Shown one piece after another: positions 1 through 45,420 of a stretch of DNA of 45,420 nt. Source of the DNA: Candidatus Thalassarchaeaceae archaeon (GTDB lineage Archaea; Thermoplasmatota; Poseidoniia; Poseidoniales; Thalassarchaeaceae); assembly GCA_030747395.1 (NCBI GenBank), contig JASLKT010000006.1, forward strand, positions 1-45,420. Reading direction: 5' to 3'. The position numbers and the translations under genes were made by a program. Numbering within the stretch: position 1 is the stretch's first letter; the number at the start of each line of letters is the position of its first letter. The notes beneath the pieces were generated by a model, which was given only the letters and a program-made list of their open reading frames with translations, ran no database searches and was not told the DNA's origin.

Positions 1-998
1 GTCGATGCATCATCGACATTCGGGCAAGGCATGCCTGAAATTGTGGTTACTGCAGAACTGGCGTTGTTGTTGTTGAGGTCATCAGCTTCTGATACGTTGC
101 CCCAACCATCTGGCCAAACAATCCAATGATAGTCATCACTGTCAATATCGGCAGGAATAGTCAACTGACTTGTTTGAACGGAATTACTGCCTGCTGTCAA
201 GTAGGGTCCTGCAATCTGACTATCAACGATTGTATCCGCCCAATCATAAGTATCGTCCGTAGATAGAATAAACACAACATCGTAGGGGTTCGTTGAATTG
301 GTATCACCTGGACCATAATTCTCTATGGTGTAGGTCACGTTTACGGTATCCCCTGCCATTGCATTGGCTGGACCACTGATTGTATTCACTGAGAGATCGG
401 GCTTTGGAACCGAATTGTTTGTCCAAATGTCAAGTTTGTAATTACCATCGCCATTGTACTGCCAAACTTGGATGTAGTGCATGCCCGCAGTAGTACTGTT
501 GGTTGTGAATTCCACACGCTCAGTGGTTCCATAGGTCATCGAGAAATCGACGTATCCCGTCCCCGTCTGTGGGTTACCGCCCGTGCTATCTGAGACCACC
601 AAATCGAAATCGACATTGGTCCCATCACCGAAATCTCGCAAAACAACGACAACGTCCTTATTCGCAGATACCTGCATTCCATACCAATCCTCAGTATCTG
701 ATGTATCGATACAGCCATCTAAATTCGTCACTGTTGGATCTGATCCCTGTGATTTAGCGGTAGCAGTGGTGTTACCGGCATCTCCTGCTGTCCCTCCGTC
801 ACTCTGTACGGCAGAACAGGGTGCTCGACCCCCAGTGTCCATTGTGCGATCGGCTTGTTTGAGAGCATTTGGATAATCATTTTCTTCAGATACAACTTCG
901 ATTCCCATGTGTGGTGCCATCATTGGCGCCAATGCTGAGAGGATCATCAACAACACAAGGGCGGTGCTAAGGTAGTTCGTTCGGTGGGCGGTGGCCAT
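1..998 (-). CDS. Secreted PPC/CARDB-like surface protein, C-terminus cut off by the window edge
   Basis: An open frame runs from ATG at 998 (minus) to the left edge without a stop, so about 332 N-terminal residues are visible. It starts with a signal peptide (MATAHRTNYLSTALVLLMILSALAP). A region resembling a bacterial pre-peptidase C-terminal (PPC) domain follows, with a DTEDWYGMQV segment and a later HYIQVWQYNGDGNYKLDI strand pair. Next is a CARDB-like Ig-fold beginning PDLSVNTISGPANAMAGD and containing VTYTIENYGPGD. The protein should be exported and act at the cell surface, probably as an adhesion or scaffold module. No catalytic motif is visible. A TATA-like box and an 18-bp perfect palindrome lie just upstream, consistent with a leaderless, possibly regulated transcript. 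The domain names come from sequence pattern only. The missing C-terminus could hold a membrane anchor or more repeats. Confidence 0.82.
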   Translation of the reverse strand, partial: MATAHRTNYLSTALVLLMILSALAPMMAPHMGIEVVSEENDYPNALKQADRTMDTGGRAPCSAVQSDGGTAGDAGNTTATAKSQGSDPTVTNLDGCIDTSDTEDWYGMQVSANKDVVVVLRDFGDGTNVDFDLVVSDSTGGNPQTGTGYVDFSMTYGTTERVEFTTNSTTAGMHYIQVWQYNGDGNYKLDIWTNNSVPKPDLSVNTISGPANAMAGDTVNVTYTIENYGPGDTNSTNPYDVVFILSTDDTYDWADTIVDSQIAGPYLTAGSNSVQTSQLTIPADIDSDDYHWIVWPDGWGNVSEADDLNNNNASSAVTTISGMPCPNVDDAS

Positions 999-1004
999 AC
1001 TTCC

Positions 1005-1022
1005 TACCGCCCTAGGGCGGTA
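1005..1022. repeat. 18-bp perfect palindrome between TATA box and start codon
   Basis: The sequence TACCGCCCTAGGGCGGTA is its own reverse complement over 18 bases. It lies 6 bases upstream of the ATG at 998 and touches the TATA-like box. It could be an operator for a dimeric repressor or a hairpin at the very 5' end of the mRNA. No second copy was noticed in this window. Confidence 0.7.
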
Positions 1023-1028
1023 TTTAAC
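1021..1028 (-). promoter_or_regulatory. TATA-like box of the secreted PPC/CARDB gene
   Basis: Read on the minus strand this is GTTAAATA, centred about 26 bases before the ATG at 998. That is the spacing expected for an archaeal TATA box driving a leaderless transcript. It partly overlaps the palindrome at 1005-1022. Confidence 0.5.
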
Positions 1029-1053
1029 ACCCCCCAAGTTTAGATTGGCGACT

Positions 1054-2814
1054 CTAAAGGCGATGTTGCGATTTCGCAAGGCGTCCCACGCCACCTTTCC
1101 ATTCCCATCCTGCTGCCTTGCAGCGAGCCGAACCTAGCAATTCCCCATTGCGAATAATCAAGATTTCTTCCCCGATTCGTAGGTCATTTGGAGCATTGAC
1201 AACCATGGCCGGGAAAATATCGCCTTTCCAAGGTGAATCCCCGCCGATTTCAACTTCACGTAACGTCCCTGTTTCCCTCAATGTTGGGAGAATCGATTTG
1301 GTGAAAGAAAAGCGACCTGAATCAGGGTGCCATTGTGCCATCTGCTGCTTGTCTTTCATGAGCATCCATCTCGGTGGTTTGCCACCAACACGCAGGCCTT
1401 CCATCCAAGCATCTGTTCCAAATTGCCAACGACTCAGTGATGCGTATGCGTGTTTGAGGAATGCCTTTTCCCTCATATGTTCACCTTCGATTGATTCCAC
1501 GGCTTGACGCAGCACATCACATGCGGCTTTGGAAGAGGCCCCTACACCTTCTGGTCGCGTGTCAATGGTTTCGAAATCGAATTCAATACCTGAGTGATTG
1601 ATTACTGTCTTGTAGCCGACACGTTCAACCAAGGATTTTGTGAGGCGACGAATCGTCGCCAATTCATCATCATCCCAATCGCCCGTTACCGGAAGATCAT
1701 AGTGTGCTGCAGGCCACTGCTCTTCCAATTCACGGGGGACCAAACCAAGGGGACTGGTCACCATCACCTGGTGAATTCGTCGATTGCGAATCGCAGAACG
1801 GAAGAAACGGTGGCTTTGGCTAGAGGAATATGGTTTCCGAGCTGAACAAGGCAACAATACGAGTGTTTCGCGTTGGATTTCTGGGGGCATGTACTCATTC
1901 TCCATTCGATGAATCCAATCTTGAACAATTGGGTCATCTCGACTTACTGAGCTGTGACATCGGAATCGCTGGGTTTTCGCAACATGCATACTCAATGGTG
2001 CTGCAGAAGAAAGCAACGCATCGTGGCGCCGAAGATGTTCGACCAAGCGAGGACTATTGAGAGATTGTTTCTCAACAAGTTCGCGCAGTGTTCCTGCTTG
2101 AATAGCCGACCTTGTCGCTGACAAAGAGGCTTTCCACTCTGAAATTTGAGCCGGAATATCAGCCGATTCACCGCTGGTCGTATCAATGTGGCGTGGACCA
2201 TCCCGGGTCAAAAGAATCCCCTGAGCCACTGCTTGTTGTGAACGACGCAAATCGAACAAGTCCAAACCGAACCAAGATAGAATCGCACAATTATCGGGGC
2301 CACCCAACCCGGGCGCCCATAGAAGGGCGGCTGGAAATCGTTCGCGGAGAAGATGGATGGTCTGTATCAGCCTACCAGGGTGGCCCGCCAACTGTAAGGC
2401 GTCTTGAATGACGACGATCTCAGGGGACAAATCTGCATCTAGGAGTGTCGCATCGTGAACCAATCGCTGCCAAGTAATTGGCAACAGTGGACCTGTACTC
2501 TGACCTTGACCTGAATCTGCTTCTTGCAAACTAGGAGGCAATGTGTGCCCCTCATTTGCTGAATATTCAGGCACATCATTTTCGCTGAAAGGAAAGGCCC
2601 ATTCCCCACGTGCTTTCATCGCCAGGGAGGCTGGCAAATTTTCTGAATTATGCTCGACCATGAATGGAGCGATCTCAACGCTCATTTCAGGGTCGTTTGA
2701 CGTCAAACACAAACCGGGTGTAAAGGCACCAGGTGAGGCTCGATCTCCGAGACCGAATATGCGCGCATGACGCCAGCGCGCCATCACGGTTCGAGCCAAG
2801 GCTTTGTGTTCCAT
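1054..2814 (-). CDS. arcS: Archaeosine synthase ArcS (TgtA2-type, DUF5591 plus PUA)
   Basis: ArcS helps convert preQ0-tRNA to archaeosine at position 15 of archaeal tRNAs. The diagnostic DUF5591 motif PCSARKPYSSSQSH is at about residues 322-335 and is followed by a typical TSPLGLVPRELE...YDLPVTGDWDDDE block. The N-terminal third looks like the degenerate TGT-like barrel found in ArcS (IQDALQLAGHPGRLI, WAPGLGGPDN). The last ~90 residues (FSFTKSILPTLRETG to the end) form a PUA-like RNA-binding domain with the usual KGDIFPAMV and LGSARC strands. The 586-aa length suits the family. I prefer ATG 2814 (MEHKALART) over the in-frame GTG at 2835. It is divergent from the neighbouring membrane-protein gene, with 65 bases between the starts. 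No tgtA or radical-SAM partner gene is in this window. Confidence 0.9.
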   Translation of the reverse strand: MEHKALARTVMARWRHARIFGLGDRASPGAFTPGLCLTSNDPEMSVEIAPFMVEHNSENLPASLAMKARGEWAFPFSENDVPEYSANEGHTLPPSLQEADSGQGQSTGPLLPITWQRLVHDATLLDADLSPEIVVIQDALQLAGHPGRLIQTIHLLRERFPAALLWAPGLGGPDNCAILSWFGLDLFDLRRSQQAVAQGILLTRDGPRHIDTTSGESADIPAQISEWKASLSATRSAIQAGTLRELVEKQSLNSPRLVEHLRRHDALLSSAAPLSMHVAKTQRFRCHSSVSRDDPIVQDWIHRMENEYMPPEIQRETLVLLPCSARKPYSSSQSHRFFRSAIRNRRIHQVMVTSPLGLVPRELEEQWPAAHYDLPVTGDWDDDELATIRRLTKSLVERVGYKTVINHSGIEFDFETIDTRPEGVGASSKAACDVLRQAVESIEGEHMREKAFLKHAYASLSRWQFGTDAWMEGLRVGGKPPRWMLMKDKQQMAQWHPDSGRFSFTKSILPTLRETGTLREVEIGGDSPWKGDIFPAMVVNAPNDLRIGEEILIIRNGELLGSARCKAAGWEWKGGVGRLAKSQHRL

Positions 2815-2860
2815 CAAACAAGGCTGCCAATGCACTGGACTTGAATGATTCTAAAGGTGG

Positions 2861-2875
2861 CGGGCCGGAGGCCCG
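2861..2875. repeat. GC-rich hairpin immediately upstream of a start codon
   Basis: The arms CGGGCC (2861-2866) and GGCCCG (2870-2875) are perfect reverse complements around a 3-base loop GGA. The element ends 4 bases before the ATG at 2880. It could fold in the mRNA leader or bind a dimeric regulator. Confidence 0.6.
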
Positions 2876-2879
2876 GCAC

Positions 2880-4643
2880 ATGCGCACACGAGCGGTGGGT
2901 CTCGCACTTCTGCTCATTCTGCTCTCCATATCACCGATTCCTGCCGAGCAACTCAGTAGTACTGGGACGATTGATAATCCATCGTTGGATTGGGAGGGGG
3001 AGGACACGCCGACATTCATCTACGAAGGTGAATTGAGTGACCCACAGGATGTAGACAACATCACATTGGGCGACGAAATTGGTGTTGTCCACTTCATACA
3101 ATTGGTGCATGCTGACGAACCCCTGAATATCGAAGTCCGCGAAGATGGGTTGCTCCATGGCCAGGCTGAGGCCAACATGACTGCATTCCTCAGTAGTGGG
3201 AGAGGAAACCCCATGTGGATCGAAATCTCAAGTGCCGATTTTACATCTCCAAATTCCTACCTTATTCACATTCATTCCAACGCAGCGGACGAGGATGTCG
3301 AATTGGGTGATCAAACCGCTGCAGGATACGTCCATGAATTTGATTCAATAGGTGATCGCTCTTATTTCTCGACCGGAGGAAATGCAGACATTGAAATCCA
3401 ATGGCTTGGAGATGCGATGACTGAATTTGCTGGACATATGACGCACCTCCCTAGTGGGCATGTAACCGCATTGAATTTTGACAACTTTTATGGAAATATG
3501 ACTCTGCATACACCTGCTGTTGATTCACGATTTGAGAGATTTGAATTTTCAATCTCGGCGAAAACTAATGCAGCTGCAGCACCATGGAGATTGAACAAAA
3601 CAATCCTATCTGAAGGCGATGCTTTGTGCCACCATGATTGTCCCAACTCTATCGATGAGGCAATCATCCAAAGTGATGCGGTAATCATCGAAAACGAGCG
3701 TTGGGTAACGGATGGAAATTTGAGTGAGCAAGACATTGTCGATGTCTACTCTATTTTCATCCCCGGTGAATCTTGGGAAACACATCGAATCATTGCAACG
3801 ATTGATGGGGGCGATGAAATATTGCAAATCCAATCATGGAATAACTCTGGCGAATATATCTCACCGCTGGATGTTGCTGAAGGTGTCGGAACCGTTGGCC
3901 TCAATATGACACCTGGATATCACGTTGTGAAGGTGAGTCGGGCTGATTCAGCAACCGGGACCAATGCATACCACCTTGAATTACAAACAATCAACGTCAC
4001 CGGTGAAGATGCTGTGCCCGTTGAAACAGGAGAAATCTTTGATCGTTGGAAGGAATTTATCCCATTTTACATTGGAATTGGATTGTTGATGTTGGCACCC
4101 ATGGGTTATGTCCTGTGGAGTTTGCGTGGAACCAAACTTTCGGATGAAGTGCAGGCACACGAAAGAGGACGCTTGAAGCGCCTTCGTGAGCGTCTGGCGA
4201 ATCTCATCGCCACCAATGCCAGCGAACATGAAATTGACAGCGCTTTGCAAATGCTTGAAGAGGTTCAATGGCGAGCAACAGAAACCGAGATGGGGGATGC
4301 CACATTGACACACCACACCGATTCAGTCACCCTGAAAGCATGGCATATGGGTCATGGGAGCTTGCTGGTGGGGATTCACGTTGAATTAGCCCCTTGGGAA
4401 TTGGCAGCACTACGTTTTGAAGCCACAGGTGGCCCATCATGGAAGATTACCAAAGTATCCCCCACATCGCTATACGATGGTGACGAAATTTTCCTTGATA
4501 CACTCGAAGTCGGTTCAACTCGATTCCTGCGTTTACAACTAGAAGGTTCAGCGAGCGGACTCGATTTACATCTCTCGGGACTCGTAGATGGTAAACCACT
4601 GGCTGCCGTTCCTGCACGTGCACTTTTGATGGATGAAGAATAA
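2880..4643 (+). CDS. Secreted type I membrane protein with cytoplasmic C-terminal domain
   Basis: 587 aa from ATG 2880, which begins the signal peptide (MRTRAVGLALLLILLSISPIPAEQ). The upstream in-frame ATG at 2733 would add 49 residues that overlap arcS and lack sense as a leader. An extracellular part of about 390 residues contains PPC-like beta segments, for example VDVYSIFIPG and later GYHVVKVSRADSATG. One membrane helix follows (IPFYIGIGLLMLAPMGYVLWSL, about residues 393-415). The remaining ~170 residues are predicted cytoplasmic, starting with a charged, probably helical stretch (AHERGRLKRLRERLANLIATNASEHEIDSALQMLEEVQ) and ending in a beta-rich domain. I do not recognise the family. The layout would fit a transmembrane sensor or an anchor linking the surface to an intracellular partner; that is inference. 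Its stop codon directly abuts the dnaJ stop. Confidence 0.85.
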   Translation: MRTRAVGLALLLILLSISPIPAEQLSSTGTIDNPSLDWEGEDTPTFIYEGELSDPQDVDNITLGDEIGVVHFIQLVHADEPLNIEVREDGLLHGQAEANMTAFLSSGRGNPMWIEISSADFTSPNSYLIHIHSNAADEDVELGDQTAAGYVHEFDSIGDRSYFSTGGNADIEIQWLGDAMTEFAGHMTHLPSGHVTALNFDNFYGNMTLHTPAVDSRFERFEFSISAKTNAAAAPWRLNKTILSEGDALCHHDCPNSIDEAIIQSDAVIIENERWVTDGNLSEQDIVDVYSIFIPGESWETHRIIATIDGGDEILQIQSWNNSGEYISPLDVAEGVGTVGLNMTPGYHVVKVSRADSATGTNAYHLELQTINVTGEDAVPVETGEIFDRWKEFIPFYIGIGLLMLAPMGYVLWSLRGTKLSDEVQAHERGRLKRLRERLANLIATNASEHEIDSALQMLEEVQWRATETEMGDATLTHHTDSVTLKAWHMGHGSLLVGIHVELAPWELAALRFEATGGPSWKITKVSPTSLYDGDEIFLDTLEVGSTRFLRLQLEGSASGLDLHLSGLVDGKPLAAVPARALLMDEE

Positions 4644-5777
4644 TCAATTCCGACGGTCTTCGGCTTCACGTCTGACCACATCTTCAATTTCCTCAGAAGG
4701 CAGTCCAAATGCAGGGCGCATATCTTCAAGTGTTGAACGCATGGTTTTGTCGAATTTTTCGGGTACATGTAGTTTCAGTAACACAGTTACATCCCCTCTG
4801 CCCCGCCCACGGCGATATGGCATCCCACGGCCACGAATCAGTAAAGTTTCACCTGGTTTGGCTCCAGCAGGGACGTCGATTACCAATGTCTTTCCATCAA
4901 TATGTGGTAACTCGACTTTTGTACCCAACATCATCTCAGGGAATCCAAGTGGTAGTGCCATAATGAGATCTGGGCCATCTCGCTCAAACCAAGCGTGAGG
5001 TGTGATTTCGAGTTGGATATAGAGATCTCCCGCTTGTCCATTGACAATGTGTTCACCCTTGCCGCGATGGCGAAGACGAAGACCATCTTCTGCGCCAGGA
5101 GGAATGTTGATTCGCAGTTTTTGTTCTCTCTTGTTTGAACCAATTCCACGACAATTTGAGCAAGGATTGCGAATTGTTTTTCCTTTACCATTGCAATCAG
5201 GACAATCTGAAACCATTTGCTGGACAAAGGGACCTCGGCGAACTTGCTGTACAACCCTACCTTGACCTTCACAAGTTGAACATGTTTCAATATCTTCTCG
5301 TGATTCAGCACCTGTGCCATTGCAGGTTTCACAAGCAACTGAGAGTTTGGCTGAAATTTCGACTTCTGCTTCATTGAATACTTGCTCAAGGGAGATGTTG
5401 TGACGCAATAGCACATCACTGCCTCGTCGTCCACGTGTGGTCCGTCCACCTCCAAAGATACCTGAGAAAATTGACTCAAATCCGCTGCTAAACAAATCAT
5501 CAAGATTGATGTTCACGCCTTGGAAGCCACCGGGGCCAAAGGGTGAGCCGCTAGGGGAATCATGACCAAACATGTCGTATTGTCTTCGTTGATCAGGATT
5601 GGACAGTACGGCATAGGCCTCTTGAACTTCCTTGAACAAATGTTCTGCCTCTGAATCGTCTGGATTCTTATCGGGATGATACTTTCTAGCTAGGCTACGG
5701 AAGGCTTTCTTCAGTTCACCCTCGCCCGCATCCTTTCCAACACCGAGAACCTCGTAGTAATCGCGCTTCTCCGCCAT
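4644..5777 (-). CDS. dnaJ: Molecular chaperone DnaJ (type I Hsp40)
   Basis: This co-chaperone stimulates the ATPase of DnaK and delivers unfolded proteins. The 377 residues show the full type I order: J domain with HPD at residues 34-36, a Gly/Phe-rich linker at about 72-118, a zinc-finger domain with four CxxCxGxG repeats (CETCNGTG 149, CSTCEGQG 166, CPDCNGKG 192, CSNCRGIG 206), and the two C-terminal substrate-binding barrels. Length and domain order are normal. Translation starts at ATG 5777 (MAEKRDYYEVLGV), the canonical N-terminus. No dnaK or grpE lies within the window, so this copy is not in the usual dnaK-grpE-dnaJ cluster here. It converges with the upstream membrane-protein gene with no spacer at all (stops at 4643 and 4644). 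Confidence 0.97.
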   Translation of the reverse strand: MAEKRDYYEVLGVGKDAGEGELKKAFRSLARKYHPDKNPDDSEAEHLFKEVQEAYAVLSNPDQRRQYDMFGHDSPSGSPFGPGGFQGVNINLDDLFSSGFESIFSGIFGGGRTTRGRRGSDVLLRHNISLEQVFNEAEVEISAKLSVACETCNGTGAESREDIETCSTCEGQGRVVQQVRRGPFVQQMVSDCPDCNGKGKTIRNPCSNCRGIGSNKREQKLRINIPPGAEDGLRLRHRGKGEHIVNGQAGDLYIQLEITPHAWFERDGPDLIMALPLGFPEMMLGTKVELPHIDGKTLVIDVPAGAKPGETLLIRGRGMPYRRGRGRGDVTVLLKLHVPEKFDKTMRSTLEDMRPAFGLPSEEIEDVVRREAEDRRN

Positions 5778-5837
5778 CTACGAACACCCCGGTATTCACG
5801 CGTCCTGACACCTGTTCTTCAACCCGACGTTTGAACA

Positions 5838-6635
5838 TCAGAGTTTATTTCCACAATTTTCGCAGTACGATTCAGATTCTGCATTGCCATGTCCGCAACT
5901 GCCACATGTATTGCCCACAATTACAGAAGTGGTGCTAGAGGATTCCACTGTAGCCACCCCTCTCATTTCTTGAGCATACCAATCATCCGGTGCCGATTCT
6001 GATTCTTGAGTTGGAGGATTTTCAATGGCCTCCGGGTGTTGACCCGCTGTTTCCTTTAATTTGTCTAGGACCCCACCGATGAGACCCTTTTCAGGGACCT
6101 CCCTCACATGTGTCACACCCTGTACAGATTCAACCGGTCCACTTTCCCCTGTTACACGTGCAGTAGAACGTCGAACGTGTTCGGATTCAGTAAACAAGGC
6201 GACATCGTCGTGATCTGTTTCTTCGCTTCCAATTTCAGAGGTCAATCGTTCCTCAGTCAATTCGGCAATAGAACCATCCAATCGTTGCAATGCCTTACGA
6301 GACATCTGACCGGTCTCAATGCCTTTAGCATCGGCCTCCAAATCTGACATCGCCAAATCGGCTTTTGACCAGACACCGCGATCTTCTGCGGCGTAATCCT
6401 TCTGTAACCGCTTGATGTGCTTGCGACGGTGCCATTCATGATCACGAACCGTTCGTGAGTTTCTAAACAGAAAGAAACCGATTAATACAGCCACGCCAAG
6501 GTAGATGACCAAGCCAACCCAATCGGTAATCAAGCGCTCTGAAATCGCCGGGATTAACTGATATAAGGATACAAAAACGAAAATCGGGGCAACGAGAAGA
6601 ACCCAAGAATTCAGTTGGTTCTTTTCACCCCCCAT
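5838..6635 (-). CDS. Two-helix membrane protein with C-terminal zinc ribbon
   Basis: 265 aa from ATG 6635. Two N-terminal membrane helices (WVLLVAPIFVFVSLYQLIPAI and WVGLVIYLGVAVLIGFFLF) are followed by basic residues. A long, charged cytoplasmic region of about 170 residues comes next, partly helical and probably partly disordered (rich in E, S, T). The last 22 residues form a zinc ribbon: CGSCGHGNAESESYCENCG has the CxxC-x10-CxxC pattern. Such short ribbons at the end of membrane proteins are common in archaea and may bind nucleic acid or protein partners. No specific family is recognised. It lies upstream of dnaJ on the same strand with a 60-base gap. Confidence 0.85.
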   Translation of the reverse strand: MGGEKNQLNSWVLLVAPIFVFVSLYQLIPAISERLITDWVGLVIYLGVAVLIGFFLFRNSRTVRDHEWHRRKHIKRLQKDYAAEDRGVWSKADLAMSDLEADAKGIETGQMSRKALQRLDGSIAELTEERLTSEIGSEETDHDDVALFTESEHVRRSTARVTGESGPVESVQGVTHVREVPEKGLIGGVLDKLKETAGQHPEAIENPPTQESESAPDDWYAQEMRGVATVESSSTTSVIVGNTCGSCGHGNAESESYCENCGNKL

Positions 6636-6684
6636 GATTCAACCATTTCCTGTCTGGATTTCAAGGAATCTATTGGGCGACCCG

Positions 6685-7803
6685 CTACCCCACCCGATCA
6701 TTTGGTGGCTTCCCGGGTCTAAATCCCCCAGCCAACAACCCGATACTAAATGATGTATGGAGGAGAATCAGCAGGGTTGGAACACCCCAAATCATAGACA
6801 TATCTTTTGCACGAATGGCTTCGTAAGAACCAACGGCCATTAACGCTGCAATGTAGGCGAAGATTGGCCAAACGAAGTTGGGTAAGAAAAATGTCGATTG
6901 ACCATCAATTGCAAAACCGGCGATCATTAGAATGCCAATCCAAGGTAGAAATTCGCCAATCCTCATTCTCGATTTGGCATCAATAATGTGTTTCATACGC
7001 CAGAAACCATAACGATGACCCATTCTCCACCATTGCTTGACCGTAGTACGTTTTGCCATTCGAACATGTGTTTTTGGAGTTCTCCATAACGGCCAGCCAT
7101 TTGCAATCAATCTCATGTTGATTTCACTATCCTGTGTGGTGATAAATTCCTCATTCCAGCCCCCTACATCCTCGACTGCCTCTCGACGATACAAAGTAAA
7201 TGGAGGTATTTTCGTCGGGCCTTCCTTTGAAAATCGGGCGAATTGACCTGAACCCCCTAGGGGGCATGCAAGAGATGCTTCAATCCAATTTGCGACTTGT
7301 TCTTTGGGTAAATCTGATTCAATGACCTTCGCACCAACCCCTCCTAGTGAAGATCCTAATTGTGACTCAATCGCATGGAAACGTGCAACTCGGATCTCAA
7401 GATGATCTGATGGAACCCAAGCGTGTCCAATCATCTCAAGGATGAATTCCACACCCCGATCGATGTGATCAAGTGCCAGATTTCGTGCATGAGATACGTA
7501 TTTGAATGGATTTTCAATTATTGTTATTGCTGGGCCGCCATTGTTTGAGCTTTCTTCAGCGAGTTGCTGGACAATGTCAACGGTTCCATCTGTTGAGCCC
7601 CCATCAACCACCAAAATTTCGTGCAAGTGGGAAGGGTATGTTTGCTCCATCAAACTTCGAAGGCAACGTTCGATATGCGTGGCTTCCTGCCAAGTTGGGA
7701 TGACTGTGGCAACCACCGATGTGGGTTCCATGAAGGGCCACAACATCCAGTATGTGTCAAGGTTCCGTGCCCGAAAGCGAAAAAGAGTGCCTTTGAGCAA
7801 CAT
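6685..7803 (-). CDS. Family 2 glycosyltransferase, ExoA-like, with C-terminal membrane helices
   Basis: 372 aa from ATG 7803 (MLLKGTLFRFRARNLD); a GTG 21 bases further upstream would overlap the divergent gene. The GT-A fold begins VVATVIPTWQEATHIERCLRSLMEQ and contains the nucleotide-sugar signature VVDGGSTDGT. A later TTQDSEINMRL...GW motif and RMGHRYGFWRMKHI resemble the QDDEL and RYGFWRA blocks of ExoA-like enzymes. Two or three membrane segments (WIGILMIAGFAI, PIFAYIAALMAVGSY, LLILLHTSFSIGLLAGGF) end the protein, so it acts at the cytoplasmic membrane face on surface-glycan or lipid-linked-glycan synthesis. Where relatives carry a metal-binding Asp (the D of a DxH-type motif after the fourth strand), this one reads EMIGHAWVP, so the Asp appears to be missing. 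Substrate unknown. It may feed the AglB enzyme at the right end of the window, but that is inference. Confidence 0.88.
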   Translation of the reverse strand: MLLKGTLFRFRARNLDTYWMLWPFMEPTSVVATVIPTWQEATHIERCLRSLMEQTYPSHLHEILVVDGGSTDGTVDIVQQLAEESSNNGGPAITIIENPFKYVSHARNLALDHIDRGVEFILEMIGHAWVPSDHLEIRVARFHAIESQLGSSLGGVGAKVIESDLPKEQVANWIEASLACPLGGSGQFARFSKEGPTKIPPFTLYRREAVEDVGGWNEEFITTQDSEINMRLIANGWPLWRTPKTHVRMAKRTTVKQWWRMGHRYGFWRMKHIIDAKSRMRIGEFLPWIGILMIAGFAIDGQSTFFLPNFVWPIFAYIAALMAVGSYEAIRAKDMSMIWGVPTLLILLHTSFSIGLLAGGFRPGKPPNDRVG

Positions 7804-7815
7804 GGGTCGTTCACC

Positions 7816-8340
7816 ATGACGCACTCGCCAGACATCACAGTTTCAACTCGTGTGATGCCGCATGAGATTGGGCAAAGATGCGTTGATGCCGTACAGAAAA
7901 TATTCCCTGACTTTTTGGTTGAGAATATGCCTGGAGAAGAAACGTTTCCCGTAAAACGGGAAGAGGTGCTACTCATCTGTGAAGGCGTTTCCCCCGACCT
8001 ATTCCTAGAATTACTCGGCGAACAACGAATTCTCGATACGGCATTGGATGCGATGTCATTGAACTTGCAGGGTAATTCGTCGAATTTTCTCATCTCTCGA
8101 CAAGCAGCGCTATCTGCGAAAGTTGCGTTTGTGCTAGAATCTGAACGGACTGTTGGCGGCGTTATTGAAATTGAGATTGAATCCGACGATTTGATTGACT
8201 GGATACAAGAAGTAACATGGCACCCTGGTCGACATGAAATTCCACGAATGGTTGGAGATGAATTGAGCATGCGCTCAGATGGTAGTGTCACCGAATGGTT
8301 TGATCGCAAGGGTCGTGCGACCTTTCAAACTGAAGATTAG
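7816..8340 (+). CDS. UPF0201 (DUF54) RNA-binding-type protein
   Basis: 174 aa from ATG 7816, 12 bases from the divergent glycosyltransferase start. The core matches the archaeal UPF0201/DUF54 pattern. It has an N-terminal strand STRVMPHEIGQRCVDAVQKIFPDF, a central LLGEQRILDTALDAM helix equivalent to the family's FRGQQILDTAR, a conserved ISRQAALSAKVAFV strand-turn, and a GGVIEIEIESDDLIDWIQEVTW ending. The family is archaeal and conserved, with an L5-like fold and a proposed RNA-processing role; its molecular job is not settled. After the usual end, about 30 extra residues remain (HPGRHEIPRMVGDELSMRSD onward). Its stop overlaps the stop of the convergent gene by 4 bases. Confidence 0.85.
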   Translation: MTHSPDITVSTRVMPHEIGQRCVDAVQKIFPDFLVENMPGEETFPVKREEVLLICEGVSPDLFLELLGEQRILDTALDAMSLNLQGNSSNFLISRQAALSAKVAFVLESERTVGGVIEIEIESDDLIDWIQEVTWHPGRHEIPRMVGDELSMRSDGSVTEWFDRKGRATFQTED

Positions 8341-9371
8341 AGTGTTTCAAAGCGCCCTTCAACCAAGTGATTGACGAATTCAATATCAGCAGGGAGCCAG
8401 TTCAACAAATTGGCTTCAGATTCTGAAATCCAACGGCACTCATCGTGAACGTTAGAGATTACGTTCTGTCCATCAAATGAACATGAAAAGAATGCGATGC
8501 GGACAATCATAGGGCCATAATCATGTTCAATGGTAGAGAGATGGTTGCCTATTTCGATGTTTACACCCAATTCTTCATTCAATTCACGATTCAACGCTTC
8601 CGATTGAGTTTCTCCAGCATCCACCTTTCCACCCGGAAATTCCCAATAGCCAGCCATGACTTGATCGGTTGCTCGCTGGCAAGCCAAAATCTGGTCAGAT
8701 GAATTGACAAGAACGCCACCGACGACCTGCACAACTGGTTTCTGAGCAATTCGTGCACAGAGTTCGCAAAGGATATCCAATTGCTCATCCTCGGTGATGA
8801 ACTCAAATGAGGGGATGTGGACAAAGATGGCTGGCAACGCTCGACCCCTGGATTGTAAACCTCTCTTTTCGATTTCATTCAATGTCCGATAATAGGTTTC
8901 ATTGCAAACAAATTGTCCACAATCCTCGCTGATTTCTACTGCTTCATTCCCTGAGAAAATATGCTCAATAGAGGGGCGATGTGCCGTGCTATGCAATAAT
9001 GCAAGTCCCGAATCTTCAACGGAAACATCTGAGATTTTCCTCCCGCTGTTGTCTTCAATGCGGAAATTTAACTCGTTAATTGCACACATTTCAAATCGGA
9101 TTTTATTGGCGCTTTCATTCAGCCCTACGTGTACGATTGCATCTACATTTGACAAGTGCTCAAGACTTGTGCGACTACCAATCTCATCAACGGTCAATAT
9201 TTGACCTGAATAGGTCAACTCAATCAATTCAGATTCAAGCCCATAAGGCTGAATTTCTTTGAGATGGTGAATCTGTGTCGTCCCAAGAATCCTCTCGACC
9301 AATAATTTCGATGGATTTTCGGAGTGGTCGCCGAACGGTTCGAATCCGGTCAGCCAAATTCGGGCCTTCAT
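8337..9371 (-). CDS. Pyroglutamyl peptidase (C15) fused to a MutT-like Nudix hydrolase
   Basis: 344 aa in one frame from ATG 9371 (MKARIWLTGFEPFGD). Residues 1 to about 210 are a pyrrolidone-carboxylate peptidase that removes N-terminal pyroglutamate. The LTGFEPFG start is typical, and the triad is present: Glu94 in FEMCAIN, Cys156 in FVCNE and His185 in VHIP. From about residue 213 (VVQVVGGVLVNSSDQILACQR) a MutT-type Nudix domain follows. Its Nudix box is complete (G248, E254, R262-E263, E266-E267, G269), preceded by the MutT-like YWEFPGGKVDAGE and ended by ECRWISESEANLLNWLPADI. The two domains would normally be separate proteins of about 210 and 130 residues. The join is clean with no internal stop. 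The Nudix half may cleanse oxidised nucleotides; how it relates to the peptidase is unknown. It converges with UPF0201, sharing 4 bases. Confidence 0.92.
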   Translation of the reverse strand: MKARIWLTGFEPFGDHSENPSKLLVERILGTTQIHHLKEIQPYGLESELIELTYSGQILTVDEIGSRTSLEHLSNVDAIVHVGLNESANKIRFEMCAINELNFRIEDNSGRKISDVSVEDSGLALLHSTAHRPSIEHIFSGNEAVEISEDCGQFVCNETYYRTLNEIEKRGLQSRGRALPAIFVHIPSFEFITEDEQLDILCELCARIAQKPVVQVVGGVLVNSSDQILACQRATDQVMAGYWEFPGGKVDAGETQSEALNRELNEELGVNIEIGNHLSTIEHDYGPMIVRIAFFSCSFDGQNVISNVHDECRWISESEANLLNWLPADIEFVNHLVEGRFETL

Positions 9372-9433
9372 TGGGCGCAAACGTCTGCTTAATGGACATA
9401 GCAATTATGGGTGTGGCCTCAGCCAACACAAGC

Positions 9434-9988
9434 ATGGACGAGGGTGAATTGGAACTCAAAGCTCATCGTGATAGCATGAATCGCTTTGAAGATCAAACAG
9501 GTCGTGATGGTGCTGATGGGACACTAATCCTTGCGGATGCCCTCACTTATGCTGCTGGTGCGACCGCTTTCATTACCGCTGCACTCGATGCCATGGAGTA
9601 TGGAGGGGTGACCACTCGAACAGGAATTCTAATTGGTGCGGGTTTTGGCCTTTGGATTTGCTCCCAGTCTCTCAATAATTTCCGACGCCTGTTGCCCGTT
9701 TGGTTACGTGTAGTTTTGGGAATGCGTATTTTGCCTGAGACATTTGAGGAGCAAAGTATGTTTTCTAGGAAACGGAGGATGTGGACGATTGTTATCGCGG
9801 CGATTCTAACAAGCATCATTGCCATCCAATTTACTGCTGATGACACCAGTGTCATCACACGATCAGGAATTCCATTCCATTACGTATTGTGGGGAATTGT
9901 AATCCTCGATACACTCGTTGCGCTGCAATGGTATCGCGTAATTGGTCAATCGAACCGAATCGCCGAACGACCAGGTGGATGGCGATAA
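9434..9988 (+). CDS. Small multi-spanning membrane protein of unknown function
   Basis: 184 aa if translation begins at ATG 9434 (MDEGELELKAHRD). ATG 9407 and 9392 are in-frame alternatives that add only a few residues, and an AT-rich AATTAT at 9403-9408 would sit at the right distance for a leaderless start at 9434. An acidic N-terminus precedes about four membrane segments: LTYAAGATAFITAALDAM, TGILIGAGFGLWICSQSL, MWTIVIAAILTSIIAIQF and FHYVLWGIVILDTLVALQWY. The C-terminus is basic (RIAERPGGWR), suggesting it is cytoplasmic. No catalytic or transport signature is visible. It may be co-transcribed with the next small membrane protein, which follows 62 bases later on the same strand. Confidence 0.75.
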   Translation: MDEGELELKAHRDSMNRFEDQTGRDGADGTLILADALTYAAGATAFITAALDAMEYGGVTTRTGILIGAGFGLWICSQSLNNFRRLLPVWLRVVLGMRILPETFEEQSMFSRKRRMWTIVIAAILTSIIAIQFTADDTSVITRSGIPFHYVLWGIVILDTLVALQWYRVIGQSNRIAERPGGWR

Positions 9989-10050
9989 CGGGATGCAAGG
10001 ATAGCATAGCATTGAACAGGATGGACAGATAGGCAGGGTTGAGGCAGGCG

Positions 10051-10431
10051 ATGACGATGGATGAGGAAGAGGACTTGGTGGTCACTTTACCCACCAGCGA
10101 TTCTGCACCTACGACTGGTCGACTACGGAACACAATCGGAGCAATTCGAATCATTTGGACGGAATTAACGGCAGGTGTTGGGGCGTGGGGTTCACTCAAG
10201 CCCCTCATCGCTGGGGCACTAGCCGTTGTCCCATTCCTATTCTTGGGGCAACATTTCAATCGACAGCATCAGAAAGGATTCGATTGGACCTTGTTGCAGT
10301 TGCCCCTTGTATTGACAATTCTTCTTTGGCCAGTGTTATGGGCATGGTCAATCTTTGATGCGTACAGAGTTGCAATGATTGGTGTTTCAGAGGCAGCAAA
10401 TAAAAGACGCATTCTAGAATTTGTACTTTGA
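10051..10431 (+). CDS. Small two-helix membrane protein of unknown function
   Basis: 126 aa from ATG 10051 (MTMDEEEDLVVTLP); a TTG 12 bases upstream is possible but less likely. After an acidic and then basic N-terminal region come two hydrophobic segments, SLKPLIAGALAVVPFLFLG and LPLVLTILLWPVLWAWSIF, followed by a short polar tail (EAANKRRILEFVL). The helix-loop-helix arrangement with WSIFDAYRVA resembles small archaeal membrane proteins without assigned function. It probably forms a transcription unit with the preceding membrane protein and converges tail-to-tail with the next gene, one base apart. Confidence 0.72.
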   Translation: MTMDEEEDLVVTLPTSDSAPTTGRLRNTIGAIRIIWTELTAGVGAWGSLKPLIAGALAVVPFLFLGQHFNRQHQKGFDWTLLQLPLVLTILLWPVLWAWSIFDAYRVAMIGVSEAANKRRILEFVL

Positions 10432-10432
10432 T

Positions 10433-10912
10433 TCACCACTCCTCTGGTATTTCAAGGGGTGAAAAAAGTTGACCTGTGCCTCTTGAATCAGTCAATTGAT
10501 TGCGGGCTAAATGTTCCCATTGGCGTAATTGCATCAAGGCATCGGCTAGGGGCATTTCAGTAGCAACCATGGATGAACGCAAGATGGTGTCAAGAATATC
10601 CATTCGATCGTCATCAAGATTTTCAAGTACAGTTTCCAAAGGGGGGCCAGTCGTTTCTGCACTTTCATTAACCCCCAATACGGGCCATGGCTGTGCCAGA
10701 ATTTCAGGTAATGTTTCACCTTGAGATTCTGCTTGGGTTGTGAGGGCTTCGGTCAACTGTCGAGTGTACTTTGAGAAAACCAAAGATACTTCGATCAATG
10801 GCATCGAATATTGCCGTAGGAAATTGACGATTTGTTCTTGTAAGAATACCATCTTTTCAGTTGAGTCGGCATCTGGACTAGGAATTGGAATCCGTGGTAA
10901 GTCCTCAGTCAT
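10433..10912 (-). CDS. Soluble acidic protein of unknown function
   Basis: 159 aa from ATG 10912 (MTEDLPRIPIPSPDADSTEK); a GTG at 10921 would add three residues. It has no signal peptide or membrane helix and should be cytoplasmic. It is mostly helical and acidic, with a hydrophobic helix pattern at EKMVFLQEQIVNFLRQYSMPLIEVSLVFSKYTRQL and another at MDILDTILRSSMVATEMPLADALMQLRQWEHLARNQL. I do not recognise the family. It starts 14 bases after the stop of the giant membrane protein upstream on the same strand, so the two are probably co-transcribed. It could be a cytoplasmic partner of that protein's long cytosolic tail. Confidence 0.7.
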   Translation of the reverse strand: MTEDLPRIPIPSPDADSTEKMVFLQEQIVNFLRQYSMPLIEVSLVFSKYTRQLTEALTTQAESQGETLPEILAQPWPVLGVNESAETTGPPLETVLENLDDDRMDILDTILRSSMVATEMPLADALMQLRQWEHLARNQLTDSRGTGQLFSPLEIPEEW

Positions 10913-10926
10913 GAGTGACACCCATA

Positions 10927-13900
10927 CTAGATCTGGCCGCTTGCACGTGCGGCATCAATCTGCTCTTGTGTCCAGCCACCTGCGAGCAGTTGTTCATCGG
11001 AAAATGTGTTAGAAGTTAAAGGATGATTGTGGTCACCTGCGGTAAATTCAGTGGCGGCTCGTTCCAACTCACTTTGTCGAAGATAGCCATTATTATCGGC
11101 ATCATAATTGCTTGCAAAGGAAAGGAATGTAGGTGCATCGTTGATTCCATGAGCATTGACAATACGGGAAAATACGTTGTCATTGAAGTCGAGTGGAACA
11201 TTGACTTCAGGTGGAGGCATGGCTACCCCGGTCGCAAATGGCGGAGCCTGATTATTTGGTCCAGGTGCATCCTCAAAACCCATTGGTGGGGCGATAATTG
11301 CTGGTGGTGGGGCGTTTTCAAAACCTTGAGGGGGGGCGACGGTGTTCGATACCATGTCAATCATTTCTGATTGCTCAAGGATGTCTGCTTCTTCGTCAAT
11401 CTGTGCTTGCTTTTCACGCCGGTATAGGACCAACATCGCAACACCAAAACAAAGAGAGGCAACTGCGATGATATACAATACAAATAGGCCCTTTGAATCA
11501 TTGATTTGTTGTGAAAGTGCTTCTCCATCACGAGCGGTGTGTGGTTTGACTTCAAGTGGCTCGATGGTGACCCAATCGATATCGATGTACCGATCGCGAG
11601 CAACGAGCTGATATCGATGGATTTCACTTTCTTCTACAGCATTGGTCGGCAAGATAATTGTGGCTGACCAATTCGCCATTGAATCAATACTCACGACAGC
11701 CTCAACATCTGTAACCTCGACCCATTGGTCTGTCGTAATTTCTTCAATCAAAATGAATGTGATTTCTCCAGCATGCTCGTTGTTATTTTGCCCTTGAATG
11801 GACAATTGTGCTGTGTCACCACCAACAGGTGAGGGATTGTCCCATGTAATTGTGGTATGCTCACCTCGAAGGTCGATGTCTGGGCCAATACGAATCAATC
11901 GCCATTGAACGAGAGGAGTGTTCTCAGTATTGTTTTCTGCTAGGTAGGGATTCCCAGCCTCATCGGAACCGGTAACCCACACGTCGACCATATAGCCTGG
12001 TAGCAATTCAATAGAACCGCTGTCTGTCAAATCCATGATGCCCTCCCAACTCCAATCAGCACCGATTGGAGTGCCTTGTTGGAAAGGCTGATTCCCACGT
12101 GAAATCTCGCTGGTTCCCGATATTTTGTTCATTTTTATGTATTGGGTAGTGTAGGTATAGATTGTTTGTTCATCCGAAACATGGAGGCTGACTGGCAATT
12201 GATCGGTGTCACTCAATCGAACATCACCATCAGGTCCAATCGAGCGAATTTCAGGGGGTGTGCCGTCGACTACCAATTGAATCCGAGGTTGCTGATTTGT
12301 AGTATCGTCCGCCAAACCCGGGAGATTCTCCAGTCCGGCATACATATCGAGGCCGCCACTGCGAACATTTGGAACAAGAATATCGAGTGTGAAATCACCA
12401 CCTTCACGTGGCACTGCAGACCATGATCTTTCCAAATCACCAACGACGATGTCGAATGCGCCTTCGGGAGCAGGGGTGGAGTCTTCGCTAAACAGAATTC
12501 GACCACCGATTCTAACAACCTGTCCTGCAGCAATCAATTCGGGATCTTCACCTGGGCGATACAAATTGCGCCCTGTAGCCAAATCCGTCGCTGTAAAGTG
12601 GCCGAGAACCATGTCAAACCTCAAATCGTTGTCTAAGCTCCATTCATCGTAACCCAAACCGCCAGAATCCTCGTGACAGGGTACATCTGTATTGAAATCA
12701 CATGGCCAATCAGTGACTTTGACGATGGGCACAAAGGTGGTTTCGCCATTTGTATCGAATTCTTCGGGGAACCACCAAGTCAGTTGGAAACGTATGTCAA
12801 GATAGAGGATGCTATTGTTGGTCGGTTCAGTTGAGGATGAACTGTAGAGGTTGGATACTGCAACTGCAGTACTACCTGATTCAAGATGCATGATATGACC
12901 TTCTTCGGGTCGGGTGAAATTGGCCCAAATTGATGCCCGCTCATCGTCAAAGTCCTCAACCAATGAAAGGTGGACTGATTGGATATCTTGCCAGCCATTG
13001 CCATCCCCAATCATCAATCGAGCAACATATTCGGTTCCAGGATGAAGGGGAGATTCGTCATCGTGGCCCAAGAGGGTTGAATTCACAGTCTCAATGAGTG
13101 GTGAGAATTCTTCTCGTATGGAATAGGTTACCAAATCGGCATCCCAATCTGGTGTTATCGCCGAACCAATACCACAAGGTGTTGGAACATCAGGACAAAC
13201 AGGGCCTCCGCCTCTCGCGAGAACGTTATGTTGCTGATCCTCGCCACTGACATAGAACGATACCTTTTCACCATGCTCATTTGAACTGTCATCGATAATG
13301 CCACTGAAAATGTTGATTCCCCCCGGTAAATGCTCAGGGGAACGCAATAAGGCAGTTCGATATTCATCGGCATCTGGCAGTAAATTGTAGTTCAAGTCGT
13401 CTTGTGCTTCGACCCAAAAATGTAGAGTGATCTCAGTTGGTGGGTCGACTGAATCTTCAACAGTGACACTAATGGATTGTGTACCTGAATGAACTTCAAT
13501 TCCATCATCAGGTGTGGCATCCATGACCAAAGGACTGTTCCCATCGAGAACGATACGCATGGTGTTGAAATTTGGATTCACATAGTTTGACCCATTGGGT
13601 AATGATATCGCTGAAAGTTGGAATAACATACCTCCTTGACTAGATTGAACCGGTGTTTCAAAGGTCATGTAATATTGCCCATGTGCGGGATTGGCCTCTA
13701 GCAAGAACACCTCGGAACCGTTGCCCATGGGTTGCCCATCTAATCCGAGATTTTGGCCCGACAATTCAAGATTGAATTGCCCTGCTTGTGGGGACAAAGT
13801 AGTCCCTTCAAAAGCAATCGTGCCACTGAATGTGAGATTGGTTCCTCCTCGCATCCAATCGTAGGGCAAGAGTTCTCGACCCGATTCATCTATGGCTGTT

Positions 13901-16428
13901 AAATCAAGTAATTGTATATCATTTTCAACTCGAAGATTCAAATCCTCAGTTTCATAGTTATTGACGGCCAAACCGAGATCATCATTGACACTGATATTCA
14001 CCTCGGTAGAGGACTCGTCATCCCACTCCCATTCAGACTGAATGGGCATCCTAATGCTGACAATGTCTCCTGCATTGGTCACAGAACTACAATTTCCAGC
14101 ATCAAAATTGACGAATCCATCTGTGTCCATTGCTTCTGAACAGGAATCGCCAGCCTGCCAACGCAGTAATGGATCCTCGCCATGACTTGATTGAATGGTC
14201 AGATCAACCTGTTGTAGAATTGAGGCGTCGTCACCGATTGCAATCTGTGTGACAAGAACCCGATTGGTTCCATCAGGAACCAACATCCCCCCATCGATTG
14301 TTGTGTCGATTACACGAGTTTGATAGCGATATGTGATATCCAAATCCGACAACCGTACACGTCCCGGACTTGCAGCGCGAATGGTGAAAGTGATGTTGAC
14401 TGTGCCCTCACCATTTTGCGGGATTTCACTGTTGAGAGCATCGATTAGGGGTTGGCCGTCCACCACAATCGGATCTTGTAATCCACCGGTCCCGGTGTAT
14501 TCATCAGTGCCATCGTCGCCAACATCAATACGGACAGCGCTCGGGTATCCTTCCTCGTAATGCAATGTTAATTCGTCCATCGATGGAGTGGTGGTGGAGG
14601 AACTCGTATTCAGTGCAATTTTGTAAATCAATTTGTTGCCAACACTCGTACCCCAATCAATTTCTACATCGTTTTCGGCAAACACCCAATTTTGTCCGTC
14701 ATCGTTCGACACCATCACAGCTGCAGTGGTTCCTGTTGGTTCTGTCGCGGTCCAAGTGGCACGCATTCGGCCAACCTGTGTACCTGTTGATAGTGTTGGA
14801 GATTCCCATTCCCCTGCTGTTTCATACTCTGATGCGTAATCGATTGAAACCCACCAAGAAACAGCGGTTGTACCGACCAATTGGACTTTCCATTTCAATT
14901 CGGTGCCGGGATAATCAAAGTGAACGGTTTCATTGTTTGTGACAGAAACCCAGTGTGTGCCACCATCAGCGCTAATCCAATACTCTACTCGATCACCTGC
15001 AGCACTGGTTGTCCAAGCGACTTCCATGTTCGCTGCCACTACCTCTTCATCGACTTCAATTGACTCGCTAACCCAAGTTGATGTTCCAGGTTGTGCAGTA
15101 ATCAAGTAAGGAATTCCACTACCATACTCACGATAGCGCTGTCCCTGTGTCCAAGAATAATGATCCAGTGTATTCAATCTCTGTCCATCGTAGTGGACAC
15201 CATATCCATTGGCAGAGATGGATGTGGTTCCTGTTTGTTTCGTCAAAACACTACCAGGGGTACCGGTGATTGCGAAGCATTCGAGACTATCCGAACTCCA
15301 TGACTGATAGGTTCGGAACCAGAACATATCCCCATGTACGGACATTCCACGAACCTGTCCACTCGACATGAAATAGGTGTAGAAATCCGTGCTGTTTCGC
15401 TCAAACCCACCATTGCCATCGAATTCGTATTGTATAATCGATTTTCGAACGCCATGATTCACCCAGATGCTATCCCGGGTACGGTCATATGAAATTGCAG
15501 TATAATCGCCATATCCACCACTACTCACATCGTATGAAGAAATACATTTCCAAGCAAATGGGTGGCGGATATCCCATTCGACGATTCGGTGATATTGCAC
15601 CGCGTTTTGACCACGGTATGTCGACAAAATTCCAAAGGCTCTCTCATCGTCAGTGACTGCCCAATCCCTCCATCCATAAGTTTGCCAAGTACCCGGCAAT
15701 GAGGGAATTGTGCAGGTTCCGATATCCAAATCGGGTCTGAGCGCCTGATTGTTCGGACCGGTTGTCATTTGGGTCCCGTTGTTTGTGTACAACACTTTCA
15801 TTGTATTCTTGAGTGTGTTTGAATCCCACGTTGAGGCAAAAATCATGTTTCGATAAACAAAGGCTGCACCATTGTATGTTGCTGTTGTCCCAGAGGCCAA
15901 GGAAAGTTGTGAACTGAAACGGGTTTCACTGACGTTGGTTGTATGGGGTTGGCGAATTGAATACGTGGCGTTATCATACCAAGCGTTTGCACTCGCCGGA
16001 ATCGATTCCGAATCGTGAGGCTCAAACCAGTTGCTTTGATCCTTCATCGATAAGGTGACGGATTCACCACGTGTGTCGATTGAAATGGGTGTGCCTTCAG
16101 TCCAATCGTTTCGAGTCGAATCTGTGATACTATTCCAACCGGTTGCAGATGCTCCGGAAATCGTGACTTCTGCTCCGGTGACCTCGGCACCTCTAGGCAT
16201 TGACACCTGGATATTACGTGCTGGCGTACCCGACTGATAGAGTGCGATTGCTTCAGATGAACCATCGGAAAATGTGTACAAATGACGTGCACCACCACTG
16301 GTTGATTCAATTTCCTCGAAAGTCAAAGTGGACTCGGTAGGAGGTTGAATTGCAACGGCGAAAAGCGAAATCAAAAACAAACTAAGCAGAAGAATGCTCT
16401 TCAGAATTGCTTGCTTTCCTGATTCCAC
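10927..16428 (-). CDS. Giant membrane-anchored surface protein with cytoplasmic EF-hand tail
   Basis: About 1,833 aa if started at GTG 16428 (VESGKQAILKSILLLSLFLISLFAVAIQPP), which gives a clean signal peptide behind a GGTGGGG-type ribosome site. A TTG at 16470 is the longer alternative. The extracellular part (about 1,600 residues) is beta-rich, with repeated strand pairs and Ig-like segments. Examples are YWISADGGTHWVSVTNNETVHF and VMVSNDDGQNWVFAENDVEIDW, an internal near-repeat. One membrane helix (LFVLYIIAVASLCFGVAMLVLYRREK) lies at about residues 1645-1672. The cytosolic tail of about 160 residues has proline-rich repeats (APPQGFENAPPP, APPMGFEDAPGP), then a canonical EF-hand loop DADNNGYLRQSE at about residue 1770, and ends GGWTQEQIDAARASGQI. 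Role unknown. A calcium-responsive tail on a surface protein is the main clue. Confidence 0.85.
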   Translation of the reverse strand: MESGKQAILKSILLLSLFLISLFAVAIQPPTESTLTFEEIESTSGGARHLYTFSDGSSEAIALYQSGTPARNIQVSMPRGAEVTGAEVTISGASATGWNSITDSTRNDWTEGTPISIDTRGESVTLSMKDQSNWFEPHDSESIPASANAWYDNATYSIRQPHTTNVSETRFSSQLSLASGTTATYNGAAFVYRNMIFASTWDSNTLKNTMKVLYTNNGTQMTTGPNNQALRPDLDIGTCTIPSLPGTWQTYGWRDWAVTDDERAFGILSTYRGQNAVQYHRIVEWDIRHPFAWKCISSYDVSSGGYGDYTAISYDRTRDSIWVNHGVRKSIIQYEFDGNGGFERNSTDFYTYFMSSGQVRGMSVHGDMFWFRTYQSWSSDSLECFAITGTPGSVLTKQTGTTSISANGYGVHYDGQRLNTLDHYSWTQGQRYREYGSGIPYLITAQPGTSTWVSESIEVDEEVVAANMEVAWTTSAAGDRVEYWISADGGTHWVSVTNNETVHFDYPGTELKWKVQLVGTTAVSWWVSIDYASEYETAGEWESPTLSTGTQVGRMRATWTATEPTGTTAAVMVSNDDGQNWVFAENDVEIDWGTSVGNKLIYKIALNTSSSTTTPSMDELTLHYEEGYPSAVRIDVGDDGTDEYTGTGGLQDPIVVDGQPLIDALNSEIPQNGEGTVNITFTIRAASPGRVRLSDLDITYRYQTRVIDTTIDGGMLVPDGTNRVLVTQIAIGDDASILQQVDLTIQSSHGEDPLLRWQAGDSCSEAMDTDGFVNFDAGNCSSVTNAGDIVSIRMPIQSEWEWDDESSTEVNISVNDDLGLAVNNYETEDLNLRVENDIQLLDLTAIDESGRELLPYDWMRGGTNLTFSGTIAFEGTTLSPQAGQFNLELSGQNLGLDGQPMGNGSEVFLLEANPAHGQYYMTFETPVQSSQGGMLFQLSAISLPNGSNYVNPNFNTMRIVLDGNSPLVMDATPDDGIEVHSGTQSISVTVEDSVDPPTEITLHFWVEAQDDLNYNLLPDADEYRTALLRSPEHLPGGINIFSGIIDDSSNEHGEKVSFYVSGEDQQHNVLARGGGPVCPDVPTPCGIGSAITPDWDADLVTYSIREEFSPLIETVNSTLLGHDDESPLHPGTEYVARLMIGDGNGWQDIQSVHLSLVEDFDDERASIWANFTRPEEGHIMHLESGSTAVAVSNLYSSSSTEPTNNSILYLDIRFQLTWWFPEEFDTNGETTFVPIVKVTDWPCDFNTDVPCHEDSGGLGYDEWSLDNDLRFDMVLGHFTATDLATGRNLYRPGEDPELIAAGQVVRIGGRILFSEDSTPAPEGAFDIVVGDLERSWSAVPREGGDFTLDILVPNVRSGGLDMYAGLENLPGLADDTTNQQPRIQLVVDGTPPEIRSIGPDGDVRLSDTDQLPVSLHVSDEQTIYTYTTQYIKMNKISGTSEISRGNQPFQQGTPIGADWSWEGIMDLTDSGSIELLPGYMVDVWVTGSDEAGNPYLAENNTENTPLVQWRLIRIGPDIDLRGEHTTITWDNPSPVGGDTAQLSIQGQNNNEHAGEITFILIEEITTDQWVEVTDVEAVVSIDSMANWSATIILPTNAVEESEIHRYQLVARDRYIDIDWVTIEPLEVKPHTARDGEALSQQINDSKGLFVLYIIAVASLCFGVAMLVLYRREKQAQIDEEADILEQSEMIDMVSNTVAPPQGFENAPPPAIIAPPMGFEDAPGPNNQAPPFATGVAMPPPEVNVPLDFNDNVFSRIVNAHGINDAPTFLSFASNYDADNNGYLRQSELERAATEFTAGDHNHPLTSNTFSDEQLLAGGWTQEQIDAARASGQI

Positions 16429-16481
16429 AACCCCACCCACAAAGATTCGACACTGGGTATGACCTATCAAACTCTTCCTCT

Positions 16482-16511
16482 CGGGTCACGGCCCCTATGG
16501 GGCCTGACCCG
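16482..16511. repeat. Strong hairpin between two giant surface-protein genes
   Basis: Outer arms CGGGTCA (16482-16488) and TGACCCG (16505-16511) and inner arms GGCCCC (16490-16495) and GGGGCC (16499-16504) pair perfectly. There is one bulged C at 16489 and a TAT loop. It lies 7 bases after the stop of the calcium-repeat gene and 53 bases before the start of the next gene. No T-run follows on the minus strand, so it does not look like a classical terminator. It may be a processing or stability element in a shared transcript. Confidence 0.7.
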
Positions 16512-16518
16512 GAGTTGT

Positions 16519-19500
16519 TTAACTGGTTGTTCTGTCGTCGTAACGGATGGGAGAACCGCCGTTTCCACGGATTCCATCGACCATGTCATCATCAATCTCA
16601 AACCAATCATTGAGCCAATCACCATCGGTGTCGTAATTGGTTGGATCGGTTCCATCAGCGATATTGTCGCCATCGATATCAAGATGCCACCATCCCCAGA
16701 CAAACTCACCCTGTCCAACATTTGGGAATCGATCAAACGACCCCCATCTTCGCTCCCATTCATCAGTCCAATCACCACGACAAATGGTGACATCGTCTGT
16801 TTCATCAAGAATCATGTAATCGACGTCATTGTCGAATACAACATGTGCGTATAGATCGTCGGTCATATTGATCCGATACATTCGGAAATAATTGGCATAG
16901 ATGTCGTTCGGTGTACCTGTTTGTAGAAGATATTCGCGTAGTTGCCACCATTCGGTAATCTGCTCGCCCTGATGGAGCATTGGTGAACCCCGAACTTGAT
17001 TGGCACTCGCCAAGGTTGTATTTCCATAAAATTCTTGGAAATTATTGTATGGAATATAGATGCATGTTGGGCCTGAACAGTCCCAACCACCATCGTTGTC
17101 AGGATCCTCTGTAGCATCAGATGGATCACGTGGGTCAAACGTGGCCCAAGTCCACTCCATGTTGGGCCGACCCAAATCAAGTCCGGTCACGTTCAGAGGC
17201 TTCTTGGTCGCTCCGAAATCCTCCCAAACGACTTGGATGTGCATGTATGAAGACCAATTGTCGTTGGACTCGTTCCAACCGCTGTCGTGTTCCCACCAGT
17301 CAGGAAGCATGTCACCATCCGTATCATCATCGATGGGGTTTGTGCCAAACTTGTAGACCTCGCGACCATCACTGAGGGACCATGAATAGTCGTAGGCAGT
17401 GGTGACACCATTGGCTTCAGTTCGAACCTGTTGGGTTGCATCGCCATCGGTATCATTCGAGATTGGCAATGTCCCTAAATTCCATTCCTGTATATTGGTG
17501 AAAAACAGAGGGCTATTTCCTGGAGAAATCTGCTGACTTGAGTCATAAGGCGTGAAAATTCGTGATTCCCAAGAACCTTGTTCCGCTGGAATATCACCAG
17601 ATGTGCGATCAAACCAACCATCAGCATCCGGGTCGTAATCAACATCGAGTGGGTTCACTGGATTCAAACTCCAACGCCAACTATTCATCGGAAGAGTTTC
17701 AGAGTATCTAGAATAGCAGAATTCCCAACCATCAGGCATGGAATCGCCATCGGAGTCAGGATGGGTTGGATCAGATATACCGATGAGACTCAAATTCCAG
17801 TTGCCTGAATATGCCTCGTTGATACGGATCATGCGCTCACTACTCATGACATCCTTGGCCACGAACATGTCGTATAGTGCGCCGCGTGCAGCAAACTCGG
17901 TCATTCCCAATTCTTCTTCGTGTGCTGTCATCGCATCATGACCATAACTAACCAAGCCAAATTCGACTGGAATCGTGAAACGTTGATCGAATCGGCCGTA
18001 AATACGGGCCTGATATTCAGCTAAATTGTCGTAGGATTCATTCTCATCGATTTCACCATCGCCATTGCAATCCCACGAATCATTGTCAGAATCAAAGTCA
18101 ACATCTGCCGCAGTGAGGGGGTTCATCTCCCATTGATTTCCATCCAAATCCCATTCGGTGAACCAATACTCATATCCATCAATCATCTGATCGTTGTCAG
18201 TATCATTGTTTGTTGGATCTGTAATCCCGATAATCGTCGAAAGAAGGGGGGGCGGTGGGACAGCTGGATTACTTCTCCAATCGAGGTATTGTTGAGATGC
18301 AATCATGGCACGATTGCCCTTCGCGAAAAGCATTGAATTAATCCGTTGTAAAAATGCGTTCTCATTTTGCGCAATGGCCTCTTCCCACATGTGCGGAGCA
18401 TCTGGTGGTGAAAGCCCGCCATTGAGCGGGTTCTGTTCGGTCAGGTTGAGTTCTTGCAAATCCGTGAGGGCGTCTTGATCAGCATCATAATGGCCGTCTC
18501 CTGCAACCATCGGATTCAAAGTCCAAACCAAATCAGTTTGATTCCATTGTGTGAAAAGAAGTTCGATACCATCGTACATCCCATCACCGTCAGTATCTGG
18601 ATTGTTTGGGTCACATGTTCTGCCGCTGATTGCAATTTGTTCAGGACTGATGAATGCGCCAAATGGTGTCATAGAACCAGCTTCATTCCAAACTTGGATG
18701 GATACGATATCACCCACACCGAAAACGTAGTACTGAGGGCTAGATTGATCAGGATTTGTCTCCGTGTAATTTGAGTCAATCGAATTGTATTCCTCCCAAT
18801 TCGTCATCCCGTCGCCATCAGGGTCCCCTAGGGAATCCAATTCCATGACTGGATTCAATGTCCAACCATCATTGTAAACATCCCAGCGCGCAAAGAAAAC
18901 CTCCCAACCATCAGGCATTCCATCTTGATCTGTGTCGCGACTGAGAGGGTCACTCGTCCCTTGATCCAGTGGAGGTGCAAGTGGCTGATCATCGAGGACT
19001 TCCTGTGTCACGTAGAACCCGAATGGCTCGGTAGCTGAACCATTCCAAGACTCATTGAACAGTGATGTGGTGAATGGCAGTGGATTGCCACTTTGGTCGA
19101 CATCGCCGAGCATCATCAACGATGAAATGTAGTATTCCATCCAGTTGGTGTACATCTCATCCGGTTGAAGTTCCCCATCATGATTGACATCATATCCATC
19201 TCCGTCTGGATTATTGCCAGCATCAGAACCATTGAGTGGATTCAGTCCTTCTTGCGCTGCTGACCATGAACAGGTGTATCTCGCCTCCCAGCCATCGGGT
19301 AGCCCGTCACCATCAGAATCAATGAGATTCGGATCGGTGTCGACCCAATTGGCTGCACCTTCGGCGGTTTCATTGTGTGTATACAGGCCCTGCTCAAGAA
19401 CGAATAAGCGGATTTGCTGCCACTGATATTCGCATAGATTGGTCAAGCCATCACCATCCGCGTCATCAAACGCATCTGAGGGGTCGGTGGGGTCTAGAGA

Positions 19501-22215
19501 CCAATCGTTTCCACCATGGAATGTTTGTCCTATCCAGCGGCGGTATTGTATCTCCCAGCCATCAGGCATCCCATCTTGATCTGTATCGATATTGGTGGGG
19601 TCAATGGAACGGTCAGTTCCTCCACCAGCGCCAGAATCAGACCACCCTGTGATGTAGGTTTCTCGAGCTGCATCCCCCACAGATTCATCACACGTGTAGC
19701 CACCATTGAGATAGTGACAAGTGAAATTCGTACGATCTACGAAGAAGCCCCAGTACTCCTCTCCATCGAGCAAACCATCCCCATCGGTGTCAGCCAATTG
19801 AGGGTTGGTACTGTCCCAACCTTGTTCGGTCGATGCGACATAGCGGAATTCATCCAAGTTTGACCAATTTCGATCGAAGTAATCATCTTCGCCTGGATTA
19901 AAATTGACACCGTCAGCATCTGGATCGTTTTCACCGTCAAATGGATTGGTAGGATCCAATCCAAAGATAAATTCCCAGCCATCAGGCATGCCGTCAGAAT
20001 CCGAATCATTCGACAGAGGATCAATCAGAACCATGTTGGCATAGGTGCCTGGATCTAAGGCGGCAAATAGTAGAGGTTGACCACCTGCATCCAAGACCGT
20101 CATGTCAACAATTCGCCCCGGGATGCGTGTATGATCGGGCTCAACACCTGAAGAACGGCTGTGGTCGGCATCAAGTGCCCAAGAGCCCCACTGTGAGCCA
20201 ATGATGACTTCGTCACCAAGAGGGAGAATAGATTTCACATCATTGGCTGTAAATTCTGCTTCATTGTACATCCTATCATAGGAAAAGGCACCCATTGGAT
20301 TTGATGGTCCAACAATCAAATCGAATTGATGTACCCCGCCACGTGTACCTACCCACAGGGTTTGTGGACTGGTAATGTCTCCATTGGAATCTCGTGGACC
20401 ATCGACAACGAGCGCTTGAACACGTGCGGCCAGTGCTGAATCGATTGCATCCGCGGGCATAACGTAATCTTCTGCATTGGTAATGTCGAAAATCCAACTT
20501 GCATCGAAACCTCCTGCGAAATCCGAACTGTTGGCCATCACTAGGCCACGATCAGTTCCTACGAAAAGGCGAGGACCTTCACTTGGGAGGATGACATGCA
20601 CTGCGGTCTCAACGGTTGCATTCTCCTGCTGTTGAAGGGTTTCGGTAAGTTGCAACACCATGGTAGGAGTGTTGACGAGTCCTTGGGAATCGATAGTGAA
20701 TCTCCACACCTTTTGATCTTCACCAAAACCGAGCAGTAGAATCTGGCCACCGCTACCGGTTTGAATCTGCGTCAACAATTCAATGGGTTCAGTTTCAATT
20801 TCATCGACAACTGTTGAAAATTGACCATCTGCGTTCAGTGCGAGAGTGATGAGGCCGTTGGTGGTTGAAAGAAGTAGAATCCCATCATCTCCACCTTCTG
20901 GCCACATGTACAAATCGAGCAAATCGACGCCGGAGGGTAAATCGTAGTGACTGGAGGTGTTCATCAGTGGTTCAAGAATTGTGACACCGCGCATGGTGCC
21001 AACGTAAACCAAACCGTGGACATCGTCAGAGAAAATGGAATGTGCATTGTGATGTAACAGATTCGGAGTTGTTCCTTGATCGAATGTGGTCACAGATTGG
21101 CCCGCTAAACCGATTGGAACGTGTTTCACTCCTGCGGTAACCCAATTGTCATCATCCCTGTAAACGGTGTATTCCTCTAGGTTGCTGAATACCTCTCCTA
21201 AGTCAAGGGTTGAGCCTGAGGTGTCCGGAGATATCGCACCGTCACGATTGATATCCCATCCATCCAAATCACTGTCAATCAATGCATCACTACTGTTCAG
21301 TGGGTCGAGTTGGAAATATATCTCCCAGCCATCCACAATCCCATCTCCCTTCTGTGTTTGACCCAGTGCTTGTCCTGGATTTCCAACCCAGCGATAGTAA
21401 TCCGTGTCATTGTCGAGCGGATCGGTTCCTAGCCATCCGTCATCATTTGTCGGACGTGTCTCGTCAGTCCTGCAGGGGTTGACAAGATGATTGATTTCAC
21501 CAGAGCAGCGGAGTCCATCAAATTCAGTGACCCAATTTTCAGGCGCACCATACAGGTATTCTTCCGCATTTGTATAGAATTCATGAGGTTCGATAGTGCC
21601 ATCCCGGTCTACATCGAAACCATCACCGCATCCAAATGTAAGGTCCCGGCATCGGTCACTATCAATTTGGCCGTCGCTGCTGTTCAATGGGTCGAATGCC
21701 ATGCAGTTCCAAACATGTGAACTATTCACATATCCTGTGTGTGCCATGCACATAGCCACTTCGAATCCGTCGGGAAGGCCATCACCATCTGTATCAGCTG
21801 ACCGGGGATCAAGATACCAGCGGACTCCAATCTCGGAGATTTCTGCTGATTTTCCGGGCAGCCCGGTTCTGTTGTTGGTGAAACAAGAATCCAAATCGTA
21901 AGGCCAGCAATATTCCATCAATGCAGTGAGACCGTCGTAATCATGGTCGCTTTGGTTATCTGTTCCGTTATCAGCATCCAAACCAGGAACGGTTCGAGAA
22001 CGATCTCCCATGTCCAAAAACACAGGTTCACTGAAAGCCTCTTCGTGGAGGTCGGGCATCCCATCCTTATCACGATCTGTAATCGGTGGACCTTCACCGG
22101 TTGTATCCCCTGGATGTACGGACTGAACCGGGCTACTGGGGCGGATTTGACTGACGAAAACCATCGACCCAAGAATCAGGAGTGTAATCAGAAGTGCTGT
22201 CTGCTTTCGACGCAT
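16519..22215 (-). CDS. Giant secreted thrombospondin-type-3-like calcium-repeat protein
   Basis: 1,898 aa from ATG 22215, with a signal peptide (MRRKQTALLITLLILGSMVFVSQIRP). About fourteen copies of a DxDxDGxPDGWE-type loop are spread through the protein (for example DTDGDGLPDGFE, DSDSDGMPDGWE, DTDQDGMPDGWE twice, DTDGDWLNDWFE). Many are followed by a LDPxNPxD...DxDGDGxxN..EY spacer of roughly 100 residues. This is the pattern of thrombospondin type 3/EF-hand-like calcium repeats, which rigidify when calcium binds. Between about residues 367 and 720 the repeats stop. A beta-propeller-like segment takes their place, with recurring strands such as GLVYVGTMRGVTIL, GILLLSTTNGLITL, LFVGTDRGLVMA and LWVGTRGGVHQFD. 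No membrane anchor or sorting signal is seen at the C-terminus (ends RYDDRTTS), so it may be released or held by other surface proteins. Confidence 0.9.
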   Translation of the reverse strand: MRRKQTALLITLLILGSMVFVSQIRPSSPVQSVHPGDTTGEGPPITDRDKDGMPDLHEEAFSEPVFLDMGDRSRTVPGLDADNGTDNQSDHDYDGLTALMEYCWPYDLDSCFTNNRTGLPGKSAEISEIGVRWYLDPRSADTDGDGLPDGFEVAMCMAHTGYVNSSHVWNCMAFDPLNSSDGQIDSDRCRDLTFGCGDGFDVDRDGTIEPHEFYTNAEEYLYGAPENWVTEFDGLRCSGEINHLVNPCRTDETRPTNDDGWLGTDPLDNDTDYYRWVGNPGQALGQTQKGDGIVDGWEIYFQLDPLNSSDALIDSDLDGWDINRDGAISPDTSGSTLDLGEVFSNLEEYTVYRDDDNWVTAGVKHVPIGLAGQSVTTFDQGTTPNLLHHNAHSIFSDDVHGLVYVGTMRGVTILEPLMNTSSHYDLPSGVDLLDLYMWPEGGDDGILLLSTTNGLITLALNADGQFSTVVDEIETEPIELLTQIQTGSGGQILLLGFGEDQKVWRFTIDSQGLVNTPTMVLQLTETLQQQENATVETAVHVILPSEGPRLFVGTDRGLVMANSSDFAGGFDASWIFDITNAEDYVMPADAIDSALAARVQALVVDGPRDSNGDITSPQTLWVGTRGGVHQFDLIVGPSNPMGAFSYDRMYNEAEFTANDVKSILPLGDEVIIGSQWGSWALDADHSRSSGVEPDHTRIPGRIVDMTVLDAGGQPLLFAALDPGTYANMVLIDPLSNDSDSDGMPDGWEFIFGLDPTNPFDGENDPDADGVNFNPGEDDYFDRNWSNLDEFRYVASTEQGWDSTNPQLADTDGDGLLDGEEYWGFFVDRTNFTCHYLNGGYTCDESVGDAARETYITGWSDSGAGGGTDRSIDPTNIDTDQDGMPDGWEIQYRRWIGQTFHGGNDWSLDPTDPSDAFDDADGDGLTNLCEYQWQQIRLFVLEQGLYTHNETAEGAANWVDTDPNLIDSDGDGLPDGWEARYTCSWSAAQEGLNPLNGSDAGNNPDGDGYDVNHDGELQPDEMYTNWMEYYISSLMMLGDVDQSGNPLPFTTSLFNESWNGSATEPFGFYVTQEVLDDQPLAPPLDQGTSDPLSRDTDQDGMPDGWEVFFARWDVYNDGWTLNPVMELDSLGDPDGDGMTNWEEYNSIDSNYTETNPDQSSPQYYVFGVGDIVSIQVWNEAGSMTPFGAFISPEQIAISGRTCDPNNPDTDGDGMYDGIELLFTQWNQTDLVWTLNPMVAGDGHYDADQDALTDLQELNLTEQNPLNGGLSPPDAPHMWEEAIAQNENAFLQRINSMLFAKGNRAMIASQQYLDWRSNPAVPPPPLLSTIIGITDPTNNDTDNDQMIDGYEYWFTEWDLDGNQWEMNPLTAADVDFDSDNDSWDCNGDGEIDENESYDNLAEYQARIYGRFDQRFTIPVEFGLVSYGHDAMTAHEEELGMTEFAARGALYDMFVAKDVMSSERMIRINEAYSGNWNLSLIGISDPTHPDSDGDSMPDGWEFCYSRYSETLPMNSWRWSLNPVNPLDVDYDPDADGWFDRTSGDIPAEQGSWESRIFTPYDSSQQISPGNSPLFFTNIQEWNLGTLPISNDTDGDATQQVRTEANGVTTAYDYSWSLSDGREVYKFGTNPIDDDTDGDMLPDWWEHDSGWNESNDNWSSYMHIQVVWEDFGATKKPLNVTGLDLGRPNMEWTWATFDPRDPSDATEDPDNDGGWDCSGPTCIYIPYNNFQEFYGNTTLASANQVRGSPMLHQGEQITEWWQLREYLLQTGTPNDIYANYFRMYRINMTDDLYAHVVFDNDVDYMILDETDDVTICRGDWTDEWERRWGSFDRFPNVGQGEFVWGWWHLDIDGDNIADGTDPTNYDTDGDWLNDWFEIDDDMVDGIRGNGGSPIRYDDRTTS

Positions 22216-22223
22216 GGACTCAC

Positions 22224-22242
22224 CTGTGGGTTATACCCACAG
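22224..22242. repeat. 8-bp-arm hairpin overlapping the ribosome site of the calcium-repeat gene
   Basis: CTGTGGGT (22224-22231) and ACCCACAG (22235-22242) are perfect reverse complements around a 3-base loop. On the minus strand the 3' arm ends in ACAG and runs straight into GTGAGTCC before ATG 22215, so the AGGTGAG ribosome site begins inside the stem. Folding could limit ribosome access, or the palindrome could be an operator. Confidence 0.65.
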
Positions 22243-22462
22243 ACGCATCCCTGCTCTCTCGCTTATGATGCTGATGGAGCGTCGTTCGGACAGAATGTCA
22301 AGAATTTGAGGGGAATTGTAGTAGAAATTTTTGGAATTGTTAATATTTTGATTGATAAAAATTACTTCTCGGCGGTATTGGAAAGGGTCTGAAGTGGGCC
22401 TCTGATTTCAGCTTGAAGCGCTTCATTCAAGGAGTGGGAGGTCGGCCGTCGATAAGGTCACG
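22225..22462. promoter_or_regulatory. Divergent intergenic region with AT-rich promoter block
   Basis: This is the longest gene-free stretch (about 247 bases), between two divergent starts. An AT-rich block at about 22324-22366 contains TTAATATTTT (22340-22349) and a following GATAAAAATTA, plausible TATA elements for one or both directions. No tRNA or convincing small ORF is seen. The right part (22420-22462) has purine-rich GGAGTGGGAGG and AAGGT ahead of the hydrolase start. Confidence 0.45.
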
Positions 22463-23263
22463 ATGTCGATGGAGATTACGCACCTTGGTTCGGGTAGCCG
22501 CGGCAACGCGACTCTGCTCCAAACCGAGGAGTCGAAAGTGCTCATTGATTGCGGATTTAGTGGCCGCCAAATTGAACGCCGTTTGGCCCGAATTGGAGTT
22601 GAACCAACCTCAATTGATTCTATTCTACTCAGCCACCACCACTCCGATCACGTTCAGGGAGCTGAAATTTTCAGTAGACGACATGGTGCTAAATTGTTCG
22701 CCAACTTCACAACTTGTGCACATTTGGGTCTTGACCCTGTCAATCAGTGTCGTATCTTTGAAGCACTGGAGCGTGTCCAAGTAACGACTGATTTGTCCGT
22801 ACTACCAGTGCCCATCCCGCATGATCGTGCAGATAATGTTGGATTCATCATACACTCAGGTTCAACTGAACGTGCTGCAGTGGTCACAGATCTCGGTGAA
22901 CCAACCGATGAATTAATTCGTCATCTCAAGGGTTGTGCACACATCTCAATCGAGTCAAATTATGATGCGAAACGGTTGGCGTTGGGACCCTACCCTGCAA
23001 ACCTCAAAGCGCGCATTTCAGGACGCGGGGGGCACCTCTCAAATCAGCAGACTGCGGAATTGTTAGCTGAAATATTGAGTCCACAAACTAGGAGTGTCGT
23101 TTTGTGCCATCTTTCAGAAAAAAACAACGCCCCCCATCTGGCTGAGAGCGAGACCTTGTTCAGAGTTGAAAATTGGTCTGGTGATTTGCGGATTTCAACC
23201 CAAGATGGACCGGAATTCAGCCACTGGTTGGGTCAGGCCGAAGCGGAGATTCTGACACGCTGA
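22463..23263 (+). CDS. WalJ/YycJ-like metallo-beta-lactamase-fold hydrolase
   Basis: 266 aa from ATG 22463 (ATG 22469 is a possible alternative). The start ITHLGSGSRGNATLL...VLIDCGFSGRQIERRL is the signature of the YycJ/WalJ family. The metal site HHHSDH (HxHxDH pattern) is at residues 58-63, with further ligands expected in IPHDRAD, TDLGEP and the family-typical CHLSEKNNAPHLAE near residue 214. Bacterial WalJ proteins are linked to DNA repair or exonuclease activity and the WalKR stress response; the archaeal role is not established. Length is normal. The family is mostly bacterial, so transfer into this lineage is possible. It lies directly upstream of the pilin-like operon, separated by a hairpin. 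Confidence 0.88.
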   Translation: MSMEITHLGSGSRGNATLLQTEESKVLIDCGFSGRQIERRLARIGVEPTSIDSILLSHHHSDHVQGAEIFSRRHGAKLFANFTTCAHLGLDPVNQCRIFEALERVQVTTDLSVLPVPIPHDRADNVGFIIHSGSTERAAVVTDLGEPTDELIRHLKGCAHISIESNYDAKRLALGPYPANLKARISGRGGHLSNQQTAELLAEILSPQTRSVVLCHLSEKNNAPHLAESETLFRVENWSGDLRISTQDGPEFSHWLGQAEAEILTR

Positions 23264-23268
23264 AAATC

Positions 23269-23289
23269 TTCACCTCAGTATGAGGTGAA
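23269..23289. repeat. 9-bp-arm hairpin ahead of the pilin-like operon
   Basis: TTCACCTCA (23269-23277) and TGAGGTGAA (23281-23289) are perfect reverse complements with a GTA loop. It starts 5 bases after the hydrolase stop and ends 38 bases before the pilin-like start. The 3' arm contains GAGGTGA, a strong match to the archaeal ribosome-binding consensus, but no conserved reading frame follows it directly. No T-run follows on the plus strand. Confidence 0.65.
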
Positions 23290-23327
23290 ATGAGAATGGC
23301 TAAGAACATACGGCGATATGTCGACCC

Positions 23328-24362
23328 ATGCGCCCCGCTGACGCCACCCGGCAAACGGCCGACGAGCGGGCAGTTTCCGAAATCATGGGCGTTACGATGC
23401 TATTGGCCATGGTCATCTCGACAATGGCGGGTGTTGTCGTTGTCATGCAGCCCTTCATGCAAGACCTGACGGATAATCGAGATTGGGCAGCCGGAAGTGT
23501 CGCTGCAACCCAGTTCAACGATCGTTTGCTGGTTGTAGCCGAATCTCCCGCTGGCACAGGGGTGGTGGTTAACAATCAGCACATCAAAGATACAATTGAG
23601 CCTCTTCGAATTGCTGAAATTTGGCAAATTAGTGCCGACTTGTTAGGGCACGATCGTGTGACGGTGTCAATGGAGAATGGAATCATCACCGTTTCGTCAT
23701 TGAACAATACAGCCGTATCGGTCCATATCCAAACAAGTTCGGATTCAGAATGGTGGAATCTGTCAGATGGCCAGGGTGAAATCACGACGAATATGAGTAT
23801 GCAACAATGGATGAAGATTGATGTCCTAAATTCAAACGAACAGGCCATCCATCGCTGGATTCAAACACCTTTGGATGGTATTCAAATCCTCACACCTTTG
23901 ACATCAGGGTCGTTCCAAATCAATCTCGTCAACGGGGCTAGAATTGAGCAACTCCCAAACCAACCGATTGATGTCCGCAGTTATCCACGCCTTCATCACG
24001 ACCGCGCTTTGGATGATGGTTTGCGTGTTAGTTTCGTGCTACTGGATATTGACGTTGAGGGATTACAGCGCAGTACGGATGTATCACTCGATATTGAAAG
24101 CAGGGGCACGATTACGTTCTTCGATGATGACGCTCGAAATTTGCGATTAATGGCTGAATTTACAGGATTAGACAACCCTGAATCGAGGTATCTCCGTCAT
24201 TGGACAGACTCATATGATTTACACCGGGCAACTGGAGATTCAAGTGAATACATTGGCTTTGGTCCAAATGGAAGACTCTCCGGGGCTGAAGGAATGACGA
24301 TCCATCCTGCATCGAGTGAATTTCACCTCGATGTAATTCTGCAACAGGTCGTGGTTCAATGA
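23328..24362 (+). CDS. Archaeal type IV pilin-like protein (first gene of operon)
   Basis: 344 aa from ATG 23328; an in-frame stop at 23301-23303 rules out a longer ATG start. The N-terminus ADERAVSEIMGVTMLLAMVISTMAGVVVVM matches the archaeal pilin pattern: a short charged leader, an A-VSxxxG junction, then one hydrophobic helix that packs into the filament core. Cleavage by a PibD-type prepilin peptidase near Ala-Val is likely. The remaining ~295 residues are beta-rich and exposed, longer than a typical major pilin (100-200 residues), suggesting a minor pilin or tip adhesin. It overlaps the next gene by ATGA, so the two are translationally coupled. No PilB/PilC homologues are in the window; the assembly machinery would have to be elsewhere. 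Confidence 0.8.
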   Translation: MRPADATRQTADERAVSEIMGVTMLLAMVISTMAGVVVVMQPFMQDLTDNRDWAAGSVAATQFNDRLLVVAESPAGTGVVVNNQHIKDTIEPLRIAEIWQISADLLGHDRVTVSMENGIITVSSLNNTAVSVHIQTSSDSEWWNLSDGQGEITTNMSMQQWMKIDVLNSNEQAIHRWIQTPLDGIQILTPLTSGSFQINLVNGARIEQLPNQPIDVRSYPRLHHDRALDDGLRVSFVLLDIDVEGLQRSTDVSLDIESRGTITFFDDDARNLRLMAEFTGLDNPESRYLRHWTDSYDLHRATGDSSEYIGFGPNGRLSGAEGMTIHPASSEFHLDVILQQVVVQ

Positions 24363-26671
24363 TACGTAGAGAACACGATGAGGAGGCTGTGTCGGCGGCT
24401 ATTGCGACAGTATTGCTGTTTGCTGGAGTTATCTCAATCATCTCTGGTATGATGGTAACCGTTATTCCGGTCATCGATGAATTACATGGAGCTGTTGAAC
24501 GAGAAAATATGGTCGGACAAATGGAGGATTTAGCATCGGAAACAGAACGATTGAGCGAATCGGGGACACCTGGTGATTCCGCACAACTCACAATTCGCCC
24601 ACATACTGGCACCTTAGGTTGGCAGCTTTTGGAAGGAGGAACTTGGTACAGTGCAACACATCAGCCTGACAGTTCATTCCGACTAGAAGGGGTGCTGGAT
24701 CTTGATGATACGATGCGTTTGAGGCATGCTGAACACCGTATAGAGAGTCTGTGTGTAACCAACTTACACGCTTCGGCGGAATCGCTTAATCACTATCGAT
24801 TGCCAATATTGGATGGAGAAGTAACCGCAACACCACTCAATGCACTCACGTCGCTATTGGGGTCGAATCATTTGTCTTTTGAACAAAATGATTCAATCAT
24901 AGAACATCTCATTTCAACGGATGATGTTTGGGCTTTGCCTAGCCTTAGTGCTTCAGCTGGCGAATCTTGGATACACAGCGAAATGCCACTTCGTGTTGTC
25001 CTTTGGAGAGGAGCAGGGGGTGCATTTTCCCCGACCCCTGACCAACCCATCCCTGGTTCTGATGAAGGAAGAAGTTGGACCATACCTTTGATTGCAAACT
25101 CACATTCTGTTCATCTCGAATCAGATTCCCCTTTCACACTTGAATGGGAGGTTGGAACCTCGAGTGGAGAGGGGAGTTCATCCACGATTTCAGTATTGCA
25201 GACACCTTCTGGTGAGCCCAACACAATTCACTCGTGGGATGGTGAAATTTCCGTACCACAAGCACAACAACTCGTCCTGCGAACTTCTGCCTCTGCACGA
25301 ATGGTCATACACTGGGGGGATGCTTTCGAATTAGATGGTGAAGGGCCTGGTGCCATCCCATGGCTGGATCGTAGTGGTTCATCGACTGGGATACACTTCC
25401 GCCCGCCTGCGATGGATGGTTCATTGATTATACACAACCCAAACATTGCACCCACGACGGCCAAAATAGGAAATCTCTACCATGCAATCAGTGGTTATTC
25501 CAGTATCCGGATTCCGTGGGATGCGGGTGATTTGTCTTGGATTGAAGGTGGTGACCCAATTCAGGTCGAATGGGTTCTGGATACGCAAACAGTGGGCAGC
25601 ACAGCAACACATGCAATGGGATGGCGGCCCGGTAGTTTGTCGATTTCTCCAGCCGCCGACACAGGACGAATCTCAGGGACTGATTGGAAATTTGAGCCAC
25701 CAAAAAGTGGGGGGACTCTAGAAATTCCAGCTATTGGTTCGACTTCATTCATACTCCAACCCGCGGGACCAACTTCCTCTTGGACAACAAATCTGAATCA
25801 ATATCAGGCTGGTCATTCCAATCACAGTTCACCAGCATCATCACTCTCTTTAGATGCAAATCACATTGGCGCCATCTCAATTGAATCAACAGATGGGGCT
25901 TTGCGGATCTATTCAGCGGCAGGTGAAGATGGCTCAACTGAAATTCCAGAAGATGGGGCTGACCGTTGTGTTTCAGTTGGCCTACGAGCTTCAGGATGGA
26001 TTGAAGTAGAACTCCCATGGGCATCTGTCGACCATTGGAAAGCCAGTGATATTCGGAACGCTTGGAGGGATGGTACGCACTTCTTTGGACTTCAATTATC
26101 GATTAGAGGTGCGGCTGGCGATGACCCCCATGCCACCCTCGGTTCAGCATGGGCTCTCCACCTACCAAGACTCACTTACACGTTTGATTCGAGTGTGACA
26201 GATTTGCAAATTCTCACTCGTGGAGGGTTCGTGGGGACCAACCACCCTGAATATCAGGCTGATGTCCTCATTCCACCACCTTCTCGTGAAGGTCCTGGCC
26301 CTCGGCTTGCAGCCACGGTTCCAGTTGCAATGCCAACCATGGATTCAGTGGGTGGGTCTGCTCAAATTGAACTCACACTCACACTCGATGTTCGTGAGCA
26401 GGTAGCGACAATCGATGCCCATCAAGTCCGCCGTGGATGGGATGGACCTTATGCGGTTGCAATTGCGGCTGAAAGTTCAGCAGAAGTTGAATATTCGTCA
26501 GATTGGTTGGCCTTCCCTGGTCAATTGGAGATGCTGAATGATTATGTTGGTTGGGTACAAACATCCCCTACAATGCCTGAAGTTGTCTACCATGCAGGGG
26601 GGGAATCTGTGCTTTTCAATCTGCAAGTTGCTAGTCTGACAAGTCAAACCAATATTGGGGGGACAGCATAA
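24359..26671 (+). CDS. Very large pilin-like protein (second gene of operon)
   Basis: 770 aa from ATG 24359, which overlaps the upstream stop by 4 bases. The N-terminus HDEEAVSAAIATVLLFAGVISIISGMMVTVIPVI mirrors the preceding gene (acidic leader, EAVS, single hydrophobic helix) and should be handled as a class III signal. A short helical region (ERENMVGQMEDLASETERL) comes next, as in pilin stalks. About 700 residues of beta-rich, Ser/Gly/Trp-containing exposed sequence then follow, with no recognised catalytic motif and no second membrane helix. For a pilin this is several times the usual size, so it is better viewed as a tip adhesin carried on a pilin stem. A TAATG junction couples it to the third gene. 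Confidence 0.8.
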   Translation: MIRREHDEEAVSAAIATVLLFAGVISIISGMMVTVIPVIDELHGAVERENMVGQMEDLASETERLSESGTPGDSAQLTIRPHTGTLGWQLLEGGTWYSATHQPDSSFRLEGVLDLDDTMRLRHAEHRIESLCVTNLHASAESLNHYRLPILDGEVTATPLNALTSLLGSNHLSFEQNDSIIEHLISTDDVWALPSLSASAGESWIHSEMPLRVVLWRGAGGAFSPTPDQPIPGSDEGRSWTIPLIANSHSVHLESDSPFTLEWEVGTSSGEGSSSTISVLQTPSGEPNTIHSWDGEISVPQAQQLVLRTSASARMVIHWGDAFELDGEGPGAIPWLDRSGSSTGIHFRPPAMDGSLIIHNPNIAPTTAKIGNLYHAISGYSSIRIPWDAGDLSWIEGGDPIQVEWVLDTQTVGSTATHAMGWRPGSLSISPAADTGRISGTDWKFEPPKSGGTLEIPAIGSTSFILQPAGPTSSWTTNLNQYQAGHSNHSSPASSLSLDANHIGAISIESTDGALRIYSAAGEDGSTEIPEDGADRCVSVGLRASGWIEVELPWASVDHWKASDIRNAWRDGTHFFGLQLSIRGAAGDDPHATLGSAWALHLPRLTYTFDSSVTDLQILTRGGFVGTNHPEYQADVLIPPPSREGPGPRLAATVPVAMPTMDSVGGSAQIELTLTLDVREQVATIDAHQVRRGWDGPYAVAIAAESSAEVEYSSDWLAFPGQLEMLNDYVGWVQTSPTMPEVVYHAGGESVLFNLQVASLTSQTNIGGTA

Positions 26672-27141
26672 TGACACGGAAATTTGTCGATGATGATTCA
26701 GCGGCAGCCACAGAAATTGGTTATGTGTTCACTTTTCTTCTTGGACTCATGTTCCTCTCATCCTTTTCCATTTGGGTGTGGGGATTGGAAGTTTCAACTC
26801 AAGACAGATGGACCGAAGAAGCGCTGGAAGAAAATCTCCTTGCCGTCAGTGCTGCTGTTGAGAGAGCCGATGAGGCTGCACGAATGGATGGAGATGCCCG
26901 CTATGCAGAACCCGTAGAACTGTACCTTTCATCTGCCACAGGATTAAATCTTGAAATGTGGTTGACAGATGATGCTGTTCATTTATCTGATGGAGAGGAA
27001 ATGTATCGAACAAGCCAGCCAATTTCAGGTGCTGCTGCCACCACACACTCAGGTATTGTCAAACTCATAGGAGTCGAAACGATCTGGGTTGTTTTGGATT
27101 CTGGAAATGTGACCATACAAGTTGAACAGCCAGGATTCTAA
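26671..27141 (+). CDS. Small pilin-like protein (third gene of operon)
   Basis: 156 aa from ATG 26671, whose first base is the last base of the previous stop (TAATG). The N-terminus VDDDSAAATEIGYVFTFLLGLMFLSSFSIWVWGLE again has an acidic leader, a small-residue junction and one hydrophobic helix, like haloarchaeal pilin-like proteins found in similar clusters. A helical segment (WTEEALEENLLAVSAAVERADEAARM) and a beta-rich head of about 80 residues follow. It is the right size for a filament subunit and may be the main building block, with the two larger upstream proteins as minor subunits; this is inference. Its stop overlaps the stop of the convergent STAND gene by 3 bases (4-base shared region including both stops). 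Confidence 0.78.
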   Translation: MTRKFVDDDSAAATEIGYVFTFLLGLMFLSSFSIWVWGLEVSTQDRWTEEALEENLLAVSAAVERADEAARMDGDARYAEPVELYLSSATGLNLEMWLTDDAVHLSDGEEMYRTSQPISGAAATTHSGIVKLIGVETIWVVLDSGNVTIQVEQPGF

Positions 27142-29666
27142 TGATTGCCCATGATGGCACGGTGCATCTGCCCCTGTACTTCTCGCATACGTGCCCCAGC
27201 ACCCAATTCACGGAAAACTGTCAGCGCGCGTTGCAGGTAATTCATACGCTCTGACTTTTCAGGTGCTGCCTCGCCCAAACGTGCCAGCAATTCGCCAATT
27301 AATGGTCGGAAATCATTGGCCTCGGCCATGGCTAAACCATCGAGATAGTGTTCGACCGCCTCCTCTGAGCGGCCAGCATCTGAAAGGGCCTCTCCAAGGA
27401 GAATGGTGATATCAACTGCACTTCTTTGATCTGTTTCTTCGGCCATTTGTTCTAGGGCCTCCGAATAATGGTGAAGGGCAAGATCGGGGTCGCCAGTTCG
27501 GGCATAAAATCGCCCGAGTACTGCTCGCGAACGGGCGTGGAGGCCAATGTGTTCTGAATTCTCTGTCTCCTCATAAGAGGTCAATGCATGCTCGCGCGCG
27601 CGATCAATTTCGCCCATTTCAAGCAAGGCTGAGGCCAACTTGATGCGAACCTCGACCAATTCAGGATCATCTTCTGCTTCGAGTAATTCCTCAACGTTGC
27701 CATAGACTTCGAGTGCCCGCTTCGTATCCTTTCGATGTCGGAAGATGTAACCCATGTTGGCGTATGTTCGTGCAGCCCCCTTTGCATCACCAGTGTCGAT
27801 GAACAATTGTAGGGCCTGACTATGTAGTTCCAAGGCAGAATCAGGTTCACCTCGTTGAACGGCTAAATCTGCTTTACTCGATAGTAATCGCCCCTGTATT
27901 TCAAGTGATACATCAGGTGGATTCAACACTAATGGAAGGGCGGTTTCGTATTCAGATTCAGCATCATCCCAGCGACCTTGCAAAGATAGAATGTCACCAC
28001 GCATCTCAAGAATCATGGCCCATGTTTGTGTTTTGAATTGAGTTTCATCAAGTCCCAAAAGGAGTGGGAGCAATTCCATGTGCCCACTCCGAATCAATGA
28101 GCGCCCAGATTTCTCAAGCACATCGCCAAGAGAATCGGTATCACCCGAATTCACGAGATGGTAGATGTATTCCAACTGCTGTTCAGGCGAATCTGGCCGC
28201 TTACGATACCAAGCACATGCCGCTGCATGCAATGCCGTAGCAATCACTGAATCAAATGTCCTGAGCAAGAATTCCCTCACCAGATCGTGCACATCGTAAT
28301 TTTCACTATCGACTTGCCTTGCCAATCCTTTCTCCACCAAGTCACCAAGCAAATCTGTTTCAATTTCATGATTTGAAAGTGCTTCTAGGGGCATTGGTTC
28401 TCGATAGATGGCGATGGCTCCAAGGACACGCTTCTCAGCCCCGGATAAGCGACTGAAAATTTCCTCGTCGACGAAGGTTTCCAGTGTGTCGTGGAAGGTC
28501 GAACCCACAGAACCTCGATTGATGAGTTGCAAAATCAAAGGATGGCCTCGTGAAAGGGTGTAAATGTGGAGGAAAGCAGACATATCGATATCAGGCATTG
28601 TCGTTAACAGATTTCGACTCGCAGATTGATCCAATCCCTCCAATGGTAAAACCAGTGCAGAAATGTTACCTTCAGCATCCTTCAATGGAACGACTGCACG
28701 GAATGATCGACTGAACATCACGAGACCACATTCCTGAACATCGCCCATTCGTTGAGATAACCCTCGAATGATAGCGAATAGGGCATCGTCGTTCACTTTG
28801 TGTAAATCATCAATCACAATGAGTGATGGAATTTCTTCAAGAGCTCCAACAATTAAATTCACTGCGACAGATGGTTGAGGGACCGCTGTAGCATGGATAT
28901 AATCGGATAAATCATCATCGCCAATGGTGGACAGCCATTCAGCACACGCCTCAAGGAAAGCGCGACTCCCCTCCCAATCTTGACAACGGTGATAGAGTAA
29001 ATTCCGACGATGTGTGTATTGTTCAATGACCTTGCCGGCAAGTGCGGTTTTACCTATTCCAGCAATCCCAGGGACGAGTAAACACGATGAACGTGCATCG
29101 AGAAGTGCGCAGACATTTTCAAGTTCAGTTTCTCGGCCAAAGAAAGCCCGAGTACGTGGCAGATCACCCAATGAGGTCACAAGTTGTTTTTCGACGTGTT
29201 TATCCAAATCTCGCTGAATCAATTCCTCATTGAGTGTGCGCAAATCCAACATGCCGTTGTCATCCATGTAACGGAGAACGTCGACTGCCCGAAGTGGGAA
29301 GGTTGCAATGTCGATTGAACCTGACAATGTGGTCGTGTGTGATGCTCCTTCCTTGTCAACGAGGCGAACGGGATGTTCTGAAAGGCGCTTCCAAGTTTCT
29401 TCTGCTTGAACCATGCCAGAATCGGTCAAAAAATACGCCTTGCGTTTTCGACTCACACCGGCAACATGCGCTTGACGCTCAATCAAATGATTTGCATCTT
29501 TCAAACCAGCAATTGCACGAGGGACATTACTACGCGCAATTGCAACTGCATTTGCGATTCCCATCTGTGAAAGAGCGAAAGGGACCTCGACGGAATCAGT
29601 GTAATCTGTATAATCGCGTAGATGGAGCATAATTCGCTCTTGAACACCAGGTCGGGGATGACTCAT
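27138..29666 (-). CDS. STAND ATPase regulator with winged helix and TPR repeats
   Basis: 842 aa from ATG 29666 (MSHPRPGVQERIMLHL), preceded by a GGAGTGGG ribosome site; upstream in-frame starts add a non-conserved leader. Residues 1 to about 95 look like a winged-helix DNA-binding domain (ARSNVPRAIAGLKDANHLIERQAHVAGVSRKRKAYFLTDSG). A FFGRETELENV lead-in is followed by the P-loop GIAGIGKT (200-207) and Walker B LIVIDD (282-287), the NB-ARC/MalT-like STAND core. From about residue 530 to the end there are many TPR-type helix pairs (for example AARTYANMGYIFRHRKDTKRALEVYGNVEELL). Such proteins act as signal-gated switches, here probably at transcription. Ligand and targets are unknown. The neighbouring pilin-like operon is a candidate target by position only. 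Confidence 0.88.
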   Translation of the reverse strand: MSHPRPGVQERIMLHLRDYTDYTDSVEVPFALSQMGIANAVAIARSNVPRAIAGLKDANHLIERQAHVAGVSRKRKAYFLTDSGMVQAEETWKRLSEHPVRLVDKEGASHTTTLSGSIDIATFPLRAVDVLRYMDDNGMLDLRTLNEELIQRDLDKHVEKQLVTSLGDLPRTRAFFGRETELENVCALLDARSSCLLVPGIAGIGKTALAGKVIEQYTHRRNLLYHRCQDWEGSRAFLEACAEWLSTIGDDDLSDYIHATAVPQPSVAVNLIVGALEEIPSLIVIDDLHKVNDDALFAIIRGLSQRMGDVQECGLVMFSRSFRAVVPLKDAEGNISALVLPLEGLDQSASRNLLTTMPDIDMSAFLHIYTLSRGHPLILQLINRGSVGSTFHDTLETFVDEEIFSRLSGAEKRVLGAIAIYREPMPLEALSNHEIETDLLGDLVEKGLARQVDSENYDVHDLVREFLLRTFDSVIATALHAAACAWYRKRPDSPEQQLEYIYHLVNSGDTDSLGDVLEKSGRSLIRSGHMELLPLLLGLDETQFKTQTWAMILEMRGDILSLQGRWDDAESEYETALPLVLNPPDVSLEIQGRLLSSKADLAVQRGEPDSALELHSQALQLFIDTGDAKGAARTYANMGYIFRHRKDTKRALEVYGNVEELLEAEDDPELVEVRIKLASALLEMGEIDRAREHALTSYEETENSEHIGLHARSRAVLGRFYARTGDPDLALHHYSEALEQMAEETDQRSAVDITILLGEALSDAGRSEEAVEHYLDGLAMAEANDFRPLIGELLARLGEAAPEKSERMNYLQRALTVFRELGAGARMREVQGQMHRAIMGNH

Positions 29667-29762
29667 ATTGCCCACTCCATTGTAATCTTGACTTATCCCC
29701 TTTTGATAGTGACGCGAGCACACCCCACCTGACCCAATGATCAAGTCGGGTGTATTCTCGCA

Positions 29763-32700
29763 TCACTGATTGTCCGGAATCCACTTGTTTTGCTCCGCGT
29801 CCCACTTCCAACCTGGATAACCAGAGACGGCAGCTGGTGCGGCTGCGGCCACAGGTTCGGCAGTGGTTGCCGCCACAGGTTCAGCAGCTTCCTGTTGGTT
29901 CTGCTTCCCCCATGCATAAGGGTCCACTTCTTCTGTGGCAACCGCTTCAAGATCGTCCTCATACTCATCTTCAAATTCAACGAAGAAGAAGACGAATACT
30001 GCACCCAGTACTCCAAGGACAATCAGTGCACCAACCGCCATCAGAATCAACATGAAAATGCCTGTGCCTTCATCGGCACCGCCTTCAACGGTAATTTGTG
30101 AATCAGAATTCAATGGCTGTCCGATATTACCGTATTCAAAGACAATTGTATTGTCGCCTTTTTCTAGGCGATTTGCACCAATTTCCATCGTCCATGTTCC
30201 ATCTTCTCCAACCGCAGTGCTTCCAAGCCGTAGGCCAGCTGAGGTTTCTCCAATGACATTGACAGTCGGTCGTCCGTGACCACTGTAAACCAAAATGTCT
30301 GTCTTTCCAATTTCACCAGGGCAGCCTGCAACGAAGTTGCCATCTACCATGAGACCTGCACATTCTGAAGTAAAGGATACACCCACCACATCGAAATCAA
30401 TGGGGTCAGAGGAAATGGTACTTCCTGCAGTGTCGATTACTTGGAAAATGACACTCTCCAAGGACCAATCTGCCATATCAGGGGCGTAAAACGACATTGA
30501 TAATGGGTTGTAATTGGCGATTCCTGAACTTCCGATGGTGATGACTTCCGCATGGTAATCATCCTCATACTTGTCCTGCTGATCCAGCACGTAGTAAGTC
30601 AAACTGTCACCCATATCAACGTCTGAGAAATATTGGGTGAGGTCAATCGAATATCCTGAACCACATCGGTTTTGTGATGAGCCTGTTTCTTCACAGAAAA
30701 TTGTTACCGAATCGGGCCATGCTGTTGAATTGAATGCGGGCCGGGTGTTGTCCTGATTAGGGGGGTTGTCAATGATAATTTCAATCGATGCAGCCTCGCT
30801 GTATTCGAACCCATCAAAGGAGCGAACTTCAACGATGTAGTGATAATTGTGAACCAATGATGTCGTGTCCCATGTTGTTGCCCATCCACCGTTTGCCATG
30901 ATATCTGTGACCAATGAATGTGAACCCTCGGGCATTTCAAGGAAACCTGCTTGGGGATCTTTGATGACAATTTCGACCTTCGTTACAGTGCCATCCGTAT
31001 CACGCGCGACACCACTCAGAAGTGTATCCTCGCTGGCAGTAATCGTCTGCAAATCGAATGGTGTTAGCAGTTGAACCACGGGGATTGCATTGTCGTTGTC
31101 GACCTCGAGGGTCAACTCAACTGGCGTGCATTCGTCAGGACTGTTTGTGCAGAATGCGGAATCACTTGCCCAAACCTTGACTGTGTATGTCCCAGAAGGT
31201 AGGTGTCCAACAGTCCAATCAGCCGACCAAGCAGTCCCACCTGGTTTGTCAAACAAATTGTAGTAATTATTCGGACCATCAACTTCGAACCAAATTCGCT
31301 GGATATCACTACCGAAAATTCCACTGTACGCATCGGAAGCCCGACCTGTGAAATGCACGATTCCATCATCGATGTTGGTGCCGGAAGCAGGACCATCAAC
31401 CCAGACGATTGGTGGTTCCGTGTTCAGTTTGATGGTTCTCGTGATAATTTGAGATTCGGTCACACCATCAAATGCACGGAATTCGAAGGTGTAATCTCCT
31501 TCGGGTTGATCACTCATATCGAATTCGAAGTACCAGTGACTGAATGGATGGTTGTTGTATGTGACTTCGCCGTCAGAATTGCTGTCATCGACGGCCAATC
31601 TCATGTCAATCCAATCGCTTGTAAAGGGGTCCTTGACCTGAACTTGTTCAACAGCACCCTGCTGGTCCCAACGAGCCAATTCATCTGAAGCGTAGATTCC
31701 AGCCCATTGGCCATCGTGAGATGTTCCTGTGAAGTTAACAGAACGCTTGAAGGAATGCCCGTCGTTTTGGCTGACGGTCAAACTGGGTGCAAGGTTTTCC
31801 AGAGAGACAATTTCAGTCAGTACGCCGGTTTGACTGGTCATCGTGAGACTGTATTTCTTGTATCCCTTGCCAAACTTGTAGGCGGACACGTAGTAAAGGG
31901 ACAATTCTCGGCTGTTTGGGCCTGCTTGACAATCAGGGTCATCGGCATCGTAGATGAGATCGCCATCGTTATCCATACCATCACTGCATGAATTCTCTCC
32001 TTCATCATCCGCATAGCGGTCAGGATTGATGCCACCAGGACCTCCACCCGTCATATCGAGATGGAAATCACTCGCGAGAGACACTTCAGGAGTCCAACCT
32101 TGACTGTCTGTAGTTACACTGTACAAGTCTTCACCATGGCTATCTTCAATCAATACGGTAGAGCCACCGACACGAACACCTTCAACGATGGTGCGGAACT
32201 TGACAATCTCAGCCTTTCGAATTTGAACGGCCCACTTAATTGGAGAGGTGTCAATGTAGATGTTCGATGTATCTAATCCTGTCAGATTTGAATAAGTGAA
32301 TACGGTGGAATTGTTGGTCATTTCCAGAGCCAACGGGAAATTTTGTGGCGGCCATACACTGGAGGTAGGCACTAGCACTTGCGTTTCCCAATTGGTCCAT
32401 GCAGCCGCTTCAACGTCAGGCCATGCGAGGTTCACGGGGTTGCTCGTATTTGCCGCTTGGCTGGGAATTGGAATATTCTCGGATTGAACTGTGACACTGC
32501 TCTTTGTCACATTGTATGTCTGACCGACACCTGACCAAGTGTTCCTTGAGAAGAATGCGAGTGTTCCAAACTGTGGATCACCCGCATAACCTGTGTTGTG
32601 GTGCTTGATACTGGCACCTGTTCCGGTTGAATTGATGGTGTTATCTCGAACGTCGAGGATTGCCCCCACAGCCCGAATGCCATCACCCTCGCCTCCAATG

Positions 32701-34130
32701 CTGATGTCATTGTTGAGCAAGGTCAATGATGACCGGAAGGCATGAACGGCTGGACAGGGGAAATCGCCACCCCATGATTTCTGACCGGTACACTCGCCAC
32801 CACTACTATCAATGATGGAATTGGCAACATACATTCGATTTTCAGACGGAGCTGGCACTGACCAACCACTGTCTCCAAAGTGATATTCACCCGCGATGAT
32901 GGGCTCTTTGGCGGTGTCTTCGATGGTTACATTCTCTACACGCACGTCACTCTCACCGATTGACCAAATGCCGTTCCATCCACCAATAGGACCGATCTTA
33001 CCGCCATTGATATTCACTTGGCTCTTGGAAATTTGCACTCCTGAACCATCAGATGCGCCATCGATGTCGTTGTTGTTGAAATCCACCCATGCAAAGTTGA
33101 ATGCTGTCAGTGGACTCTTTTCGTCAGTTGTAATTTTGTTATTTGCAACAGTCAACTTGTAAGCGACATTGTTTCCAGATGTCTTCTTGCTGTTGACGTC
33201 GATGCCGTTGCAAGTTGTATCTATCGTAGATGAGGTGACTGTGCCTGCTGAATCGTCTAGCCGAATCCCATAATCGCCACTGGCAATAACTGCATTTTGG
33301 ATATCCACGTAGGACTCCTCCACCCAAAGTACGTGACGGCCATCGTCATTTTGACCGCAACCGTTGGCGGTGCCAGTGAACACTGGAGCGATAATTGATA
33401 ACGGCTGAATGGCACTGCCTGCACCATAGGCCTGTATTGCCGAACCGACGAGTGATGTTTCGTCATCACCCACAGTAAATTCCCCACCAACGATATCGGG
33501 GCGGGCTAAGTCGAGGATTAGCAGACTTGTTGTATTGACACCTTCAAATTTCAAACCGGTCATTGTCGGGCTTGCACCCTCAGCGACTAGAGCACCGTAA
33601 CGAACTTCAGATATTTCTGAAACCCACCTTGGCATTCCGTATGCGTTGGTAATCGAAACATGGTTCAATTTGGTGGCACCGATGTCCACAGTACTACGAA
33701 GAAGAATACCTTCGTTACAAGAGGGGTCCCGATTGTAGTGATTGCCGCTGAAAATCCCGTAACAACTTCCAATCGCTGATGCATTGGCTGGATCTTGCCA
33801 ATTGAATGTGATTCTGGAACTATTGCTAGCCATACCATTGGCACCACAAGCAACATCGCCGGCACACAGTCCACCACGGACGTCTAGATAGGTTCCATTC
33901 GGCATGGTGACGGTTGTTCCAGGTTGTACAATCAGATTGGCGCCCGTCGCAACGATGACGCTACCCGTCAACGTGTGGGAACCAGACCAAACCTCAGTAC
34001 CTGAAATCGTTCCATTCGATGTCTCGTTCGTTGCTAGGGCTGTTGGCATTAGACCAACGAGTCCTATCATGACGCTGGTGAGCATCAAGAACGATAATAG
34101 CAAACTCTTGTTTCGATGTGTCTCTTCCAT
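29763..34130 (-). CDS. Giant beta-helix surface protein with C-terminal membrane anchor
   Basis: 1,455 aa from ATG 34130 (MEETHRNKSLLLSFLMLTSVMIGLVGLMPTALA, signal peptide). A GGAGTGAT ribosome site 4 bases upstream decides against the GTG at 34139. Residues of about 45-560 form a right-handed beta-helix/pectate-lyase-like repeat region (for example NVTIEDTAKEPIIAGEYHF, LLNNDISIGGEGDGIRAVGAILDVRDNTIN). A metal-binding CSDGMDNDGDLIYDADDPDC motif is at about residue 710, then several Ig/cadherin-like domains (EPPIVWVDGPASGTNIDDGIVHFTGRASD and a similar later one). One membrane helix (GIFMLILMAVGALIVLGVLGAVFVFFF) comes near residue 1360. The cytosolic tail is acidic, then Ala/Pro/Val-rich, and ends with a tryptophan motif GYPGWKWDAEQNKWIPDNQ. 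Probably a cell-surface adhesin or polysaccharide-binding protein; no catalytic residues were identified. Confidence 0.88.
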   Translation of the reverse strand: MEETHRNKSLLLSFLMLTSVMIGLVGLMPTALATNETSNGTISGTEVWSGSHTLTGSVIVATGANLIVQPGTTVTMPNGTYLDVRGGLCAGDVACGANGMASNSSRITFNWQDPANASAIGSCYGIFSGNHYNRDPSCNEGILLRSTVDIGATKLNHVSITNAYGMPRWVSEISEVRYGALVAEGASPTMTGLKFEGVNTTSLLILDLARPDIVGGEFTVGDDETSLVGSAIQAYGAGSAIQPLSIIAPVFTGTANGCGQNDDGRHVLWVEESYVDIQNAVIASGDYGIRLDDSAGTVTSSTIDTTCNGIDVNSKKTSGNNVAYKLTVANNKITTDEKSPLTAFNFAWVDFNNNDIDGASDGSGVQISKSQVNINGGKIGPIGGWNGIWSIGESDVRVENVTIEDTAKEPIIAGEYHFGDSGWSVPAPSENRMYVANSIIDSSGGECTGQKSWGGDFPCPAVHAFRSSLTLLNNDISIGGEGDGIRAVGAILDVRDNTINSTGTGASIKHHNTGYAGDPQFGTLAFFSRNTWSGVGQTYNVTKSSVTVQSENIPIPSQAANTSNPVNLAWPDVEAAAWTNWETQVLVPTSSVWPPQNFPLALEMTNNSTVFTYSNLTGLDTSNIYIDTSPIKWAVQIRKAEIVKFRTIVEGVRVGGSTVLIEDSHGEDLYSVTTDSQGWTPEVSLASDFHLDMTGGGPGGINPDRYADDEGENSCSDGMDNDGDLIYDADDPDCQAGPNSRELSLYYVSAYKFGKGYKKYSLTMTSQTGVLTEIVSLENLAPSLTVSQNDGHSFKRSVNFTGTSHDGQWAGIYASDELARWDQQGAVEQVQVKDPFTSDWIDMRLAVDDSNSDGEVTYNNHPFSHWYFEFDMSDQPEGDYTFEFRAFDGVTESQIITRTIKLNTEPPIVWVDGPASGTNIDDGIVHFTGRASDAYSGIFGSDIQRIWFEVDGPNNYYNLFDKPGGTAWSADWTVGHLPSGTYTVKVWASDSAFCTNSPDECTPVELTLEVDNDNAIPVVQLLTPFDLQTITASEDTLLSGVARDTDGTVTKVEIVIKDPQAGFLEMPEGSHSLVTDIMANGGWATTWDTTSLVHNYHYIVEVRSFDGFEYSEAASIEIIIDNPPNQDNTRPAFNSTAWPDSVTIFCEETGSSQNRCGSGYSIDLTQYFSDVDMGDSLTYYVLDQQDKYEDDYHAEVITIGSSGIANYNPLSMSFYAPDMADWSLESVIFQVIDTAGSTISSDPIDFDVVGVSFTSECAGLMVDGNFVAGCPGEIGKTDILVYSGHGRPTVNVIGETSAGLRLGSTAVGEDGTWTMEIGANRLEKGDNTIVFEYGNIGQPLNSDSQITVEGGADEGTGIFMLILMAVGALIVLGVLGAVFVFFFVEFEDEYEDDLEAVATEEVDPYAWGKQNQQEAAEPVAATTAEPVAAAAPAAVSGYPGWKWDAEQNKWIPDNQ

Positions 34131-34134
34131 GGGT

Positions 34135-34142
34135 ATCACTCC
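34135..34142 (-). promoter_or_regulatory. Ribosome-binding site deciding the start of the beta-helix gene
   Basis: On the minus strand GGAGTGAT ends 4 bases before ATG 34130, close to the archaeal consensus GGAGGTGAT. The competing GTG at 34139 lies inside this site and so is unlikely to be used. Confidence 0.6.
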
Positions 34143-34209
34143 AAGTTACAAGTCTGCGACAGTTGCAAAGGCTATAACAGTCACGACGCCGCGGCAGCAC
34201 GTTTTTCTC

Positions 34210-34219
34210 TATTAAAATA
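34210..34219 (-). promoter_or_regulatory. TATA box of the beta-helix gene
   Basis: The minus strand reads TATTTTAATA within a long AT-rich stretch (34202-34263) after the subtilase stop. Transcription would begin near 34185-34190, leaving a leader of about 55-60 bases with the ribosome site seen at 34135-34142. The T-rich DNA just downstream of the subtilase stop may also terminate the upstream transcript. Confidence 0.5.
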
Positions 34220-34263
34220 TCAATTTCAAATAAAAGTATCAATAATTCGTATCATATTCAATC

Positions 34264-35625
34264 TTAAGTATCACTATTTTGGGCGATTAAATCAGCCACT
34301 TCCCTCTCCCATGCCAACGCATCGAGGGTTCCATAGCCCCAGCGAGGATGGTGTTCCTCGCCTTGGAGTGGGTGGGTTTGGCAGGAGTTTGCGAGTGCCT
34401 GTTTCACCAAATCGATCCCGCTCCTGGGTGTGTTTCCAATAGAAAGAGCGTCACCATGCCGCTCGAGAATCAGTGCGAGAGCCCCTGTGACGAATACTGT
34501 AGAATCACTCGTTCCAGAACTCGCAGAATATGGAATCGCTAAACTAGGGTCTGATGTTGAAATGATTCCCACCCCAGGGGCTGTTACTTCGGGTTTTTGA
34601 TTTGGTTCAACTCGCGCATCACCTTCGCTTCCTTCTGTTTCTGAACCCGTCGCAGTTCGCTCCCAAAGTGTCCCATCACGATTCACGGCGCCAACAGCGA
34701 TGACGCCATCAACATTGGCTGGAATAGAAACGTCGGTGATTTCGGTTCCAGCACCCCCTGAATTTCCAGCTGCTGCCACTACGAACACGCCATGGTCAAG
34801 TGCATCGGAAACCGCGTCTGCTGTCATCGAACCAAGTGGGTTTTCAGGATCGGGATCACCACCCAATGAAAGAGAAATGATGTCTACCTCCATATCATTC
34901 CAGCACCATTCGATTGCATCTGCAACCGTTGATTCCGATTCGGTAGAACCCTCTGAATTTAGAGCAACGGCTACGACAAGTCCGACATTCGGTGCGGCAC
35001 CCCGATATTCACCATCGGCCACTAATATCCCAGCCATCATTGTCCCGTGACGATCTTCACCGCGATCTTGTATGGTCTGATCATCACCGCCAACAAAATC
35101 CCGATAGCGTACGAGATTGGCATTCGCTAAGTCGGGATGGGTCACTTCAATCCCCGTATCTACAATGCATACCAATACACCATTGCCAGTGAGCCCAAGG
35201 TCATCTTGGAGGGTGTAGATGTTGGTATCTTCGTAAGCCCAATTCGAATTGGGTGTTAGAGCACCGACGAAATAAGAGGAAAACTGAGGGTAGGTTAGCA
35301 ATAACGCTGCAACAATGCAGAGTGCAGCCGTGATACCCCACGGCCGAGGTGTGGCTCGACGGAGATTTTCATTTGTGGCTTGCCGCCATGCTTCGGCCTG
35401 CTCGATGGATGCGCCATATGCCTCGGGAGGATACCCTGGCGCATCTGGATCGATGGCGGTAAGCATCCGTGGATCCTCTGGTTCAGGGAGGTATTCGAGA
35501 TGGCGGTATGGTCCCTGTGGCATCTTCTTCGCCCCGTAGGGGCGACCTGAGGGTTCATGGCCCCTTCGCAGGCCTGTGTATGGCTGTCGCTGGTTTAGCG
35601 CAATGTTGGGGCGTGCCCCGTTCAC
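34264..35625 (-). CDS. Membrane-tethered subtilisin-like serine protease (S8)
   Basis: 453 aa from GTG 35625; ATG 35523 (419 aa) is a serious alternative. A cytoplasmic N-terminus of up to 95 residues precedes one membrane helix (WGITAALCIVAALLLTYPQF, about 96-115). The protease domain starts some 30 residues later. The catalytic triad is Asp156 in VDTG, His193 in RHGTMMAG and Ser373 in SGTSDS, with the oxyanion Asn288 in AAAGNSG. The usual GTSMA after the serine reads GTSDS, and no inhibitor-type propeptide fits between the helix and the catalytic domain. It should cut proteins at the outer face of the membrane, perhaps maturing the giant surface proteins encoded nearby. It begins 9 bases after the AglB-type gene stop, so the two are probably co-transcribed. 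Confidence 0.92.
   Translation of the reverse strand: MNGARPNIALNQRQPYTGLRRGHEPSGRPYGAKKMPQGPYRHLEYLPEPEDPRMLTAIDPDAPGYPPEAYGASIEQAEAWRQATNENLRRATPRPWGITAALCIVAALLLTYPQFSSYFVGALTPNSNWAYEDTNIYTLQDDLGLTGNGVLVCIVDTGIEVTHPDLANANLVRYRDFVGGDDQTIQDRGEDRHGTMMAGILVADGEYRGAAPNVGLVVAVALNSEGSTESESTVADAIEWCWNDMEVDIISLSLGGDPDPENPLGSMTADAVSDALDHGVFVVAAAGNSGGAGTEITDVSIPANVDGVIAVGAVNRDGTLWERTATGSETEGSEGDARVEPNQKPEVTAPGVGIISTSDPSLAIPYSASSGTSDSTVFVTGALALILERHGDALSIGNTPRSGIDLVKQALANSCQTHPLQGEEHHPRWGYGTLDALAWEREVADLIAQNSDT
35530..35544. repeat. GC-rich hairpin before an alternative subtilase start
   Basis: CGCCCC (35530-35535) and GGGGCG (35539-35544) pair around a GTA loop. The element ends 6 bases before the in-frame ATG 35523, the same layout as the hairpins near other secreted-protein starts here. 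This favours ATG 35523 as a real start, or may be chance within coding sequence. Confidence 0.5.
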
Positions 35626-35634
35626 TGTTGATGA

Positions 35635-38600
35635 TCAGAATGCTTGTGATCCTCGACGTCCACTAAACTTCCAGAACAAACCGATGAGACCAGCAATGAT
35701 GAGGCCTACAACAAGGCCAAGCCAATTGTTTGCCTTGGTCGACACCTCAGGCTGATAGTTAATCTTCATCATCTCCTCAGTCGGCAACGGATTTTCCAGT
35801 TCAAGTCCAGTTGTATTGATTCGCATTGTGTAATCGACTGTTCCAATTTCGTCGACCGGTGCAATATCTATCGTGTATGTTGTTGTTTGATCCATCGGCA
35901 CATCCAATGTTTGAGAACCGACGACATCGCCAGATTCATCGAGGACCTCAACTTGGATATCATAGGCATCTACGTCACCACTGTTCTCTACATTCACGTA
36001 GAACTGATTGGTTTGACCCAATGCAGCAAACCCGCCCTGTGACAAACCAAGTGCGCCGTAATCGTCTTCCACAATCTCAAGGATTGGTAACGCGGTCTTG
36101 ATGTTCAGAGTCACTGTTTCTGAAGTAGTGTTATCCTCACTGGTAATGGTAATCGTAACCGGGAACGGCTCTACATCGCCAAACCAAACTTCGGACACAT
36201 GTATGGTCACCGAATATGCTTGGTTGCTACGCGGACCCAAGTTAGGGATGACGGATGCACCAGTGACACTCCACAAAGGCGTCAAGGCTTCGGGCAACTC
36301 TGAAATCGAGAAACTGTATGTGTCATCTCCATTACCCGAATTCTCAAAGAAGAACGAATATGTTACGTCATTGCCAGCTTGGACCCCGATAATTACGTCG
36401 CCATCTTCATTTTCATTCGGGAGTGGGTCTTCTACTTCCAAGCCATATGACTGCGGTACGAAAATCTTGAGTTCATATTCACTGATTGGCCCGCTATTGG
36501 CGCCTGTCATCTTGACAAGCATTGAATGGCCTTCATCATATGATTCAGCAATACTTTCGTTTGCTGGTGTAACTCGAAGCCGAATATCATCAGACATTGA
36601 CGCATTCAGACCAAATTCATACCCACGAGTGGGTGACCAGCAGTTGGTCAAAATTCCAGCATCCCACTCACCATTGGAGTTTGAATCCTCGAATTCTTCG
36701 CCTAGGTCGTATTCACTGTTGTTGTTAGCATGATTTTCCACATCTGTATCTGTGTAGTCTTCTGGATCCACACACAATGCATCAGACGGAGTGTTGGTTG
36801 GGTTGTCATCTCCATCCCATACCTCTACGGTCCAGTATGATGCATCTCCACCATTCATTTCAACGGTGAGGATATAGGAATCTTGAGCCATATTACCCTC
36901 GTAGTTGACTTGCATGTTGATGTAACCAACTGTGTATTCATCACCATCTTCAGCGTCATTGTTGATGATTGTGAATTCATCACCATCCTCTTCAGACTGC
37001 TGAATGGATGTGTGATTATCGCCAACTGTGAACGATACCGAATGATCTTCAGCACGGTTAAACACAACTTGTTGCTCAGGAGATTCCACACCACCGCCCA
37101 CAACCTCGGCACTCTTTCCACCATTGTAGGTCATCTCAACTCCATATTCAGTGGTTACGAATGTGCCACTGATACTGTAGTCTCCAGCCGGTAGGAGAAG
37201 TGAAATTTCACCATCCATATCGACAGTTTGATTCCAACTATATGCTAAACCGCTTGCGAAGACGAGGTTGTCGCCACTATCGATTAGAGCACTATCGCCG
37301 AGTGTATGTTCAACACCATCGTAATTGTTCCACTTGGTGGTCACGTGTAGGATACTAGCTGTCGAAAGCATGGCATCTGCTTCACCACCTACGGCAACGG
37401 CCGCCTCAACAAGTTCCATTGCAGCAAATTGTCCCTCATCACCATCATAGGTGGCGTAAAGAATCCAATTTCCAGGATCCACATCTGCAGTCCAGGTACC
37501 ATCCCATGAACCGTTATCCAACACCTTGGTGGGTGTCAATTCTGCAAAGGATAGTCCGGACTCTGGAATCAAAGCGAGGGTGATTTCATCAGCAATGATA
37601 CTCCATTCAGAAGGTAGCACGTGAGAAATCTCTCCACCCACGGTGACCATTCCGGCCATCATTTCAATATCAGATGTATTGGCAGTATAATCAACATCCA
37701 TTGACACGGATCCATTGCTGTATCCATCCTTAGTGGCAAGCACGTCATACGTGTCGTTCACTGGAACAAAAATTCTCCATGTGCCCAATATGTCGGATGT
37801 GAGGTCCACTGGTCCAAAGGTTGCGCTGCTAACAGTCACGTTGGCATCTACGATACCTTCAGCATAACTCCATGTATCATCATCGTTGATGTCACGGAAT
37901 AGATTCCCGGCAATCTCAACCCACTTATTCAGTGTTAGATTGGTGTCAGGGTTTCCAGAACCTGAGACAAAACTCATCGTTGTATTGTCTAGAATCCATC
38001 GCATATTTCCATCCGTACGATTCAAACTCAATGTCCAAGAGCCCTGCATCAATGAACTATCGATAACTCCCGATTCATCGCTAGGCCCTAGGGTGAATTC
38101 TCCAAGACCATCGTCGCTGATTGCTGTGACTGTAAAGCCGCTCAACAATTCACCGCTGCCACCCTCAACCAATGTCAGGTTGAACTGAGCAGCTTCAACA
38201 GATTGCCACTCAATATTTGTGCCAGGGGTCGATGAATCAACGCTCAAAGTACCGCGGAAGGTCTGCAATGGATCGTCATTCGTATCATCTCCGTCATCGT
38301 CGATGAAGTCGATAATGTGGACCAGCCAATCAGCCTCAGGTAAATATTCAACAATCGTTCCATTGGCATCTGTATCGATAGTGAATGTTTCACTTCCATC
38401 TTCAGCATTCTCAAAGTACACGGTCCAATTGGCCATTGTACCACCCGATTCGTTTCGTAGCGTAATCGATGTGTGCCATTCAGGTAGGAAGCCCAATTCG
38501 ACTTCTATGCCCTCTGAACCAATTGCGACGTCAATCAAACCACCCGTGTTGGATAGCAATGTGTTGAAATCTGTCGTGTTCTCGTCACGTGCATCCTTTG

Positions 38601-41600
38601 CATCTGTTTCGAAAACCCACTTGCCAACACGTAGTTCAAGTTCAATCGTTCCATTGTCCCAGCAGTTTCGAGTCACGCCCGCATCACAAATCTGCGATGC
38701 GCTGATGTTGATATTCAATGAATCATCAAATGCTGTGTATGGAATCAAACGGAAATCTACAGGTTGAGCTGTGCCGTTGGTAAGGTTCCCATCACTTGAA
38801 TGATCGATGAATGTCGTGATATTCGTGATGATATATGCGGGGTTTGCGATGAGTTGCAGTGTTGCATTGCCTTCAGGGGTTGGTGCATAGGTGAGTGGTT
38901 CAACATTGAGAGCCTCATTGTTAATGCTGAGAGTCCATTCTCTAGTTTCATTGCCACTACCCATCAATACAAAGGCATTGAATCGACCCTGTGAAGTGTC
39001 GACAGGCCATTGCCATGTGACGCCTGTCGAATTATCGTAGGCCTCCAACATGAATGGATAGTCACCAAATCCGGGGACATTTTGGGTGTAGGGATTGCCA
39101 GGCTCATACAGGAATATGTCGCCTGCGGCACCGATGCCGTTCTGCGGATACAACGAATCCTCCTCTCCAGAGAAATCGATTCCATCGCTTGGAACAGTGA
39201 AGTGCTTCCCAACCAGTAAGTTTCCAACCACAACGTGTACGGTCAAGTTCACTTCTGCACCAACTGGAATCTGGAATCCGAACGAACCATTCGCATCTGT
39301 CATTGTGTCTTCAGTAATACTACCGCCCCACTGGATGTTGACCATCTGGTTGTTGTAGGGTTGTGGTTCCTCATTTGGCTTGTCGCTCAAATCATACATG
39401 ACCGAACCGTTGACCCACGCAGATTCAACATATTGCAATACGAGACCCGTGATGTTCTCTTGCAAATCAATTTCTTCATAGAGGATGTATTCCTCATCGA
39501 GGATACCCTCGACAACCCATGTATCGCGAGGCAATTCAATGTTATACGAACCATTGCCGTTGTCGCGTGCATCAATCTCAAACGGAGTAAATTGATTTGA
39601 GAACGAAAGGTTCTGATTCTCAACAGGCTGGTTCTCGTGATCTAACAATAGGAACTCAATGTCAAACATCGGTGGAATCTTATCGATATCATTTGGAGTG
39701 ACATTTCCAGCGGTATCTGGGGTGACCGAAATTGGGGCCGAACGGTATTCATCGAACCCATCCGAATCGCCGTCCATCGTCACAACATATTCGCCTTCAA
39801 GAACAGGTCCAACACCAAAGGTACCATTTTCATCTGTTTCAAACCAACAGGGTGCCCATGCGATTTCACCACAGGGTTCTGTGACATTTGCATCCATGTC
39901 ATCAGAGATAACGAGTTTCAAACGACCGGTGACGATGTCACCTCCGCCTTCATCCATCGACAATGTGCTAGCTGTTCCTTGAATCCAAGTACCAGGTAGT
40001 GATAGTTGGATATTCTTCGCTTCAGGGCTATTCCGAGTAAGTGGGACGATAAGTGGCATCGGCAAAACCGATTCTTCACCGTTGTCGAATAGAACGGCTA
40101 CGTGGTAGGTCCCAGGAATCGCATCCACAAGATGGAATGAACCAGGCTTGACCATGTCACCACTGAATTGCCCCGTTCCTTGGAACGTTCCAGTACCATT
40201 GATGGTACCGTATGTTGACAATGATGTGTCCGATGAATCTACGACAAATGTACCTGAACCAATGATGGTTTCTCTGTACATTGGCGTCGTGAAGAATGAT
40301 GTGCCATTCGAAGTGAAGCGGCCTTCGACCCCTTCAACCAATCCATCGATGAAGAACGTGTCAGTCACGTTTGCATCTTCAAGACAATACGAAGCATCAT
40401 CAGGCATTGAACCGTTCAGACAAGCTTGTGCATCTACATTCTCGATGCTCCCAACAAATATCCCACGGCCCAAGAGATCCCCTGTGCCTGAGTAGGAATG
40501 ATTGTGCATGATACTGCGCGTGTAATTACCTGTGAAATCAGTGGCTGTTACAACACCGGATTCAGTAATCATTGAACCGGGTCCAGTGAAGGTCACCTCA
40601 CCGACAGCGCCTGGTCCATACTCACGTTCGCCTTCGATTTCACCATCTGAAGTCGTGATGTAGTAGGCATCTTGGCGTGTGTCATCCCAAATGTTTGAGA
40701 TGCGGAGATCCATGTTCGCAAGTGGTTCTCCACCGAAATCGGCTTCACCTTGCCATTCGATGGTACCTGTTGCACCGGATGCTGCAACGTTGATATCTAG
40801 ATTGAGAACTGATGCACCGTTCGAATGTCCTTGGTCACCGGTCACATTGATGCTAGATTCTCCCAACCAGGTTGAACCAGATACATTCGCAAGAATGCCA
40901 GTAATCGGATTGATATTTCGGTCATCGTTATCATCTGTGATCAAATCAACAGCCCAACCTTGAGCTTCCTGTTGTTCTGCATTTGCCATTTGATCTCGTG
41001 CAGATACCAGATCAGATTCGCCCATGAATGCAGTCACACGGATGCGGCCGCTTGGCACAGTGAGGCTGTAATGTCCTTCATCATCCGCTTGAGATGTCCC
41101 AATTGGAATCCAATAGGTTCGAGCATCGGTATCTGTAGGATCTTCGCCACTGAATGCGTCACGCTCAATGAGCAACTTGGCGTTCGGCACTGCACCGATT
41201 TCGCCGAGAACGACATCACCCTCTAGGGTTGCACCCGAGTAATACTTGAGGACCTTGACACCAGTATTTGCTAACGAAATAGCCTGTTCATTGTCTTCAT
41301 TTGCATCATACCAGTTTGCCAACACAAAGTGATTCATCATTGCACCAGGCAATGGGAAGGCCCACATCAATGGGGTGTCTGGAGTTCCATACGAATATTG
41401 ACTGAAATGCTGCTTGGGTTGACCATGGCCACGTTCTGGCTCAAGGCCCAATTGTGGAGTTCCGTAGCCAACGTAAGCACGAGCAATCATGGTTTCAAAG
41501 AATGCAGGTTGCTGGTCGACACGAACGTCCACCAATTGAATGACGTCGCCACCACTTCCTGATTGGCCGGCGAGTAAGTCAGCCATGTAAGCCGTTTCAA

Positions 41601-44600
41601 ACTCTGGTCCAGTCATCTCTTGTTCAGGGCGATCGCCACGTTGTGTGATGTACACAGATTCGATGTAGTCCTCTGGATCGAGGCCACTCAGTGTGGTTGG
41701 TGCATAGAAAATTCCCGTTGGGTTTCCGCGATGCATCCCACTCTCAGCATACTGATAACCACCAATTGGATACAATCGATTGTCCACAGCAAAGTATCGA
41801 ATGTCGTTGTTGCGTGTGACCGTTTCACCGGGACCACCGTCGTAAGATGCGACTTCATACTCAAGCGATGTCAAATCATGATACAAATCAACCATCTCAT
41901 CGAGGCTGAACACATGGGTGAGCAAGTCACGAGCAATTGCATATCGAGCATTCTGTCGGTGCAGAGATGTGGAAACATCGTTGAAATCATCGTAAAGGTC
42001 ACTGGTATACCAGTAATCACCGATGATGTAGTGAGATGATTCGCAAGAGAATGCACTCGTGGAATCGTAGTTATCGTCACCAGGTGAATTGCCGTTATCA
42101 TCGATTACATATTCATCATCTGCTGGACAGTTGTCCATCCAATCGACCTTTCCATTTTGATCGAAGTCATAGATGGCCATACCCATGTCAGTATACTCGC
42201 CAATCTGCTCGCGGTCTTCGTAGAGGCGATACAATGTCGATTCAGAACGAGTTCCATCTGCGTTCATGACTGTGCCTTCTGCCAGCATGACATCGTCACC
42301 TGCACCGATGATGGTGAAAGCATGTTCTCGTACACCTTGGCTATCAGACATCGTGTTGACTGAAACCCATTCATCCCATGTCGCACTGGATTGCGTTGCA
42401 GAATTGAAATGTTGCTGCATTGTTTGAGCGAAAGCACGCGTGAACTGTTCATCATCCATTGTTCCTTGATCATCATTGAACTCTTGGCGCATATCGCCCT
42501 CTGCAAGGGTTACGATGAAGAGCGCAATTGTATCTTCCTCGCCACCAGCGAGCAACATGTTACCCGCAGCTGGAATGCCTGACTGGAAGTTGTCTGCTAC
42601 AGTGGGATGTTGACCCTGAGCAAGTGCTTGGAATCCATAATCCCACCATGAAACGAATGCAGGTCGTTCTGAAAACGACTCGTCTGAATCTTGGGCCTGT
42701 AGCCAATCATATGCTTCGTTCCACGAACGGCCGTTGAAACCAGGTCCAAACGTCCCCATGTACCAACATTCACCTTGACAGGTGGGAGTTTCTTCTTCAT
42801 CCATTCCATAGTCTTCGTATGGTGAGCCATCGAAGACCGACCAGCCAAAGAGTTCAGCACGGAGAACATCGGGCATCAAATCATGAATGGCGTCATCCAC
42901 TTGCTTCTCGCCAACTTCACCACGGGGAATACCTGAATCGATTCCATATATCGCATGCTGACTGAATAGCAGAAGCAATACAAGACCAATTGCAGGAACA
43001 CCTGGATGTTTGCGACCTGCGCGATAAGTTGACTGGAACCGCGCGGCAGATCCACTCACACCCATACGTCGCCGTGTCTTTGTGTATTCCTTGGCGCCGC
43101 TAAATCTCCAAAGCCCGACAATTGCTGCTGAACCCATGATGGCCATCACAGGTGTTGCGTTGAACATGAATCGGCCAGCGGACCATGCCATGTATGATGC
43201 CAAGAGAATCCACATGGCCAAAACCATGTGAGTTTGCTTACGGGTGCGGAATCCGCGCCACAGTGAGACGAAACCCATCCATACTGCGAGCATGAAGACG
43301 AGGGGGCCGAAGTTTGCGAACAATTGTCCACGACTCGGTGCCTGTGCCTCAGCAATAGTGCCGAACACCTTGTTCTTGGAGAAGTAGAACCCACCGGTGG
43401 TGAGGACGTCCCATCCATTTGAGATGTCGAGAAGTTGCAAGATATACAGTGTCCCCAAAAGGGCAGTTGTAATCGCAGAACCCATGATGATGACCATCAG
43501 CCATGGCTTGTCTCGGAAGGCCGTAACAATCCAGCCATTGATCACTGTAAATCCGACAATGTAGAACAGTGGCTGGAAACCGCTAGCGTCCCAAATCAGG
43601 TTCAATTGCATGTTGCCGTAGAATGGTAATGGCAACAGGAAGGTTGTGAACATCATCACTGTGATGGCTGCGGTCAACGGCATGCTGTCTCTACGACGCA
43701 GCAAGTTGAGTGCGGTCTGCATGAAGAATGCAGCATAGATGATGGCCAGACCATAGACGAATCCTTTCCATCCGAGTGCAACTGTTGCAAACGAGACACC
43801 AGCCAATAGCGCTTGAGCCATTGCAGCAGGGTGTTGTTTGAATGCAGCCTTGATTCCAGCAACCATGTGCAATGGATTCCAATCAGAATCTTCGAGCAAC
43901 TTGTCACTGCCAATCGAATCGACAGCACAGAGCCAGAAATAAAATCCTAACGACATGAACAGAATCACGAAAGCGTCGTGGTCCGCCAGAGCGAATGTGC
44001 TGTGGCTAACGTGACCAGGCATGAGTGCCATGAGCCAAGCGCCAATTGCACCAGCACCGGTTCCGAAGAATCGCTTGCAGGTTGCAGCAATCGGCAATAC
44101 AGTCAATGCACCGTATACAGCAGGCATTCCAGCAATGGACCACCAAGCTGCATCGTGAACATCGCCTTCAAGGAACGGATCAAGTAGACTGCCGCCCAAA
44201 GCCAATGTCCAACTGAACAAGGGAGGACGAGGGTTGATGGAACCAACCGGATAGGCTCGATCCATATCGATGACGAAATGGCTGTTCTGTGCAAGGATGT
44301 AATCGATGGCTCGCTTCATGTACCATGGGTCAGAACCACCTGTCATGTCCCATTCACCGGTTCCTGCAGCGTTCATTGCAGGAATCACGTTCCACATTAC
44401 ACGGACGACAAATGCTGTCAATAGTGCACTAGCGATGGTAATCCCATACCAATGTTGGCCCCACCACAGACGTGCTTGTCCAGGGTTTCGGCGCTCAGGG
44501 CCACGCATTAGACGGCCAGTGAATCCATAATAAAGAACTCCAGCGTTTAGCCAAAAGAAGATGGCAAACCAAGACAATGTGCCCAAACTTCCGTGAAGGA

Positions 44601-45420
44601 AGGAAAGAGCACCGTCCGAATTTCCAAACACAAACAGTCCCGACTCTTGCCATGCACCGAAGGTGTAGAGGAACCAATTGAGGCCCAAAAACAATCCTAG
44701 TGTGCGCCAATGTTCAGCCCAGCAGAAAGCCACAAACATGGCTATTAGGCCCGTAAATAGGGCCCAGAAGAAGCCAACGTGTTCTGCAAGGAAGATGGAG
44801 TCGGGGTTGTCAAGAGTCGATAGATGCCACAGACTAAACACGTGTGCACCAATCCAAACAGCCAATCCAACATACAACGGGATGTGGTCCTTTTCGACGG
44901 TTTCAGGTAAATCAGCGAACCAAGAACCATGGCCACCTGCTTGTAGGCGACCGCGGCAGGCTAGAGCAATGATGACGCTGGTGAGAATCGAAATGACCCA
45001 CCATGTGAAGAATAGGTAACCAGTAACAGTTCGATCAACGTCGAGGATGTCGTAATAACTGCTGTAAAGAGAACTCTCTCCACCCCATGCATGACCGGCT
45101 GCGGCCACCTGAATCGCATAGACGAATCCAGCGACAACACCGACCACAATCAGTTCTTCTTCGTGGCGCCTTGAGCGATCAAATAGATGAACGCCAATCG
45201 CCATCATGGTGAAGGCTAGGCCTAGTAGAGCTGCACCATCGTAGTAATGCAACATACCGACGGCACCAATCACCAATGCAAATCCGAGGGAGACGAGAGA
45301 GGGGCGTGTTCCAACGGGTTCGAAGATGATACGGGGTGCTTTGCCGAGTAGGCCACCGGCCAATAGCACGGTGGTAATCATCAGCAGTGTGTTCCAATCG
45401 CTTCCATCATAATCGACGGT
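35635..45420 (-). CDS. aglB: AglB/STT3 oligosaccharyltransferase with giant extracellular extension, 5' end beyond the window
   Basis: The enzyme moves a lipid-linked glycan to Asn-x-Ser/Thr outside the membrane. Numbered from the first in-window ATG (45381), motifs are GGSDPWY (348-354, first acidic motif), ADHD (466-469, second), TIAE (675-678, TIxE), AGRFMFN (735-741) and WWDYG (912-916). All are intact. The frame has no stop between 45381 and the window edge, so the true start lies upstream and at least 3,261 codons exist. In front of GGSDPWY lie over 330 residues with about eight membrane helices; usual AglB has about 50. After the normal C-terminal globular part (to about residue 1,450), some 1,800 residues of Ig-like and carboxypeptidase-regulatory-like domains follow. 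A last membrane helix (WLGLVVGLIIAGLIGLFWKF) then precedes GRRGSQAF. Usual AglB is about 800-1,050 aa. Confidence 0.9.
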   Translation of the reverse strand, partial: TVDYDGSDWNTLLMITTVLLAGGLLGKAPRIIFEPVGTRPSLVSLGFALVIGAVGMLHYYDGAALLGLAFTMMAIGVHLFDRSRRHEEELIVVGVVAGFVYAIQVAAAGHAWGGESSLYSSYYDILDVDRTVTGYLFFTWWVISILTSVIIALACRGRLQAGGHGSWFADLPETVEKDHIPLYVGLAVWIGAHVFSLWHLSTLDNPDSIFLAEHVGFFWALFTGLIAMFVAFCWAEHWRTLGLFLGLNWFLYTFGAWQESGLFVFGNSDGALSFLHGSLGTLSWFAIFFWLNAGVLYYGFTGRLMRGPERRNPGQARLWWGQHWYGITIASALLTAFVVRVMWNVIPAMNAAGTGEWDMTGGSDPWYMKRAIDYILAQNSHFVIDMDRAYPVGSINPRPPLFSWTLALGGSLLDPFLEGDVHDAAWWSIAGMPAVYGALTVLPIAATCKRFFGTGAGAIGAWLMALMPGHVSHSTFALADHDAFVILFMSLGFYFWLCAVDSIGSDKLLEDSDWNPLHMVAGIKAAFKQHPAAMAQALLAGVSFATVALGWKGFVYGLAIIYAAFFMQTALNLLRRRDSMPLTAAITVMMFTTFLLPLPFYGNMQLNLIWDASGFQPLFYIVGFTVINGWIVTAFRDKPWLMVIIMGSAITTALLGTLYILQLLDISNGWDVLTTGGFYFSKNKVFGTIAEAQAPSRGQLFANFGPLVFMLAVWMGFVSLWRGFRTRKQTHMVLAMWILLASYMAWSAGRFMFNATPVMAIMGSAAIVGLWRFSGAKEYTKTRRRMGVSGSAARFQSTYRAGRKHPGVPAIGLVLLLLFSQHAIYGIDSGIPRGEVGEKQVDDAIHDLMPDVLRAELFGWSVFDGSPYEDYGMDEEETPTCQGECWYMGTFGPGFNGRSWNEAYDWLQAQDSDESFSERPAFVSWWDYGFQALAQGQHPTVADNFQSGIPAAGNMLLAGGEEDTIALFIVTLAEGDMRQEFNDDQGTMDDEQFTRAFAQTMQQHFNSATQSSATWDEWVSVNTMSDSQGVREHAFTIIGAGDDVMLAEGTVMNADGTRSESTLYRLYEDREQIGEYTDMGMAIYDFDQNGKVDWMDNCPADDEYVIDDNGNSPGDDNYDSTSAFSCESSHYIIGDYWYTSDLYDDFNDVSTSLHRQNARYAIARDLLTHVFSLDEMVDLYHDLTSLEYEVASYDGGPGETVTRNNDIRYFAVDNRLYPIGGYQYAESGMHRGNPTGIFYAPTTLSGLDPEDYIESVYITQRGDRPEQEMTGPEFETAYMADLLAGQSGSGGDVIQLVDVRVDQQPAFFETMIARAYVGYGTPQLGLEPERGHGQPKQHFSQYSYGTPDTPLMWAFPLPGAMMNHFVLANWYDANEDNEQAISLANTGVKVLKYYSGATLEGDVVLGEIGAVPNAKLLIERDAFSGEDPTDTDARTYWIPIGTSQADDEGHYSLTVPSGRIRVTAFMGESDLVSARDQMANAEQQEAQGWAVDLITDDNDDRNINPITGILANVSGSTWLGESSINVTGDQGHSNGASVLNLDINVAASGATGTIEWQGEADFGGEPLANMDLRISNIWDDTRQDAYYITTSDGEIEGEREYGPGAVGEVTFTGPGSMITESGVVTATDFTGNYTRSIMHNHSYSGTGDLLGRGIFVGSIENVDAQACLNGSMPDDASYCLEDANVTDTFFIDGLVEGVEGRFTSNGTSFFTTPMYRETIIGSGTFVVDSSDTSLSTYGTINGTGTFQGTGQFSGDMVKPGSFHLVDAIPGTYHVAVLFDNGEESVLPMPLIVPLTRNSPEAKNIQLSLPGTWIQGTASTLSMDEGGGDIVTGRLKLVISDDMDANVTEPCGEIAWAPCWFETDENGTFGVGPVLEGEYVVTMDGDSDGFDEYRSAPISVTPDTAGNVTPNDIDKIPPMFDIEFLLLDHENQPVENQNLSFSNQFTPFEIDARDNGNGSYNIELPRDTWVVEGILDEEYILYEEIDLQENITGLVLQYVESAWVNGSVMYDLSDKPNEEPQPYNNQMVNIQWGGSITEDTMTDANGSFGFQIPVGAEVNLTVHVVVGNLLVGKHFTVPSDGIDFSGEEDSLYPQNGIGAAGDIFLYEPGNPYTQNVPGFGDYPFMLEAYDNSTGVTWQWPVDTSQGRFNAFVLMGSGNETREWTLSINNEALNVEPLTYAPTPEGNATLQLIANPAYIITNITTFIDHSSDGNLTNGTAQPVDFRLIPYTAFDDSLNINISASQICDAGVTRNCWDNGTIELELRVGKWVFETDAKDARDENTTDFNTLLSNTGGLIDVAIGSEGIEVELGFLPEWHTSITLRNESGGTMANWTVYFENAEDGSETFTIDTDANGTIVEYLPEADWLVHIIDFIDDDGDDTNDDPLQTFRGTLSVDSSTPGTNIEWQSVEAAQFNLTLVEGGSGELLSGFTVTAISDDGLGEFTLGPSDESGVIDSSLMQGSWTLSLNRTDGNMRWILDNTTMSFVSGSGNPDTNLTLNKWVEIAGNLFRDINDDDTWSYAEGIVDANVTVSSATFGPVDLTSDILGTWRIFVPVNDTYDVLATKDGYSNGSVSMDVDYTANTSDIEMMAGMVTVGGEISHVLPSEWSIIADEITLALIPESGLSFAELTPTKVLDNGSWDGTWTADVDPGNWILYATYDGDEGQFAAMELVEAAVAVGGEADAMLSTASILHVTTKWNNYDGVEHTLGDSALIDSGDNLVFASGLAYSWNQTVDMDGEISLLLPAGDYSISGTFVTTEYGVEMTYNGGKSAEVVGGGVESPEQQVVFNRAEDHSVSFTVGDNHTSIQQSEEDGDEFTIINNDAEDGDEYTVGYINMQVNYEGNMAQDSYILTVEMNGGDASYWTVEVWDGDDNPTNTPSDALCVDPEDYTDTDVENHANNNSEYDLGEEFEDSNSNGEWDAGILTNCWSPTRGYEFGLNASMSDDIRLRVTPANESIAESYDEGHSMLVKMTGANSGPISEYELKIFVPQSYGLEVEDPLPNENEDGDVIIGVQAGNDVTYSFFFENSGNGDDTYSFSISELPEALTPLWSVTGASVIPNLGPRSNQAYSVTIHVSEVWFGDVEPFPVTITITSEDNTTSETVTLNIKTALPILEIVEDDYGALGLSQGGFAALGQTNQFYVNVENSGDVDAYDIQVEVLDESGDVVGSQTLDVPMDQTTTYTIDIAPVDEIGTVDYTMRINTTGLELENPLPTEEMMKINYQPEVSTKANNWLGLVVGLIIAGLIGLFWKFSGRRGSQAF

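Follow-up and report, generated by a model that had tools for sequence, protein, structure and literature searches.

The window, a 45,420-nucleotide stretch of DNA, is an entire contig of a draft genome (1.61 Mb in 150 contigs) of Candidatus Thalassarchaeaceae, a Poseidoniales lineage (Marine Group IIb). On its reverse strand, a frame of 3,248 codons runs uninterrupted and without internal stop from 45381 to 35635 and encodes a giant AglB oligosaccharyltransferase. Because orthologs begin ∼50 residues further N-terminal, with one more helix, and because the frame touches the contig edge, the gene is 5'-truncated at position 45420. From N- to C-terminus, all on the reverse strand, the protein comprises an N-terminal membrane domain cut short by the contig edge (residues 1–312; 44446..45381), an STT3 transmembrane catalytic core (residues 313–860; 42802..44445), an extracellular catalytic C-terminal domain (residues 861–1455; 41017..42801), a Gly/Thr-rich mid domain (residues 1456–1790; 40012..41016), a transthyretin/CarboxypepD_reg-like repeat array rich in sequons (residues 1791–2800; 36982..40011), a membrane-proximal Ig/CARDB-like region (residues 2801–3215; 35737..36981), and a C-terminal transmembrane helix (residues ∼3218–3240; 35662..35730). 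An earlier note on this DNA had described the core, the long tail, and the second membrane anchor, all of which stood, but had overlooked the N-terminal domain, the mid domain, and a conserved subtilase neighbor.

That neighbor, a membrane-tethered subtilase (PF00082; 34264..35625, reverse strand) with an intact Asp/His/Ser triad, lies 9 bases past the AglB stop and is followed by a 1,458-aa Big_7 surface protein with a C-terminal helix (29763..34139, reverse strand), the third gene of a conserved cluster. The subtilase comes directly after AglB in 25 of 26 Poseidoniales loci, in both families, and a large surface protein is third in 21 of the 26. No such subtilase adjoins AglB in the other Thermoplasmatota families examined, so the cluster goes with the Poseidoniales form. 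Elsewhere in the window, an 868-aa AAA plus TPR protein (27138–29744) resembles a STAND regulator, and a metallo-beta-lactamase-fold protein (22463–23263) has a sub-threshold match to the anti-Pycsar protein Apyc1.

The core carries the features of an oligosaccharyltransferase. Pfam STT3 (PF02516) matches residues 349–749 with 55.9 bits (cut-off 24.5), and DHD (467–469), TIAE (675–678), and WWDYG (912–916) are all found. Across 14 diverse orthologs, D345, D467-H468-D469, E678, and WWDYG are invariant, and TIAE and W344 are at least nearly so. The best PDB matches are 3vgp and 3vu0, both archaeal AglB C-terminal domains. Canonical DK and MI patterns of the Ser/Thr pocket gave no match in residues 901–1500; variant forms of these are discernible by structure only (PMC3703281). 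TIGR04154, the archaeosortase A-associated STT3 family, was matched with 169.3 bits, below its cut-off of 450. As judged from sequence, the core identifies the giant protein as a genuine AglB, and its architecture makes it a new variant.

An STT3 match was found in 185 of 194 Poseidoniales genomes, representing 21 of 21 genera, and each genome with a match has exactly one STT3 gene, so that any glycans on the tail would come from this enzyme family itself. Most frames are 3,120–3,320 aa long, the shorter ones being probably for the most part contig-end truncations, and 25 complete orthologs were read. Core and long tail, which the earlier note had placed in one frame, are joined intact in all 21 genera, and the ∼1,800 extra extracellular residues that it had reported agree with the ∼1,790 that we find beyond the STT3/AglB core. 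The C-terminal helix, too, was confirmed, with its hydropathy peak centered at ∼3230 and Lys/Arg residues following. Among orthologs, the catalytic domain (861–1455) is well conserved, and the tail is less conserved in sequence than the core. Every segment for which dN/dS could be computed, the tail included, evolves under purifying selection (∼0.05–0.15), although these are rough values because synonymous sites are near saturation.

Giant AglBs are not confined to this order. Our search, whose scope was the Thermoplasmatota, identified tailed AglBs of 2,081–2,743 aa in other families (L075–L088); those read as far as the C-terminus terminate in a helix with basic residues behind it. Further families have AglB frames of 1,652–2,269 aa. 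The assertion that known AglBs end soon after the first carboxypeptidase-regulatory-like domain therefore fails within the phylum, where AglBs of ∼1,650–2,740 aa occur in many families. Short AglBs (1,157–1,398 aa) form one well-supported clade in the core tree; its members L089–L093 show no C-terminal helix by hydropathy and, unlike Poseidoniales, have 8–15 sequons in the catalytic-domain stretch.

Two of the added domains are peculiar to the order. The N-terminal domain has ∼10 helices in intact relatives, and a low-confidence AlphaFold model (pLDDT 38, from an alignment restricted to same-genus sequences), together with hydropathy, places 10 helices ahead of STT3 helix 1. It has no relative in Pfam or PDB, and matches to its profile (A2) are confined to Poseidoniales and nearly always lie in one frame with STT3; the few that do not are fragments at contig ends. 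The N-terminal membrane extension of L076 and L077 was considered as a homologue, and no homology was detectable. The mid domain, with two conserved Cys and conserved sequons, likewise matched no Pfam or PDB family; its profile (A3) gave strong matches in Poseidoniales AglB frames alone, with a trace in the sister family.

The repeat motif (T/S)DxNGxFxFxxPxGxxxLxV described in the earlier note is real and occurs at positions 1436, 1944, 2032, 2341, 2533, 2628, and 2724. The count in residues 1791–2800 is 7 as compared with 0.5 expected from shuffles, of which 2,000 yielded a maximum of 4; late in the array the spacing is 95–96 residues, and profile self-comparison reveals internal repeats of ∼60–115 residues. 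CarboxypepD_reg (PF13620) was matched at 2508–2564 with 44.1 bits (cut-off 32.3) and in 14 of 14 orthologs. PDB profile searches with tail segments yielded marginal matches only. The beta-sandwich domains proposed for the extension are unsupported in residues 1456–1790, which match no Pfam or PDB family. AlphaFold modeled residues 1440–2600 with a pLDDT of 30 from an alignment holding same-genus sequences only, so the fold of the tail is assigned solely from profiles.

Nearer the membrane, CARDB (PF07705) at 3122–3189 falls under its cut-off of 22.7 in the window protein (15.5 bits) and exceeds it in the relative L083 (28.1 bits), and choice-of-anchor T (NF041740) at 2957–3090 is likewise under its cut-off (25.7 bits; cut-off 70). 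Large frames elsewhere in this genome are also matched by the profile of residues 2801–3215. The window protein showed no match to a PGF-CTERM ending, and its genome encodes archaeosortase A; the tails of L085 and L087 end in a PGF-CTERM-like manner (17.6 bits against a cut-off of 24.5 for L087), with archaeosortase A in both genomes. NOMO1-like_9th was matched by 7 of 14 orthologs, and a relation to NOMO of the BOS complex (PF22902 and related families) was rejected: two orthologs reached only 19–20 bits (cut-off 27), one match overlies the CarboxypepD_reg match, and the signal reflects a shared transthyretin-like fold.

A striking property of the tail is its content of Asn-x-Ser/Thr sites, which number 45 as compared with 20.0 (sd 3.9) in composition shuffles, while the reversed motif occurs 19 times. 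The enrichment is significant in 25 of 26 orthologs, so the many sequons claimed for the extension are confirmed as an excess over composition. Across orthologs, 42% of tail Asn have Ser/Thr at +2, against a background of 18% and 0.13–0.20 at other offsets. The fraction of Asn within sequons is 0.44–0.46 in the repeat array, equally high in the mid domain (0.459), and weaker in the membrane-proximal part (0.27 vs 0.46). Several individual sites persist in 21–25 of 26 orthologs, those at 1512, 1656, and 1728 being present in 23–24. The catalytic domain behaves in the opposite manner, with no sequon in the window copy (3.3 expected) and Ser/Thr at +2 of a fraction of only 0.078 of its Asn across orthologs. 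Selection thus keeps sequons in the tail and keeps them out of the catalytic domain. Orthologs of the downstream surface protein and of the subtilase show no sequon excess (0.161 and 0.123), and in a 423-kb sample of the same genome AglB has the highest sequon score of 183 frames. Second in that sample is a 1,579-aa frame (L113:1134-5870), and a 1,898-aa TSP3-repeat surface protein in the window (16519–22215) has 30 sequons against 14.9 expected. Most giant AglBs of other families also peak in Ser/Thr at +2, up to 0.64; L076 and L077 hold ∼100 sequons each, with Ser/Thr at +2 of 61–64% of tail Asn.

The catalytic site of AglB faces the cell exterior, and its acceptor is Asn-x-Ser/Thr. Considering the gene structure, its conservation, the purifying and sequon selection, and the presence of one enzyme per genome, we propose with moderate confidence that this protein is a doubly anchored, self-glycosylated oligosaccharyltransferase and coat protein in a single chain. 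Its core would transfer lipid-linked oligosaccharide to extracellular Asn-x-Ser/Thr sites. From the catalytic domain, the tail would pass through the lineage-specific domain and then some ten beta repeats before re-entering the membrane by its own helix, so that both ends are anchored. The enzyme could then glycosylate its own tail, on the same or a neighboring molecule (in cis or in trans), and the resulting glycan-covered canopy around the enzyme would form part of the coat and hold the enzyme there. The Poseidoniales enzyme thus probably ranks among its own chief targets and belongs to the cell coat; sequon use and the canopy role are what we infer from the features above. The sequons can alternatively be kept for folding or solubility of the tail, in which case no coat role would be needed.

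The conserved subtilase may instead cut the tail free. We consider it unlikely that the protein is a polyprotein whose tail is glycosylated during export, cut by a protease (in Poseidoniales the adjacent membrane-tethered subtilase), and retained as a separate surface glycoprotein on its own C-terminal helix. Such processing would agree with the position of this triad-intact enzyme, which adjoins the 3' end of AglB in 25 of the 26 loci from both families, and with the second anchor, which a many-helix enzyme does not need for retention, yet which giant AglBs outside Poseidoniales also keep; the C-terminus of L087, moreover, is of the type seen in free surface proteins, although its score is below cut-off. 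However, no cleavage motif was identified, the tail is anchored in other families in which no subtilase adjoins the gene, the target of the subtilase may be the surface protein of the cluster, and the mid domain never occurs alone. We find more doubtful still the most specific form of this idea, in which a single chain comprises both the enzyme and the main coat glycoprotein, glycosylation of the tail takes place in cis during its exit from the membrane, and the clustered subtilase afterwards separates two parts that each stay anchored. In that case, the oligosaccharyltransferase of the wall-poor Thermoplasmatota would itself supply part of their glycan coat.

Only slightly less improbable than that last form is that the tail is a built-in accessory subunit which binds or presents substrates and replaces subunits of the OST1/ribophorin I type, its own glycans being secondary. 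The fixed 1:1 fusion under purifying selection is what one would expect of such a subunit, and the CARDB-like part is of a kind found in protein-binding surface proteins. OST1 and OST3/6 are restricted to eukaryotes, TACK, and Asgard archaea (PMC11417166), so Thermoplasmatota would be without them. Nevertheless, by Pfam the tail resembles neither OST1 nor OST48 in sequence, it is less conserved than the core, and a subunit role leaves the strong sequon enrichment unexplained.

Because several conserved sequons are NGT or NGS inside the TDxNGxF turn, the excess might be a by-product of the Asn-Gly-Thr/Ser turns that the repeat motif contains, with the tail an ordinary adhesin-like extension without glycans. 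We regard this as very improbable and largely refuted, for the +2 Ser/Thr fraction is still 0.41 after removal of all Asn-Gly, and the mid domain is enriched to the same degree as the array. Finally, an artefact of assembly or frame fusing two genes near 41.0 kb, conceivable in a 150-contig draft and given that the single-contig relative G002 looks split, can be dismissed, as the G002 break coincides with a run of N, the frame is intact on contigs up to 618 kb (L056), and related genomes, checked for the gene boundary or misassembly that the earlier note had named as a risk, keep it whole across the order; the giant AglB frame is a real gene.

Our literature search found no description of giant AglBs, and the MGII genome paper makes no mention of glycosylation. 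In a metatranscriptome study, an oligosaccharyltransferase is listed among the genes that had higher abundance during activity of genus O1 (PMC9723583), and a referee of a broad study of this pathway criticized the discarding of over-long sequences (PMC4973528). Most Thermoplasmatales have been reported to be without an S-layer (PMC5155288), and our proposal bears on how a coat is built in cells mostly without one, with the giant AglB as a candidate surface glycoprotein of Poseidoniales. In an abundant order of surface-ocean archaea and in many other families of the phylum, the oligosaccharyltransferase doubles as a very large surface protein rich in sequons; if its tail is used as we propose, enzyme and substrate are one molecule, permitting a direct test of glycosylation in cis.

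In the usual picture, an oligosaccharyltransferase is a catalytic core that acts by itself or together with accessory subunits separate from it. The Poseidoniales protein shares with AglB/STT3 enzymes of the GT-C fold the STT3 core, the diacidic motifs, TIXE, WWDYG, and the extracellular catalytic domain, and adds a ∼10-helix N domain, the mid domain, a sequon-rich tail of ∼1,790 residues, and the C-terminal helix; it is more than three times as long as A. fulgidus AglB-L, which has 868 residues (PMC3703281). The giant AglBs L075–L088 share the long beta-repeat tail and, in most, the sequon peak, but lack any homologue of the Poseidoniales N domain, have no adjacent subtilase, and show the mid domain as a trace at best, and then only within the same class. 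OST1/ribophorin I and other accessory subunits resemble the tail by analogy only, placing extracellular domains and a C-terminal helix beside STT3; in eukaryotes, TACK, and Asgard archaea these subunits are encoded by separate genes, and they show no detected sequence similarity to the Poseidoniales tail. Surface proteins with CarboxypepD_reg, CARDB, or choice-of-anchor T domains are similar in their tail domains and anchored ending, whereas in Poseidoniales such domains are borne by the glycosylating enzyme itself.
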